The notes under the pieces: generated by a model
Told to the model about the DNA's origin: nothing
Database searches by the model: none
Seen by the model: the letters and a program-made list of their open reading frames with translations, nothing else
Program-made: the position numbers and the translations under genes
DNA from: Candidatus Roseilinea sp.
GTDB taxonomy: Bacteria > Chloroflexota > Anaerolineae > J036 > Brachytrichaceae
DNA length: 64,000 bases
Assembly: GCA_025055235.1 (NCBI GenBank)
Contig: JANWYN010000072.1
Coordinates: 1-64,000 of the forward strand
Direction: 5' to 3'
Shown here: positions 1-64,000 of the stretch, one piece after another
Numbering within the stretch: position 1 is the stretch's first letter
Layout of the letters: each line of letters opens with the position of its first letter

Positions 1-1
1 C

Positions 2-523
2 ATCCAAGGCGCTATCTCGACGCAAATGATAGGCGCATGGACAATGGGGGTTGTTGCCGCCGCCAATCCCGATCTGAAGCTGGATTACGTGCCTACGCCT
101 AAACTGCAGAACGCCCAGTCTGACGTGGTCTATCCGGATCACATCGCTGTCATCACGCTCTCACGGCGCCTGGCACAAGATCAGCAGAAGCTGGATGCTG
201 CCATCGGCTTAACGCGGGAGCTCATGTCGTCAGAATCCTTGATCGAGATCATGAATCAGTACAGTGGATCGTTGATGAGCATAGATCTATACAAAGATCC
301 ACGCCTGGAGAAGACCAAATACGGCATGGCCTCTAAGCGAATAGCTGAGTCGGTGTGGGCGCGCGCGAGGTTCCCACAAGACCGTGTGGCTAACCAGGCA
401 CCCGCATTGACCGAGTTGCAGCGCGCCGTGCAGAAGGAGATCAGCATCACCGAGGCATTGCAGAATGCCGATAAGTACTTGAATGAACAAGAGTCGCAGG
501 CTCGCGAACGCCTGAAGTCTTAA
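2..523 (+). CDS. ABC sugar transporter substrate-binding protein, C-terminal part
   Basis: The reading frame is open from the window edge to the stop at 521-523, so only the last 173 residues are visible. The text reads as the second lobe of a family-1 extracellular solute-binding protein: a small Gly/Ala segment (MIGAWTMGVV) like the usual GxWxxG region, then an amphipathic helical tail of the kind that closes these proteins. It is followed directly by two MalF/MalG-type permease genes in the same direction, which supports a carbohydrate uptake role at the outer face of the membrane. The signal peptide and lipobox lie outside the window. The ligand cannot be told. No ATPase gene is seen nearby, so a shared MsiK/MalK-like ATPase is likely used. 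Confidence 0.8.
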   Translation: MQGAISTQMIGAWTMGVVAAANPDLKLDYVPTPKLQNAQSDVVYPDHIAVITLSRRLAQDQQKLDAAIGLTRELMSSESLIEIMNQYSGSLMSIDLYKDPRLEKTKYGMASKRIAESVWARARFPQDRVANQAPALTELQRAVQKEISITEALQNADKYLNEQESQARERLKS

Positions 524-537
524 GGGATATCTCCTCT

Positions 538-1521
538 ATGGCATTGCGCCGTGCATGGTCGGTTTACCATACACGGCGCAATGCTCGACTTGCCATGCAA
601 GACAGTATGCAGTATCTGAAGGCTAAGGCCACGGTCGCTACGCGACAGAAGGGCCACAGAGCGCACATAGGCAGCTGGCTAGGTTTAACTGTGGCTCTGT
701 GTCTGTTGATCTACTACCTCATCGTCTTCGTCGTGCCCTTCAGCATCGCTGTGTGGCTCTCGTTTCACAACTGGGACTTCATCGTAGATCCTAAGTTTGT
801 CGGACTGCGCAACTATCAGCGCATGTTCAACGATGGCTACTTTTGGCAAGCGGTGCGTGTGACCGTCACCTTCTCAGCCGTTGAGATCAGTATTGCAATC
901 GCCATCGGATTAGTGTTGGCCTTTTTACTCAGCCGGCTTCGTGGCATCGCACAGCGCTCGATCCTCGCGCTATTCTATCTGCCGGTGATCATCCCGAGCG
1001 TCGTGTCTGTCTTGTTGTGGCGCTGGCTGTACATCAGCAACGGCGGTGCATTCAACGTGCTGTTGACGAGTCTTGGGTTGCCTCCCCAGCCTTTCTTGTT
1101 GAGTTCCGAGCAAGCGCTCTATTGCATCATCGTGATGGTCATTTGGACCTTCCTCGGCAGCGTGATGGTGCTGTTTTTGGCCGGCATCAACGAGATTCCG
1201 GAGCATCTGATTGAGGCAGCCATGTTGGATGGCGCCGGCCTGTGGCGACAGTTCTGGTATATCATCCTGCCCCTACTCCGACCGGTCATCGTATACCAAG
1301 TCGTGGTCAGCGTGATCGGCACCTTTCAACTGTTCGAGCAATTCGTATTCCTATCCGGCCCAGGCTTCAGCACGCGCACGTTAGCCGTTTACACCTACCA
1401 GCTTGGCTTTCAAAGTCTTGATCTTGGCTACGGCGCAGCGGTGTCAATGTTCATCTTTGTCGCACTGCTGATCGCCACAGCGGTGCAGCTGCGGCGACTG
1501 CACGCGACATTCGAGTATTGA
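538..1521 (+). CDS. ABC sugar transporter permease, MalF/UgpA type
   Basis: This is an integral membrane permease of a carbohydrate ABC importer, 327 aa from this start. Six hydrophobic segments are readable, beginning with ALCLLIYYLIVFVVPFSI. The cytoplasmic EAA loop that docks to the ATPase is clear near residue 223 (EAAMLDGAG then ILPLLRP). The start at 538 has AAGGGA ten bases upstream. However, the first 20 codons form a strong hairpin and make the N-terminus longer than usual for MalF-like proteins, so ATG at 595 or 607 is a real alternative. It sits between the binding protein and the MalG-type gene, with a 1-base overlap (TGATG) into the latter. Confidence 0.88.
   Translation: MALRRAWSVYHTRRNARLAMQDSMQYLKAKATVATRQKGHRAHIGSWLGLTVALCLLIYYLIVFVVPFSIAVWLSFHNWDFIVDPKFVGLRNYQRMFNDGYFWQAVRVTVTFSAVEISIAIAIGLVLAFLLSRLRGIAQRSILALFYLPVIIPSVVSVLLWRWLYISNGGAFNVLLTSLGLPPQPFLLSSEQALYCIIVMVIWTFLGSVMVLFLAGINEIPEHLIEAAMLDGAGLWRQFWYIILPLLRPVIVYQVVVSVIGTFQLFEQFVFLSGPGFSTRTLAVYTYQLGFQSLDLGYGAAVSMFIFVALLIATAVQLRRLHATFEY
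541..584 (+). other. Perfect 13-bp inverted repeat (hairpin) at permease gene start
   Basis: The arms GCATTGCGCCGTG (541-553) and CACGGCGCAATGC (572-584) are exact reverse complements. A second inner stem ATGGT/ACCAT surrounds a 6-base loop. It lies 18 bases after the binding-protein stop and overlaps the first codons of the following permease if translation starts at 538. No T-run follows, so it is not a standard terminator. In many sugar ABC operons a stem-loop after the binding-protein gene lowers permease expression; that role here is inference. Confidence 0.6.
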
Positions 1522-2396
1522 TGCTTATTATGAACAGTTCATTGTCTATATTAGCCGTTGTGCGCAAGAGGTACGGCATCCACTTGAGTCAGATGATCAT
1601 CTTCGTCGTTCTCATTGCGCTCGCCATGCTTATGGCTTATCCGTTCCTCTGGCTCATCTTCTCTTCATTCAAGACAGCTAAAGACATCGTCACACTACCA
1701 GTGCAATTGATGCCGCGTGAGTGGACTCTGGAATCGTTCAGGCGTGTCTTGGCTGCGCCTGATTTGCCACGTGCGTACTTCAACAGCTTGGGCTTGAGCT
1801 TCATTATCGTGGCGCTGGTTCTCGCTACGTCTTCACTGGGCGGCTACGTGTTCGCGCGGCTTCGCTTTCCAGGCCGTGAAATGATGTTTTTGATGATTCT
1901 TTCAACCACGATGGTGCCGTTCATCACGTTGCTGATCCCTCTGTATCTTGTGATGCAGAGGTTTGGCTTGCTAAACAGTTACATGGCCATCATTATTCCA
2001 TCGGCGGTGACGTCATTTGGCATCTTCCTGTGCCGACAATTCATCTCGGTGATCCCGCGCGATCTATACGAAGCAGCCAAGATGGACGGCTGCGGTGACT
2101 TTGCCATTTATCTGCGCATTATCCTTCCACTAACAAAGCCTGTGCTTGCTGCACTTGCTATCTTCACGTTTCTTGGATCCTTTAACGCTTATCTGTGGCC
2201 TCTGGTCGTGCTCAACGACAAACATCTATTCACGTTGCCCATCGCATTAACCAAACTGCTCTCAACCTATGGTGTAACCAACTATGACCTAATCATGCCT
2301 GCCTCGCTGTTGGCTTGTTTGCCGCCAGTCATAGTCTTCTTAGTGTTTCAGCGTAATTTCGTGCAAGGAATCGCTCTATCTGGAATTAGGGGATAG
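1521..2396 (+). CDS. ABC sugar transporter permease, MalG/UgpE type
   Basis: This 291-aa membrane protein is the partner permease of the upstream gene. The start ATG at 1521 shares its A with the TGA stop of the previous gene, typical translational coupling; a TTG three bases earlier is less likely. Hydrophobic helices start at residue 25 (IIFVVLIALAMLMAYPFLWL). The EAA loop is present (EAAKMDGCG then ILPLTKP). The C-terminal FVQGIALSGIRG is the usual MalG-type ending (RxFxxGxxxGxxKG). Substrate is probably a sugar or glycoside; nothing in the sequence fixes which. Confidence 0.9.
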   Translation: MLIMNSSLSILAVVRKRYGIHLSQMIIFVVLIALAMLMAYPFLWLIFSSFKTAKDIVTLPVQLMPREWTLESFRRVLAAPDLPRAYFNSLGLSFIIVALVLATSSLGGYVFARLRFPGREMMFLMILSTTMVPFITLLIPLYLVMQRFGLLNSYMAIIIPSAVTSFGIFLCRQFISVIPRDLYEAAKMDGCGDFAIYLRIILPLTKPVLAALAIFTFLGSFNAYLWPLVVLNDKHLFTLPIALTKLLSTYGVTNYDLIMPASLLACLPPVIVFLVFQRNFVQGIALSGIRG

Positions 2397-2402
2397 CTGG
2401 CC

Positions 2403-4187
2403 ATGAGGCAGCTCAATTGCGGTGCGTTGGTGCTAATCAACTCGATCAGCAGCAATGTGCAAGACGCGTGGCACTACGTGGTGCCATATTTGAATCATTT
2501 CGGTGTGCCCTACACAGTTGTTGATCTTCTACATGTGCCTCTGCCTACGAATGTGACAGATTATGCGCTCGTGATCATCGCGCATGCTCGTTTTGACCCA
2601 GCAGGTAGACGCTTATCTTTTGCAGATCGGCAGGTACTGATACAAGCAGTCACTGCTGGTGTCGGTCTAGTCAGCTTCGATCCAACGTGTCCGAATGTCA
2701 GGGATATCTCAGATAATTCTGATGATGTTTTGGCTGGTGAAACATCTGGCGACGCGATTGTTTTCACAGGTGAGCATCCTATCACCGTGCTGCATGATGG
2801 GCAGCCAATCCTGCTGTCGAGGCCATTGAGTATCCCAGTAATGGCAGCTTCGGCAGATGCCGCGCTGCTACGGGTCGGCGGTTCGCCCTTACTGTCTGTG
2901 CATACGATCGGTGCAGGGCGGGTTGTGCGTTGGGCCTCACTTAGGTGGGCGCAGACTGACGTACTTGGTCCACTAGGCGGCTTGGACGATGTGTTCTGGC
3001 GCAGTCTAGTCTGGGCAGCGCGTAAACCTTTTGTCTTACGTGGTATGCCGCCAGTTGTCGGCATGCGGGTGGATGACGTGGCGGGGACGGGACATGTCTG
3101 GAATCAGCCGCCGTTGTGGTGGGTACACGTCTGCAACCGGTATGGTTTAAAACCATGGTTAGGGCTGTTTCTTTATAACCTCACGCCTGAGGCCATCATG
3201 GATATTCGTGCACTTGTTGCAGAGAGGAATGCAACTGCGTTCCCCCATGCGTTTGGTCGTCCGCCTCGTGCTGGAGCCTTCGATTACATTGCTACGTATG
3301 CCGCTGATGCACTTCCACTGCGCTCATCCACCTACGACGAGTTCATCTATTTCGATCACGAACATGGCCGTCCGTGGACAGATGACGAGGCGGCGCGTGG
3401 GCTGGCTGCAGTTGACGACTGGCATGTCAGACATGGTATCCCTATCTCGAAATATGCGGTGCCGCATTGGTACGAGATGGGTCAAAACGTTGCTGGCCAT
3501 CTGCGCGATCGCTGGGGCGTGGAGTTCGTGTGTAAGATTCAGGATATCGATGCCCCCCTGGCTGCTGAGCAGCCGTGGCTGCCGCTTGCTCCATTCCGTT
3601 TGCACGAACCGCCCGGCGCATGTCATTTTGATACGTCCAGGCGCAGTGGACGGCCAGTCTATTATGCCGACTTTGTTAATTTCGGTGGGCGGCAGTTCTT
3701 CAACTGTGTAACTGAAATTCGTGACGATGCAGGTTATGAGTGGGCACCTGATGACGATGTGTCGGAAACTGTAGGTCGAGGCGTGCGCCAGTTACGTCGC
3801 GCGCTTGACAGCATGGTGCTCCCAGTGCTGTTCACTCACGAGACGGACTATATCTACAAAATTAGTCCTGTTGCCTGGGAAGCTGAGATTAAGCAGATTA
3901 CTGCTGCAATTCGCAATTACGAACCAGTCTTTTTGACGATGGACGAAGCAGTGCGTTACGTTCGCGCGTTGTGTACATCACGCCTCGTAAGCGCCAATTA
4001 CAATACCAGGCAACGTGAGCTTGCTATTGCATTTCAAGGTAGTACCGATGTGCCCATTCAGTGCCAAGTTTTCAGTGCAGATTCCTCTAGTGCGAAAGAT
4101 GAAGACTCGCTTAGACCTTTACGCGTAGAAGTTCCTAAGTTTACAGGTGAGATAACTATCCGGTGTAACCCGTATAGGAATCTTTGA
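2403..4187 (+). CDS. Large unrecognised protein, possible carbohydrate deacetylase-like fold
   Basis: I do not recognise this 594-aa protein with certainty. Residues 1-200 look like a Rossmann-type domain of the ThuA/glutamine-amidotransferase-like kind (alternating hydrophobic strands, VIIAHARFDP, GVGLVSFDPT) without an obvious catalytic Cys. From about residue 215 a second part begins with GMRVDDVAG, an Asp pair at the end of a strand as in NodB-type polysaccharide deacetylases. Later it has YFDHEHGRPW, VPHWYEM and LFTHETDY, His-rich strand ends that could bind a metal. There is no signal peptide, so it is probably cytoplasmic. It starts six bases after the MalG-type permease and likely acts on what that transporter imports. 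Metal-dependent deacetylase or hydrolase activity is inference. Confidence 0.6.
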   Translation: MRQLNCGALVLINSISSNVQDAWHYVVPYLNHFGVPYTVVDLLHVPLPTNVTDYALVIIAHARFDPAGRRLSFADRQVLIQAVTAGVGLVSFDPTCPNVRDISDNSDDVLAGETSGDAIVFTGEHPITVLHDGQPILLSRPLSIPVMAASADAALLRVGGSPLLSVHTIGAGRVVRWASLRWAQTDVLGPLGGLDDVFWRSLVWAARKPFVLRGMPPVVGMRVDDVAGTGHVWNQPPLWWVHVCNRYGLKPWLGLFLYNLTPEAIMDIRALVAERNATAFPHAFGRPPRAGAFDYIATYAADALPLRSSTYDEFIYFDHEHGRPWTDDEAARGLAAVDDWHVRHGIPISKYAVPHWYEMGQNVAGHLRDRWGVEFVCKIQDIDAPLAAEQPWLPLAPFRLHEPPGACHFDTSRRSGRPVYYADFVNFGGRQFFNCVTEIRDDAGYEWAPDDDVSETVGRGVRQLRRALDSMVLPVLFTHETDYIYKISPVAWEAEIKQITAAIRNYEPVFLTMDEAVRYVRALCTSRLVSANYNTRQRELAIAFQGSTDVPIQCQVFSADSSSAKDEDSLRPLRVEVPKFTGEITIRCNPYRNL

Positions 4188-4208
4188 GCTGCAGGATGCA
4201 TTCCTTCG

Positions 4209-4310
4209 GTGGCGCTGAAGCGCAACTACGTCAGCGCGGCGCACGCGCAGGCCGGCATTGACCGCACGTTGGAGGTAACGAGAGAGGTGCTATGTAGATT
4301 GGCAATGTAG
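4209..4310 (+). pseudogene. Decayed C-terminal remnant of a class-III aminotransferase
   Basis: In the gap between two coding blocks one frame reads VALKRNYVSAAHAQAGIDRT and continues LEVTREVL before running into TAG at 4308. The pattern (SAAH...IDRTLE..REVL) is how glutamate-1-semialdehyde aminomutase-like class-III aminotransferases end. No start codon, no N-terminal part and no PLP-lysine region exist upstream, where the 594-aa gene ends at 4187. It is therefore best read as a relic left by deletion or rearrangement. Its length (about 28 recognisable residues) makes this a moderate-confidence call. Confidence 0.5.
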
Positions 4311-4397
4311 TTGAGTTTCGCGGTGCTACATCGCAAAGTGTCTGGTTGCGGACTGCAGCTATCAGATGAACTTACTCAAATTAAGGAGGAAGAAGAC

Positions 4398-6098
4398 ATG
4401 AACAAGATCGCAGGTCGTCGCCAGTTTTTAAAGCTACTGGCCGGATCTTCTGCTATCGGCGCTTTGGCTGCATGTGCGGCGCCGGCCGCGCCTGGCGAAG
4501 GGTCTCAAGCACCGGTGACGCCTGCTGGTGGGGAGCCGGGCGCGACCCCGCAAGCGGTGATGGATACCGGGCCGCGTGTAGGCGGCACCTACCGGATTGT
4601 CGCGGGTGGTGATTTCGTGAAAACCCTTGATCCCGGGTCAGCAGAAGCCTTTGAAGATTGGTGGAGCGTAGGCCAGTTACTGTTCAACATGCCTTACGCT
4701 TTCGATCGCGAGGGCAACTTCTATCCCGATTTGGCAGCCGATCTGCCCAAAATCAGCAGTGATGGCAAGGTGTACACCATTCCGCTGCGCAAAGGGGTGA
4801 AGTTTCACAATGGCCGAGAGATGACCGCCGAGGATGTCAAATTCACAATTGAACGTCAGCTCTGGCCGGAGGTGTATAGCTGGGGCAAGTCCTATCTGAA
4901 CACGATCGTCGGTGCCCAGGATGTGCTTGATGGCAAGACAAAAGATCTGGCTGGGGTTAAGGTTGTCGATCCTTATACAGTTGAGATCACCTTGGACCGC
5001 CCCCAAGCCGTCTTCGCGGCCCTCATGTCTATCACGATATTCGGCGTCGTGCCGAAGAAAGAAGTTTTAGACGCTGGCCAGGATTGGGGCACGAAAGTTG
5101 TGATTGGGACTGGGCCGTTCAAATTCGTCGAATGGCAACCGCAACAGCGTGCCGTGTTCGAACGAAACCCCAACTACTTCAAACCTGGGAAGCCATATAT
5201 CGAGCGCGTCGAACTGAACCTGAACGTCGAAGAATCTGTGCGGCTGTTGCGCTGGGAGAGCGGCGAAGCCGACTTCCTCATCGGCATTCCGCCTGCTGAG
5301 TTTCCGCGCATCCTTGCTGACGAGAATTTGAAGGACGTGCTGCGTAGTACTCCAACAATGACCGTGCATCGCTTCAATATCCATATGACGGCAAAGCCAC
5401 TAGACAACTTGAAGGTGCGGCAGGCAATTGCACACGCCATTGATAAAAACGCAGTGGTCAAAGCAACGGGTGCGCCGCATATCGTCACAGATAGCGTCTT
5501 TGCGATAGCCATGCCTCAATATGATCCTAATTTCAGGAGCAACTATCAGTACGATCCCGACAAGGCAAGAGCGCTATTGAAGGAGGCGGGCTATGAGAAC
5601 GGCGTCAACGTCGGCAAAATACTTGGTGGCAGGACCAGGGCGTCGCCAGAAATAGAGGTCATTCATGCGCAATTGAAGGCTGTGGGCATCGAGTCAGAAA
5701 TCGTGTTGGGTCTCTATAACTCGCCTGAGATAGCAGATCGGCTCAGGAGCGGTGACATCACGCTCCACATTCTGTCCTGGTCTGCGAGCTATCCAGATGG
5801 CTACGACTATGCAGCGCCGCTGTTTACCTGTAAGGCGCGTGAAGCCTTCAACCGCAGCAACTACTGCAACCCGAGGATTGACGAACTGTTGGATAAGGCA
5901 GAGGGTCTGCCGCTTACGTCTCCAGAGCGAATTGCCGCCTATCGCGAGATAAACGATATCATGGTCAATCGGGATGTTCAGTCGGTCCCATTGTTCAATC
6001 AGCAGGCGTTTCAGTTAAGTTCCAAGCGAGTGCGCAACGATCTATTGCATCCGATTTACGGCTTGCCTGTGCTGGAAGACGCGTGGATTGCAATGTAG
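4398..6098 (+). CDS. Dipeptide/oligopeptide ABC transporter substrate-binding lipoprotein
   Basis: This 566-aa protein belongs to the SBP_bac_5 (DppA/OppA) family, which captures peptides or other bulky ligands outside the cell. The start at 4398 is chosen because AAGGAGGAAGAAG lies just upstream; the frame stays open earlier but without a signal. The N-terminus has a Tat-like GRRQFLK motif followed by a hydrophobic stretch ending in the lipobox LAAC, then a Pro/Ala linker. Family features include GGTYRIV near the mature start, AEDVKFTIER and GTGPFKFVEW. It is followed by two Dpp-type permeases and a hydrolase, suggesting import followed by cleavage. Confidence 0.92.
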   Translation: MNKIAGRRQFLKLLAGSSAIGALAACAAPAAPGEGSQAPVTPAGGEPGATPQAVMDTGPRVGGTYRIVAGGDFVKTLDPGSAEAFEDWWSVGQLLFNMPYAFDREGNFYPDLAADLPKISSDGKVYTIPLRKGVKFHNGREMTAEDVKFTIERQLWPEVYSWGKSYLNTIVGAQDVLDGKTKDLAGVKVVDPYTVEITLDRPQAVFAALMSITIFGVVPKKEVLDAGQDWGTKVVIGTGPFKFVEWQPQQRAVFERNPNYFKPGKPYIERVELNLNVEESVRLLRWESGEADFLIGIPPAEFPRILADENLKDVLRSTPTMTVHRFNIHMTAKPLDNLKVRQAIAHAIDKNAVVKATGAPHIVTDSVFAIAMPQYDPNFRSNYQYDPDKARALLKEAGYENGVNVGKILGGRTRASPEIEVIHAQLKAVGIESEIVLGLYNSPEIADRLRSGDITLHILSWSASYPDGYDYAAPLFTCKAREAFNRSNYCNPRIDELLDKAEGLPLTSPERIAAYREINDIMVNRDVQSVPLFNQQAFQLSSKRVRNDLLHPIYGLPVLEDAWIAM

Positions 6099-6106
6099 CC
6101 AACTGA

Positions 6107-7006
6107 ATGCAGGCGCAAGCGGCTTTACCTGGGATCAAGGAAACCATCCCGGCACAGCACACGTGGCTAGGTGGAGTCTGGCGCCGATTCTTGCGGCAGC
6201 GGCTGGCCGTGCTGGCTGGAGTTGTGTTGCTCGCAATTTTGCTGAGCGCACTGCTTGCGCCTGTGATTGCGCCCTATGACCCCGAGAAGATATTTCCCGA
6301 AGGTCTAGGCAATCCTCTCCCACCGAGCGACAAGTTCTGGCTTGGCACGGATGGTCGTGGGCGTGACCTGCTGAGTCGTCTATTGTGGGGCGGTCGAATC
6401 TCACTAGCGGTTGGCATCACAGCGAGCACGATTGCACTGTCCATAGCGGTGCTCGTGGGTGGGTTGGCAGGGTTTTTAGGCGGTCGAATAGATTACATCA
6501 TCATGCGTCTAGTTGACCTGATGATGAGCGTCCCGTCGTTCTTCGTAATCTTGTTGCTGGTCGCCTTGCTCAATCCCAGTCCGCTTGCTGTGATATTCGT
6601 CATTGTGTTGTTCGGCTGGCCATACCCTGCACGTGTGTTTCGCTCGGAAGTGCTTTCATTACGGCGGCGCGACTTCATTTTGGCAGCCCAAAGCTTGGGT
6701 GCTCCCGCGCGCATGATCTTCGTTCGTCATCTCCTCCCACACGTGCTTCCGCTACTGGTCGTTTATTTGTCCCTCAGCATCCCAGGGGCCATTTTCACTG
6801 AGACGACCTTGAGCTACCTTGGCCTCGGTGTGCCACCGCCCACTCCCACCTGGGGGTCAATGGTGCTTGATGGCCAACCCTACTATCGCGTCGCGCCGTG
6901 GTTGGTTCTGTGCCCTGGTTTGGCCATCATGCTGACCGGCGTGTGTTTCAATCTCGTCGGCAACGGGCTGCGCGAGGCCATAGATCCCGTCAGGAAGGAA
7001 AGATGA
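6107..7006 (+). CDS. Dipeptide-type ABC transporter permease, DppC/OppC
   Basis: This 299-aa permease starts 8 bases after the binding-protein stop. It has the DppC layout: a short cytoplasmic N-terminus, a first helix (LAVLAGVVLLAILLSALLAP), then APYDPEKIFPEGLGNPLPPS and HxLGTDxxGRDLLSR-like text (FWLGTDGRGRDLLSRLLWG), which is the family hallmark. The ATPase-contact loop reads AAQSLGAPARMIFVRHLLP. The order here is A-C-B rather than the more usual A-B-C. Its stop overlaps the start of the next permease (ATGA). Confidence 0.92.
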   Translation: MQAQAALPGIKETIPAQHTWLGGVWRRFLRQRLAVLAGVVLLAILLSALLAPVIAPYDPEKIFPEGLGNPLPPSDKFWLGTDGRGRDLLSRLLWGGRISLAVGITASTIALSIAVLVGGLAGFLGGRIDYIIMRLVDLMMSVPSFFVILLLVALLNPSPLAVIFVIVLFGWPYPARVFRSEVLSLRRRDFILAAQSLGAPARMIFVRHLLPHVLPLLVVYLSLSIPGAIFTETTLSYLGLGVPPPTPTWGSMVLDGQPYYRVAPWLVLCPGLAIMLTGVCFNLVGNGLREAIDPVRKER

Positions 7007-7926
7007 TCCAATACGTAGCTCGCAGGATCCTATGGATATTGGTCACGCTATTGTGCATCTCGGTCATCACGTTTACTCTGGTGCTCTCGGCGCCTGGAGA
7101 TCCGGCGCGAGCGTTGGCGGGTGCCCGAGCCGACGACTTGGCGTTGAGCCAGGTGCGCGAGCAGTATGGGTTGGACCAACCGATCTACATCCAGTATGCG
7201 CGCTATATGCGCCGTTTGCTCAGCGGAGATTTGGGCTATTCGTACGCCTATAACCGCCCGGTTGCGGAGGAGCTTGCCGACAAGTTGCGTCCCACTGCAC
7301 TACTGGCGCTTTCGATTATCGTTGTTGCAGTGCTCATGGGCATTCCATTGGGTGTATTCACAGCGCAGCGGAATCAATCCAAAATCGGCCAGGCTGTGAA
7401 CATCGTTGGCCTGATGACGATTTCGATTCCTGCATTCGTGTTCGGCTTGCTGCTGATCTATGTGTTGGGATACAGCTTGCGCTGGTTCCCGATCGGGGGA
7501 TACGGCTCTATCGGCCACCTGGTTCTTCCGACGCTGACTGTTGCCATCCCATGGTCGGTGTGGTATGCGAATATTTTGCGCACGAATCTGCTCAATCTTG
7601 CACACAGCGACTTTGTGCGCACCGCCCACGCCAAAGGGCTGCAAAAGTGGGCTGTCACCTTGCGTCATGCGTTGCCTAATGCACTTGCGCCGGTACTGAC
7701 GATGGTAAGCATGGATCTTGCGGCACTGCTTACCGGTTTGGCCATCGTCGAGTATGTCTTCAATTGGCCGGGCATCGGTTGGATGGCCGTGCGGGCTGCT
7801 TTGAGCCGCGATATCCCCGTCGTCATGGCAACAGTCTTGTTGGGGGGACTGTTTATCGGTCTGGGCAACTTGATTGCCGATCTACTCGTCGCACGCTTGG
7901 ATCCGCGCGTGCAGTTGGACAACTGA
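7003..7926 (+). CDS. Dipeptide-type ABC transporter permease, DppB/OppB
   Basis: This 307-aa protein begins MIQYVARRILWILVTLL, the standard DppB opening with positively charged residues then the first helix. The start at 7003 overlaps the DppC stop by four bases (ATGA) and has AGGAAGG upstream; a longer frame exists from 6898 but it only translates the end of dppC. The periplasmic segment (APGDPARAL, REQYGLDQPIYIQYARY, GDLGYSY) and the EAA-like loop (TAHAKGLQKWAVTLRHALPN) match the family. No OppD/OppF ATPase genes follow, so the ATPases must be encoded elsewhere. Confidence 0.92.
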   Translation: MIQYVARRILWILVTLLCISVITFTLVLSAPGDPARALAGARADDLALSQVREQYGLDQPIYIQYARYMRRLLSGDLGYSYAYNRPVAEELADKLRPTALLALSIIVVAVLMGIPLGVFTAQRNQSKIGQAVNIVGLMTISIPAFVFGLLLIYVLGYSLRWFPIGGYGSIGHLVLPTLTVAIPWSVWYANILRTNLLNLAHSDFVRTAHAKGLQKWAVTLRHALPNALAPVLTMVSMDLAALLTGLAIVEYVFNWPGIGWMAVRAALSRDIPVVMATVLLGGLFIGLGNLIADLLVARLDPRVQLDN

Positions 7927-9956
7927 TGGAAAGGCTTCACACTCTATATCCCGTAGAAGGCGTAAAGCTCGTTAAGAATGTCATGATCCCGATGCGCGAT
8001 GGTGTGCGCTTGGCGGCCGACCTTTATATGCCACACGGCGACGCAGCGACGCAAGGGAAAGATAGGTTTCCAGTCGTCATGGATTACATCCCTTATCGCA
8101 AGGATGAGGCGAATCCCAGCTATGACTACTATGCCTACCTGCCGAGGCACGGCTATATCGTGGCGCGGGTAGATATTCGCGGCACCGGCGCGTCGGAGGG
8201 CGTGAATGTGGACGAATACACGTTGCAGGAGCAGTTGGATGGCTACGATGCGATCGAGTGGTTGGCCGCTCAGCCGTGGTGTGACGGTCACGTTAACATG
8301 ATGGGCATCAGCTACGGCGGATTCACCTGCCTCCAGGTTGCTTCGCATGCGCCGCCTCACTTAACCAGCATTATTCCAGTGGATTTCACCGACGACCGGT
8401 ACACCGACGATTGTCACTATCGGGGCGGCCTCATGCGCAAGTACTACGATATCGGCCTTTACGGAAACATGATGATCGTCTACAACGCCATGCCGCCGCA
8501 CATGGAATGGGCGGGAGAGCGATGGGCTGAGCTGTGGGAACAGCATCTGGCGCATAATGAGCCCTATATCCTCAAGTGGTTCAAGCACCAGACCGATGGT
8601 GACTACTGGCGGCCGGGGTCTGTACGCGACTTCCCAGAACGAATCAAGTGTCCGGTCTTCATGATCGGCGGCTGGAAAGATGGTTACACAAATCCGCCCT
8701 TCCGTTTGATGCAGGCCTTGAAAGTGCCGCGCAAAGTGCTGATTGGCCCCTGGAATCACGCTATGCCGGACGTCGGAGTTCCTGGCCCGCGCATTGACTA
8801 TCTGCATGAGGTCGTGCGGTGGTTGGATTACTGGTGCAAAGGGGAACAAAACGGCGTGATGGACGAGCCGCCGGTGGTCTTCTACATGCAACATTACCAA
8901 GAGCCGATCGTGGATCGTTTGGAGAGCGAGGGTGAGTGGCGCGCCGAGGTGAGTTGGCCGCCGCCGGGTTTCGCTCAAATGCCGCTCTTCCTGTCTGCAA
9001 GCGGCTGCTTGGTGGACGCAGTTCCTCCTGAACCAGGCCATCACATGTTCGATTACAACCCGACCGTAGGCATCATGGGCGGCCTCTGGTCGGGTGGTCT
9101 GCCTTTCGGTTTGCCCGCTGATCAGCGGCTTGATGAGGCTTACTCCCTCGTATACACAACCGAGCCGCTCGAGGAGGATATCTACATCGCAGGCAACCCA
9201 CACGCTGTGCTGTTCATCTCGTCCACGGCCTCTGTGATCGGCTTCGCAGTGAGCCTCTGTGACGTGGCGCCTGACGGCACCTCGCATTTGGTTGCCAAAG
9301 GTATGCTGAATGTGACGCGTCGCAAGTCACTGCGTGAACCTGAACCTGTGGTGCCGGGCGAAGTTTACGAGCTGGATATCCAGATTGATTGCACCGCTTG
9401 GAAGTTCCAGAAGGGACATCGCATTCGCTTGAGCGTGGCGAGCAGTGACTGGCCAAACGTTTGGCCCACGCCGGAGCTGGCGACGAACACGGTGTATTTC
9501 GGCGGGACGACTCCTTCGCGGCTGATACTGCCCACCGTACCTGCGCAGGGAAGTGCTAAGCCGCCCGAGTTTCTACCATCCCGCCAAACGAAGATACGCC
9601 ATGCCGATGCAGTGCGCCCGCCCGTGTGGCAAACGACGATGAACATGCTCAACGGGCACGTCGCTGTCATGATCATCAATGAGAGCGAAAGTCGCTTGAA
9701 CGAACGCACGGTGATTCAACGCAAGCAGGTTGTGAAATGTGAAGTTGATCCGCGCAACCCTGCCGGCGCTAGCGCACATGGCCAAACGATGCTCGGCATC
9801 GTGCGTTCGAATCAGACAATACGCGGCACGAGTGATGTCGTGGTGCAAGCGTCACAGACGCACTTTCATGTGACGATCAACCTGGAAGTCCGCGTGAATG
9901 ACGCGCTTCATTTCAGCAAGCGCTGGGTGGAGACGATTCGTCGTGAACTGCTTTGA
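7926..9956 (+). CDS. CocE/NonD family hydrolase (X-Pro dipeptidyl-peptidase S15-like)
   Basis: This 676-aa alpha/beta hydrolase belongs to the CocE/glutaryl-7-ACA acylase group. The start ATG at 7926 shares its A with the dppB stop (TGATG). The N-terminal domain has VMIPMRDGVRLAADLY, the oxyanion region FPVVMDYIPYRKDE, and the nucleophile elbow GISYGG near residue 124. The GPWNHAMPD region near residue 277 should hold the catalytic His. The C-terminal half is the beta-rich jelly-roll domain of the family (YELDIQIDCTAWKFQKGHRI). No signal peptide is visible, so it is cytoplasmic. Tight coupling to the dipeptide transporter suggests it cleaves an imported peptide, amide or ester. About 100 extra residues at the C-terminus are not assigned. 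Confidence 0.88.
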   Translation: MERLHTLYPVEGVKLVKNVMIPMRDGVRLAADLYMPHGDAATQGKDRFPVVMDYIPYRKDEANPSYDYYAYLPRHGYIVARVDIRGTGASEGVNVDEYTLQEQLDGYDAIEWLAAQPWCDGHVNMMGISYGGFTCLQVASHAPPHLTSIIPVDFTDDRYTDDCHYRGGLMRKYYDIGLYGNMMIVYNAMPPHMEWAGERWAELWEQHLAHNEPYILKWFKHQTDGDYWRPGSVRDFPERIKCPVFMIGGWKDGYTNPPFRLMQALKVPRKVLIGPWNHAMPDVGVPGPRIDYLHEVVRWLDYWCKGEQNGVMDEPPVVFYMQHYQEPIVDRLESEGEWRAEVSWPPPGFAQMPLFLSASGCLVDAVPPEPGHHMFDYNPTVGIMGGLWSGGLPFGLPADQRLDEAYSLVYTTEPLEEDIYIAGNPHAVLFISSTASVIGFAVSLCDVAPDGTSHLVAKGMLNVTRRKSLREPEPVVPGEVYELDIQIDCTAWKFQKGHRIRLSVASSDWPNVWPTPELATNTVYFGGTTPSRLILPTVPAQGSAKPPEFLPSRQTKIRHADAVRPPVWQTTMNMLNGHVAVMIINESESRLNERTVIQRKQVVKCEVDPRNPAGASAHGQTMLGIVRSNQTIRGTSDVVVQASQTHFHVTINLEVRVNDALHFSKRWVETIRRELL

Positions 9957-9983
9957 ACCTTGCCGGCTGCAAAGAGTGGAGAT

Positions 9984-10742
9984 ATGAGACTCCAAGACAA
10001 AGTCTGCATCATCACCGGCGCCGGCTCGGGCATCGGGCGCGGCACGGCGTTCCTGTTCGCCGAGCATGGCGCGAAGCTGGTCCTGGTGGACCGCGACCTG
10101 GACGGGCTAACCGCGACGCAGGCGCAGTTGCCGGCGGGCGTGAGCGCCCTGGCCGTGCGGGCCGACGTGTCGAAGGCTGCCGACATCGAACGCGTAGTCG
10201 AGAACGCGCTGCGCGAACACGGTCGCATTGACGTCGTCTTCAACAACGCCGGCATCATGCCCCACGGCGACCTGCTCGACTTCGCCGAGCAGACCTGGGA
10301 CGAGGTGATGGCCGTCAACGTCAAGGGCATGTTCCTGATGTGCAAGGCGGTCATCCCGGCCATGCTGGTGCAAGGCGGCGGCAGCATCATCAACACCTCG
10401 TCGGTGATGGCCACGCTGACCGAGCCGGGCTACGAGGCCTACACCGCGTCGAAGGCAGCGGTGATCGGCCTGACCAAGGCCATCGCCGTGTCGTATGCCG
10501 AGAAGAACATCCGCTGCAACGCCATCTGCCCCGGCTGGGTGGACACGCCGATGAACCTGCATCTGCTCGAAGAGATGGGCGAGGAGCAACTCAAGGCGCT
10601 AATCAAGCGCCAGCAGCCGACCGGCCGCATGGCCACCACGCGCGAAGTCGCTTACTGCGTGCTCTTCCTTGCCTCGGATGAGTCGTCCGGCGTCACCGGC
10701 AGCGCGCTTTACGTGGACGGCGCGGCCAGCGCGGCGATCTGA
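9984..10742 (+). CDS. Short-chain dehydrogenase/reductase (SDR)
   Basis: This 252-aa classical SDR is an NAD(P)-dependent oxidoreductase. The cofactor motif is TGAGSGIGRG (residues 12-21), followed by NNAG and the catalytic Tyr and Lys in AYTASKAA, then PGWVDTPMN. The C-terminal GVTGSALYVDGAASA is typical. The ATG at 9984 is preceded by AGTGGAG; longer frames begin inside the intergenic region. G+C and codon choice rise sharply here compared with the upstream hydrolase, so this gene appears to begin a different compositional block. It is followed by a sugar-acid dehydratase, so a role in oxidation of a sugar or sugar lactone is likely. Confidence 0.9.
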   Translation: MRLQDKVCIITGAGSGIGRGTAFLFAEHGAKLVLVDRDLDGLTATQAQLPAGVSALAVRADVSKAADIERVVENALREHGRIDVVFNNAGIMPHGDLLDFAEQTWDEVMAVNVKGMFLMCKAVIPAMLVQGGGSIINTSSVMATLTEPGYEAYTASKAAVIGLTKAIAVSYAEKNIRCNAICPGWVDTPMNLHLLEEMGEEQLKALIKRQQPTGRMATTREVAYCVLFLASDESSGVTGSALYVDGAASAAI

Positions 10743-10793
10743 TGTCATGCGTCATGGGTAGGTATTCCCTCGCCTGGCGTGACTCATCACACC

Positions 10794-12521
10794 ATGACTC
10801 CCCTACGTAGCGCCGAATGGTTCGACCGCGACGACGAGTTGGGCTTGCAGAATCGAGCCGTGTTGCGCGTGGTGGGCTGGGATCCTGGCCTCGCGCGCGG
10901 CAAGCCGATCATCGGCATCGCCAACTCGTGGAGCGAACTGAACAACTGCAACCTCGGCCTGCGCGCTATCGCTGATGCGGTCAAGCGCGGGGTGATCGCC
11001 GCTGGCGGTGTGCCGCTCGAATTCAACACCATCTCGCTGGGCGAAGAGCTGATGAAGCCGAGCGCGATGCTGTATCGTAACCTGATGGCGATGGAGCTGG
11101 AGGAGACGCTGCGCGCCTATCCCATTGACGGCGTCGTCCTGTTGTGCGGCTGCGATAAAACTACGCCAGCGCAACTGATGGGCGCGGCCAGCGCGAACCT
11201 GCCGGCCATTCAGCTCAACGCTGGGCCGAAGGCTACCGGAAGGTGGCGCGGCCAGGAGGTTGGTAGCGGCACTTCGCTGTGGAAATACTGGGACGAATAC
11301 CGCGCGGGCAAGATCAGCGACGAGGACTGGCACGCGCTCGAAGCGGCCTACGCCGGCGGCGCAGGCACGTGCAATACCATGGGCACTGCCTCGACGATGG
11401 CGGCCATGTCCGAAGCGCTCGGCATGATGCTGCCCGGCGCGTCCTCCATCGAAGCCCACAACCCGCGCCGTATCGCCGTCGCCGAGGCGACTGGCCGCCA
11501 GATCGTCGAACTCGTCCGGCGCGACCTCCGCCCGCGCCAGATCATGACCCGCGCCGCGTTCGAGAATGCATTGCGCGTGCATGCGGCCATCGGCGGCAGC
11601 ACGAATGCCGTCATTCACCTGATCGCCATTGCTGGACGATTGCGGGTGCCGCTGACGCTGGACGACTTCGACGTGATCTCTCGCACGACGCCGACTCTGC
11701 TCAACCTTCAGCCGAACGGCGACCGGCTGATGGCCGATTTCGACGCGGCCGGTGGTGTGCCCGCGCTGATACGCGAGCTAAGCGACCTGCTGCACCTGGA
11801 CGCGCTGACCGTCACCGGCGCGACGCTCGGCGAAAACATCGCCGGTGCAGTCAACCGCGACGCAAGTGTGATTCGCCCGTGCGGAGCGCCACTACAAGTC
11901 GATGGCGCGCTGGCTGTGTTGCGCGGCAACCTGGCCCCGCGCGGGGCAATTCTGCGCACCACCACTGCCTCGCCACAACTGCAGCGGCATCGCGGCCCGG
12001 CGCTGGTCTTCGAAGACTATGCTGACATGCTGTCGCGGATTGATTCGCCCGATCTGCCCGTCACGCCCGAGACGGTGCTTGTGCTGCGCAACGCCGGTGC
12101 GGTCGGCGTGCCGGGACTGCCAGAGTGGGGCAGCATTCCTATCCCGAAGAAGCTGCTGGCGCATGGTGTGCGTGACGTGGTGCGCATCAGTGATTCGCGT
12201 ATGAGCGGCACAAGCTACGGTACGGTCGTCCTGCACGTCGCGCCGGAGTCAGCCATCGGCGGGCCGCTGGCGCTCGTGCGCGACGGCGACCTTATCGCGC
12301 TGGATGTGCCGGCGCGGTCGCTCGATTTACTTGTAGATGACGACGAATTGGCTCGGCGCCGCGCGGCCTGGCAACCGCCGCAGTCGCCGCACCGGCGCGG
12401 CTACCCTCGCCTGTATCAGGAGCACGTGCTGCAACCGGATGAAGGCTGCGACTTCGATTTCTTGCGCCCGCAGTCGGACGAAGACTTGGCGTTCGTGCTG
12501 CCGGTAGTGGGGCGGTCGTGA
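10794..12521 (+). CDS. IlvD/Edd family dehydratase, probable sugar-acid dehydratase
   Basis: This 575-aa enzyme belongs to the dihydroxy-acid / phosphogluconate dehydratase family, which removes water using an Fe-S cluster and Mg2+. Cluster cysteines are visible in CGCDKTTPAQ (about residue 119) and GTCNTMGTAST (about 195). The near-C-terminal MSGTSYGTVVLHV and ESAIGGPLALVRDGD match the sugar-acid branch (arabonate, xylonate, galactonate) better than valine-pathway IlvD. The partner SDR upstream fits an oxidative pentose or hexose pathway. A GTG at 10779 in the same frame would add five residues. Confidence 0.9.
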   Translation: MTPLRSAEWFDRDDELGLQNRAVLRVVGWDPGLARGKPIIGIANSWSELNNCNLGLRAIADAVKRGVIAAGGVPLEFNTISLGEELMKPSAMLYRNLMAMELEETLRAYPIDGVVLLCGCDKTTPAQLMGAASANLPAIQLNAGPKATGRWRGQEVGSGTSLWKYWDEYRAGKISDEDWHALEAAYAGGAGTCNTMGTASTMAAMSEALGMMLPGASSIEAHNPRRIAVAEATGRQIVELVRRDLRPRQIMTRAAFENALRVHAAIGGSTNAVIHLIAIAGRLRVPLTLDDFDVISRTTPTLLNLQPNGDRLMADFDAAGGVPALIRELSDLLHLDALTVTGATLGENIAGAVNRDASVIRPCGAPLQVDGALAVLRGNLAPRGAILRTTTASPQLQRHRGPALVFEDYADMLSRIDSPDLPVTPETVLVLRNAGAVGVPGLPEWGSIPIPKKLLAHGVRDVVRISDSRMSGTSYGTVVLHVAPESAIGGPLALVRDGDLIALDVPARSLDLLVDDDELARRRAAWQPPQSPHRRGYPRLYQEHVLQPDEGCDFDFLRPQSDEDLAFVLPVVGRS

Positions 12522-12545
12522 TCATGCTACAGCCTGTGCAAGACT

Positions 12546-12713
12546 ATGCGAGAGACTTCGCCGCTCGACGTCGGCAAGGTGAACGTGCGCCTGACGCGCG
12601 AAGACATCTTGAGCGCGATTTACGAGAGCCGAGCCTGCGTAGCGGAAACGTCGCCGACCTATGAGGTGCGCCGGCGTCGCCGGCCGTCGAAGCGCCGTGC
12701 CCGCTCGAAGTGA
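12546..12713 (+). CDS. Possible 55-aa basic protein
   Basis: An open frame of 55 codons follows the dehydratase gene by 24 bases on the same strand. It reads MRETSPLDVGKVNVRLTRED and ends in a strongly basic tail (RRRRRPSKRRARSK). Codon third positions are GC-rich like neighbouring genes. No good ribosome-binding site is seen, and I recognise no family. The LTREDILSAIYESRA segment would form a helix like that of small antitoxins, but no toxin gene is adjacent. It may also be chance. Confidence 0.3.
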   Translation: MRETSPLDVGKVNVRLTREDILSAIYESRACVAETSPTYEVRRRRRPSKRRARSK

Positions 12714-12964
12714 ACCTGCCACGCCATTTAATCTGTCACATTGCCGTGGTCTAAGTTGGTCGCCGAATGTTTTGATGTGGGTGCGGAACGCTCTCCGTAG
12801 CGTTGCTTGCTGACTGGCACGCTGTAGCGAGCGCGCCCTACAGTGCGCCCTTTCTCTTGGACACTCACCGAGAGCAGTTTGCCGCGGCAGTGTCAGAGCG
12901 CAATGGGCGCTTGGCCGCCTAAAGTAGTAGTGCGCCCGCGCCCTACACCAATTAGGAATCTGCT
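12714..12964. other. Non-coding gap between convergent genes
   Basis: No gene is seen. The stretch contains small inverted repeats: AACGCT/AGCGTT around 12790-12810, and CTGTAG/CTACAG near 12824-12845. It also has two copies of a GC-rich string (GCGCGCCCTACA and CGCGCCCTACAC) about 100 bases apart. These could act as ends for transcripts from both sides, but no T-run marks a clear intrinsic terminator. Confidence 0.4.
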
Positions 12965-14746
12965 CTAGAAGTAACTGCCGATCACGTCGAGCAGCTTCTT
13001 GATGTTCTCCGGATCGCCGCTCTGCACCTTGGTGTCGCTGGCACGGCCGATCGCGTTCAGCGCGTTGACGTCGGCGTCGCGCCCGTAGGCCACCGGGATC
13101 ACCAAGATCGGCGTGCGGCTGTTGCGCGCCTCGCTCACCTTGCGCACCACCTCGTTTAAGCTGGCCTGCGACGCCGTGTCTTGCCCGTCGGAGAGTAGCA
13201 CGATCGCCTGGATGCGCTCCGGATCCGACGTGGCCTGCAACTTCTCGACGGCGGCAATCACTGCGTCGTAGAGCGACGTGTTGCCGCGGGCTTCGATCGT
13301 ATCCAGCGCGGCTAGGATCTGATCGCGGTTGCTCTCCAGCGCGCCGAGCGGCACCAGCACTTCGATGTCGCTGCTGAAGCGCATCAGCCCGACGTTGTTT
13401 TTGCCGGCCTGGTCTTCGATGAATATCCGTGCCGCTTCGAGCGCCTGGCCGATCTTGTTGTCGTCGCGCATCGAGCCGGACGTGTCAATCAGCAGCACTA
13501 CGTCGGCCTGCTTCTTCACCAGTTGCCACGATTGCTGCACGGCGGCAATGACCGCCGGCTCGGGCACCGGCAGCAGCGTCTTGGGCTGGTTCGGGTCCAC
13601 GCCGGTCTCCGGGCTGATCGGGTAGGCCAGCGGCACTTCCTTGTTGGCCGGGCGGAAGCCGGCTTCGAGCACCTTCTGCTGCACCTCTTTGCTCAGGAAA
13701 TACTGCGTGAAGATCTCCGCAGCTCGGCGCTGTTCGTCCGTCACCCACGGCGCGTTGGGGATGGCGAACGGGTGATCGTGCACGAACGTGCCTTCCTTCG
13801 GATACAGCGCCACCAGCTTCTCCGGCGGCTTGATCTGCGTCTTGCCTTGGTTGATGAAGATCAGATCGTTCTCTTCCAGCGCGACGAAGTCCAGGTAATC
13901 CGGCCCTTGCGCGATGTATTCGATGAACTCTGTGGTGCGCGCCGAGTAGTGCTTGATCAGGTTCTCGATGCGCCGCACGCCCTGTTGCACACGCGGGTCG
14001 TTGACATGTTCCATCGTCAGCCGCGAGGCAGCGTCGGTCTTGCCGGCGTTATAGCGCGCGCTGGCGTAGAACTCGGCCATCAGCGTGGAGAGCGCCGTGG
14101 ATGAGATGCGCGGGTCGGTGTGGCCGTAATACACGGACTGCCGGCCGCTCAGGCCGTAGGCGTTCCAGCCTTGCGGGTTGTCGAACACGGCCAGCAGCTC
14201 CTCCCAGCCGATCTCTGTGCCGTGTTTGGTCTGCAGCGCCTTCAACCGTGACTCCCAAATCGCCATGACCACCGGCGCGATCGCCGTGCCCGGCGCGCCC
14301 TCGACGTCGAACACGCGCTGGCCGGTCTGGTAGTTCACCAGCGCCAACCAGTGCCGCACCGAGGGCGACCACAGCACCGGGCGCTCGACGTTGGCGTTGT
14401 TCGGCGCGATGAACGCGTTGATGATGCCCTCATGCACCGTGCCCGACGATCCGCTGCGGCCCTCGATCCAGATCGGTCGCTCGCCCGGCTGGAGCGATTG
14501 GCCGGTGAGCGGGTTGCGCCCTTGCGCGTAGGCGCGGTTGAAATCGGTGATGATCGTGCTGACGTTCAGGTTCTTGTCGAACTCCGGCGCATAGATGAAC
14601 GACACCTCGATCGCGTTGGCCGGCTTGTTCACCGTCGGCGACTCGCCGGCGATGAAGTTGCCGATCGCGCGGCCGAGCAACACGGCGATGACGACCACGA
14701 TCGCTGTTCCAACGATTAAGCCAAACAAGATCCGATTGCCCTTCAT
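12965..14746 (-). CDS. Membrane-anchored substrate-binding-like protein with VWA domain
   Basis: This 593-aa protein has three parts. Residues 6-30 are one hydrophobic helix (LFGLIVGTAIVVVIAVLLG), a signal anchor. Residues about 45-395 resemble a type-2 periplasmic binding domain (SBP_bac_11-like: EVSFIYAPEFDKN, WSPSVRHWLALVN, the late FTQYFLSKEVQQKVLEAGFR). Residues about 415-590 are a von Willebrand A domain with an intact MIDAS motif DTSGSM and a further Thr in ARGNTSLYD. Start 14746 has GGGGAGG upstream. The family is often annotated as Ca-activated-channel-like; it probably binds a protein or metal partner outside the membrane. Function is not known. Confidence 0.85.
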   Translation of the reverse strand: MKGNRILFGLIVGTAIVVVIAVLLGRAIGNFIAGESPTVNKPANAIEVSFIYAPEFDKNLNVSTIITDFNRAYAQGRNPLTGQSLQPGERPIWIEGRSGSSGTVHEGIINAFIAPNNANVERPVLWSPSVRHWLALVNYQTGQRVFDVEGAPGTAIAPVVMAIWESRLKALQTKHGTEIGWEELLAVFDNPQGWNAYGLSGRQSVYYGHTDPRISSTALSTLMAEFYASARYNAGKTDAASRLTMEHVNDPRVQQGVRRIENLIKHYSARTTEFIEYIAQGPDYLDFVALEENDLIFINQGKTQIKPPEKLVALYPKEGTFVHDHPFAIPNAPWVTDEQRRAAEIFTQYFLSKEVQQKVLEAGFRPANKEVPLAYPISPETGVDPNQPKTLLPVPEPAVIAAVQQSWQLVKKQADVVLLIDTSGSMRDDNKIGQALEAARIFIEDQAGKNNVGLMRFSSDIEVLVPLGALESNRDQILAALDTIEARGNTSLYDAVIAAVEKLQATSDPERIQAIVLLSDGQDTASQASLNEVVRKVSEARNSRTPILVIPVAYGRDADVNALNAIGRASDTKVQSGDPENIKKLLDVIGSYF

Positions 14747-14960
14747 GTCTGGTTGAACCTCCCCTGCCTCATATGTGACGTGCCCAGGTTACCCTCCGAA
14801 GTTTAACTGCAATGTCGCGAGCATGTTAGCCCGGCTTGTGTTAGCGATGCGTTTGCATCGCCTGACACAAGCCTGACGCGAACGAGAGTTGCATCCAGGG
14901 GGTGTTCGTGAGGTGCGGCATATGTGGCGCCCGATAATATCGCTTGCGCTAATTAGGCAG

Positions 14961-15109
14961 GGTGTATTTCCCGCTGGAGGCAAAATGCCCGGCGACTGAA
15001 GTCGCGGGCCATTTGCAGCAAAGCCGGCCGTGCGCCGGCTTTGCTATGCGTTGCGCGCGGATTCATCCGCTGCGCGGATCCGCGCAATGCCTCGTTAGAA
15101 AGTGCACCT
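14961..15109 (+). repeat. Modular palindromic repeat, copy 1 (long form)
   Basis: This 149-bp non-coding element matches, in reverse orientation, the 110-bp element at 24369-24478. It is built of hairpins: a GCCCGGCGACT / AGTCGCGGGC stem (about 14988-15010), then a perfect 11-bp stem GCAAAGCCGGC / GCCGGCTTTGC with a 5-base loop (15018-15044), then a long imperfect stem around GCGGATTCATCCGC. Relative to copy 2 it carries one additional 39-bp hairpin module. The ends are GGTGTATTTCCCGCT and GAAAGTGCACC. No coding potential or transposase is present. Confidence 0.75.
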
Positions 15110-15169
15110 ATGAGGCGAAAGATAAGGCCACGCTACGGCGCGGCTCTCTCCGCCGACGCGGCTTCCGTG

Positions 15170-15175
15170 GATAAT
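15170..15175 (+). promoter_or_regulatory. Probable leaderless -10 box of the DUF255 gene
   Basis: GATAAT ends exactly six bases before the ATG at 15182, so transcription would begin at or next to the start codon. No Shine-Dalgarno sequence is present upstream, which fits a leaderless mRNA. No good -35 is seen. Confidence 0.45.
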
Positions 15176-15181
15176 TTGTCT

Positions 15182-16999
15182 ATGGCGAACGAATCAAAGG
15201 TCATGTGGCGCGAGTGGAGTGACGAGGCCTTTGCCGAGGCGAAGGCACAAGACAAGCCGGTGCTGCTCGGCATCAGCGCGGTGTGGTGCCATTGGTGCCA
15301 TGTCATGGATCGTGGCATGCCGGGTGATCCGGTGCACACCGGCGTATACAACAACCCGCAGATCGCGGAATACATCAACGCCCACTTCATCCCCATCCGC
15401 GTGGATAACGACCAGCGTCCCGACATCAACGCGCGTTACAACATGGGCGGCTGGCCGACCACTTGCTTCCTCACGCCCGACGGCGACGTGATCTACGGCG
15501 CGACCTACCTCGCGCCGGCGCAGATGCGCCAGTTGCTCCCGCGCGTCGTCGAGGTGTGGCGCAACGACCGCGAGGAGATTTTGAAGCAGCTCAGGAGCCG
15601 GGCGGAGGACGCAAAACGCAAGACGCAAGGCGCAGCGCCTGCGGATCTCCAATCCTCACTCATCAATCATCAATCCATTATCAGCGACGTCTCCGGCGCG
15701 ATCATCCGCAACTACGACCCGAAGCACGGCGGGCTGGGCAACGGCCAGAAGTTCCCCATGAGCGATGCCTGGGCGCTGTTGCTCGCCATCTATGCCCAGA
15801 CGCGCGAGCAGCGCCTGCTCGACATGGTGGTGAAGACGCTGGTCGCGATGGGCACGAAGGGCATGTACGACCTGGTCGCCGGCGGATGGTTCCGCTATTC
15901 CACCACGCCGGACTGGAGCGTGCCGCACTTCGAAAAGATGCTCGAAGATCACGGTCGCCTCGTGCCCGTGTATCTTCATGCGATTCAGTTGTGCCGCGAG
16001 ACAGGGCGCGAGGACGACGCGGCGACGCTGACCAGAGTCGTCCGCGCCTCGCTCGGCTACCTGACCTCGACGCTGCTGCACGACGAAGCCGGCCTGACCT
16101 ACTTCGCCGGCAGCCAGGACGCCGATGAGGAGTATTACCTGCTCTCGCGCGAGGAGCGCGCCAAACTGCCGGCGCCGTTCATTGACTGGCGGCTCTATGC
16201 CGATTGGAACGCGCTGGCCGTCTCGGCGCTGCTACAGGCCGGCGTTGTGCTCGATCAGCCGGCATACACCGACCTCGCGGTGTGCGTCTGGCGCACACTG
16301 GTGGATCGCTGCGTGAACGATGACGGCAGCGTGGTGCACTCGCTCATCTCGAAGGACGGCGCGATGGTGCATGCCGGCCTGCGCGGTCAACTCAGTGATC
16401 AGGCGACGCTGGCGAAGGCCGGCCTCGATCTGGCGCAATTCCGGCCGGAGCTGGCCGCCGATACGTTCGCCGTCGTGCGCCGGATCGTGGATTTCGCCAT
16501 GCGCGAGCTGCGTGCGCCGGAGGGTAACTTCTACGACTCGCCGGCCAACCCGAATGCACAGGGCATGTTGCGCGTCCGCATCCAGCCCATCTTCGACAAC
16601 TGCACGCTGGCCGAGGCGCTCCTGGTGATGAGCTATCTGGCCGATGAAGCGGACTGGCGACACGTCGCGCAGGTGGCGCTGGCAGCCTTCGGCGACGAAT
16701 ACAAGCGCTATCGCGAGCATGCCGCGCCGTATGCGCTGGCCGTCATGCGCGCGGCGCAACTCCCCGATGAGGTGATGATCGTTGGGCGCGGCAGTGAAGT
16801 GCTGCCGTTCGTGCGCGCGGCGCATGCGACCTATTCGCCCTGGCGCATCGTGCGCGTCCTCGATCCTGACCGCGACGCCGATTTCATTGCGCAGCGCGGC
16901 TATCCCACGGCGCGGCTGCCGGTCGCGTTCGTCTGCCGCGGGATGGCGTGCAGCGCGCCGGTTTACGCGCCGGAGGACTTGCGCGCAGCGGTGGCTTGA
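15182..16999 (+). CDS. DUF255 thioredoxin-domain protein (YyaL / SPATA20-like)
   Basis: This 605-aa protein starts at MANESKVMWREW. Residues 1-120 are the DUF255 thioredoxin-like domain with WCHWCHVM (two Cys of the family motif) and the cis-Pro loop GGWPTTCFL. The rest is an alpha/alpha six-barrel domain (GGLGNGQKFPMSDAW, GGWFRYSTTPDWSVPHFEKM) as in N-acylglucosamine epimerase-like proteins. The linker, residues about 141-167, is encoded by an in-frame low-complexity repeat (see 15603-15682). Compared with full-length relatives (about 670-700 aa) it is somewhat short in the middle. Cytoplasmic; the biochemical role is unknown. Its 3' end overlaps the convergent methyltransferase by 37 bases. 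Confidence 0.88.
   Translation: MANESKVMWREWSDEAFAEAKAQDKPVLLGISAVWCHWCHVMDRGMPGDPVHTGVYNNPQIAEYINAHFIPIRVDNDQRPDINARYNMGGWPTTCFLTPDGDVIYGATYLAPAQMRQLLPRVVEVWRNDREEILKQLRSRAEDAKRKTQGAAPADLQSSLINHQSIISDVSGAIIRNYDPKHGGLGNGQKFPMSDAWALLLAIYAQTREQRLLDMVVKTLVAMGTKGMYDLVAGGWFRYSTTPDWSVPHFEKMLEDHGRLVPVYLHAIQLCRETGREDDAATLTRVVRASLGYLTSTLLHDEAGLTYFAGSQDADEEYYLLSREERAKLPAPFIDWRLYADWNALAVSALLQAGVVLDQPAYTDLAVCVWRTLVDRCVNDDGSVVHSLISKDGAMVHAGLRGQLSDQATLAKAGLDLAQFRPELAADTFAVVRRIVDFAMRELRAPEGNFYDSPANPNAQGMLRVRIQPIFDNCTLAEALLVMSYLADEADWRHVAQVALAAFGDEYKRYREHAAPYALAVMRAAQLPDEVMIVGRGSEVLPFVRAAHATYSPWRIVRVLDPDRDADFIAQRGYPTARLPVAFVCRGMACSAPVYAPEDLRAAVA
15603..15682 (+). repeat. In-frame short-word repeat inside the DUF255 gene
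   Basis: Two word families follow one another: GACGCAAAACGCAAGACGCAA (word AAGACGC) and ATCAATCATCAATC. The first is the word set of the intergenic element at 30926-30964. The second is that of 17631-17745 and 62209-62240. They translate in frame as an AEDAKRKTQG / SLINHQSII linker between the two protein domains. Confidence 0.65.
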
Positions 17000-17628
17000 G
17001 GCAGCGCAGTGCACACCCACACGGCGACTTCGGCGCGCTCGGTCTGCACGGTATGCGGCTCGAACGCATAGCCGGCGGACTCGAATCGCCGGCGAGTGCC
17101 GTCCGCAGGTGATTCGCCCTGGCCGGTGATGCGATAGGCGAATTTGAGCAGTTCGGTGAGCGCGTCGTTCCCCTTCAAGCGCGCCATCGGCACGATCACC
17201 AGTCGCCCGCCGGGGTGCAACACGCGACGTATTTCGTCCAGCGTCTCACGCGCGAAGATGAACTCGGCCGGGAAGGTGCTGACGGCGCAGGCGAACGACC
17301 GGTCGGCAAATGGCAGGCGCAGCGCCGAGGCGCGCACATGCGCGGGCGGCCGGCCGGTGGTGTTGATGATCCGCTCGCGCAGCATCCGCGCCATTTGTGG
17401 CGAGAGATCTAGCCCGATCACGTCGAAGCCTTGCTGTCGTAGCGCAAGATGTAGGTGGCCCGGCCCATGCGCGATCTCCAGCAGGCGACCTTCGCGTGCT
17501 AGAAACGGGATCGCTGCGCGCCCCCATGCCTTCCATTCGCCGAACGAGACGGCATCCGCCACGAAGTCATACGTCCAGGCGAAGGTGGTGTAGAGCTGGT
17601 GGAAGGCGAAGCGGATCAGGGTGTTCAT
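16963..17628 (-). CDS. Class I SAM-dependent methyltransferase
   Basis: This 221-aa methyltransferase carries motif I as LLEIAHGPGHLHLALR (GxGxxx form with His), motif II near GLDLSPQM, and motif IV/post-I text SALRLPFADRSFACAVSTFP, then RRVLHPGGRLVIV. This is the Methyltransf_11/UbiE-like layout. The start at 17628 (MNTLIRFAFHQLY) is chosen because the upstream codons run into the short-word repeat at 17631-17745. No partner reveals the substrate. The C-terminus overlaps the convergent DUF255 gene by 37 bases. Confidence 0.85.
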   Translation of the reverse strand: MNTLIRFAFHQLYTTFAWTYDFVADAVSFGEWKAWGRAAIPFLAREGRLLEIAHGPGHLHLALRQQGFDVIGLDLSPQMARMLRERIINTTGRPPAHVRASALRLPFADRSFACAVSTFPAEFIFARETLDEIRRVLHPGGRLVIVPMARLKGNDALTELLKFAYRITGQGESPADGTRRRFESAGYAFEPHTVQTERAEVAVWVCTALPQATAARKSSGA

Positions 17629-17630
17629 AG

Positions 17631-17745
17631 TTGATGATTCATGATTGATGATCGGTAATTGGTAACCGGTAATTGGTAATTGGTGTTGATGATTGGGCTG
17701 ATAACCGTTGGTCATCAATCATTAATCATCAATCATCAATCATTA
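17631..17745 (+). repeat. Intergenic foldback of short repeated words
   Basis: The gap between two divergent genes is filled by TGATGATTCATGATTGATGA, then TAATTGGTAACCGGTAATTGG repeats, then on the far side ATCAATCATTAATCATCAATC. Left and right halves are roughly reverse complementary, so the whole can fold back. The words resemble cyanobacterial STRR families. Confidence 0.75.
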
Positions 17746-17749
17746 GAAT
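17744..17749 (+). promoter_or_regulatory. Probable leaderless -10 box of the glycosyltransferase gene
   Basis: TAGAAT lies eight bases before the ATG at 17758, at the edge of the short-word repeat. No Shine-Dalgarno sequence is present. GAATAT two bases later gives a spacing of six. Confidence 0.35.
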
Positions 17750-17757
17750 ATCCCACA

Positions 17758-19179
17758 ATGGATTCTCATCGCCGCCATTGGCCGCTCGCCGTCATCGTGG
17801 TTACTTACTTCGTGATCGGCAGCCTGTTTGTCCTGCGCACACCGGCCTGGCAGAACCCCGACGAACCTGCACATTACAACTACACCCGCCAGTTGGTTCG
17901 CTCCGGCAGCATTCCTATCATCGAGCCGGGCGACTGGGTCGCCGGCCTCGTGCCCATCGGCCCCGATGTGAAGGATGTGCCGGTGGATCGCATGACCTAC
18001 GAAGATCACCAGCCGCCGCTGTTCTACTTGCTGTCTGCGCCGGTGTTCATCATCACCGGCGGTCAGCTGGTCGCGTTGCGCTTGTTCGCGCTGCTGATCG
18101 GCGCGTTCGTGATCGTCTTCGCCTATTTCACCGTTGCAGCGATCTTCCCGGAGCATCGCTACCTGGCGGCCTTTGCAGCAGCCTTCATCGCGCTGCTGCC
18201 GCAGCACCTGGCCATCATGGCCAGCTACAACAACGATGCGCTGTCCGAGGCGTTGCTGGCGCTGGCCGTGCTGCTGAGCATCCGGCTGGTGATGAGGCGT
18301 GACACCCTCACAATGTGGCATCTGGTCGTCCTCGCGATTGTCGTCGGCTTATGCTTCGTCACCAAAGCGCAGGCGTATCTCGCGTTGCCCGTCGCATTGA
18401 TCGGCGTCTTTCTGACAACCAAGCGCACCGACCCCCCCGACACTACTGACACTCCTGACACCATTGACACTACCGACACCCCTGACACCCCCAACGCCCT
18501 CTCCTCCCTCCTCCTCGTCCTCGGCCTGAGCGCGCTGATCGGCCTGCCGTGGTGGCTGCGCAGCGCCGGCCTCTATGGCGGGGCTGACTTCCTCGGCTTG
18601 CAGCGGCACAACGAGGTGGTCGTCGGTCAGCCCACCACTGCCGAGTGGCTGGCAGAATACGGCCTGGGTGGCGTGCTGTCGCGGCTGGCACAGACCACGT
18701 TCCAGTCGTTCTGGGGGCAATTCGGCTGGATGAGCATCCCGCTCGACCGGCGCATCTATTTGGCGCTGCTCGCTTTCACGCTGGTTTCTGCGGCGCTCTT
18801 CCTCGCCTGGTGGGTGCATGGACGCGCCGTGCGCAGGCGGCTGAGCGGCCGGACTCAAGCGCGCGCCGGCGAAGACCTTTATTCACCCTACCTCTTGCTC
18901 GCGGCGCAGCAGTCGCGCGCGCTCACGTTGCTGGCTTGCCTCGCATTGTTCACGATGCTCGCCTACGCCTGGTACAACCTGCAGTTTGTGCAGCACCAGG
19001 GGCGTTACCTGTATCCGGCGCTCATCCCGATCGCCACGGCGTTCGCGCTGGGCTGGGGCTTCCTCTTCTCGCGCCGCGAAGCGATCGGCCGGTGGTTGTG
19101 GCTGTTTCTGATGCTCGGTCTGGCGGCGCTCGACGCCTATCTGCTCTTCCGCGTGATCTTGCCACAGATGAACGCATGA
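17758..19179 (+). CDS. Polytopic membrane glycosyltransferase-like protein (GT-C type)
   Basis: This 473-aa protein has a first helix (LAVIVVTYFVIGSLFVL), then an extracytoplasmic loop with NPDEPAHYNYTRQLV. That acidic DE motif after TM1 is typical of GT-C glycosyltransferases and DUF2142-like proteins that use polyprenyl-phosphate sugars. About ten further helices follow. Residues 224-245 (DPPDTTDTPDTIDTTDTPDT) are encoded by an in-frame short-word repeat between helices. Start 17758 is used because upstream in-frame codons translate the intergenic repeat. The gene ends just before a bidirectional terminator. Confidence 0.8.
   Translation: MDSHRRHWPLAVIVVTYFVIGSLFVLRTPAWQNPDEPAHYNYTRQLVRSGSIPIIEPGDWVAGLVPIGPDVKDVPVDRMTYEDHQPPLFYLLSAPVFIITGGQLVALRLFALLIGAFVIVFAYFTVAAIFPEHRYLAAFAAAFIALLPQHLAIMASYNNDALSEALLALAVLLSIRLVMRRDTLTMWHLVVLAIVVGLCFVTKAQAYLALPVALIGVFLTTKRTDPPDTTDTPDTIDTTDTPDTPNALSSLLLVLGLSALIGLPWWLRSAGLYGGADFLGLQRHNEVVVGQPTTAEWLAEYGLGGVLSRLAQTTFQSFWGQFGWMSIPLDRRIYLALLAFTLVSAALFLAWWVHGRAVRRRLSGRTQARAGEDLYSPYLLLAAQQSRALTLLACLALFTMLAYAWYNLQFVQHQGRYLYPALIPIATAFALGWGFLFSRREAIGRWLWLFLMLGLAALDAYLLFRVILPQMNA
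18427..18491 (+). repeat. In-frame GACAC-word repeat inside the glycosyltransferase gene
   Basis: Consecutive words of the form GACACTACT, GACACTCCT, GACACCATT, GACACTACC, GACACCCCT run for about 65 bases and are translated as Asp-Thr rich loop residues. The same word family, in inverted arms, fills the nuoK-nuoL gap at 53400-53566. Confidence 0.7.
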
Positions 19180-19180
19180 G

Positions 19181-19213
19181 AAAGCGGGGCAGGTGAGCTT
19201 CCTGCCCCGCTTT
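19181..19213. terminator. Bidirectional hairpin terminator
   Basis: AAAGCGGGGCAGG (19181-19193) and CCTGCCCCGCTTT (19201-19213) form a perfect 13-bp stem with a 7-base loop, flanked by A and T runs. It sits between two convergent genes, just after the stop at 19179 and before the stop at 19250, so it can serve both. Confidence 0.8.
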
Positions 19214-19249
19214 ATGCGCCGCGCCGCGCTGTGTTTATCGGGCCGGCCG

Positions 19250-21157
19250 TCAATTGCCGCGGTAGATTTCTGCTGCAGCCGGCTGTTTGCTGATGAACGG
19301 GAACCACGCCTGCAGCCGCGTGATGCGTCCCTCTACGCCGCGGTTGATGGGCGAATTGGCCGTGATGTAGTTCTGCACTTCATCGGCCATGATGAGGCCG
19401 GTGTCCACCGGGTTCGTGCCCTGCGTGAGCACCGCGTAGCCGTCGCCGCCGGTGAGCATGAAGTTGTTGGTCACCACGCGGTAAGTGGCCGTCGGGTTGA
19501 TCGGAACGAAGGTGGTGTTCTGCACGCCATTCACGCTGGTTGTCGTTCGCACGAGCACGCTGATGATGCGGTTGTTGGCCGGCCGCCTAGGATCCCAGAT
19601 GAAGCGCAGCCCGGCCACCTGTGGGAAGCGTCCTGCCGAGGCGCTGGGGTTGTCGAGGTTCACCTGGCTGACGCCGTTCTCCAGGGCGGCGATCACTTGC
19701 GCGCCGGTGAGGGTGACCAGCGCGAGTGTGTTACCGAACGGCAGCACGGTCAGCACCTGGCCGACGGTGATCGGCGCGGTCTGTGCGCCGCCGGTGGGGC
19801 CGGGGATGGATGCGCGGATGCCGCCGCCGTTGGTGATGCAAATTTGCGCGCCGGCTGCGCGCGTCCGCTCGAGCATTGCGTCGGCGATCAAATTGCCCAG
19901 GTTGGTCTCTTTGTTGCGGATGCTGGCGCGTTCGCCATCCAGGAAGACGGCCGTCCTGCCGATCTCCTGATTCGCCAACTGATCCACGCCCGGCTTCCAC
20001 ACGGTCGTAATCTCGTTTTGGAAGTTGGCGTCGGGCGAGATTTCCGGCTGCTCGCCCGGCAGCAGGCTGCGCGGCGGGCTGCCCAGGCCATCGGCCCACA
20101 CCGGCCGGATCACGCCGCTGATCACCGACACCGCGCCGCTTGCGTCGAAGCCGAGCGTGATGTCGCCCAGCCACTTGCCCCATTCCCAGTCGGTGACGAT
20201 GACGACGTCCTTGTTGTCGGGATCTTTCTCGATCGTGGGGTAGGGGCCCTGCGACGCTACGCCGACCGGGCTGGGCGGGTTGGTGGTCGGCAGCAGCGGC
20301 GTGTGCGAGTGGCCGCCGACGATCACGTCAATGCCACGTACGTTCTTCGCGATCTCACGATCTACCGGATAGCCGACGTGTGTTAGGGCGATGATGTGCT
20401 GTGCTCCGGCGGCCTTCAACGCATTCACCTGCGCCTGAGCAATGGCGATGAGATTCGAGCCGAAGGTGACGCCCGCGCCAGGGCTGCTCAGGATGCCGGT
20501 GTCGGGCGGCGTGAGGCCGAAGATGCCAATGCTGCGGCTGTTGGGGCCGCCCTTGTTGATGATGATGCGCTTGCCCAGTTTGCCCGGCACGGCTACGTCG
20601 GTCGGCGCAAGCGCAGCGGCCAGCGGCGCGCTTGGGTCCACGTTGACATTAGCGCTGAGCATCGGGAAGTTGATCGGCGGGTTAGGTGGCGTCTGTCCGG
20701 TGACCCCGTTGATGAAGTCGCGCAGTGCGATTTGCCCGCGGTCGAACTCGTGGTTGCCGACTGCGACGGCGTCGTAGCCCATCTGGTTGTAGAACGACTT
20801 GTCGGCCTTGCCCTCATACAGGTTGAAGTACAACGTGCCCTGGAAGATGTCACCGGCGTCGAGCAACAGCAAGTCGTCCGCGTCCGGCGTGGCGCGCAAC
20901 TGGTCAATCAGCGTCTTGCGCCGGGCGACGCCGCCGAAGTTGCGGGTGACCGTAGTGGGGCTGGTTTGGAGCGTAACATTGGCCGGTTCGATGCGGGAGT
21001 GGTGGTCGTTGGTGTGCAAGATGCGCAGCCGGTAAGCCACCGGCGCTTGGCTGAGGACGATGCGATAGTGGCCATTGGCGAAGATATACAACGTGGCGCC
21101 GCCGGCCAGGACCGTTCGCCTCAAGAATGTGCGTCTGGAGAACTTCTGTGTGCTCAT
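19250..21157 (-). CDS. Tat-exported 5'-nucleotidase / metallophosphoesterase
   Basis: This 635-aa protein belongs to the UshA/YfkN-type family. The N-terminus has a twin-arginine signal (SRRTFLRRTVLAGGATLYIF). The catalytic metallophosphatase domain shows LRILHTNDHHSR, LLDAGDIFQGT, AVAVGNHEFDRG and IVGGHSHTPL, the expected metal ligands. The C-terminal 5_nucleotid_C domain begins around residue 375 with EIGRTAVFLDGERASIRNKE and includes ITNGGGIRASI. It should release phosphate from extracellular nucleotides. It is convergent with the upstream membrane protein. Confidence 0.93.
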   Translation of the reverse strand: MSTQKFSRRTFLRRTVLAGGATLYIFANGHYRIVLSQAPVAYRLRILHTNDHHSRIEPANVTLQTSPTTVTRNFGGVARRKTLIDQLRATPDADDLLLLDAGDIFQGTLYFNLYEGKADKSFYNQMGYDAVAVGNHEFDRGQIALRDFINGVTGQTPPNPPINFPMLSANVNVDPSAPLAAALAPTDVAVPGKLGKRIIINKGGPNSRSIGIFGLTPPDTGILSSPGAGVTFGSNLIAIAQAQVNALKAAGAQHIIALTHVGYPVDREIAKNVRGIDVIVGGHSHTPLLPTTNPPSPVGVASQGPYPTIEKDPDNKDVVIVTDWEWGKWLGDITLGFDASGAVSVISGVIRPVWADGLGSPPRSLLPGEQPEISPDANFQNEITTVWKPGVDQLANQEIGRTAVFLDGERASIRNKETNLGNLIADAMLERTRAAGAQICITNGGGIRASIPGPTGGAQTAPITVGQVLTVLPFGNTLALVTLTGAQVIAALENGVSQVNLDNPSASAGRFPQVAGLRFIWDPRRPANNRIISVLVRTTTSVNGVQNTTFVPINPTATYRVVTNNFMLTGGDGYAVLTQGTNPVDTGLIMADEVQNYITANSPINRGVEGRITRLQAWFPFISKQPAAAEIYRGN

Positions 21158-21393
21158 GTGCCTCCTATTGGGTTTGCTGGATTTAGAGTGTGCGCAGGAA
21201 CAGATGGTTCGTTGATGATGCTTCGAGGAATGGCGTCGGTGTGGAATTGAGAGGAAGTGCGTGCCCGATATGTTGCATTGCTAGCCACCTTAAGCGTTAT
21301 ACCGAGCAGTGTGATGATCTTGTGATGTATCTGTTAAGGACGTTTTATCGGTTTTTGGTGTGGCCTGTGTTTGCCCCGTATGCGAGTGCCCCC
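21158..21393. other. Gap with no gene
   Basis: Between the nucleotidase start and the ftsK stop there are 236 bases with lower G+C. It should contain the nucleotidase promoter (minus strand); a weak TATAAC-like string near 21297-21303 is the only candidate. I see no RNA gene or repeat. Confidence 0.4.
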
Positions 21394-24300
21394 TCACTCG
21401 TCCTGCATCGTCACGTCGCGGCCCTTGCCGGCCTGCCGGCTGGGGCCGCTGACGTAGCCCATCTCCTGTAGCTCTTCCATCAGGCGCGCCGCGCGCGGAT
21501 AGCCGATGCGCAGTTTGCGCTGGAGCAGCGATATGCTCACGTTGCCGCTGGTGCGGATGATCTCCATGGCGCGCTGCAACAGATCGTCATCGCCGTCGTC
21601 ATCTGCGCTGCCACGGCCGCCCTTGGCGCTGCCCATTTGCTGGAAGCGCTCGGCAGCGATCTCGGCGACCACCGTCTCCCACGGCGTCTCTAACTCCGGC
21701 TTCCGGTGCGCGACGTATTCTTCCTCCGACTCCCGATTTCCGACTTCCGACTTCTCCATCGCAATCTGCTTCTTCCACCAACCGATCACGGCCTCGATCT
21801 CACGCTCGCTCACATAGCATCCCTGCAAGCGAACTGGGCTACCGTGTTCGGGGTTGAGGAAGAGCATGTCGCCCCGTCCGAGCAGTGATTCCGCGCCGAC
21901 CTGATCGAGGATCACCCGCGAGTCGGTGGCCGAAGCGACGGCGAACGAGATGCGCGCGGGGAAGTTGGCTTTGATCAAGCCGGTGACCACGTCCACGCTG
22001 GGGCGCTGCGTGGCGACAACGAGGTGGATGCCGGTCGCGCGCGCCATCTGCGCCAGCCGGCAGATCGTCTTCTCCGTCTCGATCGGCGATTGCAGCATCA
22101 GGTCGGCCAACTCGTCAATCAGCACCACGATGCGCGGCAGCGGCTCCTCGCGCCGCCGCTCCATCGCCTGGTTGTATTCCTGCAAGTTGCGCGCACCGAT
22201 CTCGGCGAACTTCTTGTAGCGCGCGTCCATCTCGCGCGTCACCCAGCGCAACACGGCCGGAATGCGGTCAATGTCGCTCTCCGGCTTGCCGATGATGTGT
22301 GGCAGGCCGGCGAAGCGCGACAGCTCGACCATCTTCGGGTCAATCATTACCAGCTTCAAGTCCTCCGGCCGGTTGTTCATTGCCAGGCACGTCGTGATCG
22401 CGCTGATGCACACGCTCTTGCCGCTGCCGGTGGTGCCGGCGATCAGCAGATGCGGCATACGCGCCAGGTCGGCGACGATCGCTGCGCCGGATACGTCGCG
22501 GCCCAGGGCGATGGCCAGCGACGACTTCTCGGCCAGCTTGCGAAAGGCCTCGCCTTCCATGATCGAGCGCAGATCCACTTCGCCGATGCTGCTGTTGGGC
22601 ACCTCGATGCCGATCAGCCCGCGTCCGGGGATCGGCGCTTCGATGCGGATGGACGGCGCGGCCAGCGCCAGCGCGAGGTCGTTCTGCAGCGCCGCGATCG
22701 CCCCGACGCGCACTTTCTGCGCCTGCTTCTGCCACTCGATCACCGCCTGCGACGCTTTCTTGCCCATGATCACACCGCCGGCCAGCCCTAGGTCGGCGAT
22801 GACGTCTTCCAGCGCATCCTTCAGGGCGATGGCTTCGCCAATGCCGGCGGGGAACATGACCTTCAACCGCTCGGTCAGTTGGTCTGACTCTGCGAAGTCG
22901 TCAAAGCGGAACAGGCGCTCCATCAGGCGGCCGGCCAATTCGCGGCGCAGGGCGCTGAGCTGGCCGACCTTGATCTTGAGTTTGCGCTCGGTATCCGCGC
23001 CGATTTCGAAGTAGGCCAGGCCGGAGCGCTGCTCGCCCTCGGCGTAATTGGTGCTGAGGTCGAGATCGCCGAGCAGCGATTTGAGCAACGCCTTGAAGCC
23101 GGCTTCGCGCGCGTCCACCAGCGCTGCCGGAACTTCGACGACCGCTGTGGTGCGATCCACGCTCGGTTCGACGAGGATTGCGTCGTAGAGCGCGCCGGCC
23201 ACTGCAGCGCGGATCTTCTGCGCAGCCTTGTCGCGATGCTGCGCGCCGCGATCCACATAGCCCGGCTCGATGCCGAATTGTGTGACGGTCGGGCCGCGCC
23301 GGATCTCGACCACCTTGCCCGACAGGCCGAAGTGCGCCAGCGTGGTCTCGATGATCTCGGCCTGGCGGCGTGCATCGGCATCGCTGCGGGCTGCGCCGGT
23401 TTGCTTGCTCGCCCGCAGCAGAGAGAGCGGCGGCAGCGTGTCCGGTCGAGGCACCGGGGGTTTGGGCTTCGCAGCTTTCGACTTCGCTGCGCCATCTGCA
23501 GCGCGCTCGCCGTCTTTGACGATTACCGCCTCGGACTTGATGGATGGCGAGGCGGGCGCGGGCTTAGGGCTTTGCCGGACGTCCGATGGGCGCGCTGCCA
23601 GATCGGGCAAGGGCAATTGCTCGCCGCGCATCGGCCTCGATGGCGGTGCATTTTCGGCGTTTGGCTCTGGGCGCAGGCTGCGCTGGGCTGTCGCTGTTGT
23701 TGATGATGCGCCGGTGCCCGCTGCCGGTTGAGCCTTGGCGCGCTCGGTGGTCTGTAGCAACGGCGCGGCGACGACGAAGGCGCTGAACGCGAAGAGCGCG
23801 AACCAGATCAACGTGGAGAGCAGGCGCAGGAGCGTCACGCCATCGCTGCCCTGCGCGCCGAGTGCGCGCCACAGCAATTCGGCCAGCACCCAGCCGCTTG
23901 CGCCGCCTCCGCCGCCGGCAAGCGCGAGCTGATAGGGGTCGGCGCCAAACACCAGGGAGTGCACGAGCGCCAAAAAGGAGAAGAAAGCAATCTCGCCGGC
24001 GATGATGCGCGTCCAGGTACGCCGCGTCGGGCGAAAGCTCGCTTGCGACAGCGCCAACAGCCCTGCGCCGATCATGAGCAGGCACAGCGGGAAGACGCCG
24101 ACGCCCACCGCGCGTTGCAAGAACTCCGTCCAACGTACGATCAAGCCCCCGGTGTTCAGGCCGAGCAGCGTCAAGAGCGTAGTCGCGCCTACGAGGATGA
24201 GCGCCGCACCGGCGAGCACGCGCCAAAGACGACCATGTGCAACGATGCGGGCGAATGCCGCGTCCAACGTCGCCAGAATCGAAGAACCCCGCTTCGTCAT
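21394..24300 (-). CDS. ftsK: DNA translocase FtsK/SpoIIIE
   Basis: This 968-aa protein (ATG 24300; ATG 24309 would add MPI) is the septal DNA pump. Four hydrophobic helices lie at about 25-180 (ALILVGATTLLTLLGLN first). A Pro/Ala-rich linker follows to about 315. The motor has Walker A (AGTTGSGKSVC) near 650 and Walker B (RIVVLIDELADLML) near 745. The C-terminal gamma winged-helix domain (NVSISLLQRKLRIGYPRAAR) reads KOPS-type sites. A short-word repeat encodes residues about 849-860 between motor and gamma. A longer upstream frame only translates the palindromic repeat and is rejected. Confidence 0.95.
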   Translation of the reverse strand: MTKRGSSILATLDAAFARIVAHGRLWRVLAGAALILVGATTLLTLLGLNTGGLIVRWTEFLQRAVGVGVFPLCLLMIGAGLLALSQASFRPTRRTWTRIIAGEIAFFSFLALVHSLVFGADPYQLALAGGGGGASGWVLAELLWRALGAQGSDGVTLLRLLSTLIWFALFAFSAFVVAAPLLQTTERAKAQPAAGTGASSTTATAQRSLRPEPNAENAPPSRPMRGEQLPLPDLAARPSDVRQSPKPAPASPSIKSEAVIVKDGERAADGAAKSKAAKPKPPVPRPDTLPPLSLLRASKQTGAARSDADARRQAEIIETTLAHFGLSGKVVEIRRGPTVTQFGIEPGYVDRGAQHRDKAAQKIRAAVAGALYDAILVEPSVDRTTAVVEVPAALVDAREAGFKALLKSLLGDLDLSTNYAEGEQRSGLAYFEIGADTERKLKIKVGQLSALRRELAGRLMERLFRFDDFAESDQLTERLKVMFPAGIGEAIALKDALEDVIADLGLAGGVIMGKKASQAVIEWQKQAQKVRVGAIAALQNDLALALAAPSIRIEAPIPGRGLIGIEVPNSSIGEVDLRSIMEGEAFRKLAEKSSLAIALGRDVSGAAIVADLARMPHLLIAGTTGSGKSVCISAITTCLAMNNRPEDLKLVMIDPKMVELSRFAGLPHIIGKPESDIDRIPAVLRWVTREMDARYKKFAEIGARNLQEYNQAMERRREEPLPRIVVLIDELADLMLQSPIETEKTICRLAQMARATGIHLVVATQRPSVDVVTGLIKANFPARISFAVASATDSRVILDQVGAESLLGRGDMLFLNPEHGSPVRLQGCYVSEREIEAVIGWWKKQIAMEKSEVGNRESEEEYVAHRKPELETPWETVVAEIAAERFQQMGSAKGGRGSADDDGDDDLLQRAMEIIRTSGNVSISLLQRKLRIGYPRAARLMEELQEMGYVSGPSRQAGKGRDVTMQDE
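21722..21756 (+). repeat. In-frame short-word repeat inside ftsK
   Basis: CCTCCGACTCCCGATTTCCG continues with CGACTTCCGACTT, a run of CGACTTC-like words. On the coding strand it gives Ser-Glu rich linker residues (MEKSEVGNRESEEE) just after the motor domain. Confidence 0.55.
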
Positions 24301-24306
24301 GATAGG

Positions 24307-24338
24307 CATCGCACGGCGGCTGTGCCTGGCGTGCGATG
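24307..24338 (-). promoter_or_regulatory. Stem-loop in the ftsK leader
   Basis: CATCGCACG (24307-24315) and CGTGCGATG (24330-24338) pair perfectly with a 14-base loop. It lies between a TATAAT (24344-24349, minus strand) and the ftsK start codon, with ATG 24309 inside one arm. It could hide the first start codon, which would favour ATG 24300. Confidence 0.45.
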
Positions 24339-24343
24339 AGGGG

Positions 24344-24349
24344 ATTATA
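24344..24349 (-). promoter_or_regulatory. -10 box of ftsK
   Basis: Reading the minus strand, a consensus TATAAT lies 35 bases upstream of the ATG at 24309. No convincing -35 is seen; the upstream DNA is the palindromic repeat 24369-24478. Confidence 0.45.
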
Positions 24350-24368
24350 AGAGTGTGCGCGCTGCGGG

Positions 24369-24478
24369 GTGCATTTTCTAACGGGGGCATTGCGCGGATT
24401 TGTGCAGCGGATGAATCCGCGCGCAACGCACGGCAAAGCCGGCGCACGGCCGGCTTTGCCCCGAGCGGGAAATACACC
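24369..24478 (-). repeat. Modular palindromic repeat, copy 2 (short form)
   Basis: Read on the minus strand it runs from GGTGTATTTCCCGCT to TAGAAAATGCACC and matches 14961-15109 over its whole length except for one missing 39-bp hairpin module. Its core is a perfect 12-bp stem GGCAAAGCCGGC / GCCGGCTTTGCC. It fills the gap between the S1-protein stop and the ftsK promoter. Confidence 0.75.
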
Positions 24479-24489
24479 TTCGTCGTGGC

Positions 24490-25524
24490 TTACTTGCCGT
24501 TTTCGCCTTCGGCGTGGCGATCGGCGAACACACCACGCAGGCTGAGCGCTAGGCGACGGTGCTGGCTATCCACGGCGATCACCCGGGCGACCACGCGATC
24601 CCCTTCGCTGACGATGTTGCGTGGGTGCATGAAGTTGCCCTCGGCCATCTCGCTCACATGCACCAGCCCTTCGAGGTCGTTCTCCACCTTGACGAATGCG
24701 CCGAACTGCACCACGTTGGTCACCGTGCCGTGGACGATCTGCCCTACATGGTAGCGCTGCTCGATCGTCTCCCACGGGTTTGCCTTTGCCCGCTTCAAGC
24801 TGAGCGCGATGCGCCCTTCTTCCGGCGACACGCTCATCACATACACGTCCACTTCCTGGCCGATGTGCAGCATGTCACGTGGGTGGTTCACCCGGCTCCA
24901 TGAAAGCTCGCTCACGTGCACCAGCCCTTCGTAGCCGCCCAGGTCTACGAATGCGCCGAACGCGGTGAGGTTCGTCACTACGCCGCGGCGCGTTTCGCCG
25001 GGGCGGATCTCGCGCAGGATGGGTGGGATCTCCGGCGGCACAGATTCGGCTGCTGGCGAGAGCGCGCGTTCGGAGAAGACCACGCGATTGAGATCGGGGT
25101 CGAGTTCGATCACCCGCACGGTGAGGTGGCGTCCGATGTGGCCGGCGAGCGCGGCGCGCCGGGTTGGCTCATCCATGTCGGGTGACATCGCCTCTAGGTG
25201 AGAGGAGGGCACGAATCCGCGCAGGCCGCGATAGTGGACGATCAGGCCGCCGCGATTACAGCCGGTCACTTCGACTTCGAGCGGTGTATTGTGGGCCATT
25301 GCTTCACGCAGCGCGGCCCAGGCCGGCCCGCTCTCGGAAGCTGCGCTCGCATGTTGACCGGCTGGGCGCTGCGTCTCGTGAGTCGCAGCGAGGTGCGCCG
25401 ACGGTTGTGGCGTCGGATGGTGCGATGATGGCCGCGTCGGTGGGATAGGCAGTTTTTCTACTTCTTCCAGCAATGCGCGCCAGTACCCTTCGTCGAGTTC
25501 CAAATCCTCTGGACGGTATGGCAT
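24490..25524 (-). CDS. S1-domain RNA-binding protein (ribosomal protein S1-like)
   Basis: This 344-aa protein has three S1 domains: a divergent one at about 75-155 (PLEVEVTGCNRGGLIVHYRG, RGFVPSSHLE), then two good ones at about 178-245 (RRGVVTNLTAFGAFVDLGGY, GLVHVSELS) and 260-330 (VHGTVTNVVQFGAFVKVE, GLVHVSEM). Residues 25-65 are a low-complexity His/Pro/Ala region. It is shorter than six-domain E. coli S1 and fits the three- or four-domain S1-like proteins of many bacteria, which help bind mRNA to the 30S subunit. It is transcribed divergently from the inositol phosphate synthase. Confidence 0.88.
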   Translation of the reverse strand: MPYRPEDLELDEGYWRALLEEVEKLPIPPTRPSSHHPTPQPSAHLAATHETQRPAGQHASAASESGPAWAALREAMAHNTPLEVEVTGCNRGGLIVHYRGLRGFVPSSHLEAMSPDMDEPTRRAALAGHIGRHLTVRVIELDPDLNRVVFSERALSPAAESVPPEIPPILREIRPGETRRGVVTNLTAFGAFVDLGGYEGLVHVSELSWSRVNHPRDMLHIGQEVDVYVMSVSPEEGRIALSLKRAKANPWETIEQRYHVGQIVHGTVTNVVQFGAFVKVENDLEGLVHVSEMAEGNFMHPRNIVSEGDRVVARVIAVDSQHRRLALSLRGVFADRHAEGENGK

Positions 25525-25542
25525 AGATTTCTCGGCAAGGTG

Positions 25543-25550
25543 ATTATAAT
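25543..25550. promoter_or_regulatory. Overlapping divergent -10 boxes
   Basis: The string ATTATAAT contains TATAAT on the plus strand (25545-25550, toward the inositol phosphate synthase) and on the minus strand (25543-25548, 18 bases before the S1 gene ATG). The two promoters would compete. Downstream on the plus strand a TTGCGCC/GGCGCAA stem (25589-25605) lies in the leader of the synthase mRNA. Confidence 0.45.
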
Positions 25551-25642
25551 CAGCCGGCTTATTTTAAGGAAATGAGCTGCTAGACAGGTTGCGCCCCCGG
25601 CGCAAAGCTGGCAAGTAGCTGCAGAAGAGGAACCATCGAGAA

Positions 25643-26758
25643 ATGACGAAGAAGTCGAGCAAACTGGGCGGGCTGCGCGCCGCCGCCAATCGCAAGGTGC
25701 GCGTTGCGATCATCGGCGTGGGCAATTGCGCCAGCTCGCTGGTGCAAGGCGTGTATTACTACCGCAATGCCAAGCCCGAGGACAAGGTGCCTGGCTTGAT
25801 GCATGTGCAACTGGGCGACTATCACGTGGGCGACATCGAATTCACGGCTGCGTTCGATATTGACGTGAACAAAGTTGGCAAGGATCTAAGCGAGGCCATC
25901 TTCACCGCGCCCAACAACACCTACAAGTTCTGCGACGTGCCCTACACCGGCTGCTGCGTACATCGCGGCATGACGCACGATGGCCTGGGCAAGTATCTCT
26001 CGCAGGTGATCAAGAAAGCACCGGGCGAGACCAGCGACGTAGTTAAAATCCTCAAGGACACGCAGACCGACGTCGTGGTCAATTATCTGCCGGTCGGCAG
26101 CGAGGAAGCAACCAAGTGGTATGTAGAGCAAGTGCTGCAGGCCGGCTGCGCCTTTGTGAACTGCATCCCTGTCTTCATCGCGCGTGAGCCCTATTGGCAG
26201 CGGCGCTTTCGCGAGCGCAACTTGCCTATCATCGGTGATGACATCAAGAGCCAGGTCGGCGCGACGATCACCCATCGCATGTTGGCGCGCTTGTTCGTCG
26301 AGCGCGGCGTCCGCATTGACCGCACCTACCAGCTCAACTTTGGCGGCAACACCGACTTCATGAACATGCTCGAGCGCGAGCGGTTGGAGAGCAAGAAGAT
26401 CAGCAAGACCAACGCCGTCACCTCACAGATCCCCTACGAGATTCCCGAGGAGAACATCCATGTCGGCCCGAGCGACTACGTGCCGTGGCTCACCGACCGC
26501 AAGTGGGCTTACATCCGCATGGAGGGCACGACTTTCGGCGACGTGCCGCTGAGCGTCGAACTCAAGCTCGAGGTGTGGGACAGCCCGAACAGCGCCGGCG
26601 TGGTGATTGACGCCGTGCGCTGCGCCAAGATCGCGCTCGACCGCGGCATCAGCGGTGCGCTGCTCGGGCCGTCGTCCTACTTCATGAAGTCGCCGCCGGA
26701 GCAATACACCGATGACGAAGCGCGCGACAAGGTCGAGGCGTTCATCCGAGGCGAGTAG
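25643..26758 (+). CDS. ino1: myo-Inositol-1-phosphate synthase
   Basis: This 371-aa enzyme converts glucose 6-phosphate to inositol 1-phosphate using NAD. It is the compact bacterial/archaeal type. Visible landmarks are the NAD motif [33 protein letters not shown], and the highly conserved [10 protein letters not shown] and [30 protein letters not shown] is followed by [15 protein letters not shown]. The start has GAGGAACC upstream. The next gene is a CDP-alcohol phosphotransferase, so the product most likely goes into phosphatidylinositol-type lipids. Confidence 0.93.
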
Positions 26759-26860
26759 CTCAGAGGTCAGGGATGAAGGGCCAGGGATCAGGATTAGCAT
26801 GCTGCGACGATCCCTGATCCCCGACCCCTGACTCCTGATCCCTGACCCCTGACCCCTGAT
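26759..26860 (+). repeat. Intercistronic foldback of CCCTGA words
   Basis: The gap between the inositol phosphate synthase and the phosphotransferase consists of GGTCAGGGATGAAGGGCCAG-type words on the left and ATCCCTGATCCCCGACCCCTG-type words on the right, which are reverse complementary. It ends directly at the next start codon, so the start lacks a normal ribosome-binding site. Confidence 0.75.
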
Positions 26861-27454
26861 ATGGAAGCCTGGGCGCGCAAGCATCTCAGCCCGCTGCTCG
26901 ACCCGCTGGTGGATGCGCTGGCGCGCACCGGCGTTTCGCCCAACGCGCTCACGCTCGTCGGCTTTCTGATCAATGTCGTTGCCGGCATGCTCATCGCCGT
27001 CGGCCAGCCGTTTTGGGGCGGGATAGTAATGGCCGTGATCGGCATGCCGTTGGACGCTGTAGATGGCGCAGTGGCGCGCAAGCTGGGCCGGCAGACCAAG
27101 TTCGGCGCGTTCTTCGATTCGACGCTCGACCGGCTGGCCGAGGGCGCGCTGCTGGCCGGCCTGGGCTATTACTTCGCCGCGCGCGGCGATGCCCTCTTTG
27201 TGGTTGTCACATTCGCGGCGCTGGTCGGCTCGTTCATGGTGAGCTACACGCGCGCCCGTGCCGAAGGGCTGGGCCTGGAATGCAAGGTGGGCTTGTTCAG
27301 CCGGTTCGGGCGCTTCCTGCTCCTGACCGCCGGTCTGTTGCTATCGCCGGTCCTTACAGTGTCGCTCGTCATTCTGGTCTGGGCGCTGGTGATCCTGACC
27401 GCCTATACCACCATAGAGCGCATCGTCCACGTTCATCGCGAGACGCGGTCGTGA
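26861..27454 (+). CDS. CDP-alcohol phosphatidyltransferase, probable phosphatidylinositol-phosphate synthase
   Basis: This 197-aa membrane enzyme has the full signature DxxDGxxARxxxxxxxxGxxxDxxxD as DAVDGAVARKLG, then KFGAFFDSTLDR (residues about 66-93). Several hydrophobic helices follow (TVSLVILVWALVILTAY last). Because it directly follows the inositol-1-phosphate synthase, the acceptor is most likely inositol 1-phosphate, giving phosphatidylinositol phosphate as in actinobacterial PgsA1. Glycerol phosphate (PgsA) remains possible. The last 31 bases are duplicated at 30901-30931. Confidence 0.87.
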   Translation: MEAWARKHLSPLLDPLVDALARTGVSPNALTLVGFLINVVAGMLIAVGQPFWGGIVMAVIGMPLDAVDGAVARKLGRQTKFGAFFDSTLDRLAEGALLAGLGYYFAARGDALFVVVTFAALVGSFMVSYTRARAEGLGLECKVGLFSRFGRFLLLTAGLLLSPVLTVSLVILVWALVILTAYTTIERIVHVHRETRS

Positions 27455-27509
27455 GCGTGGAAGGCGCGCGAGAGGCGTTACATTCGCCTAGTTAGGCGAT
27501 TGCATCGGC

Positions 27510-28400
27510 TCATCCTTTGACGGCCCCGGCAACCAGCCCGCGAATGAAGTAGCGTTGGCCGAGCAGGTATGCGATCAGCATCGGCACGCTGGCCAGCAGC
27601 ATACCGGCCATCGCGACAGGGACATCGTTGTTGTAGCGTGAGCCGAACACCGTGATGCCTACCATGAGCGTGCGCAGCTCGTCGCGCGGCAACAACACCA
27701 GCGCGATGAGCAGATCGTTCCACACCCACAGCCCATTGACGATGACCAGCGTGACAAGCGCCGGCGCCGATAGCGGCGTCATGATTTGTAACAGGATCGT
27801 CAACGATGATGCGCCGTCGATGAGCGCCGACTCCACCAGCTCGTGTGGGATAGAACGGAAGAAGTTAGTCAGCAGGTAGATCGAAAAGGGCGTTACCAAG
27901 CCAGCATACACGAGCGCGGCGCCGGGGTATGTGCTGATGAGACGTACATTTGCCAGAAACAAGAACAGCGGTACCAGCATCACTACCGGGGGTAGGACCA
28001 TGAGCGCCGTGTTAAGCGCAAGGAAGGAATGTCCACCGCGAAATTGCATTCGCGCGATCGCAAACGCGGCCGGTGCCGACACGGTGAGCGATAGGGCAAC
28101 GGCGCCGATCGCCAGAATGCTGCTGTTGAGAAACCACAATAAGAAACGCCCACCGCGCATAGCCACGTCGAAGTTTTCGAGCGTAAGGGGATTCGGTAGA
28201 CTGAACTTACTGAGTGAGTAAGCCTCCGGCGTCTTGAGCGCCGTGACCATCATGAAGTAGGCGGGTAGCAATACCAATAGGCTGGCAGCGATCAGGATTG
28301 CCTGACGCGCGATGCGTTCCCAGGGGAACGAACGGCTGTGTTTCTGCGCCGACGTTGCGATAGGTTGGGCCGAGTCGAGGGGCGTTGGAGCAGCGTTCAT
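27510..28400 (-). CDS. ABC sugar transporter permease, MalG/UgpE type
   Basis: This 296-aa permease starts at MNAAPTPLDSAQ (ATG 28400), overlapping the stop of the upstream permease (ATGA). Hydrophobic helices begin with LIAASLLVLLPAYFMMV. The EAA loop is ESALIDGASS then IMTPLSAP. The protein ends RYFIRGLVAGAVKG, the standard MalG-type C-terminus. It is the last gene of a three-gene cassette (binding protein, MalF type, MalG type) and has no ATPase gene beside it. Confidence 0.92.
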   Translation of the reverse strand: MNAAPTPLDSAQPIATSAQKHSRSFPWERIARQAILIAASLLVLLPAYFMMVTALKTPEAYSLSKFSLPNPLTLENFDVAMRGGRFLLWFLNSSILAIGAVALSLTVSAPAAFAIARMQFRGGHSFLALNTALMVLPPVVMLVPLFLFLANVRLISTYPGAALVYAGLVTPFSIYLLTNFFRSIPHELVESALIDGASSLTILLQIMTPLSAPALVTLVIVNGLWVWNDLLIALVLLPRDELRTLMVGITVFGSRYNNDVPVAMAGMLLASVPMLIAYLLGQRYFIRGLVAGAVKG

Positions 28401-29272
28401 GTGCGATCCTCTTCCAGTGCTTGTGCCCGTAAACGAAAGAGCGGAATGGTGAGCGCCAGAGTAAACAGAAACAAGATGACTGCGACCGCCGACGCTACGC
28501 CGGGCAGGGCGTTGCGAAAGGCGAAGTTGTACAAATACATCTCGATGACGATGGTCGCGTTCCCTGGCCCGCCACGCGTCATCACGTAGACGTAGGAGAA
28601 CACCCACGCCAGCATGGTAATGATGCTGACTACGATGTAGAACTCGATCACGCCGCGCAACTGCGGAATGGTGACGTAAATGGCGCGCTGCCACCAATTC
28701 GCGCCATCAATTCGCGCCGCCTCGGTGACTTCCTCGTTGAGACTTTGCAGCCGCGCCAGAAAGAGTGTCATGCCAAACCCAACTTCGCGCCAAATGATCA
28801 CCCCCATCACGCTCCACAGCGCCAGACCGGCACTGCCCAGCCAATCTAACGCCAGCGCGCGCAGCCCGATGGCGCGCAGGATTTCATTGATGACGCCGTT
28901 GAGCTGCAGCATGTTGCTGAACACCACCCCGATCAACGGCACGGCCAGGATATATGGCAGAAAGAGTAGAGTGCGATACAGCGGCCAGAAGCGAGGTCTC
29001 TCGTAAAGCAAGATCGCCAGCAGTAGGCCAATCCCCAGCAGGATCGGTACTGCGAGCAATAGCTGCGCATTGTGCGCGACGGACAAATGAAAGACCGAGT
29101 CGTTCAGCACCTGCCGGTAGTTCTCCAGCCCGACGAAAGGCCCGCTGGCACCGCGGATACGCCGGACGCTGAAGTCGAAGATGGCAATCAGCGGGTATCC
29201 GAACGTGAACGCCAGCAGCAGAGCCGCTGGCGTTAGATACAGATAGGGCACGAAGCGCGACGTGCGTAACAT
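28397..29272 (-). CDS. ABC sugar transporter permease, MalF/UgpA type
   Basis: This 291-aa permease starts MLRTSRFVPYLYLTPAALLL, the usual short cytoplasmic tail and first helix. The EAA loop reads EAARIDGANWWQRAIYVTIP. It starts 7 bases after the binding-protein stop and overlaps the next permease by four bases, so the three genes are one transcription unit. Substrate is probably an oligosaccharide or polyol. Confidence 0.92.
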   Translation of the reverse strand: MLRTSRFVPYLYLTPAALLLAFTFGYPLIAIFDFSVRRIRGASGPFVGLENYRQVLNDSVFHLSVAHNAQLLLAVPILLGIGLLLAILLYERPRFWPLYRTLLFLPYILAVPLIGVVFSNMLQLNGVINEILRAIGLRALALDWLGSAGLALWSVMGVIIWREVGFGMTLFLARLQSLNEEVTEAARIDGANWWQRAIYVTIPQLRGVIEFYIVVSIITMLAWVFSYVYVMTRGGPGNATIVIEMYLYNFAFRNALPGVASAVAVILFLFTLALTIPLFRLRAQALEEDRT

Positions 29273-29279
29273 GCCTTAG

Positions 29280-30692
29280 TTATAACTTGAGCTCGGTCGC
29301 CCACTGCCGATATTTCTCGACCATGTCCGGGTTCTGCGCGATCCACTTCTGGGTGACCTCGTAGGCGTTTTGTCCTGCCTGCTCCCCGTTGTATTCCCCG
29401 GCGATGATCTTCTGCGAGTTCACGAACATCGCATCGGTCCAGAACAGTGTGGGCATGAGGTTGGAGACGTAGGGCACGTTGTCGCCGTGCATCCATTCCT
29501 GCCAGATCTGCTTGATCACCGGATCGGTGATGACCGAGCCATCCCAGTTCGCATTGGCGGGCAACTGCTTGACCTGTTCCCAAAGTGCGCTAACCCGTTC
29601 TGGGCGGTTGAGGAAGATCAAAAAGTCGGCAGCGATGCGCTTGTGCTTGCTTTGCGATGAAATGCCCAAGCCCTGCGTATCTGCAAGCGGCTTGCCGGCC
29701 ATTTTGCCTTTGCCGAAAACCGGCATGACCATGACGCCGACTTTGTCTGCACCCAGAAGCGATTGCATTTTAGGCACCAGCGGCCCGACGATGATCGTAA
29801 TCGCGCCTTTGCCCGCGCCGAACAGGTCAATCCCAGGATATAGGTCTATCGAGTTCAGATCGTCGTTCAAGTAGCCGGCCTTCCAGAGCGCCTCGAGTCT
29901 GGCCCAGGGTTCCCAGTGGAGCGGGTCGCGCCAATCACGCGCGCCGATGAACAAGTCAATCGCCTCGCCGGCCGAATCTAAGTTTTGTGTCAGGCTGTGC
30001 CCGAGGAACCATTCTCCCCATGGGCCGTCTTTCAGGCCGCCTACGACCGGGATTACCCCGCTGGCCTTCAGCCGATCGCAGGCATTCAAGAACTCGTCCC
30101 ATGTCTTCGGAGGTTGGTCGGCGTTCAAACCGGCTCGGTCGAACATCTCCTTGTTATACGCCCACATGTAAGGTACGGCATACCACCCAAGCCGGTACTG
30201 CTTGCCTCCGAATATGCTGAGCGATGTGGCGTTTGACGCTTTCAACAATTCCTCGGGAATCCAGTCGTTTAGCGGCTCTACATAGCCCAGCCATACGCTC
30301 TCCATGTGGTAGATGCCGTTCCACAGGTACTGAATATCGGGAGCGTTGTTCGCCGCCGAAGCGGTCTGAAACTCCGAGACCACCACGGTCGTGTCTTGCA
30401 GTGTAGGAATGACCTTGTGACCGGTTTCCTTCTCGAAAAGAGCGATGCTACCTTTCAGCCAGTTTTCGAGTCCGGGCGCCTCCTGTTCGCCCCACCAAGA
30501 CATCCTGAGTTCGACGCCACCTGCAGAAGATGGAGAAGTTCCTGCGGTAGCTGTTGCTTGGGCAGGCGGCTGCGCCGGCGATGGTGTGGCAGATGGGGCG
30601 CAAGCGGCCAGCGCTAACAGAGGAAAGCTTCCTCCAGCTACTTTCAAGAAGCGTCGTCGTGAAAGGGAGAGTTTGCTAGCCGTTCTCATCAT
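29280..30692 (-). CDS. ABC sugar transporter substrate-binding lipoprotein
   Basis: This 470-aa family-1 solute-binding protein has a Tat-type SRRRFLKVAGG motif, a hydrophobic core, and the lipobox LAAC, followed by a Pro/Ala/Thr linker. The mature part starts VELRMSWWGEQEAPGLENWL and has AFEKETG-like text (LFEKETGHKVIP), WDEFLNACDRLKASG, and a typical C-terminal helix. The start at 30692 (MMRTASK) has GGAG seven bases upstream; the TTG four codons earlier is rejected. It heads the transporter cassette. Confidence 0.93.
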   Translation of the reverse strand: MMRTASKLSLSRRRFLKVAGGSFPLLALAACAPSATPSPAQPPAQATATAGTSPSSAGGVELRMSWWGEQEAPGLENWLKGSIALFEKETGHKVIPTLQDTTVVVSEFQTASAANNAPDIQYLWNGIYHMESVWLGYVEPLNDWIPEELLKASNATSLSIFGGKQYRLGWYAVPYMWAYNKEMFDRAGLNADQPPKTWDEFLNACDRLKASGVIPVVGGLKDGPWGEWFLGHSLTQNLDSAGEAIDLFIGARDWRDPLHWEPWARLEALWKAGYLNDDLNSIDLYPGIDLFGAGKGAITIIVGPLVPKMQSLLGADKVGVMVMPVFGKGKMAGKPLADTQGLGISSQSKHKRIAADFLIFLNRPERVSALWEQVKQLPANANWDGSVITDPVIKQIWQEWMHGDNVPYVSNLMPTLFWTDAMFVNSQKIIAGEYNGEQAGQNAYEVTQKWIAQNPDMVEKYRQWATELKL

Positions 30693-30752
30693 TTTTGGCT
30701 CCAATGCTTAGGGCAAATTCTTCATGGGAAGCTAGTCTGGGTAGCGACGCGA

Positions 30753-30784
30753 ATTATAGCGATGCCCCAGCGTCTCTGCGCTGG
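30753..30784 (-). promoter_or_regulatory. Promoter and operator-like palindrome of the sugar ABC cassette
   Basis: On the minus strand TATAAT lies at 30753-30758. Nine bases upstream is CCAGCG-N6-CGCTGG (30767-30784), a perfect 6-bp inverted repeat. Its 18-bp size and place between -35 and -10 positions fit a LacI-type operator, but no regulator gene is adjacent. Confidence 0.4.
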
Positions 30785-30900
30785 TTGCGATGATTCAAAT
30801 GAACCGTTTTGACTGGTACGCGCGCCTTAACCGGTCCTCCGCTCCGCTGTCGCGATAGTCTGTGAATGGGTAGCATTGACCTTCGATACCACCCATCTTC

Positions 30901-30964
30901 GAGCGCATCGTCCACGTCCATCGCGAGACGCAAGACGCGAGACGCGAGACGTAAGACGCAAAGC
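30901..30964 (+). repeat. 31-bp duplicate of a gene 3' end plus AAGACGC-word repeat
   Basis: 30901-30931 repeats 27416-27446 (end of the CDP-alcohol phosphotransferase gene) with one mismatch; weaker likeness continues upstream (ATACCACC). From 30926 onward GAGACGCAAGACGCGAGACG words continue to the stop codon of the patatin gene at 30965. The two copies flank the whole ABC cassette on the minus strand. Confidence 0.7.
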
Positions 30965-31969
30965 TCACACCGCGCTCCTCCGCTTCACTGGCTTAATAAT
31001 CACTTCGTTCTTGGCCGGCGCGTTGCGCGGCAGTTGCGATGGGGCGAGTTCGAGCGTTTTCTCGCCGGCGGGCGGAGTGAGCAGTGCGTCCCAGTTTAGC
31101 TTGGCAGCTGCGGCCTTGCCGATCTCCACCAGGCGCGGGATGGCGCCGATGTCGTCCATGCCGATTTCCTGCGGCAACTGCACGTTCAGGCGCACCAGGT
31201 GCAGGCCCTGCGTGGCATAGTGTCGCTGCACGAGCTGCGTTTGCTGCGCTGCCGGCTCGTCCAGCAGTTCGCCGACGATCCACTGCACCCACTCGATCAG
31301 GTTAGATGGGTCGTATTGGGTCTTGTAGAAGCCCGTGCCGAGCGACACGACCGTCGTCTCGGCGATGGGGTATTTGCCCGCCGGCATGTAGTGAAAGGCC
31401 TCGACGCACGCCTGGTAGCACGGGTTGCCGGCGATGCCGATGCCGCCGTCCACGCATGCGCCGATGCCCGGCACGCGCCAGGGCTCGAAGAATGTCGGCG
31501 CGGCGGAGGATGCGGCGACGCAATCCACCAGGCGCAGCTTGCCGGTGAGTTGCTCGTTGGCCGGATTGTCCTTGACGAAGTAGAACGGCTTGCCGTCGCG
31601 CACGCGCATCGCCGTGAACATCACGTCAACAGGCAGCTCGTTCAGGATGGGGTTGCCGAGGAACTCCTTGAGCAGCTTCACCAGCGGCGCAGTGCGGTAT
31701 TTGAACGAGCCGAGGCTGATGATCCAATCCAGCGGGTTGCGGCGGAAGGCACGATCGCCCAGCTCGATATAGAGCTGGAGGCAACGCTCGGCGGATAGCC
31801 CGCGGGCCAGGCCGGCGCCGATGATCGCGCCGGTGGACGTGCCGGCCATGAACGAAAAGAACTCGCGCGCCGGTTGCTTGAGCTGCTTCTCCAGCTCCAC
31901 CAGCGCGCACAATGGAATGATGCCCCGGATGCCACCGCCGTCAATGGCGAGGATGCGCTTGCGAGCCAT
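30965..31969 (-). CDS. Patatin-like phospholipase
   Basis: This 334-aa protein has the patatin oxyanion motif GGGIRG (residues 11-16), the nucleophile in GTSTG (about 44-48) and the dyad Asp in DGG (about 174). It therefore should be an active acyl hydrolase acting on phospholipids or other acyl esters. No signal peptide is present. The start at 31969 has AAGGAGG upstream. The C-terminal third has no assigned domain. It is followed downstream by the duplicated 31-bp segment. Confidence 0.9.
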   Translation of the reverse strand: MARKRILAIDGGGIRGIIPLCALVELEKQLKQPAREFFSFMAGTSTGAIIGAGLARGLSAERCLQLYIELGDRAFRRNPLDWIISLGSFKYRTAPLVKLLKEFLGNPILNELPVDVMFTAMRVRDGKPFYFVKDNPANEQLTGKLRLVDCVAASSAAPTFFEPWRVPGIGACVDGGIGIAGNPCYQACVEAFHYMPAGKYPIAETTVVSLGTGFYKTQYDPSNLIEWVQWIVGELLDEPAAQQTQLVQRHYATQGLHLVRLNVQLPQEIGMDDIGAIPRLVEIGKAAAAKLNWDALLTPPAGEKTLELAPSQLPRNAPAKNEVIIKPVKRRSAV

Positions 31970-31983
31970 GGTTGCCTCCTTGG

Positions 31984-32976
31984 TCAGCGAAATTCGTCTG
32001 CGGTGTGTTGCGTTATCGCACCGGCAGTCCCATTGCCTGTTTGGACGATCCCCTCGCGCAGCCGCTGGATGTCGCGCAGAGGCGACGCGCCGAAGAGCCT
32101 TTTGTATTCCCGGTTGAAATGCGAGGCGTCTTGGTAGCCGACGCGATAGGCAGCGTTGGCGGCGGGGAGGCGCTCCTCGATCATCAACCGCCGTGCCTCC
32201 TGTAAACGCAATTGCTTCTGAAATTGAAGCGGCGTCATGCCGGTCACGGTTTTGAAGTAATGGTGGAAGCCGGAGACGCTCATGCCCACCTCGCGGGCGA
32301 GTTGTTCGACGCGCAACGGTTGATCGAAATGGCAGCGGATGCGCGTGATGGCCCGCGCGATGTGAGGCGTGTAGCCTCCCACGACGGCGAGATGCTGGAG
32401 GCGTGCGCCTTGGTCGCCCACCAGGAGGCGATAGACGATCTCTCGCGTGATCAGTGGCATCAGCACGTGCACTTCAGCGGCAGGCGCATCTACCAGCCGG
32501 ACGAGCCGCACAACCGCATCCAGCAGCGCCCCGTCCAGCGAGCTGACATCCACAGCGCCGGCATCGCTGCGCTCCAGAGTGCTCACGACGCCACTTTCGG
32601 CCATCACCGAGCCAACCAGCGCGGGCGAGAGCGTCAGGCTCAAGCTGAGATACGGTCGCGCCGGCGATGCCTCCAGCACCCGGCTTACGCCGGGCAGCTC
32701 GACCGTGACGAGCAGGTAGTGATAAGGATCGTAGCGGTAATGGCGGTCGCCCAGGAATAGCTCTTTGCTGCCTTGCGCGATGACGCAAAAGGCCGGCTTG
32801 TTCACGCTATGAACTAACCCGCGGGTCGCCGAGAGGCGAAACAGGTGAAGCCCCGGCAGCGGCTGGATGGCGCCATCCTCACGAATCGCGTGCGCGACGC
32901 GTTCTACAAGCTCCTCGCGGTTGGCCTGCACCTGCTGCGCCGAGCGCTCTGCTTGGCGATGTTGAACCTGCTGCAT
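31984..32976 (-). CDS. AraC-family transcriptional regulator
   Basis: This 330-aa regulator has an AraC_N-type cupin domain (residues about 30-190, with SVNKPAFCVIAQGSKELFLG and PYHYLLVTVELP) and a C-terminal double helix-turn-helix domain (VEQLAREVGMSVSGFHHYFK, VGYQDASHFNREYKRLFG). ATG 32976 with GAGAAGG upstream is preferred over the longer TTG start. It is divergent from an aldo/keto reductase operon, as is very common for this subfamily, so that operon is its probable target, induced by some small aldehyde or related molecule. It lies 14 bases upstream of the patatin gene and may be co-transcribed with it. Confidence 0.9.
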   Translation of the reverse strand: MQQVQHRQAERSAQQVQANREELVERVAHAIREDGAIQPLPGLHLFRLSATRGLVHSVNKPAFCVIAQGSKELFLGDRHYRYDPYHYLLVTVELPGVSRVLEASPARPYLSLSLTLSPALVGSVMAESGVVSTLERSDAGAVDVSSLDGALLDAVVRLVRLVDAPAAEVHVLMPLITREIVYRLLVGDQGARLQHLAVVGGYTPHIARAITRIRCHFDQPLRVEQLAREVGMSVSGFHHYFKTVTGMTPLQFQKQLRLQEARRLMIEERLPAANAAYRVGYQDASHFNREYKRLFGASPLRDIQRLREGIVQTGNGTAGAITQHTADEFR

Positions 32977-34404
<1,428 letters not shown>

Positions 34405-34440
34405 GCGACGGAGGGGTGTAGGCAGATTATCCGAAGATGA

Positions 34441-35328
<888 letters not shown>

Positions 35329-35342
35329 ATAAGGCGGTCGTG

Positions 35343-35969
35343 ATGCACAAAGCTGGATTGGTCATCGGCATCAGCCGCAGCATCGGAATCTTGCTCTCAA
35401 TGATCCTGGTTGCTGCTTGTGCGCCGATGCCGGCGCCGGCATCGCTGCCGGCCACTGCGTCGCCGGCGTCTGAGGCGACCGCGTCCGAACCAACTGAGGT
35501 CGCCGCAACCGTTGAACCCGCTACCGCACTGTCCAACGCATCGCCGACGCCATCCTCCGCGGAAGGAGCGACGCCTATGCCTGCAGACCAATCATCCAAC
35601 GGTGAAACACATATACGGGTGGTCTTCGGAGACACGGTGCTGACTGCGCGGCTCTGGGATAACGCTACGTCGCGCGACTTGATCGCCCAGCTCCCGCTGA
35701 AGCTGACCTTCAGCGACTATGGCCGGCAGGAGAAACTCGCCACATTACCTCGCAAGCTTTCACTAGAGGGCGTGCCTGCCGGTGACGACCCGCTGCCGGG
35801 CGAGATTGGCTACTACGCGCCGGCCGGCGTCATCGTTTTTTACTACGAGGATGTCAGCTACTTCACTGGCATCGTTCGGCTCGGCCGATTCGACAGTGGC
35901 ATGGACGCCATCAACGCCCTCATCGGCCAGACTGGCGACTTTGAGGCGACCATTGAGCTCGCGGACTGA
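35343..35969 (+). CDS. Lipoprotein with cyclophilin-like domain
   Basis: This 208-aa protein has a signal peptide ending in the lipobox LVAAC, an Ala/Thr/Pro/Ser-rich linker (residues about 25-85), and a C-terminal domain (about 93-205). That domain matches the bacterial cyclophilin-like fold family: IRVVFGDTVLTARLWDN, AQLPLKLTFSDYGRQEKLAT, GEIGYYAPAGVIVFYYEDVS, VRLGRF. These domains usually lack isomerase residues, and their role is unclear. In many genomes they accompany aldo/keto reductases, as here. Confidence 0.85.
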   Translation: MHKAGLVIGISRSIGILLSMILVAACAPMPAPASLPATASPASEATASEPTEVAATVEPATALSNASPTPSSAEGATPMPADQSSNGETHIRVVFGDTVLTARLWDNATSRDLIAQLPLKLTFSDYGRQEKLATLPRKLSLEGVPAGDDPLPGEIGYYAPAGVIVFYYEDVSYFTGIVRLGRFDSGMDAINALIGQTGDFEATIELAD

Positions 35970-36032
35970 TTCTTCTATGTGACAAGTGCAAGAGGAAGCT
36001 CACGCACGTTGGACTGCAAATCTCATCTAGAA

Positions 36033-36812
36033 ATGGCGAGGATTTTCATCACCGGCTCGGCCGACGGCCTGGGCCAACTGGCAGCGAGTGCGCTGGTCGC
36101 GCAAGGCCATGAGGTCGTCTTGCACGCGCGCAACCCGGAACGCGCCCGGCATGCACGCCAACAAGCCCCCGGAGCCGTGCATGCCCTTGTAGGCGACCTG
36201 TCCGATGTAGAGGAGATCAAACGCCTCGCCGAAGAAGCCAACGCTTCCGGGCCATTCGACGCCGTGATTCACAACGCCGGCGTCTATCGGGCGCCGGCGC
36301 GCGAGGTGTTCATCGTCAACACCCTGGCGCCCTACATCCTCACTTGCCTGATGCAAAAGCCCAAGCGGTTGATTTACCTGAGTTCAGGCATGCATCTGCA
36401 GGGCCGCGCCGACCTCGAACGGCTCGCTAGGGATCAGAGCCGCGTCAGTTATTCCGATTCGAAGCTCTATGTGACGATGCTTTGTATGGCGGTGGCGCGC
36501 AGGTGGCCGGGGGTGTATGCCAACGCCGTTGATCCGGGCTGGGTGCCTACCAAAATGGGCGGCCCCAACGCGCCGGACGATCTCCACAAGGGATATGAGA
36601 CCCAGGTATGGCTGGCGGTGAGCGACGACAGCGCGGCGAGGGTAAGCGGCCGGTATTTCCACCATCGGCAAGCAAGACCATACAACCCACAGGCCGGCGA
36701 CGTCGCGCTGCAAGAGCGATTGCTGAACATTTGCGGAGGAATCACGGGTGTTCCCTTCCCCGAACCGGTTTCGTCGGATGAAGGGCAACGCCTATTGGGA
36801 GAAAACCCATGA
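36033..36812 (+). CDS. Short-chain dehydrogenase/reductase family protein
   Basis: This 259-aa SDR has the cofactor motif TGSADGLG (residues 8-15), HNAG, the strand ending LSSGMHLQG, and Tyr-x-x-x-Lys as YSDSK. VDPGWVPTKMGG is typical of the family. It lacks the standard C-terminal VDGG sequence, as in retinol-dehydrogenase-like SDRs. Its stop overlaps the next start (ATGA), linking it to the DUF2255 gene. Confidence 0.88.
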   Translation: MARIFITGSADGLGQLAASALVAQGHEVVLHARNPERARHARQQAPGAVHALVGDLSDVEEIKRLAEEANASGPFDAVIHNAGVYRAPAREVFIVNTLAPYILTCLMQKPKRLIYLSSGMHLQGRADLERLARDQSRVSYSDSKLYVTMLCMAVARRWPGVYANAVDPGWVPTKMGGPNAPDDLHKGYETQVWLAVSDDSAARVSGRYFHHRQARPYNPQAGDVALQERLLNICGGITGVPFPEPVSSDEGQRLLGENP

Positions 36813-37201
36813 GTAAATGGACGAACGACGAACTCGACAAGATCGGTAACGCGGAGGAACTGGAGATCGCGCCGCGCCAAAGCGACGGCACGCTGCGTAA
36901 ATCGTTGCCGATCTGGGTGGTGCGCGTTGGCGACAACCTCTACGTGCGCTCGTATCGCGGGCGCGCCGGCGCCTGGTTTCGCGCCGCGCAGGCCACCCAT
37001 GAAGGCCGCATTTCGACCGGCGGTGTAGAGAAGGACGTCGTCTTCGTCGAGGAGACCGACCCCGCCGTCAACGATCGGATTGACGCCGCCTACCGCACCA
37101 AGTACGGTCGCTATCCCCAGTACGTGGCGCCGATGGTGACCCCGGAGGTGCGGGCGACGACGCTCAAGTTGATACCACATATGAACGTCGAGGAGAACTG
37201 A
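36809..37201 (+). CDS. DUF2255 family protein
   Basis: This 130-aa cytoplasmic protein matches the DUF2255 pattern: PIWVVRVGDNLYVRSYRG, AWFRAAQA, and EETDPAVNDRIDAAYRTKYG. The fold is thought to be a small split-barrel-like domain. Function is unknown. Its start overlaps the preceding SDR stop by four bases, so the two are translationally coupled. The family often occurs beside SDR genes. Confidence 0.85.
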   Translation: MSKWTNDELDKIGNAEELEIAPRQSDGTLRKSLPIWVVRVGDNLYVRSYRGRAGAWFRAAQATHEGRISTGGVEKDVVFVEETDPAVNDRIDAAYRTKYGRYPQYVAPMVTPEVRATTLKLIPHMNVEEN

Positions 37202-37243
37202 AGTGGACGACGCCACAGCAGATACCGATCAAGGAACAGCACA

Positions 37244-38014
37244 ATGGCTATGGATGAGCAAGGGGTCTTCGCAGGCAAGACTGCATTTGTGACCGGGGGC
37301 GCCAGCGGCATCGGCCGAGCGACGGCATTGGCGTTTGCGCGCGCAGGCGCAAGCGTCGTGGTCGCCGACGTTTCAGAGCAGGGCGCTCAGGAAACGGCAC
37401 GCCTAATCGAAGAAATCGGCGGGCAAGCGCTTGCCGTTCGATGTGACGTGACGCGCGCCGAGGATGTAAAGGCGGCGCTGGACAAGACCATCGAAACCTT
37501 TGGGAGGTTAGATGCTGCTTTCAACAATGCCGGCATCGAGCATAGGCCGATGGCAGCGGCCGACATTTCTGAGACGGACTGGGATCGAATCACCAGCGTC
37601 AACCTTCGCGGTGTGTTTCTTTGCATGAAGTATGAGATCCCGCTGATGCTCAAACAGGGCGGTGGCGCGATTGTGAACACTTCTTCTGGGGCGGGCATTA
37701 AAGGCTTTCGGGGCGGCGCTGCATACGTCGCATCGAAGCACGGTGTGATTGGCCTGACCAGATCGGCTGCCCTTGACTATGCGGCACAGAACATCCGCAT
37801 CAATGCGGTGTGTCCGGGCATCATCGGCACGCCGATGATCGAGCGTCTCATTGGCAGTGCTGATGCAGTGCGCGAGCACTTGATCGCGCAAGAGCCGGTC
37901 GGAAGGATGGGCCGGCCTGAAGAAATCGCGAATGCCGTTCTCTGGCTATGCTCCGATGCCGCCAGCTTCGTCATCGGTCACGCCATGGTGATTGACGGTG
38001 GCCAGACCGTGTAA
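37244..38014 (+). CDS. Short-chain dehydrogenase/reductase (SDR)
   Basis: This 256-aa classical SDR has TGGASGIGRA for the dinucleotide, NNAG, a Ser-Tyr-Lys triad with YVASKHG, and VCPGIIGTPM. It ends FVIGHAMVIDGGQTV. An Asp after the second strand (VVADVSEQ) suggests NAD(H). It closes the AKR-SDR run and may be in the same transcript as the DUF2255 gene 42 bases upstream. Confidence 0.92.
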   Translation: MAMDEQGVFAGKTAFVTGGASGIGRATALAFARAGASVVVADVSEQGAQETARLIEEIGGQALAVRCDVTRAEDVKAALDKTIETFGRLDAAFNNAGIEHRPMAAADISETDWDRITSVNLRGVFLCMKYEIPLMLKQGGGAIVNTSSGAGIKGFRGGAAYVASKHGVIGLTRSAALDYAAQNIRINAVCPGIIGTPMIERLIGSADAVREHLIAQEPVGRMGRPEEIANAVLWLCSDAASFVIGHAMVIDGGQTV

Positions 38015-38180
38015 CAGGCTTTGGCAGTGGGCGTGTTGCTTCTGACTGTGAATCAGCGTGGTTGCGCTTATTTGTTTGCCTTGCTGACGATTGCCTGTAT
38101 CTTTTCGCCCCCTCGTCGTGCACTACTAAGTCAGAAACCATGGCATTCAGCCAAGCAGTTCCATACCCAAGGAGATAGCT

Positions 38181-38819
38181 ATGAAAAGGCGGAATTTCCT
38201 AATACTTATGCCGGTTCTGATTTTCTTCAATCTTAGCCTGGCATTCGCAGCACCCATGTCGCAGACGTCAACCTTCGTAATCTTAGAGCCGCCGCCGAGC
38301 ATTTTGCCCAACGGAAATGTGGGTGCAATCTATGGGATAGGACTCACTGCAAATGGAGGTAGCGGCCCCGTGACATGGTCAATCATTAGCGGAAAGTTAC
38401 CCGATGGCTTGACCATCTTCAGATATCGAGGCAATTCCTCCACGATGATCCATGGCACACCAACGCGTGTTCAAACGACAACCTTTACGGTAGAAGCGAG
38501 AGACAAAGCCGGCAATAGAGCTTCCCGGACGTATACCCTGACGATTGATCCGCCGTTGCCGTTGTACGTGGCCCATCCGAGTTCGACATTGCCCAATGGC
38601 ACAGTTGGCGTTCATTACGCAACCAATCTCTTCGCCAATGGCGGTGTGCAGCCATACAGTTGGGCGATTGTTGCGGGGCAACTACCTCCGGGGCTACGCT
38701 TATCTGGCAATCAGATCAACGGCACGCCTACGACGGCCGGCAACTTCGCCTTTACGGCCCGTGTGACCGATTCAACCGGCGTGCAAGCCTCAAAGGACTT
38801 TACGATCCTGATTCGGTAG
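38181..38819 (+). CDS. Secreted protein with two putative-Ig (He_PIG) domains
   Basis: This 212-aa protein has an N-terminal signal peptide (RRNFLILMPVLIFFNLSLAFA) and two repeats of about 85 residues. Each has the He_PIG consensus: LPNGNVGAIYGIGLTANGGS, GPVTWSIISGKLPDGL, IHGTPT, FTVEARDKAGN; then again LPNGTVGVHYATNLFANGGV. It is a small cell-surface or secreted adhesion-type module. The start has AAGGAG upstream. G+C is clearly lower than neighbours, suggesting recent acquisition. Confidence 0.87.
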   Translation: MKRRNFLILMPVLIFFNLSLAFAAPMSQTSTFVILEPPPSILPNGNVGAIYGIGLTANGGSGPVTWSIISGKLPDGLTIFRYRGNSSTMIHGTPTRVQTTTFTVEARDKAGNRASRTYTLTIDPPLPLYVAHPSSTLPNGTVGVHYATNLFANGGVQPYSWAIVAGQLPPGLRLSGNQINGTPTTAGNFAFTARVTDSTGVQASKDFTILIR

Positions 38820-38963
38820 TGGAGCGCGCCTTACCCGGCCTGCACATTCGTCCCCCACTGGCGAATGCACCCGGCGAAAGCCGACGATCCAATATGTGCC
38901 GCGAGGATTTAAAGGTCAGAAACCGGGTTCCCGTGCAGGCCGGGATACCCTCCATATCTCGCG

Positions 38964-39005
38964 GGCGTGATGCGAGCGACCGGAGAGAGTTGCTCGCATC
39001 ATGCC
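38964..39005. terminator. Stem-loop between convergent genes
   Basis: GGCGTGATGCGAGC (38964-38977) pairs with GCTCGCATCATGCC (38992-39005) with one G-T wobble and a 14-base loop. It lies between the convergent He_PIG gene and the PpiC gene. No T-run, so terminator activity is only likely by position. The remaining gap (38820-39070) shows no gene. Confidence 0.4.
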
Positions 39006-39070
39006 TGCGTGCGAATACATCCCCTCGAAAGCCGCAGTTCTGTTGCCTCGAGCCCTGATTCTGGCCGGGT

Positions 39071-40015
39071 TCAAATGAACCGCTCGATCTGCGAGCGCGC
39101 CTTCAGGCCGGCCATCCACTCCGCCAGCGCGATGGTCTGCAAATAGATGGTGTCGGCCTCGGTCAAGCCGCGCACCTCGCGACCGGTCACCCGGATGATG
39201 TGATAGCCGATCGGGCTTTTGACGATCTCGCTCGTTTCGCCCGGCTGTAGGCTGAACGCAGCGTCTTCCACTTCCGGCCACAACACAGCGCCGGTGTTGC
39301 GCGCGAACCAACCCAGGTCGCCGCCATCTGCGCGGGTGCTTTCGTCCAGCGAGAGCGACTGCGCCAGCGCGGTGAACTTGGCGCCGTTCTGCAATCGCGC
39401 CAGCACCTGGCGCGCCTCGCGCTCGGTGGCCACGACGATGTGATAGGCGTGGACGTATTCCGCCGTGCGCGGCATCGTCGCCAGCACGCGGTCGCGCATG
39501 GCGTTGGCCAGCAGTTCACGCCGGAGGAGTTCGCGGATGCTGTCCTCGGTTTGGCGCGTGGCCGCCAGCCAGGCTTGGAACTTCGCTTCCCCGCCGGCGC
39601 GCTCTTTGGCAATCGCCAGCTCTTCGGCGACCTGTTGATCGCTCACTTGGATGCCGTTGCGCGCGGCTTCTTGCTCGATCAGCGCCTGTTCGATGAGCGC
39701 CTCCAACGCTGCATCTCTGAGCTGCAGCGCCAGCAGCCGGCCTCGGTCGCTATTCGGATCGGGTGCATCGGGCAGCGCTGCGATGTAGCGCGCCAGCTCG
39801 GCTTCATATTCGGCCAGCGTGATGGGCTGGCCGTTCACGCGCGCTGCCAACGGGTTGGGCGTGGGCGTCGGTCGTGGCGTCGGCGTGGCAGTGGACTGAG
39901 GGATCACCGTCACGCCGAAGATTTCGGGGGTGATCACCGGCTGCGCATCGGCCGGGTTGCCGGCGCATGCCGTGAGCGACGCTGCCAATGCGGCGATGAC
40001 TGCTCTTCTGCTCAC
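39071..40015 (-). CDS. PpiC-type peptidyl-prolyl isomerase lipoprotein (SurA/PrsA-like)
   Basis: This 314-aa lipoprotein starts at GTG 40015, which overlaps the polA stop (GTGA). The signal ends in the lipobox LTAC, followed by a Thr-Pro linker. Residues 55-180 are a SurA_N-like chaperone domain (AARVNGQPITLAEYEAELAR). The PpiC rotamase domain (about 188-285) has YHIVVATEREARQVLARLQ, SLDESTRADGGDLGWFARN and SPIGYHIIRV. It should fold exported proteins on the outer side of the membrane. Coupling to polA is probably just operon sharing. Confidence 0.9.
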   Translation of the reverse strand: MSRRAVIAALAASLTACAGNPADAQPVITPEIFGVTVIPQSTATPTPRPTPTPNPLAARVNGQPITLAEYEAELARYIAALPDAPDPNSDRGRLLALQLRDAALEALIEQALIEQEAARNGIQVSDQQVAEELAIAKERAGGEAKFQAWLAATRQTEDSIRELLRRELLANAMRDRVLATMPRTAEYVHAYHIVVATEREARQVLARLQNGAKFTALAQSLSLDESTRADGGDLGWFARNTGAVLWPEVEDAAFSLQPGETSEIVKSPIGYHIIRVTGREVRGLTEADTIYLQTIALAEWMAGLKARSQIERFI

Positions 40016-42885
40016 GAGACTGCTTCCACCTCGTCCCAGTTTTTGCCCGCAGCCACGTCGGCGCGCAGCGGCACGCTCAGCCGGTAGGCCGATTCCATCT
40101 CGCGCTTGATCAGGGCGCAGACCTCGGCCAGCTCGTTGGGCGGGCAGTCGAACACCAGCTCGTCGTGCACTTGCAGCGTCATGCGTGCCTGGTAGCCGCC
40201 CTCGCGCAGCCGGCGATGCACGTTGATCATGGCGATTTTCATGATGTCGGCTGCTGAGCCTTGCACCGGATGGTTGATGGCTTCGCGCTCGGCGCGGCGG
40301 CGCACCGGCTCGGGCGATGTGCGCGAGGTCAGCTCCGGGAAGTAGCGCCGCCGGCCCAACACCGTCTCCACGTAGCCCTGCTCGGCGGCGCGGCGTTTGG
40401 TCGCGTCCAGCCACTCGCGCACGTGCGGGAAGCGGGCGAAGTAGCGGTTGATGAACTCCTGCGCTTCGGCTTGGGTCATGCCGGTGTTGGCCGCCAGGGC
40501 GAACGCGCCCATGCCATAGGCGATGCCGAAGTTGATGCGCTTGGCGTTGTTGCGTTGCATCGGCGTCACATCGCGCAGCGGCACGTCGTAGATCGCGGCG
40601 GCCGTCGTGGCGTGGATGTCTTCGTTGTTGGCGAAGGCTTGCTTCAGGGTTGGGTCGTCGGCCAGGTGGGCGAGGATGCGCAGCTCGACCTGCGAATAGT
40701 CGGCGCTGATCAGCCGCCAGCCCTTGCGCGGGATGAAGGCCTTGCGCACGCGCCGGCCCATTTCGGTCTTGACCGGGATGTTCTGCAGGTTGGGGTTCGA
40801 CGACGACAGCCGGCCGGTTACCGCGCCGGTTTGGTTGAAGTCGGTGTGCAGGCGGCCGGTCTTGGGGTTGATCAACTGCGGCAGCGCGTTCACATAGGTG
40901 CCTTGCAGCTTGCTCAGCTCGCGGTGCTCGAGAATGAGCGGGATGATCTCGTGCTGGTCGCGCAGATCGTCCAGCACATCGGCGGCGGTGGAAAAGCCGC
41001 CGGCTTCAGTCTTGCGCAGGCCCTGAGTAGGCAAGCCGAGCTTGCCGAACAGCACGTCGCTGAGCTGCTTGGTGGAGTTGATGTTGAACACCGTGCCGGC
41101 GATGTTGTAGATGCGCTTCTCCAAGTCGCGCAGGCGCTCGGTGATCTCGCCTGAAAGCTCGCCCAGGTATTTCACGTCGAGCGCGACGCCGGTCATCTCC
41201 ATATCCACCAGCACCGGGATGAGCGGCAGCTCGACTTCGTAGAACAGCCGCTCTTGGTTGCGCTCACGCAGCATCGGCTCGAGCACGTCGCGCAGGCGGT
41301 AGGTCGCGTCGGCGTCGGCAGCGGCGTAGGCGACCACATGCTCGATCGGCACCTCGCGCATGGTGATCTGTTTCTTGCCGCGCCCGATCAACTCGCTGAT
41401 CTCCGTCATCTGCCAGCCGAAGTAGTTGAAGGCCATCTGCTTGAGCCCCAGCGCGCGCCCGCCGGGGTCGCACAGGAACTGGGCGATCATCGTGTCGAAG
41501 ATCGGCTTGTCAATCGTCATGCCCACCTCGCGCAGCACCTCTAGGTCGAACTTGGCGTTGTGGGCGACGAGTTCCACGTCGCGGCGCTGGAGCGCCAGAA
41601 CGACCGGCTCGAACTTGGGCGACGTTGGATCCAGATGCCATGTGTGCGCCCGTTCGCCATCCGCCGATGCGGTGTGCGCTACGCAGGGTAAGTACCAGCC
41701 TTCGCCCTCCTTCACGCAGAAGGACAGGCCGACCAACTCACCGCGCAGTGGGTCAGTGTCGGTGGTCTCGGTGTCGAAGGCGATGCGCCGGGCGTCGTTC
41801 AGCGCGGCAAGCAACGCTTTGTATGCGTCGTCGCTGTCCACCAGGCGCGCGCGGGTAGGCGCGTCCACCTTGAGGACGACCGGCGGCTGGTCGGCGCCGG
41901 CGTCGAACATGCTCAGTTGTGCAGGTGAAGCAACGTCGCCGGCGTCCTCGGCCTCTGCCGCGACCGGCGCCTGTGGGATGCGCTTGACCAGGCTCTCGAA
42001 GCGCAGTTCGCGGAACAAGCCGAGCACGCGCTGGTAGTCGAACTGGGCGGCGCAGGCATCCCAGTTCACGTCGAGCGGCAGGTCGGTGCGAATGGTGGCG
42101 AGCTGTCTGCTCAGATAGGCAGACTCGCGGCCGGCCTCCAGCGCGCTGCGCACGCGCTTCTGGGTGATTTCGTCGAGGTGCGCGTAGATGCCGTCGAGCG
42201 TGCCGTACTGTTGCAAGAGCGCCTGCGCGGTCTTCTCGCCGATGCCGCGCACGCCGGGGATGTTGTCCGACGTGTCACCCACCAACGCCTTGTAGTCAAT
42301 CAACTGATCCGGCCGCACGCCGTAGGTGGACTCGACCAGCGCTTCGTCGTAGATGACGGTGTCTTCGAAGCGCTGGCGCGAGGTGAGCACCTTCACCGCC
42401 GGCGAGACGAGCTGCAGGGCGTCGCGGTCGCCGGTGACGATGATCACCTCCATCCCCTCGCCGCTGGCGCGCCGGGCAAGCGTGCCGAGTACGTCGTCGG
42501 CCTCGAAGCCCTCCGCCGTGAAGATCGGGATGTCGAATGTCTTCAGCAGGTGCTGGATGCGCGCGACTTGCTCTTCCAGCGTCTCCGGCGACTTCTGGCG
42601 GGTGCTCTTGTATTCGGGGTAGATGTCGTCGCGGAAGGTGGCGCCGACGTCGAACGCGGCAGCGATGTAGTCCGGCTGCTGCTCGTTCCACACCCGCAGC
42701 AGCATGCTGGCGAAGGTGTAGACCACACCGGTGAATTCCTTCTCGCCGCGCTCGTTCGTGATCGAGAGCTGGGCCAGGCCGGTATCGGGCCGGTTGGGTG
42801 GATAGACCACGAAGAACGCGCGGTACGCGAGTGAATGGCCGTCGAGCAGGAGCAGCTTCGGCTGTTTGCCATTGGCGTGTGCCAT
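40012..42885 (-). CDS. polA: DNA polymerase I
   Basis: This 957-aa enzyme is a full-length PolI. The 5'-3' exonuclease occupies residues 1-300 (LLLLDGHSLAYRAFF, VTGDRDALQLVS, GDTSDNIPGVRGIGEKTA). The 3'-5' proofreading domain is intact, with FDTETTDTDPL (Asp-x-Glu), AHNAKFDLEVL and YAAADADATY. The polymerase has motif A (SADYSQVELRILAHL), motif B (KRINFGIAYGMGA) and motif C (LQVHDELVFD). ATG 42885 is six bases after a TACAAT box, consistent with leaderless translation. The start region is duplicated just upstream (see 42883-42970). Confidence 0.96.
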   Translation of the reverse strand: MAHANGKQPKLLLLDGHSLAYRAFFVVYPPNRPDTGLAQLSITNERGEKEFTGVVYTFASMLLRVWNEQQPDYIAAAFDVGATFRDDIYPEYKSTRQKSPETLEEQVARIQHLLKTFDIPIFTAEGFEADDVLGTLARRASGEGMEVIIVTGDRDALQLVSPAVKVLTSRQRFEDTVIYDEALVESTYGVRPDQLIDYKALVGDTSDNIPGVRGIGEKTAQALLQQYGTLDGIYAHLDEITQKRVRSALEAGRESAYLSRQLATIRTDLPLDVNWDACAAQFDYQRVLGLFRELRFESLVKRIPQAPVAAEAEDAGDVASPAQLSMFDAGADQPPVVLKVDAPTRARLVDSDDAYKALLAALNDARRIAFDTETTDTDPLRGELVGLSFCVKEGEGWYLPCVAHTASADGERAHTWHLDPTSPKFEPVVLALQRRDVELVAHNAKFDLEVLREVGMTIDKPIFDTMIAQFLCDPGGRALGLKQMAFNYFGWQMTEISELIGRGKKQITMREVPIEHVVAYAAADADATYRLRDVLEPMLRERNQERLFYEVELPLIPVLVDMEMTGVALDVKYLGELSGEITERLRDLEKRIYNIAGTVFNINSTKQLSDVLFGKLGLPTQGLRKTEAGGFSTAADVLDDLRDQHEIIPLILEHRELSKLQGTYVNALPQLINPKTGRLHTDFNQTGAVTGRLSSSNPNLQNIPVKTEMGRRVRKAFIPRKGWRLISADYSQVELRILAHLADDPTLKQAFANNEDIHATTAAAIYDVPLRDVTPMQRNNAKRINFGIAYGMGAFALAANTGMTQAEAQEFINRYFARFPHVREWLDATKRRAAEQGYVETVLGRRRYFPELTSRTSPEPVRRRAEREAINHPVQGSAADIMKIAMINVHRRLREGGYQARMTLQVHDELVFDCPPNELAEVCALIKREMESAYRLSVPLRADVAAGKNWDEVEAVS

Positions 42886-42970
42886 GGCTGTATTGTAAGT
42901 TGGTCGAAGCAGCGCCTAACGCGCTTGGAGCGCGTTAGGCGCGTGAGGTGCATGGCTGTATTGTAAGTTG
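42883..42970 (-). repeat. 20-bp direct repeats flanking a 13-bp-stem palindrome at the polA start
   Basis: CATGGCTGTATTGTAAGTTG occurs at 42883-42902 and again at 42951-42970. Between them is a perfect palindrome GCGCCTAACGCGC-TTGGA-GCGCGTTAGGCGC (42912-42942). The first copy contains the polA ATG and its TACAAT -10 box. The second copy carries the same promoter and ATG 68 bases upstream. The layout looks like insertion of a palindromic unit with target duplication. Confidence 0.75.
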
Positions 42971-43025
42971 ATAGGTTGCTGGGTTGCCGGGTTGCTGGGT
43001 TGATGGGTTGTGTTGTTAGGTTGCC
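42971..43025 (+). repeat. Short GGTTGCTGG-word repeat
   Basis: The sequence ATAGGTTGCTGGGTTGCCGG continues as GGTTGCTGGGTTGATGGGTTG: a run of GGGTTGC/GGGTTGA words between the polA upstream region and the oxidoreductase stop at 43038. It is another short-word family, here without a clear second arm. Confidence 0.65.
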
Positions 43026-43037
43026 GGTGAAGAGCGA

Positions 43038-44243
43038 TTATTCGACCCGCTCGATGACCTTCCCCGTCTTCTTGTCTTTCAGGATCAGCTTGACGCGGCC
43101 GTCGGGCAGCTTCTCGCGTTTGATGGTTTGGTACTTGCCATCTTCCTTGGGTGCCGCGGCTCTGGACTTTGCGGCGTTTGGTGTCGCGCCTTGCCCGCGC
43201 CACACCGCCAGCTTGACCGGCTCCCAGCGCTTCGTCTTCGCCGACTTGTAGCACGCGTCAATGATCGCATTCACGACGTAGCCGTCGTAGAACGTCTCCA
43301 GCGGCTGGCGCCCTTCGTCCAGCGCGTTCAGCATGTCGGTGAACATGTGCACATAGCCGAGGTCAACCGTCTCATCGGCCACGGGGAAGAGCCAACCTTT
43401 CTCGCCTTCGGCTTTCTCGGCTACGTAGCCGTCGCTGCGGCCGGTTGCGGTGAACCATTCCAGCCCGGTGCGCAGGAAGTTGTTCGCCCAGATCGTGCCC
43501 TCCGTGCCGGCCACTTCGTCGCGCAAATCCATCCCGCCGCGGAAGCTCCAGCTCACCTCGAACTGGCCGATCGCGCCGTTCTCGTAGCGCACCAGGCCGA
43601 TGCTGTGGTCTTCGGCCTCGATTGGGTGGACCTGCGTATCGGCCCAGCACATGACCTCGACCGGCCGCACGTCCTTGCCGATGTAGTTGCGCGCGATCTC
43701 GATACAGTGGCAGCCCAGGTCTATGATCGCGCCACCGCCCGATGCGTCCTTATCCCAAAACCACGCGCTATGTGGGCCGGAATGCGTCTCGCGCGAGCGC
43801 GCCCACAGCACGCGGCCGATCGCGCCGCTCCTAACGAAGTCGAGCGACTTCATCATCTTTGGCGTGTAAACCAGGTCTTCGAGGTAGCCATGGAACACGC
43901 CTGCTTTCTCGACCGCGTCGAGCATCGCCTTCGCCTCGGCTGCCGTGCGGCCGAGCGGCTTGGTGCACAGCACGGCCTTGCCGGCTTTGGCCGCCAGCAA
44001 CGCAGCTTCTTTGTGCAGGTTATTGGGCAGGCCGATCACGACCACATCCGTCTCTGGATCGTTGATGGCGTCCTTCAAGTCGGTCGTATATCGCGGGACG
44101 TTCCAGCGCTTGGCGAACTCGCGGCCGCGTTCTTCGCTGCGCGAATACACCACGTGCACGCGGTCGCGGCTGCGCAAGCCTTGTAGCACCTGGGTGTAGA
44201 AGTTGCCGATTAGCCCTGTGCCGAGCATGGTGATCTTTCTCAT
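43038..44243 (-). CDS. GFO/IDH/MocA family oxidoreductase
   Basis: This 401-aa NAD(P)-dependent dehydrogenase has the Rossmann motif [15 protein letters not shown] at the N-terminus, the catalytic Lys in CTKPLG (residues about 97-102) and [12 protein letters not shown] near 180, as in inositol or sugar dehydrogenases. The last 60 residues (a Lys-rich tail, [19 protein letters not shown]) are additional to the family. ATG 44243 overlaps the stop of the ferritin-like gene (ATGA). It is the third gene of a coupled trio with a PfkB sugar kinase, so a sugar or polyol pathway is likely. Confidence 0.9.
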
Positions 44244-45535
44244 GGTTCTGTGAACTCCTTGGATTGAGATGAGGATGACGGGATAACTGGCACCGGCGCG
44301 TGCCGTTGCTTCACTGCTGTGCGATGTTCCCTGCCTGCCGCCGAAAACGGCGCAATGTGCTCGAGGCCGCCCTCGAACCAATGGTCCAACTGCCGCCGCG
44401 CGATGTTGACGTGCAGCACCTCGTCGGCCCAGTCGAAGTCCTGAAAGGTCGTCATCAGTTCGTGCCGGGCGGCGTCGCGGCAGAACTCCCACTCCAGCCG
44501 CTTGCCGGGCGGGTACTTCATATTCTTGCCCTCCACTTCCAGCCCAAGCACGGCATATTGCTCCAGCGGTGGCGCTTCCATGGCGAACACGCCTTCGTAA
44601 TCGCGCATCGGCAGCGCAGCACGATCGCCATATGTCGCTTCGATTGCCGCTTCGCCGAACATGGAGTGGCGCACCTCATCCCAGCAGTGCCGTGAGATAT
44701 CGGCGTAGAAGCTCCACGGCATGTCCTGGGTCTCGAACAGCACGATGGCCAAACCTTCGGCGACGTTGATCTCGCTCAGCCGGATGCTCATCATGTAGTT
44801 GAGGTGGTCAGCGACGTGCTCGTATGGCGGCTTCACAAAGTCCCAGACGCGCGCGAACGAATCGTCCCGGGTGAGTTCATGCGGGATGCGATAAGGTACT
44901 TGTGATGCCTTGCGCGGCGGCAGCTCGCTGCGCGGGGCAGTTCCATCTAGGCCACCCGCAGCACTCAAATAGCGCATGAGCGAGTGTTGCCATGCCTCGG
45001 CCAGCTCGCGATCGGCATCGGTGAACGGTGTGCGGTTCAACACCGATTCGAGCAACGTTGGATGTTCGATCTCATCGGCCAGACATTGCTTGATGAGGCG
45101 AACGCTCGGGTAATCGGCGAGATGATTTGCCTCGCGGAGATAGGCCTGGTATGCCTGGCGCAACGCCGGCTTGATCAAGTGGGTGACGACGGCCAGAAAT
45201 GCGGGGGCGTTCGGCAGATGCTCGGCTTCGTCGAAGAAGACTGCCAGTGCTTCGTCGGGCACAACGTCCAGCCGGCCTTTCGCGACGCGCATCTCCAGGA
45301 CGCGCGCTCGCAAGCCGTCGGCGTGCATGCAAGCCTCGTATTGCAGGCGCCCCATCAGCAACTTGACCTCGCGATCGGCGATTGTCACGACACGCGAGGC
45401 GAACAGGCGCATCAAGCGCATCTCGACATAGGCCAAGCGCCGCAGCCGCATCGCTGACTCACCGACCGATAGTCCCGGCGCGTGCACGCGATCCAGGCCT
45501 GCGTAGCGACAGCGGTCGTCGCGATCGTTCATCAT
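44240..45535 (-). CDS. Ferritin-like di-iron protein of unknown function
   Basis: This 431-aa protein is mostly helical. It shows repeated Glu and ExxH elements expected for a di-iron four-helix bundle: [12 protein letters not shown], then [16 protein letters not shown], and later [12 protein letters not shown] with [15 protein letters not shown]. An earlier region also has [11 protein letters not shown]. The start at 45535 has GGAGG upstream and overlaps the kinase stop by four bases. I do not recognise the family by name. Oxygenase, oxidase or iron-storage roles are all possible. The coupling to a sugar kinase and a MocA dehydrogenase is unusual for this fold. Confidence 0.72.
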
Positions 45536-46467
45536 GTCGTAACCTCCTGTAACAACTCGGTTGCATCCTTCACTCTGGGAATGCGCGGATATGCGCCCGG
45601 CCCGGTGACGGCAAAGGCAGCTACCCGGCAGCCCAGCCTGGCACATGCTTCCAGCGGTAGGTCGTGGGCCAAACCCGCGATGAAGCCGGCGATGAAAGTA
45701 TCGCCCGCGCCGGTGGTATCCGTGGCAGCGACGGGCACGGCCGGCACGCGGACGAACGCGCCATCGGCGCGGAAGCAGCAGCCTTCATCGCCCAGCGTGA
45801 GCACGATTGTGCCCGACGTGTGCGAAGCAAGCACATCGAGGATGTCCTCCGGCCGGTCACGATGTGCCAGTTGCCGGCCTTCGTCATAGTTGAGGATGAA
45901 GTAATCTGCCTGAGCCAGCGCCGGGCGCAGGAAAGCCAATCCGCGACCATCGCCGTCCCAGCAGATGTTGAGCACCGTGGTTGCGCCGCATCGCCGCGCG
46001 CGGGCGAACAATTGCCCGACTGCGTCACCGGTGAACTGTGGCAGGACGAAGACGCTGCACACGGCGACGAACCGCGCGCTGCGCAGCCAGTCATCCGGCA
46101 CGTCATCCAGTACGAACGCCTCGTTGGCGCCGTTGACGAACAGCACGCTCTTTTCGCCGGTGGGTGAGACTGTGACAAGCGACGTGCCGGTGCCCAGCGA
46201 GGGGTGTCGCGCCAGCCGGTCAATGTTGACCCCTTCCGCGGCCAGCGTTGTCCGGAATTGTTCGCCCACCATGTCGGCGCCGCTGTAACCCACCAGGCTG
46301 GCCGGCATGCCCAAACGCGCCAAGGCGATTGCCAGATTGCCGCCGTTACCGCTCAGCGCAAAGTCCACTTGCTCGATCTTGTGCAGTTCTCCGGGCGCCG
46401 GCAGTGACGACACCGGTCTGCAGAGCACATCGAGCTGGAGGTTGCCGAAGACCAAGACCTCGTTCAT
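45532..46467 (-). CDS. PfkB-family carbohydrate kinase
   Basis: This 311-aa ribokinase-like kinase starts MNEVLVFGNLQLDVLCRPV. It has the first PfkB signature region (LSGNGGNLAIALARLGM) and the second with the catalytic Asp (DTTGAGDTFIAGFIAGLA, near residue 255). The substrate could be ribose, fructose, inositol or a nucleoside. It is the first gene of three overlapping genes. The ATG at 46467 is preferred to a longer frame that begins in the palindromic upstream region. Confidence 0.92.
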   Translation of the reverse strand: MNEVLVFGNLQLDVLCRPVSSLPAPGELHKIEQVDFALSGNGGNLAIALARLGMPASLVGYSGADMVGEQFRTTLAAEGVNIDRLARHPSLGTGTSLVTVSPTGEKSVLFVNGANEAFVLDDVPDDWLRSARFVAVCSVFVLPQFTGDAVGQLFARARRCGATTVLNICWDGDGRGLAFLRPALAQADYFILNYDEGRQLAHRDRPEDILDVLASHTSGTIVLTLGDEGCCFRADGAFVRVPAVPVAATDTTGAGDTFIAGFIAGLAHDLPLEACARLGCRVAAFAVTGPGAYPRIPRVKDATELLQEVTT

Positions 46468-46775
46468 GGCGCGGGCAAGCAGTCCGGATTGGCACGAGTT
46501 TATCTCACGGCGCCCGTTCAATCGAACGTGATGCGACGCCGGGCTAAACCACCGGGCTAAGGGGACGGGCGGGCTTCAGCGCGGGCTTCGGCAAGCTCAG
46601 CCCGCGCGATGGTAACCTCTCAGCGTCCAGAGCCGCAGGCGTGAAGCCTGCGGCTACCACACGGATTGCCCATCGCTCCTCTCCTTCAGCGCACACCATC
46701 CCATGGCCGCGCTGCCTCATAAATCCTCGCACGAAAGGCTAGGAACGAAAGATCTTTGTATAACGATCAGCATGT
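46468..46775. repeat. Cluster of dispersed palindromic units
   Basis: This 308-bp gap has no gene. It contains a direct repeat CCGGGCTAA (about 46540-46560), a GCGCGGGCT / AGCCCGCGC stem with an 11-base loop (46579-46607), and a perfect AGCCGCAGGC-GTGAA-GCCTGCGGCT hairpin (46631-46655). These look like different REP-like units inserted side by side. The region must also contain the kinase promoter and the subtilase transcript end. Confidence 0.6.
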
Positions 46776-48911
46776 TTAACGGATAACGATGGGGAGGAAG
46801 GTCTTGCTGCCCAAGCCACTCACGGGCGTAGGTGTTGCCGTCGGTGTATGGAGTGCACCGGTTGGCCAAGGCGTCGGTGTTGCGGTCGGTGTGGGTTCGC
46901 TGAGCGAAATGTCGTCCAAGTTGACGTCGTCCAGATGGATGTTCGTCAGCTCGCCGACCTGGTTTGCTTGCTCGAAGCGCAGCGTGTGCACGTTGCCGTC
47001 GGCATAGGCCGAGATGTCAATGCTGACCGGCGTCCATCCTGAGCGGAAGGCGGTGTTCGTCGCGCCGGTGATCGAGAAGAGCTCCTTGCCGTCCATCCTG
47101 ACTTTGAACGTCGAATTGGCATGGTGGCCGGCGCTCCACCACAGCCAGAAGGTCAGCGTCCGCACGCCGGGCGCGATCCGCTTTTGCTGCTGTAGGAAGC
47201 TCTGCTCGGCCTGCAGTGTGCCGCCGAACCAGGCCCACCATGTGCCGGTGCGCGGGCCAACGCCACCACACGCGGCCCGCGTGCATAGCGGCGAGCCAAA
47301 GTTGGTTGAGCCTTGTACCCAGTGTAGGGACAAAATGCCGCCCTCGACGCTGCCATCTTGGATCATGTAGTTCGCGTTGGGATTGGGCGTGCTGGTTGGC
47401 GGCAGCGGTGTCGGCGTGTTCGTGGGTGTAGCGGTGTTGGTCGGCGTCGCCGTGGGCAAGCCGGCAGCCGCTTCGAGTTGGATGCGCGGCTTCGTGTTCG
47501 AGCCGAACGTGATCGGCTTGCCGGTCGTCTGCAGCCGCGACAGGATTTGCCCGACATTCTCGCTCGGGTAACGCTGGCGCATCACGGCCCACGCGCCGGC
47601 CACGTGCGGCGCAGCCATAGATGTGCCGCTGCGCGTGGTGTAGCTGTTGTTCGGCACGGATGAGTTGATCGCCGAGCCCGGCGCGAACAGGCTCATGTAG
47701 CCGGCGCGGTTCGAGAAGTCGGAAATGGTGTCCTGCTTCGTTGTTGAGCCGACGCTGATCGAATTCGAAACGCATGCCGGGCTGCTCAGGCCGTTCGTGG
47801 AATAACCATTCCCGGCGGCGATGACCGTGGCGATGTTGAGGGCGCGCAGGCCGGCCACAGCAGTGAAGTACGGGCTGGAGTCGCACGGCGCAGTGTTGTT
47901 CGAGCTGTCGCCCAGGCTCATGTTTACTGCTGCGATGGTGTAGCTGGGCGCCAGCGTAGTCTGCACATACTGCAGCGCGGCCAGAATATCCTCGTCGAAG
48001 GCCGCGATGCAGGACAGATCGGGCGCGCAGAAGGTTGGATCGTTGAACCGCGAGAAGACCTGGATCGCGATCAGCGTCGCGTCCGGAGCGACACCGTTGT
48101 AACCCGGCCCGCCGCTGTAATTTCTGCCGACAGCGATGCCGGCGACATGTGTGCCGTGATCGCAGCCTTCGATGTTGACGTCACAATTCATGCCTGCACC
48201 CGGACCAGCCTGTCCCGGCATGCCGCTTGGGCTGGTGGACTGGCCGTTCGGGCATAGCGTCGTTGAGCCTGCGCCGGCATCCGTCCGCGAGAAGCATGCC
48301 TCGGCGACGGTCTTGCCGGCGAGGAACGGATGCGACGTCTGAACGCCCGTGTCGAGGACGGCGACGGCATAGCCGCTGCCGGTGTAACCCAGGTTGTGCG
48401 CAACGTCCGCGCCGATGATTCGATTCGATTGTAAGTCGGCAGGGTGCTTGAGCGTGCTCTCCACAACGGCCAGCACGTCCGGCGAAGCCAGCAGCGCCTC
48501 TAGCCCGGTGGGATCAACCGTCACGCCAACGAAAGGGTAGACCTCGAACGCAGCATTCAACGTGTAGTTTGTGCCGGCCAAGCGCGACAGCACGCGCGCC
48601 GTCGCTGCTTGGATGGTTGCGCGTTGCGCCGTCGCCTCTGCGATAGCGAGCTGGCTCTCGGGCCGGTAATTCACGTTCAGCGTGGCGATGATGCGCAGCC
48701 GGCCGCGCTTCGCGACTTGTGTGCGCAGCGTGGTTGGATCGGATGCTGCCGGATTGCGCGCGGGCGCGACCGGCATGCTTCTTTCATCGCCACCGCCGTC
48801 GTCGGCCAGCGAAAGCGATAGGCCAGATAGCGTCAGTGCAACAACAATCGGTAACGTGAGCATCGCCGCAAGGCAAGCCCGCCGGCGCGACGATGCCGTT
48901 GAAGTTGACAT
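46776..48911 (-). CDS. Secreted subtilisin-like serine protease (S8)
   Basis: This 711-aa protease has a signal peptide (residues about 8-40), an I9-like propeptide region, and the S8 catalytic triad: Asp in VAVLDTGVQ, His in CDHGTHVAGIAVG, Ser in SGTSMAAPHVAG, plus the oxyanion Asn in VIAAGNG. A Thr-Pro linker (TPTNTATPTNTPTP) separates it from a C-terminal beta-rich domain (about 520-670) that looks like a MAM/concanavalin-type module (TFWLWWSAGH, VSIDISAYADG). It ends with another Thr-Pro segment and SKTFLPIVIR. The start at 48911 has GAGGGG upstream. It is extracellular and probably digests protein for nutrition. Confidence 0.93.
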   Translation of the reverse strand: MSTSTASSRRRACLAAMLTLPIVVALTLSGLSLSLADDGGGDERSMPVAPARNPAASDPTTLRTQVAKRGRLRIIATLNVNYRPESQLAIAEATAQRATIQAATARVLSRLAGTNYTLNAAFEVYPFVGVTVDPTGLEALLASPDVLAVVESTLKHPADLQSNRIIGADVAHNLGYTGSGYAVAVLDTGVQTSHPFLAGKTVAEACFSRTDAGAGSTTLCPNGQSTSPSGMPGQAGPGAGMNCDVNIEGCDHGTHVAGIAVGRNYSGGPGYNGVAPDATLIAIQVFSRFNDPTFCAPDLSCIAAFDEDILAALQYVQTTLAPSYTIAAVNMSLGDSSNNTAPCDSSPYFTAVAGLRALNIATVIAAGNGYSTNGLSSPACVSNSISVGSTTKQDTISDFSNRAGYMSLFAPGSAINSSVPNNSYTTRSGTSMAAPHVAGAWAVMRQRYPSENVGQILSRLQTTGKPITFGSNTKPRIQLEAAAGLPTATPTNTATPTNTPTPLPPTSTPNPNANYMIQDGSVEGGILSLHWVQGSTNFGSPLCTRAACGGVGPRTGTWWAWFGGTLQAEQSFLQQQKRIAPGVRTLTFWLWWSAGHHANSTFKVRMDGKELFSITGATNTAFRSGWTPVSIDISAYADGNVHTLRFEQANQVGELTNIHLDDVNLDDISLSEPTPTATPTPWPTGALHTPTATPTPVSGLGSKTFLPIVIR

Positions 48912-48997
48912 ATGTGAGATCCCCTCGTTGAACATGAGTATCGCCGATGCTCTCCGACGTCGTCAATCCCCTCTATAGAATCTAAAATCCCTTAACC

Positions 48998-49003
48998 TAA
49001 AAT
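48998..49003 (+). promoter_or_regulatory. Probable leaderless -10 box of the amidohydrolase gene
   Basis: TAAAAT ends seven bases before the ATG at 49011; a TATAGAAT string lies about 20 bases further upstream. No Shine-Dalgarno sequence precedes the start. Confidence 0.4.
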
Positions 49004-49010
49004 TGAGGCT

Positions 49011-50414
49011 ATGATTCAGGATCATCTTCCGGCGCGCCAACTTCTACTCTGCTCTTGGCTGATTACCTCGGCAAGCGAGCCACCCCAACCCGATCGCGCC
49101 GTCCTAATCGAAGGCGACCGCATCGCCGGCATCGGCGAGATCGAGGCGATGCGATCGCAGCACCCCGACGCTGAAGTGACCGACCTGCGTGGCTGTGCCA
49201 TCTCGCCCGGCTTCGTGGATGCGCACCGGCACTGCTACGGTGTGCTGGCACACGGCATCCCTACCGAGCACGCGCCGGCGGACTTCTGGGCCTTCTTGAA
49301 CGAGTTCTGGTGGGGCAAGATCGAGGATCGCCTTGACCACGACATGTTGCGCGCAGCGATGGACTTGTCATGCTACGACATGATCCGCAGCGGCATCACT
49401 ACGTTCTTCGACTGCCTGGAAGCGCCCAACGCTATCCCGGGCGGGCTGTTCGTCCAGGCCGAGGTGGTCGCGCGCTGGGGGCTGCGCGGCGTGCTGTGCT
49501 TTGAGGCCACGCAGCGGGTGAGCGAACAAAACGGCGAGCTGGGGCTGCGTGAGAATGTCGAGTTCATCCAGGCTTGTCGCGCGGGCCGTGAATCGTGGAA
49601 CGCGGATCGTGGATCGAGCGACGATTCACGATCCACGTTCCATGCTCCACGCCTGATCAGCGGCGCGATGTGCCACCACACCACCTTCACATGCAGCGAC
49701 GACTTCATCTGCAAGGCACACGGGTTGGCGAAGGACCTCGGCGTGTTGCTGCACTTCCACTGCTCGGAGGGAACGTACGAGCCGGAGCAGGGGCTGAAGA
49801 AGTGGGGGCGGCGCACGATCGAACATTACGACGACCTCGGCATCCTCGACGAGACCACGCTGGCGTCGCAGTGCGTGCAGCTCTCGCCGGACGAGGTGCG
49901 CATCGTCGGTGAGCGGGGCATCCGGGTGACGACCATGCCGCTGAGCAATTGCGAAGTGGGCGGCGGCATCGCGCCTGTGCCGGAGATGCGCCGGGCCGGC
50001 GCGACCGTCGGCCTGGGCACCGATGGCTACGTGGCCAACTTCTTCGCCTCGTTGCGCGGCGCGTTCCTGATCCACAAGGCGCGTTTGCTCAACCCCGGTG
50101 CGATGCCGGCGCGCGATGTATGGCAAATGGCGACGAGCGACGGCGCGCGGGCGCTGGCCATGGATGATGCGATCGGGACGCTTGCCGTGGGCAAACAGGC
50201 CGACCTGATAGCGATTGACCTGGATTTGCCGACGCCGGTTACGGCGCATAACTTGCTCGATCAATTGATCCTATGGCGCGATGCCGTGGATGTGCATAGC
50301 GTGATGGTGGCCGGCCGGTGGCTGAAGCGTGATTACGTCGTCCTGAATGCCGATCCTGAGGCGCTGATCGCCAAGACGCGCGAGGCGGCCGGCCGGCTAT
50401 GGCGCGGGGTGTGA
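49011..50414 (+). CDS. Metal-dependent amidohydrolase (chlorohydrolase / SsnA-AtzA type)
   Basis: This 467-aa protein is an amidohydrolase-superfamily deaminase or hydrolase. Metal ligands are visible as HxH in FVDAHRHCYG, a His in LLHFHCSEG near residue 245, and Asp in LGTDGYV near 338. The N- and C-terminal segments form the usual beta-sandwich (VLIEGDRIAGIGE; GTLAVGKQADLIAIDLD). Substrates in this group include guanine, cytosine, S-adenosylhomocysteine and N-ethylammeline-like compounds. Residues about 193-214 come from an in-frame short-word repeat. The nuo promoter follows immediately. Confidence 0.88.
   Translation: MIQDHLPARQLLLCSWLITSASEPPQPDRAVLIEGDRIAGIGEIEAMRSQHPDAEVTDLRGCAISPGFVDAHRHCYGVLAHGIPTEHAPADFWAFLNEFWWGKIEDRLDHDMLRAAMDLSCYDMIRSGITTFFDCLEAPNAIPGGLFVQAEVVARWGLRGVLCFEATQRVSEQNGELGLRENVEFIQACRAGRESWNADRGSSDDSRSTFHAPRLISGAMCHHTTFTCSDDFICKAHGLAKDLGVLLHFHCSEGTYEPEQGLKKWGRRTIEHYDDLGILDETTLASQCVQLSPDEVRIVGERGIRVTTMPLSNCEVGGGIAPVPEMRRAGATVGLGTDGYVANFFASLRGAFLIHKARLLNPGAMPARDVWQMATSDGARALAMDDAIGTLAVGKQADLIAIDLDLPTPVTAHNLLDQLILWRDAVDVHSVMVAGRWLKRDYVVLNADPEALIAKTREAAGRLWRGV
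49587..49651 (+). repeat. In-frame foldback repeat inside the amidohydrolase gene
   Basis: CGTGAATCGTGGAACGCGGA and following GTGGATCG words are mirrored by CGATTCACGATCCACG and TTCCATGCTCCACG words after a 5-base centre. It is a complete foldback element placed in frame and translated as RESWNADRGSSDDSRSTFHA. Confidence 0.7.
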
Positions 50415-50445
50415 CATTCGGCGCACTTTTGAGCTATGTTAATCC

Positions 50446-50475
50446 TTGACGCTACAAAATTCATCCGGCTATAAT
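50446..50475 (+). promoter_or_regulatory. Sigma-70-type promoter of the nuo-atp operon
   Basis: TTGACG (50446-50451) and TATAAT (50470-50475) are separated by 18 bases, close to consensus. The -10 is bracketed by CCGGC (50465-50469) and GCCGG (50476-50480), a small dyad that may be an operator. Confidence 0.8.
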
Positions 50476-50515
50476 GCCGGCGCCTTGTGAAGTTTGGCAC
50501 TTGTCCGGATCTCAA

Positions 50516-50569
50516 TTAGCCACAGTGCCGCGAAAGACAATCGGTCATCCGTAGCGGCGCTGTGGCTAA
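50516..50569 (+). promoter_or_regulatory. Leader stem-loop before nuoA
   Basis: TTAGCCACAGTGCCGC (50516-50531) pairs with GCGGCGCTGTGGCTAA (50554-50569) with only one G-T wobble, enclosing a 22-base loop. It ends 15 bases before the nuoA ATG. No T-run follows, so it is more likely an mRNA-stabilising or ligand/protein-binding leader than a terminator. Confidence 0.6.
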
Positions 50570-50584
50570 ATCGTGCATAGGCCT

Positions 50585-50941
50585 ATGAGAACAGACTTTG
50601 CGTTCGTCGGTGTCATGCTGGTGACGGCTGCATTGCTGATGGGAGTGACGCTTGTCGCCGCTTCGCTATTACGCCCCAAGAAGCCCAGCAAAGCCAAGCT
50701 CGAGACGTATGAGTGCGGCATGGAGACGGTCGGCGATACTTGGGTGCAGTTCCGCGTCCAGTATTACATCCTTGCCCTGGTGTTCGTGTTGTTCGACATC
50801 GAAGCGATCCTGCTCTTCCCGATCGCCGTGGCCTTCAATTCGCTGACGTTCTTCGCCGTCGCCAACGTCATCCTCTTCATTGTCGTGCTGCTGATCGCAC
50901 TGCTCTATGCATGGCGCAAGGGCGCACTGGACTGGGAATGA
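50585..50941 (+). CDS. nuoA: NADH-quinone oxidoreductase subunit A
   Basis: This 118-aa membrane subunit of complex I has three helices. The conserved loop between TM1 and TM2 reads KLETYECGMETVGDTWVQFR, then LVFVLFDIEAILLFP, which contains the acidic residues lining the quinone-site entrance. ATG 50585 is used; a GTG four codons earlier lies within the leader. Instead of nuoB, the next gene is nuoH, so the peripheral-arm genes are absent here. Confidence 0.95.
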   Translation: MRTDFAFVGVMLVTAALLMGVTLVAASLLRPKKPSKAKLETYECGMETVGDTWVQFRVQYYILALVFVLFDIEAILLFPIAVAFNSLTFFAVANVILFIVVLLIALLYAWRKGALDWE

Positions 50942-50991
50942 AAGTCACACCGCAAACGCTCAGCGCGTTGTCCGCCTCCGAAGCCTGACCT

Positions 50992-52245
50992 ATGAACTTC
51001 ATCAACGACCTGCTCAAGATCATCGGCGATTTCATCGCGGGAATCATCAACAGCATCTTCGGGTTCAGTCCCTTCCTTGCAGACTTGGTCACGATGGGGC
51101 TGGCGGCGGTTATTTTGTGTACTTTCGCCGCGTTGTCGTTCATGGGACTGACGTATGTCGAGCGCAAGGTCGTCGCACGCATCCAGGATCGCGTTGGCCC
51201 GAACCAGGCCGGCCCGCTCGGCCTGTTGCAGCCCATCGCCGACGGCATCAAAATGTTCACCAAGGAGGACACCACGCCGGCAGCGGCGGATCGCTGGGTA
51301 TACAACCTCGCGCCGCTGGTGATCGCGGTGTTCGCCCTGACGACCTACGCCGTGCTGCCGTTCGCGCCCGACGTCGTGGGCACGAACCTGAACGTCGGCG
51401 TGTTCTACATCATCGCCGTTGGGTCGGGCAGCATCGTGGCCATCATCATGGCAGGGTGGGGCAGCAACAACAAGTATGCCTTGCTCGGCGCGTTTCGTAC
51501 CGTGGCCCAGTTGGTCGGCTACGAAGTGCCGATGCTGCTGAACGTGCTGCCGGTGGTCATGCTCGCCGGTTCGATGAGCCTGGTTGACATCATCAACCAG
51601 CAGACGACGCTGAACGGCAACCCGGGCATCCCGTTCATCGTGTTCTTCCCGCTCAGTGCGCTCGTCTTCTTGATTAGCGGCATCGCCGAGACTGCGCGCT
51701 CGCCGTTCGACCTGCTGGAAGCCGAGTCGGAGATCGTGGCCGGCTTCCACGTGGAATACAGCGGCATGAAGTTCGCGCTGTTCTTCCTGGGCGAATACGT
51801 GAACGCGCTGGCCGTGGCCTTCGTGTTCTCGACGTTGTTCCTAGGCGGCTATGCCGGCCCGGTGCTGCCGCCCTACATCTGGCTGCTGCTCAAGGCGGCT
51901 GCTGTGTTCTTCGTCTTCATGTGGCTGCGCGGCACGCTGCCTCGCATCCGTGTAGATCAGATGCACAACATGAACTGGAAGTTCTTCGTGCCGGTTTCGA
52001 TCGTGCACCTGGTCGTGGTGATGGCGCTGCTAAAGCTCTTCGTCACCAATCCCGCGATGGCACAGGCCAACGGCGGCATCCTCGTCACGCCGGGCGTGCA
52101 GGCAGCTATTTTGTTCACCGCGAGCATGCTCATCTTAATCGGCTCGCTGATGATCGCGGCGCGGCGCGCGCGCATCATGCGCTTGCAGGAAGAAGCGGTG
52201 CTCGAGCAGCGCCGGGCGGAGAACATTGCGGCGGTGAGCGCGTGA
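50992..52245 (+). CDS. nuoH: NADH-quinone oxidoreductase subunit H
   Basis: This 417-aa subunit forms the quinone-binding heel of complex I. Conserved segments: ERKVVARIQDRVGPNQAGP, GLLQPIADGIKMFTKED, FRTVAQLVGYEVPM, and IAETARSPFDLLEAESEIVA followed by GFHVEYSGMKFALFFLGEY. It is longer than E. coli NuoH (325 aa): after the last standard helix there is an extra hydrophobic helix (LFTASMLILIGSLMIAARRA) and a charged tail. It starts 50 bases after nuoA. Confidence 0.95.
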   Translation: MNFINDLLKIIGDFIAGIINSIFGFSPFLADLVTMGLAAVILCTFAALSFMGLTYVERKVVARIQDRVGPNQAGPLGLLQPIADGIKMFTKEDTTPAAADRWVYNLAPLVIAVFALTTYAVLPFAPDVVGTNLNVGVFYIIAVGSGSIVAIIMAGWGSNNKYALLGAFRTVAQLVGYEVPMLLNVLPVVMLAGSMSLVDIINQQTTLNGNPGIPFIVFFPLSALVFLISGIAETARSPFDLLEAESEIVAGFHVEYSGMKFALFFLGEYVNALAVAFVFSTLFLGGYAGPVLPPYIWLLLKAAAVFFVFMWLRGTLPRIRVDQMHNMNWKFFVPVSIVHLVVVMALLKLFVTNPAMAQANGGILVTPGVQAAILFTASMLILIGSLMIAARRARIMRLQEEAVLEQRRAENIAAVSA

Positions 52246-52312
52246 AGGTAATTCGTAAGTGGTAATTGCAAAGATGCCCACTTGCCATTTACCAATTACA
52301 CATCCGTAAATC
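52246..52312 (+). repeat. Intercistronic foldback of GGTAATT words (nuoH-nuoJ)
   Basis: GTAATTCGTAAGTGGTAATT on the left and CACTTGCCATTTACCAATTA on the right are reverse complementary in pieces. They fill the whole gap up to the nuoJ ATG and leave no ribosome-binding site. Confidence 0.7.
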
Positions 52313-53032
52313 ATGACGATCCATCAAGTGCTCTTCATCGTGATCGCCCTGGCCATCTTAGGGGCGGCGATTTTCGTCGTCACCACCAGCAACCTGTTTC
52401 GCGCGGCGCTGATGATGATCCTGACGTTCTTCGGCGTGGCGGGGTTGTTCGTGCTGCTCGACATCGGCCTGTTCGCCGTGGCCCAGGTGTTGATTTACAT
52501 CGGCGCGATCTCCATCCTGGTCATCTTCGCCGTCATGCTCACGCGCGGCATGCAGGGCATGGTGCCACGCAACTCGCAGGCGGTCGCTGCTGCAGTGGTA
52601 GCGGGGATCATCTTCTTCGTACTGTTGCTCTTGTTCGGCCCGCTGCGCACGACGATTGATGTCGCGCGCTGGCCGATCGTCTCGCTGTTCGCCCGCAACG
52701 TCTCACCGCGCGATGTCGGCGGCGTCGAGTGGATACCGCCGGGCCAGCCGATCCCTGCCGTGCCGGAGACCTACATCGCCGACTTCGGCCGCGCATTGGT
52801 GGACTTGAACCAGTATCTCCTGCCTTTCTTGCTGATCGCCTTCCTCGTGGATGTGGTGTTGGCCGGCGCGATCTTCATTGCACGCCAGCGCCGGCCGGCT
52901 GAGGTGATCGAGGATCGCCAGCGCCAGGCTGAAGAAGCAGCCGAGGAAGCCGAGGCGATGCGACGGGCCGGCATGACGCCGGATGTTGCCGCCCTGCCGG
53001 AGGGCGCAGTGGCTTCGACCGCCGAGCATTGA
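52313..53032 (+). CDS. nuoJ: NADH-quinone oxidoreductase subunit J
   Basis: This 239-aa membrane subunit has five helices. The pi-bulge region of TM3 is conserved (FAVAQVLIYIGAISILVIF). A loop of about 50 residues sits between TM4 and TM5 (from about 120 to 163). The C-terminal tail from about 190 on is charged and Ala/Glu rich (RQRQAEEAAEEAEAMRRAG), an extension not present in E. coli NuoJ. nuoK follows after 30 bases. Confidence 0.94.
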   Translation: MTIHQVLFIVIALAILGAAIFVVTTSNLFRAALMMILTFFGVAGLFVLLDIGLFAVAQVLIYIGAISILVIFAVMLTRGMQGMVPRNSQAVAAAVVAGIIFFVLLLLFGPLRTTIDVARWPIVSLFARNVSPRDVGGVEWIPPGQPIPAVPETYIADFGRALVDLNQYLLPFLLIAFLVDVVLAGAIFIARQRRPAEVIEDRQRQAEEAAEEAEAMRRAGMTPDVAALPEGAVASTAEH

Positions 53033-53062
53033 AATTTCAGCCGCGCTTTTGATCGAGGAATC

Positions 53063-53389
53063 ATGCAAAACGTGCTCAACGGAATCCCGCTGTGGTGGTA
53101 TCTCGTCGTGTCGGCGGCGTTGTTCTGCATCGGCCTATACGGCACGCTGGCGCGCAAGAACGCCATCGCCCTGCTGATGGGCGTCGAGTTGATGCTGAAC
53201 GCCGCCAACATCAACCTGCTGGCCTTCTGGCGCTATCTGGCGCCGGCGTCGTCGGGTGGGCTGGCATTCGCAGCCTTCGTGCTGGTCATTGCGGCTGCCG
53301 AAGCTGCTGTTGGCCTTGCACTCATCATCTCGGTCTATCGCGTCACCCGCAGCATTGATCCTGAGAAGCTGGATCAGATGAAACTGTGA
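53063..53389 (+). CDS. nuoK: NADH-quinone oxidoreductase subunit K
   Basis: This 108-aa subunit has three helices and the two membrane glutamates of the proton path: MGVELMLNAANINLLAF (TM2) and VIAAAEAAVGLALIISVYR (TM3). An RBS-like GAGGAA precedes the start. The gap to nuoL is filled by a large short-word foldback. Confidence 0.95.
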   Translation: MQNVLNGIPLWWYLVVSAALFCIGLYGTLARKNAIALLMGVELMLNAANINLLAFWRYLAPASSGGLAFAAFVLVIAAAEAAVGLALIISVYRVTRSIDPEKLDQMKL

Positions 53390-53399
53390 TGTCGTTCGT

Positions 53400-53566
53400 G
53401 ACAGTTGTCGGTGTCAATGATGTCAAATAGTGTCAGTGGTGTCGGTGGTGTCGAATGGGGGCAGGTGGTGTTGGCCGGCGGTGTGATACCCATGACGCCG
53501 ACGACACTCATGACACCAGCGACACTAGTGACGCTAACAGACACTAACCGACACCCACGACACTAA
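53400..53566 (+). repeat. Intercistronic foldback of GACAC words (nuoK-nuoL)
   Basis: The left arm reads TGTCGGTGTCAATGATGTC and GTGTCAGTGGTGTCGGTGG; the right arm reads GACACTCATGACACCAGCG, GACACTAGTGACGC and GACACTAACCGACACCC. Arms are reverse complementary word by word around a centre near 53475. It reaches to within 8 bases of nuoL. The same word occurs inside the coding region at 18427-18491. Confidence 0.8.
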
Positions 53567-53573
53567 TCGAAGC

Positions 53574-55799
53574 ATGCCGCACGAAACACTAACTACGTTA
53601 CTCTGGCTTGCGCCGCTGCCGCCGATCTTGGCGTTCGCGGTCATTGCGCTGTTCACCAACCGCTACCGACAGACCAGCTCGACGATCGCCGTGCTTGCGA
53701 TGGTCGCGTCGCTGGTGATGTCGTTCATCGTGTTCTTCAACGTCTGGCAGATGAAGGACCTGGGCAAGAAGCCCATCGGCGGGCAGATTGGCTGGTTGCC
53801 CACCGGCGAGACGGTCTTGAACATCGGCGTGGCGGTAGATCCGCTCGGCGCGACCTTCCTGTTCATGGTGCCGCTAGCTTGTACGCTGATCTTCATCTAC
53901 AGCGTTGGCTACATGGCGGCGGATCCGCGTTACACGCGCTTCTTCGCCTACCTTAGCCTGTTCGCCGGCTCGATGATGGGCCTGGTCGTCAGCGACAATC
54001 TGCTCACCCTGTTCATCTTCTGGGAGCTGATGGGTTTCTGCTCCTACTCACTGATCGGTTTCTTCTACCAGAAACCCTCGGCCTACAAAGCCGCCGTCAA
54101 AGCCTTCATGACGACCCGCGTGGGCGATATGTTGCTGCTGCTGGGCATGGTGTATCTCTATGCCGAGACCGGCACGCTGAACTTCCACGCGATCCTGCAC
54201 AGCGAAGAGGTGCTCAACAAGCTGGCCGCCACGCCGGCGGTGCTCGGCTTGGGCATCTCCGCAGCCGGGCTGATCGCCATCCTGATCTTCGGCGGCACGG
54301 TGGGAAAGAGCGCGCAATGGCCGCTGCATGTGTGGTTGCCCGATGCGATGGAAGGCCCGACACCCGTTTCGGCCATGATCCACGCGGCCACGATGGTGAG
54401 CGCCGGTATCTTCATGTTGCTGCGCTTCTTCCCGTTATTAGTTGCCTCGGGCGAACACGGCACGGCCTTCACCCTCGTCGGCTTGATCGGCGCGTTCACC
54501 GCCTTCTTGGGCGCGACGATCGCCGTGGCGCAATACGACATCAAGCGCGTGCTGGCCTTCTCCACCATCTCGCAGCTTGGCTTTATGGTCGCTGCGGCTG
54601 GCATCGGCGCGTATGTGGCGGCGGCCTTCCACCTGCTCACGCATGCTTTCTTCAAGGCGCTGTTGTTCCTGGCTTCCGGCTCGGTCATCCACGGCGTGGA
54701 ACATGGGCATCATCATGTAAGTCACGCGGGTCATTCGGGTCATTCAAGTCATTCAGGTCAGTCAGGTCATGAACATGATGGACATGGCAGACATGACCGA
54801 CCTAACGGACATGACGGACATGATGACCACGGCAGCCACGATGCCCACGCGTTCGACCCGCAAGACATGCGCAACATGGGTGGCTTGCGCAGCCGCATGC
54901 CGATCACGTTCGTGACGTTCTTGATCGGTGGCCTGGCGCTGGCCGGCTTCCCGTTCATCACCGCCGGCTTCTGGAGCAAGGATGAGATCTTCGCCGATGC
55001 CTACTACCACGGCCTGGTCAAGGGCGACGGCTTGGCGGCGCTGGTGTTCCTGGTGCTGGTGGTCAGCGCGCTCCTGACGGCCTTCTACACTATGCGCCAG
55101 ATCGCGATGACGTTCCTCGGCCAGCCGCGCACCGAGGCCGCTGCGCATGCGACCGAGAGCGTGCCCTCGATGACCTTCCCGCTCATCGTGCTGGCCGTGT
55201 TCGCGCTGTTCATCGGCTTCATCAATATTCCGCCGGACTTCCCGGTCTTCGGCGCGCTGGTGGGCGGCGGTGCGTTCTGGCTGAAGAACTTCATCGCCAG
55301 CATGCTGCTGGAGAAGCCGGAGCCGCTGGCGTTCAACATCGTGCCGGTGCTGTTCTCCATCGGCGTCGCGCTGGGTGGCCTGGCGCTGGGCTGGTTCGTC
55401 TATGTGCGCAACCCGCTGCAAGCCGGCCAGACCGATCCGGTGGAAAAGCTGCCGGTGTTCAACTTCCTATACAACCGTTGGTACTGGGACGAGCTGTATC
55501 GCAAGATCTTCATCAACCCGCTCCAGGCCATCGCCGACAACTATGCGCGCGTGGTGGACAAGGGTGTGATAGATCGCATCCTGGAAGGCGGCTATGCCCT
55601 CGGTGCGCGCGTGACGAAGGGTTTCGCCGAGTTCGACCGCGTCGTAATTACCGGCTTCTCCGATGCCGTCGGCCGCTTCTTCCGCAGCCTGGGTGACTGG
55701 GGTCGCGAATTGCAGAGCGGCCAGGTGCAGAACTACCTGCTGTCCGGCCTGGTCATGGTGATTGCGATTCTGGTGTTCTTCTTGTTCCTGTTTCAATGA
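53574..55799 (+). CDS. nuoL: NADH-quinone oxidoreductase subunit L
   Basis: This 741-aa antiporter-like subunit lies at the far end of the membrane arm. Proton-path residues are intact: Glu151 in FIFWELMGF, Lys245 in GGTVGKSAQWPLHVW, and the TM12 Lys in AGFWSKDEIF. Two things are unusual. Residues about 381-425 form a His/Asp/Gly-rich loop between helices encoded by short-word repeats. The lateral-helix region between VIDRILEGG and ELQSGQVQNY is about 25 residues longer than I recall from single-NuoM complexes. The latter fits an enzyme with an extra NuoM, which is encoded just downstream. Confidence 0.95.
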   Translation: MPHETLTTLLWLAPLPPILAFAVIALFTNRYRQTSSTIAVLAMVASLVMSFIVFFNVWQMKDLGKKPIGGQIGWLPTGETVLNIGVAVDPLGATFLFMVPLACTLIFIYSVGYMAADPRYTRFFAYLSLFAGSMMGLVVSDNLLTLFIFWELMGFCSYSLIGFFYQKPSAYKAAVKAFMTTRVGDMLLLLGMVYLYAETGTLNFHAILHSEEVLNKLAATPAVLGLGISAAGLIAILIFGGTVGKSAQWPLHVWLPDAMEGPTPVSAMIHAATMVSAGIFMLLRFFPLLVASGEHGTAFTLVGLIGAFTAFLGATIAVAQYDIKRVLAFSTISQLGFMVAAAGIGAYVAAAFHLLTHAFFKALLFLASGSVIHGVEHGHHHVSHAGHSGHSSHSGQSGHEHDGHGRHDRPNGHDGHDDHGSHDAHAFDPQDMRNMGGLRSRMPITFVTFLIGGLALAGFPFITAGFWSKDEIFADAYYHGLVKGDGLAALVFLVLVVSALLTAFYTMRQIAMTFLGQPRTEAAAHATESVPSMTFPLIVLAVFALFIGFINIPPDFPVFGALVGGGAFWLKNFIASMLLEKPEPLAFNIVPVLFSIGVALGGLALGWFVYVRNPLQAGQTDPVEKLPVFNFLYNRWYWDELYRKIFINPLQAIADNYARVVDKGVIDRILEGGYALGARVTKGFAEFDRVVITGFSDAVGRFFRSLGDWGRELQSGQVQNYLLSGLVMVIAILVFFLFLFQ
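54716..54848 (+). repeat. In-frame short-word repeat inside nuoL
   Basis: GGTCATTC/AAGTCATTC words (about 54729-54770) pass into GGACATGA/CGGACATGAC words (54780-54825). They are translated as HSGHSSHSGQSGHEHDGHGR and continue similarly, between two membrane helices of NuoL. His codons dominate because CAT falls in frame in each word. Confidence 0.75.
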
Positions 55800-55862
55800 G
55801 TTGGTAACTGGTAACTAGTAATTGGTGACCTCCACATACCAGTCACCCGTTGCTAGTTACGA
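55800..55862 (+). repeat. Intercistronic foldback of GGTAACT words (nuoL-nuoM)
   Basis: GTTGGTAACTGGTAACTAGT and AATTGGTGACC on the left are mirrored by ACCAGTCACCCGTTGCTAGTT on the right. The repeat abuts the first possible nuoM ATG at 55863. Confidence 0.7.
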
Positions 55863-57482
55863 ATGACTAGACTGCAAAGCGATCCGACGACGATGAATCT
55901 ATTGAACACGAACCTGCTGTCGGTAATCACTTACCTGCCGCTGGTGGGCATGCTGCTGGTGTTGGTCACGCCGGCCAATCAGACCCGACTGATCAAGTGG
56001 GGTTCCATCGCCTTCAGCCTGATTCCGCTGGGGCTTTCGATTGCGGCGTGGGCCGGCTACGACCGCACCGTGGGCGGCTATCAATACCTCGAGAGCATGG
56101 TCTGGTTCCCCCAGATCAACTCGGTCTACAAGGTCGGCGTGGACGGTATCAGCCTGCCGCTGGTAGTGCTGACATGCTTCCTCACGCCGCTGGCGATGAT
56201 CTTCTCGCTCAACATCGAGCACAATCCGAAGGCCTACTTCGCACTGTTCTTCTTGTTGCAGACGACGGTGCTGGGTGTGTTCATCGCCCTCGACCTGATC
56301 TTGTTCTTCTTGTTCTACGAGGTCAGCCTGGTGCCGATGTACTTCTTGATCAGCCAGTGGGGCGGAGCGAACCGGCGCTATGCATCGTTCAAGTTCATCC
56401 TCTACACCATGTTTGCCAGCCTGGGCATGCTGCTGGCGATTCAGGTGATCGGCCTGGCCTCGAAGAGCTTTGACATCACGTATCTCGAATCGTCGCTTGG
56501 CCGGCCGTTCACCGGCAACAACCAAGTTGAGTTTTTTGGCTGGGACCCGACCGTCTGGAAGGCGATCGCGTTCATCGCCTTCAGCATCGCCTTCGCGCTG
56601 AAGATCCCGATCTGGCCGTTGCATACCTGGTTGCCCGACGCGCACACCGAAGCGCCGACCGGCGGCTCGATGATGCTGGCCGGCATCCTGCTGAAGCTGG
56701 GCGGCTACGGCTTCTTCCGGCTAGTCATGCCGCTCTTCCCCGACGTATTCTCGCAACCGGTATTGCCCGGCCTGAACGTGTTCGGCGCGCCGCTCAACTA
56801 CAGCGTGCTGCTGGCCCTGCTTGCTTTCCTTAGCATCCTATTCGGCGCGTTTGCCGCCTGGGGCCAAACCGACTTCAAACGCTTGGTGGCTTACTCGTCG
56901 GTCAACCATATGGGCTTCGTGGCCCTGGGCATCGCGTCGGCGGGGTTGGCGCTCACGCCGAATTCCACCGTGCGCGAGATTGACGCGACCATCGCCGGCA
57001 GTGGCGCTGTGCTGCAGATGGTGACGCACGGCCTCTCTTCGGCAGCGATGTTCGCCTTGGTTGGCGTGGTATATGAGCGCGCGCACACCCGCGACCTGAC
57101 CAAGTATGGCGGCCTGTGGACGATCATGCCGATCTACGGCGCGGTGCTCATCTTCTGCGCGATGGGCTCGCTGGGGTTGCCCGGCTTGTCCGGCTTCGTG
57201 AGTGAGTTCATGGTCACGCGCGGCGCATGGTCGGTGCATACCCTGCTGACGATTCTCTCGATGGCCGGCTTGCTCATGACGGGCATCTACATCCTCAAGG
57301 CGATCCAGAAGGTGCTCCATGGCCCGCTCGGCGAGGAGTGGCGGCATCATCCGCTGCCGGACATGAACTTCTCCGAGATCCTGGGAATCGCCCCGCTAAT
57401 GGGCGCGATGCTCGTGCTAGGTGTGTGGCCGGCGCTGGCGCTCAACGTGATCAACGTAGGTGTGCAAGGGTTGTTAAGGTAG
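55863..57482 (+). CDS. nuoM: NADH-quinone oxidoreductase subunit M, first copy
   Basis: This antiporter-like subunit (539 aa; 529 if ATG 55893 is used, which may be better because 55863 touches the repeat) keeps the proton-path residues: Glu153 in FYEVSLVPMYFLIS, Lys247 in AFALKIPIWPLHTW, a TM8 Lys in GILLKLGGYGF, and the TM12 Glu in LSGFVSEFMVT. The loop after TM7 is the standard LPDAHTEAPT. It is a canonical NuoM. A second nuoM-like gene follows after 4 bases. Confidence 0.95.
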   Translation: MTRLQSDPTTMNLLNTNLLSVITYLPLVGMLLVLVTPANQTRLIKWGSIAFSLIPLGLSIAAWAGYDRTVGGYQYLESMVWFPQINSVYKVGVDGISLPLVVLTCFLTPLAMIFSLNIEHNPKAYFALFFLLQTTVLGVFIALDLILFFLFYEVSLVPMYFLISQWGGANRRYASFKFILYTMFASLGMLLAIQVIGLASKSFDITYLESSLGRPFTGNNQVEFFGWDPTVWKAIAFIAFSIAFALKIPIWPLHTWLPDAHTEAPTGGSMMLAGILLKLGGYGFFRLVMPLFPDVFSQPVLPGLNVFGAPLNYSVLLALLAFLSILFGAFAAWGQTDFKRLVAYSSVNHMGFVALGIASAGLALTPNSTVREIDATIAGSGAVLQMVTHGLSSAAMFALVGVVYERAHTRDLTKYGGLWTIMPIYGAVLIFCAMGSLGLPGLSGFVSEFMVTRGAWSVHTLLTILSMAGLLMTGIYILKAIQKVLHGPLGEEWRHHPLPDMNFSEILGIAPLMGAMLVLGVWPALALNVINVGVQGLLR

Positions 57483-57486
57483 CTCA

Positions 57487-59022
57487 ATGACGAACGTCCC
57501 CATCCTCACCCTCATCATGCTCGTGCCGCTCATCGGCGCTGGCATCATCCTGCTCGTGCCGCGCGATCGCGAGGACGTGATCAAGACGGTGGCAGCTACG
57601 GCGTCGTTCGTATCGCTGCTGCTCTCGGTGGCAGTGTTCTTCGGCTACGACCGCACTGTCGGCGGCTTCCAGTTCCGGGAGAAGACGACCTGGATACCGG
57701 AGTTCGGCATCGGCTATCACGTTGGCGTGGATGGCTTCTCCGCGACGCAGTTGGTGCTCACCGGCATCGTCATGTTCTCCGCAGTGCTGGTGTCGTGGCG
57801 CTCCGCCGACCGGCCGCGCGATTACTTCGCCTTCCTACTGCTGTTGGTGTCCGGCGTGTTCGGCAGCTTCATTGCGCTCGATATCTTCCTGCTGCTGATC
57901 TTCTACGAATTGGTGTTGTTCCCGGTCTATGTGCTCATCGCCGGCTGGGGCAGCAAGCGACGCGAGTATGCGGCGATGAAGCTGACCATCTACCTGTTCG
58001 TCGGCTCGCTCGTGGCGATCATCGGCCTGCTGGCAGTGTATTTCCAAACTGGTAACTCATTCGACTGGTTCGACCTTCAGGCCGGCGTGCGCAACCTGCC
58101 GCCCGAGCAGTCCATCCAGTTGCAACGCACGTGGTTCCTGCCGATCTTCGTCGGTTTCGGCGTGCTGGCCAGCTTGTGGCCGCTACACAACTGGTCGCCC
58201 GACGGTTACGCCGCGGCGCCCACCGCTGTCTCGATGCTGCACGGCGGCGTGCTGAAGGCGACCGGTGCATATTGCGGCCTGCGCATCGGCATCCAACTGC
58301 TGCCCGAAGGGGCGAAGTATTGGATGCCGGTCATCGTCTTCCTGTGCATGGCCGGCCTGATCTACGCGGCGCTGATCGCCTTCCGGCAGACCGACCTCAA
58401 ATACATCATCGGCTTCTCGTCGGTCAGCCACCTCGGCCTGGTGCTGCTAGGCCTGGCGGCGCTCAACGAACTGGGCTTCAACGGCGCCGGCCTCGAGCTG
58501 TTCGCCGGCGGCGTGATGACCGGTCTGATGTTCGCCCTGGTCGGCATGATCTACGAACGCGCTCACTTGCGCGACGTGCGCGAGCTGAACGGTCTGGTGC
58601 GGGTGATGCCGCTGGCAGCCGTCGGCTTCGTCATTGGCTCGCTCACGCTAATGGGCATGCCCGGCCTGCCCGGCTTCCCGGCCGAGTTACAAATCTTCAT
58701 GGGCCTGTGGAACGCCTCAACGACGCCAAGCCTGATGTTCCCAGGCGCGACGAATGGCTGGTACGCCGTCGTGGCCGTGGCCAGCATCATCGTCATCGTG
58801 ATCAACGCCGCGTGGACCCTGCGCGTGGCCGGCCAGGTGTACTTCAGCGAGCCGCAGGATATGGAGCTGCAAAAGTTGCCGCGCCTCGACGCGCTGGAGA
58901 AGACGGCCATCGTGCTGATGTGTGCCGTGCTCATCGTCGTCGGTGTGTTGCCGAACACAGTCATGTCGGTGGTCAACGCCGGCGTGCAAGCGATCATCCG
59001 CGGCTTGACCGCGACGGGATAG
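57487..59022 (+). CDS. NADH-quinone oxidoreductase subunit M, second divergent copy
   Basis: This 511-aa protein aligns with NuoM throughout (VGVDGFSATQLVLTG, WPLHNWSPDGYAAAPTAVSM, YERAHLRDVRELNGL). Glu141 (IFYELVLFPVYV), the TM8 Lys257 (GGVLKATGAY) and a TM12 Glu (LPGFPAELQIF) are kept. The TM7 lysine is not: the position four residues before WPLH is Leu227 (FGVLASLWPLH), where canonical NuoM has Lys. The adjacent Pro is also lost. It probably sits as an extra module in the membrane arm. Whether it pumps protons is doubtful from the sequence. Confidence 0.92.
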   Translation: MTNVPILTLIMLVPLIGAGIILLVPRDREDVIKTVAATASFVSLLLSVAVFFGYDRTVGGFQFREKTTWIPEFGIGYHVGVDGFSATQLVLTGIVMFSAVLVSWRSADRPRDYFAFLLLLVSGVFGSFIALDIFLLLIFYELVLFPVYVLIAGWGSKRREYAAMKLTIYLFVGSLVAIIGLLAVYFQTGNSFDWFDLQAGVRNLPPEQSIQLQRTWFLPIFVGFGVLASLWPLHNWSPDGYAAAPTAVSMLHGGVLKATGAYCGLRIGIQLLPEGAKYWMPVIVFLCMAGLIYAALIAFRQTDLKYIIGFSSVSHLGLVLLGLAALNELGFNGAGLELFAGGVMTGLMFALVGMIYERAHLRDVRELNGLVRVMPLAAVGFVIGSLTLMGMPGLPGFPAELQIFMGLWNASTTPSLMFPGATNGWYAVVAVASIIVIVINAAWTLRVAGQVYFSEPQDMELQKLPRLDALEKTAIVLMCAVLIVVGVLPNTVMSVVNAGVQAIIRGLTATG

Positions 59023-59023
59023 T

Positions 59024-59106
59024 TCTTCGTTCTCAGTTTTAAGGTTTTAAGTTTTGAGTTGAAGAGGCAACTCAAAACTCAAAACTTAGAACTCAAAACT
59101 CAAAAC
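59024..59106 (+). repeat. Intercistronic foldback of CTCAAAA words (second nuoM-nuoN)
   Basis: TTTTAAGGTTTTAAGTTTTG and AGTTG on the left are mirrored by CAACTCAAAACTCAAAACTT and AGAACTCAAAACTCAAAAC on the right. It ends at the nuoN ATG; upstream in-frame codons from 59059 only translate the repeat. Confidence 0.8.
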
Positions 59107-60600
59107 ATGGCTGGTTCTTTCGTCGAGTTCAATCCTGCCGAGTTCCTCGGCATCCTGCCGGAGATTTTGTTGCTGCTGTGGTCCATGGTTGTCCTGGCGC
59201 TCGACCTGGTCTCCGGGCGGTCGCTTAAGCGCCGCACCCTGGGCGTGACGTCGGCCATCGGCATGATCGTCATCCTGGTTGTGGCGATCATCAGCCGGCC
59301 GGCCGAGCCGCAGACCATCCTCGGCGGCATGATCCGTAACGACCTGTACACGTTCGTCTTTCGCATCATCTTCATCGCCGCCGGCGCGCTCACCTGTTTG
59401 GTCTCAATTGACTTCCGCTCGATGCGGATCGGTAGCGAATACTACGCCATCATCATCTTCACGACGATCGCGATGTCGCTGATGGCCGGCGCGAACGACC
59501 TGATCATGCTGTTCCTGGCCACCGAATCGTCGAGCTTGTCGTTGTATTTGCTAGCCGGCTTCTACCGGGGCAACAGGCTGAGCGCGGAGGCCGGCATGAA
59601 GTATTTCGTGTTCGGCGCGGTCACCTCGGCGGTGATGCTGTTCGGCCTGAGCCTGTTCTACGGCTTGAGCGGCGGCAACACCAGTTATCAGGCCATATCT
59701 CGCGCCCTGCTCGATCCCGATCTGCGCGTGCCGGTTTCCTTCGCGGCGCTGCTGGTGCTGGTCGGCTTCGCATTCAAGACCTCGGCCTTCCCGTTCCACT
59801 TCTGGGCGCCGGACGTGTATCAAGGCGCGCCAACGCCGATCTCCGGTTACATCAGCACTGCATCGAAGGCGGCCGGCTTCGCCATCTTGATGCGCTTCCT
59901 GTTCTACACGCTGCCGCCAGGCACGTCGGAGGCGTCGTTGACTTGGGCGGCGCTCATGCAGCCGCTCGCCATCCTGACTATGGTCATCGGCGGTTTGCTG
60001 GCGCTGGTGCAGAACAACGTCAAGCGCATGCTGGCATATTCCAGCGTCGCGCAGGCCGGCTACATCCTCGTCGGCGTGACGGCGCTGGCTGCCAATCAGT
60101 TCAACCGCGCCGATGCGCTGGCGGCGGTGATCTTCTACATCGCCACCTACATGCTCACCAACATCTGCGCCTTTGCCGTCGTTGGCCTTGTCTCGGAACG
60201 CGTGGGCGGCGATGACATCGAGCACTTTAACGGGCTAGGCCGGCGCGCGCCCTACCTCGCGCTGGGGATGACGGCGGCCCTGGTGAGCCTGCTCGGCGCG
60301 CCGCCGCTGGTCGGCTTCGTGGCCAAGCTGCTGGTCTTCGCTCCAGCCGTCGGCGTCAACTTGATCGCGCTTGTGGTCATCGCCATCATCATGGTGCTGG
60401 TGTCGGTTGTGTACTACTTGAACGTGGTGCGGGCGATGTATGTGGAGCGCACCGAGCGCGATGCCCAACCGTTCTATGTGCCCGCGCCAACCGGCGTCGC
60501 CGTGTTGCTCACTGCTGTGGCCATCGTGTTGTTGACCGTGGTCTCGCCGCCGTTCTGGAACCTGGCGATTGAAGCGGCGCAGTCGTTCTTCCCGGGATAA
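59107..60600 (+). CDS. nuoN: NADH-quinone oxidoreductase subunit N
   Basis: This 497-aa antiporter-like subunit starts MAGSFVEFNPAEFLGILPE. Key residues are present: Glu in FLATESSSLSLYLLAGFY, Lys in GFAFKTSAFPFHFWAPDVYQ, and the TM12 Lys in LVGFVAKLLVFAPAV. It contacts NuoK and the first NuoM. The start at 59107 follows the repeat directly, without a ribosome-binding site. Confidence 0.95.
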   Translation: MAGSFVEFNPAEFLGILPEILLLLWSMVVLALDLVSGRSLKRRTLGVTSAIGMIVILVVAIISRPAEPQTILGGMIRNDLYTFVFRIIFIAAGALTCLVSIDFRSMRIGSEYYAIIIFTTIAMSLMAGANDLIMLFLATESSSLSLYLLAGFYRGNRLSAEAGMKYFVFGAVTSAVMLFGLSLFYGLSGGNTSYQAISRALLDPDLRVPVSFAALLVLVGFAFKTSAFPFHFWAPDVYQGAPTPISGYISTASKAAGFAILMRFLFYTLPPGTSEASLTWAALMQPLAILTMVIGGLLALVQNNVKRMLAYSSVAQAGYILVGVTALAANQFNRADALAAVIFYIATYMLTNICAFAVVGLVSERVGGDDIEHFNGLGRRAPYLALGMTAALVSLLGAPPLVGFVAKLLVFAPAVGVNLIALVVIAIIMVLVSVVYYLNVVRAMYVERTERDAQPFYVPAPTGVAVLLTAVAIVLLTVVSPPFWNLAIEAAQSFFPG

Positions 60601-60666
60601 GACAACCCAACTCCCCACTCCCGACTCCCTTAAGTTTGGCCATAGGGGAGTGGGGAGTAGGAGTCG
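60601..60666 (+). repeat. Intercistronic foldback of ACTCCCC words (nuoN-atpI)
   Basis: ACTCCCCACTCCCGACTCCC on the left is mirrored by GGGGAGTGGGGAGTAGGAGTC on the right, around TTAAGTTTGGCC. This word family is one I associate with cyanobacterial STRR sequences. Confidence 0.8.
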
Positions 60667-60687
60667 GATTCGTGGCGTCACGCATGC

Positions 60688-60693
60688 TAAAAT
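60688..60693 (+). promoter_or_regulatory. Possible internal promoter for the F0 genes
   Basis: TAAAAT preceded by TGC (extended -10 form) lies 12 bases before the atpI ATG at 60706, with GGAG between. It would allow the atp genes to be transcribed apart from nuo. Confidence 0.4.
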
Positions 60694-60705
60694 CGGAGTC
60701 GCAAG

Positions 60706-61059
60706 ATGCATAGCCCCAAACGCGAATCGCCGTTCGTCATCTTCCTCAAGGCATTCCCACCCCAGATCATCGCCGCGATGGCCGTCCAGATCGCGTTGAT
60801 CAACGGTGCGCTCATGCTGGGGGGCGTATTCCTCGGCATCATGCTCGACCGCCAGTTTGATACGCGCCCGCTGTTGACGCTCATCCTGCCGATCCTCGGC
60901 GCGATCCTCTCCGTGTTCGTCACCTACCGGATGGCGATGCGCACGGTCAAGCGCTCCCGGCAGGCTTATCTGGACTGGGTGGAGTCGCAGCGCGCCAAAG
61001 ACAACAACGCGCCGGCCACGCAGAGCGCGCCGGCCATCACGCTCAACGACGCACACTAG
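60706..61059 (+). CDS. ATP synthase AtpI/AtpZ-like protein
   Basis: This 117-aa protein has two membrane helices (IIAAMAVQIALINGALMLGGVF; LLTLILPILGAILSVFVTYRM) with the short GIMLDRQFDTRP link, as in AtpZ/AtpI proteins encoded at the start of F0 operons. These help assemble the c-ring and may transport Mg2+ or Ca2+. The C-terminus is a hydrophilic tail. atpB follows after 45 bases. Confidence 0.8.
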   Translation: MHSPKRESPFVIFLKAFPPQIIAAMAVQIALINGALMLGGVFLGIMLDRQFDTRPLLTLILPILGAILSVFVTYRMAMRTVKRSRQAYLDWVESQRAKDNNAPATQSAPAITLNDAH

Positions 61060-61104
61060 CCTAGCTACCACGCGAGATCGAATGAGGTTTGAAACTGTCG
61101 TGAT

Positions 61105-62208
61105 ATGAAAGGGTTGAAGTTCCTCGTCATTTTGGTCTTGGCCATCGTGGCCGGTCTCCTGCTCAGCAGCTTCACGTTGAACATCAACGGCGTGGCTGTG
61201 CCGTTCAAGACGTTCATCCCCAACATCGTCGTGCCTTCGGAGCCGCTCGGCCCGGATTGGTTGCACAACACGCTGTTCACGACGTTGATTGTGGACATCG
61301 TGATCATCGTGCTGGCACTGTTGGGTGCGCGCGGCTTGCGCAATACGCTCACCGGCACCAACTGGTTCGCGCGCGCGTGGGAGACGTTCATCGAGTTCCT
61401 CTACAACAACTATCTGGTGCCCACGCTCGGCTCGCGTGCTAAGGCCGTCGCGCCGATTGCGATCTCCATCTTCACGTTCATCATGATCGCCGGCTTCTTC
61501 GAACTGTTGCCCGGCCACGAGTCCGTTGGCAAGATGGAGGCCGCGCCGCCCAGCCTGCGTGGCTTCTGCGCCGTCAAGGCGGGTGGGGTGTGGTTGATCA
61601 CCGGCTATGAGGTGGACAAGTCCAAAGGCTTCGCCGAGTCGTGCGGCTACACGCTTGAGCAGGCAGAAGGGGTCGCTGCCGGTGATGGCGCCGAGCTCGC
61701 CGCGCTTACCAGCGACGTGCAGGCCGCTCCGGCGATGGCCGGTGGCACGGATCCGAACGCCGGCGCGGCACTCATCCCCTTCCTGCGCCGCCCAACCTCC
61801 TCGCTCAGCACCACGCTGGCGCTGGCGGTGCTCGCCTTCTTGTTTATCGAGATTCAAGGCATCCGCGCCAACGGCATCCACTACTTCAGCCGCTTCATCC
61901 AAGTGGACGCCTGGCGGCGCGCGCACCAAGGCATGATGCAGGGCCTGGTCGGCAACATCCAGGCCGGTCTGGTCGGCCCGCTCGAGTTGATCTCCGAGTT
62001 CATCCGCATCGTGTCGTTCTCATTCCGACTTTTCGGCAACATGTTCGCCGGGACGGTGCTCGTCTTCGTGATGGCGTCCATCTTCCCGGTGCTGTTGCCC
62101 ACCGTCTTCTACGGCCTGGAGTTTGCGATCGCCGTGATTCAGGCGTTCGTGTTCATGATGTTGATCACCGTGTTCACGTCACTGGCTGTGGCGCATGGTG
62201 AACATTAA
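61105..62208 (+). CDS. atpB: ATP synthase F0 subunit a
   Basis: This 367-aa subunit makes the proton half-channels. The essential Arg is at residue 308 in SFSFRLFGNMFAGTV, and GPLELISEFIR and AVIQAFVFMMLITVF are conserved. It is about 95 residues longer than E. coli subunit a. The added part lies at about 137-228, a Gly/Ala/Glu-rich stretch with two Cys (GFCAVKAGG, ESCGYTLEQ) between two helices, presumably exposed outside the membrane. Start has no strong ribosome-binding site. Confidence 0.93.
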   Translation: MKGLKFLVILVLAIVAGLLLSSFTLNINGVAVPFKTFIPNIVVPSEPLGPDWLHNTLFTTLIVDIVIIVLALLGARGLRNTLTGTNWFARAWETFIEFLYNNYLVPTLGSRAKAVAPIAISIFTFIMIAGFFELLPGHESVGKMEAAPPSLRGFCAVKAGGVWLITGYEVDKSKGFAESCGYTLEQAEGVAAGDGAELAALTSDVQAAPAMAGGTDPNAGAALIPFLRRPTSSLSTTLALAVLAFLFIEIQGIRANGIHYFSRFIQVDAWRRAHQGMMQGLVGNIQAGLVGPLELISEFIRIVSFSFRLFGNMFAGTVLVFVMASIFPVLLPTVFYGLEFAIAVIQAFVFMMLITVFTSLAVAHGEH

Positions 62209-62369
62209 CGGTTGATGATTGATGACTGATGATTGGTAACTGGTAACTAGTAACTGGTAATTAGTAAATGCGTTGTTAGCATTCAATTACAGACTACCAA
62301 ATATTTACCAGTTACCAATTACCAATTACTAAACCAGCTACAAGTACCAATTACTAAACCAGCTACAAG
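62209..62369 (+). repeat. Intercistronic foldback of TGATGATT/GGTAACT words with 25-bp tandem copy (atpB-atpE)
   Basis: TGATGATTGATGACTGATGA and TTGGTAACTGGTAACTAGTA words on the left are mirrored by ACCAGTTACCAATTACCAAT on the right. A 25-bp unit TACCAATTACTAAACCAGCT+ACAAG is then repeated once exactly (62320-62344, 62345-62369). Confidence 0.8.
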
Positions 62370-62393
62370 CAGACACACTGAGGAGTAAGCATA

Positions 62394-62642
62394 ATGGAAC
62401 CAGAAGCAGCACTCGTTTTGGGCAAGGCGATTGGTGCAGGCATCGCCGGCGGCGCCGGCATGATCGGCCCCGGCATCGGCATTGGGTTGGCGGGCCTCGG
62501 CGCGCTGATTTCGATCGGCCGCAATCCCGAGGTGACCTCGACGCTCCAGACCTATATGATCCTGGTGATTGCGTTCGCGGAGTCGCTCGCCATCTTTGCG
62601 CTCGTGATTTCGTTCCTGCTCTTGTTCGCCTTCACCGGATAA
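62394..62642 (+). CDS. atpE: ATP synthase F0 subunit c
   Basis: This 82-aa hairpin protein forms the c-ring. The loop is SIGRNPE and the ion-carrying carboxylate is Glu63 in VIAFAESLAIFALV. The Gln that sodium-type rings carry in helix 1 is replaced (GPGIGIGLAG, Ile30), and the Tyr of sodium-type helix 2 is Phe, so proton coupling is expected. The start has GAGGAG upstream. Confidence 0.96.
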   Translation: MEPEAALVLGKAIGAGIAGGAGMIGPGIGIGLAGLGALISIGRNPEVTSTLQTYMILVIAFAESLAIFALVISFLLLFAFTG

Positions 62643-62663
62643 TCGCAGCGTTCGGAGGTAACC

Positions 62664-63452
62664 GTGTTGTCGTTTCTAGCAATCGCACGCGTGGCAGCGG
62701 AAGGTGGCGGCGCCAACCCGTTCGAGGGGCTGGGCATTAACCTGGTGCAGTTTCTGGCGCAGCTCATCAACTTCCTGCTGATCATGTACTTCCTGACCGG
62801 CATGGTGATCCGGCCGGTGCTGCGCAACCTCGAAGCGCGCCGCAAGCGAATCGAGGAGAGCCTGGAGAATGCGCGCCTGGCCGACGAGCGCCTGGCCAAT
62901 GTCGAGAAGGACTACCAGGCCAAGTTGAACGAGGCGAGCGCCGAGGCGCAGAAGATCCGCGCCGAGGCGGTGAGCGCCGCGCAACAAGAAGCGCAGCGCA
63001 TCCGGCAGGAGGCCCAAGCCGAAGCCGAACGTATTCGCCGGCAGGCGCGCATTGACGCGCAAGCCGAACGCAACCAGCTCCTGGCCGATTCGCGCAACCA
63101 AATCGTTGCCCTCGTCATGGCGGCTACGAACAAGCTCGTCGGCGAGTCGCTCGATGCTAACCGCCAGAAGGCGTTGATCAACGACTTCTTCAGCAAGGTG
63201 CCGGCTGCAAAGATCGCTGGTGTCTCGGTGAACGGCGCGCCTGTCGTCGTCACCAGCGCGCTGCCGCTCACGGCCGAGGAGCAGTCGCGCGTGAAGGCCG
63301 ACCTATCTAGGCAAATCGGCGCAATCGAACACATCACCTTTGAGGTGGATCCGTCCATCCTGGGCGGCTTGGTCGTCCGCGTGGGCGACAAGGTGATTGA
63401 CGATAGCGTGTCGAGCAAAGTCAATGCACTGCGCCAGCAGTTGAGCGCGTGA
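62664..63452 (+). CDS. atpFH: ATP synthase fused b-delta subunit
   Basis: This 262-aa protein joins two subunits of the peripheral stalk. Residues 26-48 are the single b-subunit helix (LVQFLAQLINFLLIMYFLTG), then RPVLRNLEARRKRIEESLEN opens a coiled coil to about 165. Residues about 193-262 match the C-terminal domain of delta/OSCP: VVVTSALPLTAEEQ, ITFEVDPSILGGLVVRVGDK, and the ending DSVSSKVNALRQQL. The N-terminal six-helix domain of delta, which binds alpha, is missing, so this is smaller than the actinobacterial b-delta fusion. The start is GTG 62664 or TTG 62667, with GGAGGT upstream. A terminator follows at once. Confidence 0.85.
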   Translation: MLSFLAIARVAAEGGGANPFEGLGINLVQFLAQLINFLLIMYFLTGMVIRPVLRNLEARRKRIEESLENARLADERLANVEKDYQAKLNEASAEAQKIRAEAVSAAQQEAQRIRQEAQAEAERIRRQARIDAQAERNQLLADSRNQIVALVMAATNKLVGESLDANRQKALINDFFSKVPAAKIAGVSVNGAPVVVTSALPLTAEEQSRVKADLSRQIGAIEHITFEVDPSILGGLVVRVGDKVIDDSVSSKVNALRQQLSA

Positions 63453-63463
63453 GCGTCAAAAAG

Positions 63464-63494
63464 TCCCCGGCTGTGATCCAGCCGGGGATTTTTT
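63464..63494 (+). terminator. Intrinsic terminator of the nuo-atp operon
   Basis: TCCCCGGCTG-TGATC-CAGCCGGGGA is a perfect 10-bp stem followed by six T residues (63489-63494), starting 11 bases after the b-delta stop. F1 genes (alpha, gamma, beta, epsilon) therefore are not in this transcript. Confidence 0.9.
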
Positions 63495-63528
63495 GTTGAG
63501 AGAGGCGCCGTGGCGCGTCTTTACTCGG

Positions 63529-63561
63529 ACAGGTCAGACCGCTCGAAGCGGTCTGACCTGT
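63529..63561 (+). repeat. Dispersed palindrome, copy 2
   Basis: ACAGGTCAGACCGCT-CGA-AGCGGTCTGACCTGT is a perfect 15-bp inverted repeat with a 3-base loop. Its core equals the palindrome at 33364-33388. It lies between the operon terminator and a convergent gene. Confidence 0.75.
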
Positions 63562-63570
63562 AAGCGCTCT

Positions 63571-64000
63571 CTAATACATCGCGCTCATGATCTTCTGCAG
63601 GCTCTCGCGCGAGGGGCGCAGCTTGTCTTGCTGATACGAAGCGATCGGCTTGACGAGGTGATACGTCTCGGCCAAGTTGGGTCGCTCGGTGTTGATGTAG
63701 AGCAGGCCGGTGATGAACAACTGCTTTTCGTGCGCCTCGGTCAGCAAGCGTAGGGCGGCTTGTTTGTCCGTCGGGTCATGGCTGCCGTCCAGCTTCTTCA
63801 GCACGATCTTCGACCCGTCGAACAGCTCGACCTCTTTCGTCTCGCCTTCGGCATAGTCCACCCGAATTTCCTCCTGCGACATGACGAAGCCGATGTCGTT
63901 AATGCGCTCGTCGTGCGCTTTGCCCCAGGCGTAGCTCTTAGTGCTGTCGTCGCGGTTGTTGAACGTCACGCATGGGCTGATGATGTCCAGCACAGCAGTG
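63571..64000 (-). CDS. 2-oxoacid:ferredoxin oxidoreductase beta subunit, C-terminal part
   Basis: The frame is open to the window edge, so only the last 142 or so residues are seen. They contain SPCVTFNN, a hallmark of KorB/PorB-type beta subunits just after the thiamine-diphosphate domain, then WGKAHDERINDIGF and a short C-terminal domain (LYINTERPNLAETYHLV). The enzyme oxidises 2-oxoglutarate or a related 2-oxoacid with ferredoxin. The alpha subunit is expected upstream, beyond the window. Confidence 0.87.
   Translation of the reverse strand, partial: TAVLDIISPCVTFNNRDDSTKSYAWGKAHDERINDIGFVMSQEEIRVDYAEGETKEVELFDGSKIVLKKLDGSHDPTDKQAALRLLTEAHEKQLFITGLLYINTERPNLAETYHLVKPIASYQQDKLRPSRESLQKIMSAMY

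Follow-up and report, generated by a model that had tools for sequence, protein, structure and literature searches.

Cyanobacterial STRR sequences are short degenerate tandem heptamers that lie between genes. Heptamer repeats are on record from cyanobacteria, xanthomonads and other organisms, and the literature cited below leaves their mode of spread open. In Xanthomonas, degenerate GGGAATC heptamers are described as dispersed, mostly intergenic and few between divergent genes, including 70 and 75 closely spaced convergent pairs (PMC4692102). Heptamer words are also described in the P6b stem of the Nostoc trnL intron, as Class I TDNGATT and Class II NNTGAGT (PMC4476775), and TAACTGA direct repeats are reported from Beggiatoaceae, Cyanobacteria and Bacteroidetes (PMC4679880). 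Rickettsia palindromic elements, given as about 150 bp long, form element families and lie in unrelated metabolic genes (PMC10969869).

The window analyzed here, a stretch of 64,000 nucleotides from Candidatus Roseilinea sp. (genome G000), contains a nuo-atp span in which the gaps nuoH-J, K-L, L-M1, M2-N, N-atpI and atpB-E hold degenerate 7- or 9-base words in two reverse-complementary arms (Table 1); all six, singled out in a preliminary description, passed the shuffle tests. For each of them the observed inverted-repeat score exceeded that of all 400 dinucleotide shuffles (p = 0.0025), and the lag-7/9-base periodicity was significant at p = 0.0025, with nuoH-J at p = 0.01. The unfilled controls, which are the three gaps of testable length (J-K, atpI-B and, just outside the span, nuoA-H), gave no signal (inverted repeat p = 0.51–1.0, periodicity p = 0.56–0.85). 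General repeat finders and our own detector pick up K-L, M2-N, N-atpI and atpB-E; the weaker foldbacks of nuoH-J and L-M1 stay under the thresholds of both, so the census figures given below are undercounts.

Other parts of the preliminary description need adjustment. Filling is not confined to every second junction: from nuoH to atpE the series runs + - + + - + + - +, that is, six of nine. The attribution of a separate word to each gap stands in part, but not for nuoH-J, L-M1 and the inner portion of atpB-E, which carry the common GGTAA(C/T)T, and the word length of 7–10 bp narrows to 9 bases in K-L and 7 in the remaining gaps.

Table 1. Foldbacks and associated repeats in the window (coordinates are those of the window; IR, inverted repeat; z, RNA fold score against shuffles).
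Feature	Position	Strand	Evidence or remark
nuoH-nuoJ foldback, word GGTAATT / AATTACC	52247..52299	.	IR p 0.0025, lag-7 p 0.01, z -4.0
nuoK-nuoL foldback, 9-base word GTGTCGGTG / GACACTAAC	53399..53570	.	repeat finders, detector, shuffle test, z -2.6 (first 141 bases only)
in-frame 9-base foldback GGTCATTCA / ACATGACGG within nuoL, His-rich loop expanded	54721..54823	.	orthologue alignment
nuoL-nuoM foldback, word GGTAACT	55802..55861	.	shuffle test, z -3.2
second nuoM-nuoN foldback, word TTTGAGT / ACTCAAA	59034..59106	.	repeat finders, detector, shuffles, z -6.5
nuoN-atpI foldback, word ACTCCCC / GGGGAGT, C-rich arm first	60607..60667	.	detector, shuffles, z -4.1
atpB-atpE foldback, outer TGATGAT, inner GGTAACT / AGTTACC	62212..62369	.	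repeat finders, detector, shuffles, z -4.3 (first 150 bases only)
25-bp repeat, 2.5 copies, at end of atpB-atpE foldback	62307-62369	.	
intergenic foldback with the two words of atpB-atpE (TGATGAT, GGTAATT)	17623..17743	.	gap called divergent
CGTGGAT-type 7-base foldback, in frame within amidohydrolase-like gene (49011-50414)	49587..49652	.	

The words are present elsewhere and foldbacks occur throughout the genome, so the possibility that they are absent outside the operon did not hold. The detector found 53 foldbacks in 741 kb of G000, 32 in 800 kb of the congener G006 and one each in two other congeners (80 and 120 kb); the genus total is 89 in 1.87 Mb, versus 5 after each stretch was shuffled once. 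A sister-genus genome (G013) has none in 200 kb, and at the loosest detector setting it yields one match (0 in the shuffle) and G033 yields 14 (4 in the shuffle). A foldback measures about 80 bp, with two arms of degenerate words around a short loop, and about a dozen words recur that are common to unrelated loci. Among the 85 elements of G000 and G006, 70 have period 7; by the gene calls of a home-made model, 52 lie in gaps and 27 within coding sequence, the latter including two period-6 elements, left out of word counts, and one more (L085, a 9-mer) that looks like GC-rich chance and is kept in the counts. The elements thus show the traits of the STRR type: tandem words of roughly 7 bases, degenerate, scattered through the genome and lying for the most part between genes. 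Co-directional gaps hold 46 of them (838 gaps), convergent gaps 5 (163) and divergent gaps 1 (163), the difference being significant against divergent (p = 0.004) and not against convergent gaps (p = 0.24). No evident link with the replication strand was seen in G006.

Dispersed degenerate heptamers, mainly intergenic, rare in divergent gaps and forming foldbacks of one arm order, are also what the Xanthomonas report describes. It differs in having one G-tract word and an intragenic share of 7–11% (PMC4692102), against about a dozen words, some of 9 bases, and the 27 of 85 called here. Most of our words (AATTCTC, AATCTCC, AATTACC, AATCATC, AAAGATG) have no GGG tract on either strand and hence lack the G-tract, quadruplex-capable character of the Xanthomonas type; ACTCCCC has one, and its family, unlike GGGAATC as reported, places the C-rich arm first.

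It had been suggested that such foldbacks set segmental mRNA stability or block ribosomes. All six gaps do fold better as RNA than their shuffles (z from -2.6 to -6.5, compared with 0.58, 1.09 and -0.64 for the unfilled nuoA-H, J-K and atpI-B), and the preference for co-directional over divergent gaps would fit a role inside transcripts. However, the stem mismatches of 75 elements, read on the sense strand, comprise 66 G-U and 66 A-C, whereas a control of 23 tRNA acceptor stems (those with four or more Watson-Crick pairs, the end offset being set for most pairs) gave 7 and 0. Residence within coding sequence (the 27 of 85, with the three reservations above) and the emptiness of most of the same junctions in congeners (both words and a foldback in 4 of 62 operon gaps tested in eight congeners) also argue against it. 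The Shine-Dalgarno frequency is much the same with or without a foldback just upstream: GGAG, GAGG or AGGA precedes 13 of 43 genes with one and 302 of 1160 without. The lack of ribosome-binding sites ascribed to the downstream genes does not extend to atpE, whose GAGGAG motif is retained by 7 of the 8 congeners, and a missing Shine-Dalgarno sequence is common genome-wide. No terminator-like site (GC stem followed by a T run) lies in the six gaps, 11 having been found versus 9.4 expected. The proposed roles in mRNA are therefore unsupported, and we regard it as improbable that the foldbacks work within the polycistronic transcript, whether as barriers to decay, as pause sites or by blocking ribosomes; their appearance suggests repetitive DNA that spreads rather than signals controlling genes.

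Two related candidates were rejected: intrinsic terminators, since none of the terminator-like sites falls in the six gaps, and a structured regulatory RNA, since there is no conservation among congeners, G-U equals A-C, and no Rfam family reached its gathering score anywhere in the window.

Comparison with the eight congeners, as earlier proposed, revealed variable gaps and no base-by-base conservation. In K-L, G004 and G006 have the same word and foldback as G000, G007 has a foldback of a different, 7-base word (GTATTGC), and G001, G002, G005 and G008 retain words without a foldback (right-arm relic). The nuoH-J gap of G006 carries GACTTCC-type words with significant periodicity (p = 0.005) but no significant inverted repeat (p = 0.13), and its nuoN-atpI gap shows the inverted repeat (p = 0.005) with periodicity not significant; the nuoL-nuoM gap is merely 10–22 bp long in G004, G007 and four sister-genus genomes. 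One site can carry different words across species, as seen in purL (both elements detector-found), K-L of G007 and carB (by eye). Repeated replacement of the word set at one site, in a stem of facing heptamer words, is likewise described for Nostoc P6b, whose Class II NNTGAGT is matched on inspection by the nuoM2-N word written as TTTGAGT (PMC4476775). Unlike P6b, which is presented as one structured RNA, the present elements are genome-wide DNA sites, many of them coding, with no RNA-strand signature.

Several congener operon gaps carry words in one direction only, so facing arms are no constant companion of the words. Such gaps favor purely local growth, in which polymerase slippage would generate the words at each site separately and quasipalindrome correction would add the facing arm; the stepwise variation of deaminase loop length across the genus points the same way, and heptamer slippage has been proposed for bacteria (PMC4679880, PMC4692102). 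Nevertheless, neither a dozen or so words common to unrelated loci nor a fixed arm order is expected from local growth, and the arms are not mirror copies (see below), which makes this origin unlikely. The TAACTGA repeats resemble ours as intergenic heptamers of scattered phyla with strain-specific paths and 7-nt indel steps, but are reported as one word, nearly always in direct arrays and, in the main species, mostly just upstream of start codons (PMC4679880).

In-frame foldbacks occur in trpB, carB, purL, murD and proA (families above NCBIfam cut-offs), among others, so that residence in frame within protein genes is common to these elements and those of Rickettsia or MITE type. A His-rich loop is present in all 11 nuoL orthologues covering the region (G003 does not cover it), and the 9-mer expansion is seen by eye in G000, G004 and G006; since the foldback lies within an older His-rich loop, it represents expansion, not insertion. 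In the amidohydrolase-like gene, assigned to its family by profile matches under curated cut-offs, the loop has 6 aa in G004 and about 23 aa in G000 and G006. The foldbacks sit where harm should be least, in co-directional gaps and length-variable protein loops.

Three regularities constrain the origin of the foldbacks: a fixed arm order, common arms with private loops, and the absence of mirroring. The order of the arms follows the family majority in 72 of 78 elements, where simulation gives a mean of 51 and none of 20,000 runs came as high; the 78 remain from 87 after leaving out six family-less elements and three single-member families, and some are orthologues or paralogues and hence not independent. 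The facing orientation is thus fixed for most words, as in the paired arrays of Xanthomonas, with AAGACGC (4 vs 3) and AAGTCAG (1 vs 1) showing no fixed order. Among 400 genomes of the phylum the GGAGATT-first order occurs in 2 and the opposite order in none; for another word, the AATTCTC-first order is absent from the nine genus genomes. Because a foldback reads alike on both strands, arm order is uninformative on transcription. In the AATTCTC family (n = 15) the arm score is 0.85 and that of the loops 0.34, equal to shuffled loops (0.34). Loop likeness stays at the shuffled level in four of five families tested, the exception being the GACACCAAC family (0.40 vs 0.31), in which the called loop includes some arm words. 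The two arms do not mirror each other's word variants, the central register being best in 12 of 57 cases (11.9 expected by chance). Absent mirroring could also stem from later slippage.

Dispersed families with fixed arm order, residence in frame within enzymes and a multiword tract of set variant order (GAATTGAGAATGAAGAATTGAG, 24 exact matches in five of nine genomes) would all suit mobile palindromes that a transposase copies in their entirety, as in MITEs, REPINs or the Rickettsia elements. We nevertheless consider whole copying improbable, as loops are unrelated between family members, aligned sites show no target-site duplication (though none offers a clean empty site), and word foldbacks are absent, by the detector, from the 8 of 12 genus Y1_Tnp loci inspected over about 5 kb each, two of which have GC-rich palindromes. 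Y1_Tnp matches loosely track foldback density in the genus (G004 3, G006 4, G000 2, one each in G001, G003 and G008, none in G002, G005, G007 or the sister-genus G013), but G033 has four without word foldbacks. The single GAATTGA array about 1.3 kb from the Y1 locus on contig C100 of G000 is unremarkable at a density of 7 per 100 kb. REPs driven by RAYT were rejected, the inspected loci holding other palindromes or none. The Rickettsia elements share palindromic DNA in frame within unrelated metabolic genes; at about 150 bp, as the source gives it, they differ from word arrays of about 80 bp with unrelated loops (PMC10969869).

Dispersal, the common word list, arm order, private loops, word swaps, placement and the lack of an RNA-strand signature together make it probable that the foldbacks are STRR-type dispersed repetitive DNA, spreading and turning over at the DNA level, word by word. 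We envisage that, at a hairpin encountered during replication or repair, the growing strand may switch to a similar arm (its partner or one at another foldback), copy a few words and return. Such switching would hold both arms to one vocabulary and spread words between sites, while leaving the loop local and scrambling the order of variants. Switching between loci, as we infer it, would not by itself account for why sites seeded anew should show a fixed arm order; the seeding of new sites and their order would at most be accounted for by descent. On the other side, no recent gain matched by a clean empty site was seen. An enzyme, polymerase or reverse transcriptase, that carries a few short templates and adds one and the same word at both 3' ends of broken DNA before joining would yield facing arms in fixed order, one vocabulary, unmirrored variants and unrelated loop filler. 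We think this very improbable; if true, it would amount to a telomerase-like repair scar in bacteria.

The genus thus offers a many-word version of such DNA in which copies are dense, some lie in frame within conserved enzymes, and sister species differ in having or lacking them. The three regularities are sharp constraints on any mechanism and can be tested in other genomes. The case also cautions against taking hairpins of this kind for operon regulators.

The resemblance to STRR heptamers noted in the preliminary description is supported in general character: short degenerate tandem heptamers between genes are common to both, whereas facing arms and several words per genome distinguish the present elements. 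The TTTGAGT fit agrees with this, as does a scan of 84,980 species genomes for GGTAAYT foldbacks, which found 25 contigs in 14 genomes (counted by isolate): 8 Chloroflexota, 4 filamentous Cyanobacteria, 1 betaproteobacterial MAG and 1 Phycisphaerae MAG.

Two reverse-complementary arms of degenerate words make up the nuoH-J, K-L, L-M1, M2-N, N-atpI and atpB-E gaps of the nuo-atp operon (M1 and M2 being the first and second nuoM). The inverted-repeat score of each was reached by none of 400 dinucleotide shuffles, and the shuffle test gave p = 0.0025–0.01 for a 7- or 9-base periodicity across the six, whereas the three other operon gaps of testable length were no different from shuffles in either property; RNA folding is in agreement with this division. 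These results (400 shuffles for each gap, and the folding) bear out the word foldbacks that the preliminary description had placed in these six gaps. Its statement that they fill every second junction holds for the filling but not for the regularity, since six of nine junctions are occupied, and its assignment of a separate word to each gap fails for three gaps with GGTAAYT in common. The operon and other loci also contain the features listed below.

Features of the operon region and of sampled loci in the Candidatus Roseilinea genome (G000)
Feature	Sequence	Positions	Content
End of atpB-E gap	window	62307-62369	2.5 copies of a 25-bp unit; larger duplication including arm words
Divergent gap	window	17623-17743	words TGATGAT and GGTAATT, both also in atpB-E gap
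Two nuoM genes	window	55863-59022	in succession within the operon
nuoL loop	window	54690-54870	long, His-rich (HGHHHVSHAGHSGHSSHSG...); variable length; in 12/12 covering sequences
Four foldbacks	L090 (G000:C33)	5000-5064, 11177-11234, 8228-8314, 14314-14360	GTCGG-type and ATCTTTC foldbacks of antiporter-type paralogues
Y1 transposase locus	L239 (G000:C83)	2776-3017	Y1 transposase (RAYT-like) gene, then GC-rich GCCGGCGCRGGCCGGC palindromes

The second nuoM protein is just 33–36% identical to the first in all nine genus genomes. The nuoL loop, enlarged by 9-base words in G000 and in the congeners G004 and G006, might be a metal-binding loop in complex I.

Because the gaps vary in length and word among eight congeners and four sister-genus genomes, the base-by-base conservation by which the preliminary description would have recognized ordinary regulatory RNA is absent in these genomes. 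In the K-L gap, G000, G004 and G006 have a foldback of GACAC words, G007 has one of GTATTGC words, and G001, G002, G005 and G008 have a relic of the right arm only. The nuoH-J word is GGTAATT in G000; the words of G006 at this junction are of GACTTCC type, and their inverted repeat falls short of significance (p = 0.13). Both the inverted-repeat and the periodicity test were passed by six gaps in G000 but by just 4 of the 62 examined in the eight congeners, several further congener gaps having words in a single direction only. In the four sister-genus genomes, the gaps are 4–48 bp with one exception and the words are absent; three of these genomes have a short plain hairpin in nuoA-H.

The same words were found elsewhere in the genome, contrary to the genome-wide absence by which the preliminary description would have been refuted. 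A purpose-written detector of two facing tandem arrays of equal period, run on genome samples, called 89 elements in 1.87 Mb of the genus versus 5 in shuffled sequence; these counts are underestimates because it recovers only four of the six operon foldbacks. G000 contributed 53 elements in 741 kb (roughly 285 per genome by scaling) and G006 32 in 800 kb (roughly 187), with 2 in 43 kb of G004, 1 in 120 kb of G008, 1 in 80 kb of G001, and none detected in 60 kb of G005 or 25 kb of G007. The detector called none in 200 kb of the sister-genus genome G013, and four of a different kind in 200 kb of G033, of the same class (one in its shuffle). Period 7 was found in 70 and period 9 in 12 of the 85 elements of G000 and G006, and the median element is 80 bp with a median loop of 14 bp (n = 83). 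Exact tandem heptamer pairs numbered 116 versus 39 in the shuffle for G000 (376 kb) and 98 versus 33 for G006 (400 kb), with the same classes, AATCTCC, AAGACGC, AATCATC, ACCTCTG, AATTCTC, ACTCCCG, AAAGATG, AATTACC and others, heading both lists.

A Markov-model gene caller with long open frames as its training set, in agreement with the operon's genes, placed 46 of these 85 elements in co-directional gaps (838 such gaps), 5 in convergent gaps (163), 1 in a divergent gap (163; the one listed in the table) and 27 within coding sequence; another 6 lay at the end of a sample or in partial gene overlap. Co-directional gaps differ from divergent (p = 0.004) but not significantly from convergent ones (p = 0.24). 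Among ten host proteins examined, carB, purL, murD, proA and trpB score above NCBIfam cut-offs, and the others have sub-threshold best matches to photolyase, amidohydrolase, aldehyde dehydrogenase, dihydrolipoamide acyltransferase and antiporter subunit A. Alignments with congeners place the in-gene elements in loops of variable length. In trpB, a GAATTGA word is present in G006, G000, G001 and G004 (IENEELR...SQFSILNSQF and similar), four other genomes have a non-word insert, and the G007 loop is short; on the solved chain 5ey5_B, the G006 insert maps between residues 266 and 268. For the purL loop, the detector called GGAGATT words in G000 and GACGCAA in G006, and inspection by eye showed one arm of GGATGGC words in G004; in the second carB loop, also by eye, G000 has GAATTGA words and G006 has words resembling GGGATCA. 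At L090, each of two adjacent antiporter-type paralogues has a GTCGG-type foldback at the equivalent gene position and is followed by an ATCTTTC foldback.

Pairing maintained in the transcript should leave more G-U than A-C mismatches on the sense strand. Across 1744 aligned pairs from the 75 elements whose sense is known, we counted 66 of each (95% interval of the G-U share 0.41–0.59), versus 7 G-U and no A-C in 23 control tRNA acceptor stems. No terminator-like site was found within the six operon gaps, and the proposed role in mRNA was not borne out. A Shine-Dalgarno motif precedes 13 of 43 genes after foldbacks versus 302 of 1160 others. Tolerance fits the preference for gaps inside transcription units as well as function does.

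Since a foldback reads identically on either strand, the identity of its first arm is a property of the element. Arm order followed the family majority in 72 of 78 elements, orthologues and paralogues included, of families with at least two members (hand-chosen seeds, up to two mismatches); random order gave a mean of 51 and never attained 72 in 20,000 runs. The mixed families were AAGACGC (4 versus 3), AAGTCAG (1 versus 1), ACCTCTG (1 versus 4) and ACTCCCC (9 versus 1), and the figure for G000 by itself was 42 of 45. In pattern searches, GGAGATT-first foldbacks occurred in 2 of 400 phylum genomes, only four of the genus among the 400, with 9 matches in G000, some of them overlapping, and the opposite order in none of the 400; GAGAATT had the usual order in three sampled elements and the opposite in none, nor was the opposite found in the nine genus genomes. 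This fixed order and the common vocabulary are at odds with local slippage. Copying of whole elements conflicts with arms that are alike between loci while loops are unrelated (four of five families tested), and simple snap-back copying with the lack of mirroring of word variants from one arm to the other: the central register was best in 12 of 57 long-armed elements (11.9 expected). Word-wise template switching between like arms would, we infer, account for most of these constraints.

A single scan of 84,980 species genomes placed the GGTAAYT foldback on 25 contigs of 14 genomes: 8 Chloroflexota, 4 filamentous Cyanobacteria, and one MAG each of Betaproteobacteria and Phycisphaerae, which could be binning errors. 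Among the top 7 to 20 results of our literature searches, with most subscription journals outside their coverage, no paper dealt with word foldbacks in Chloroflexota. Xanthomonas GGGAATC repeats, which form 70 convergent pairs in one species and 75 in another, are the closest precedent for the fixed arm order (PMC4692102); entire heptamer sets are swapped at a single site in the Nostoc trnL P6b stem (PMC4476775); TAACTGA repeats are patchily distributed, no mechanism of transfer being evident to the paper's author (PMC4679880); and in-frame palindromes are known in Rickettsia (PMC10969869). The palindromes at L239 are perhaps the Y1 transposase's own REP family.
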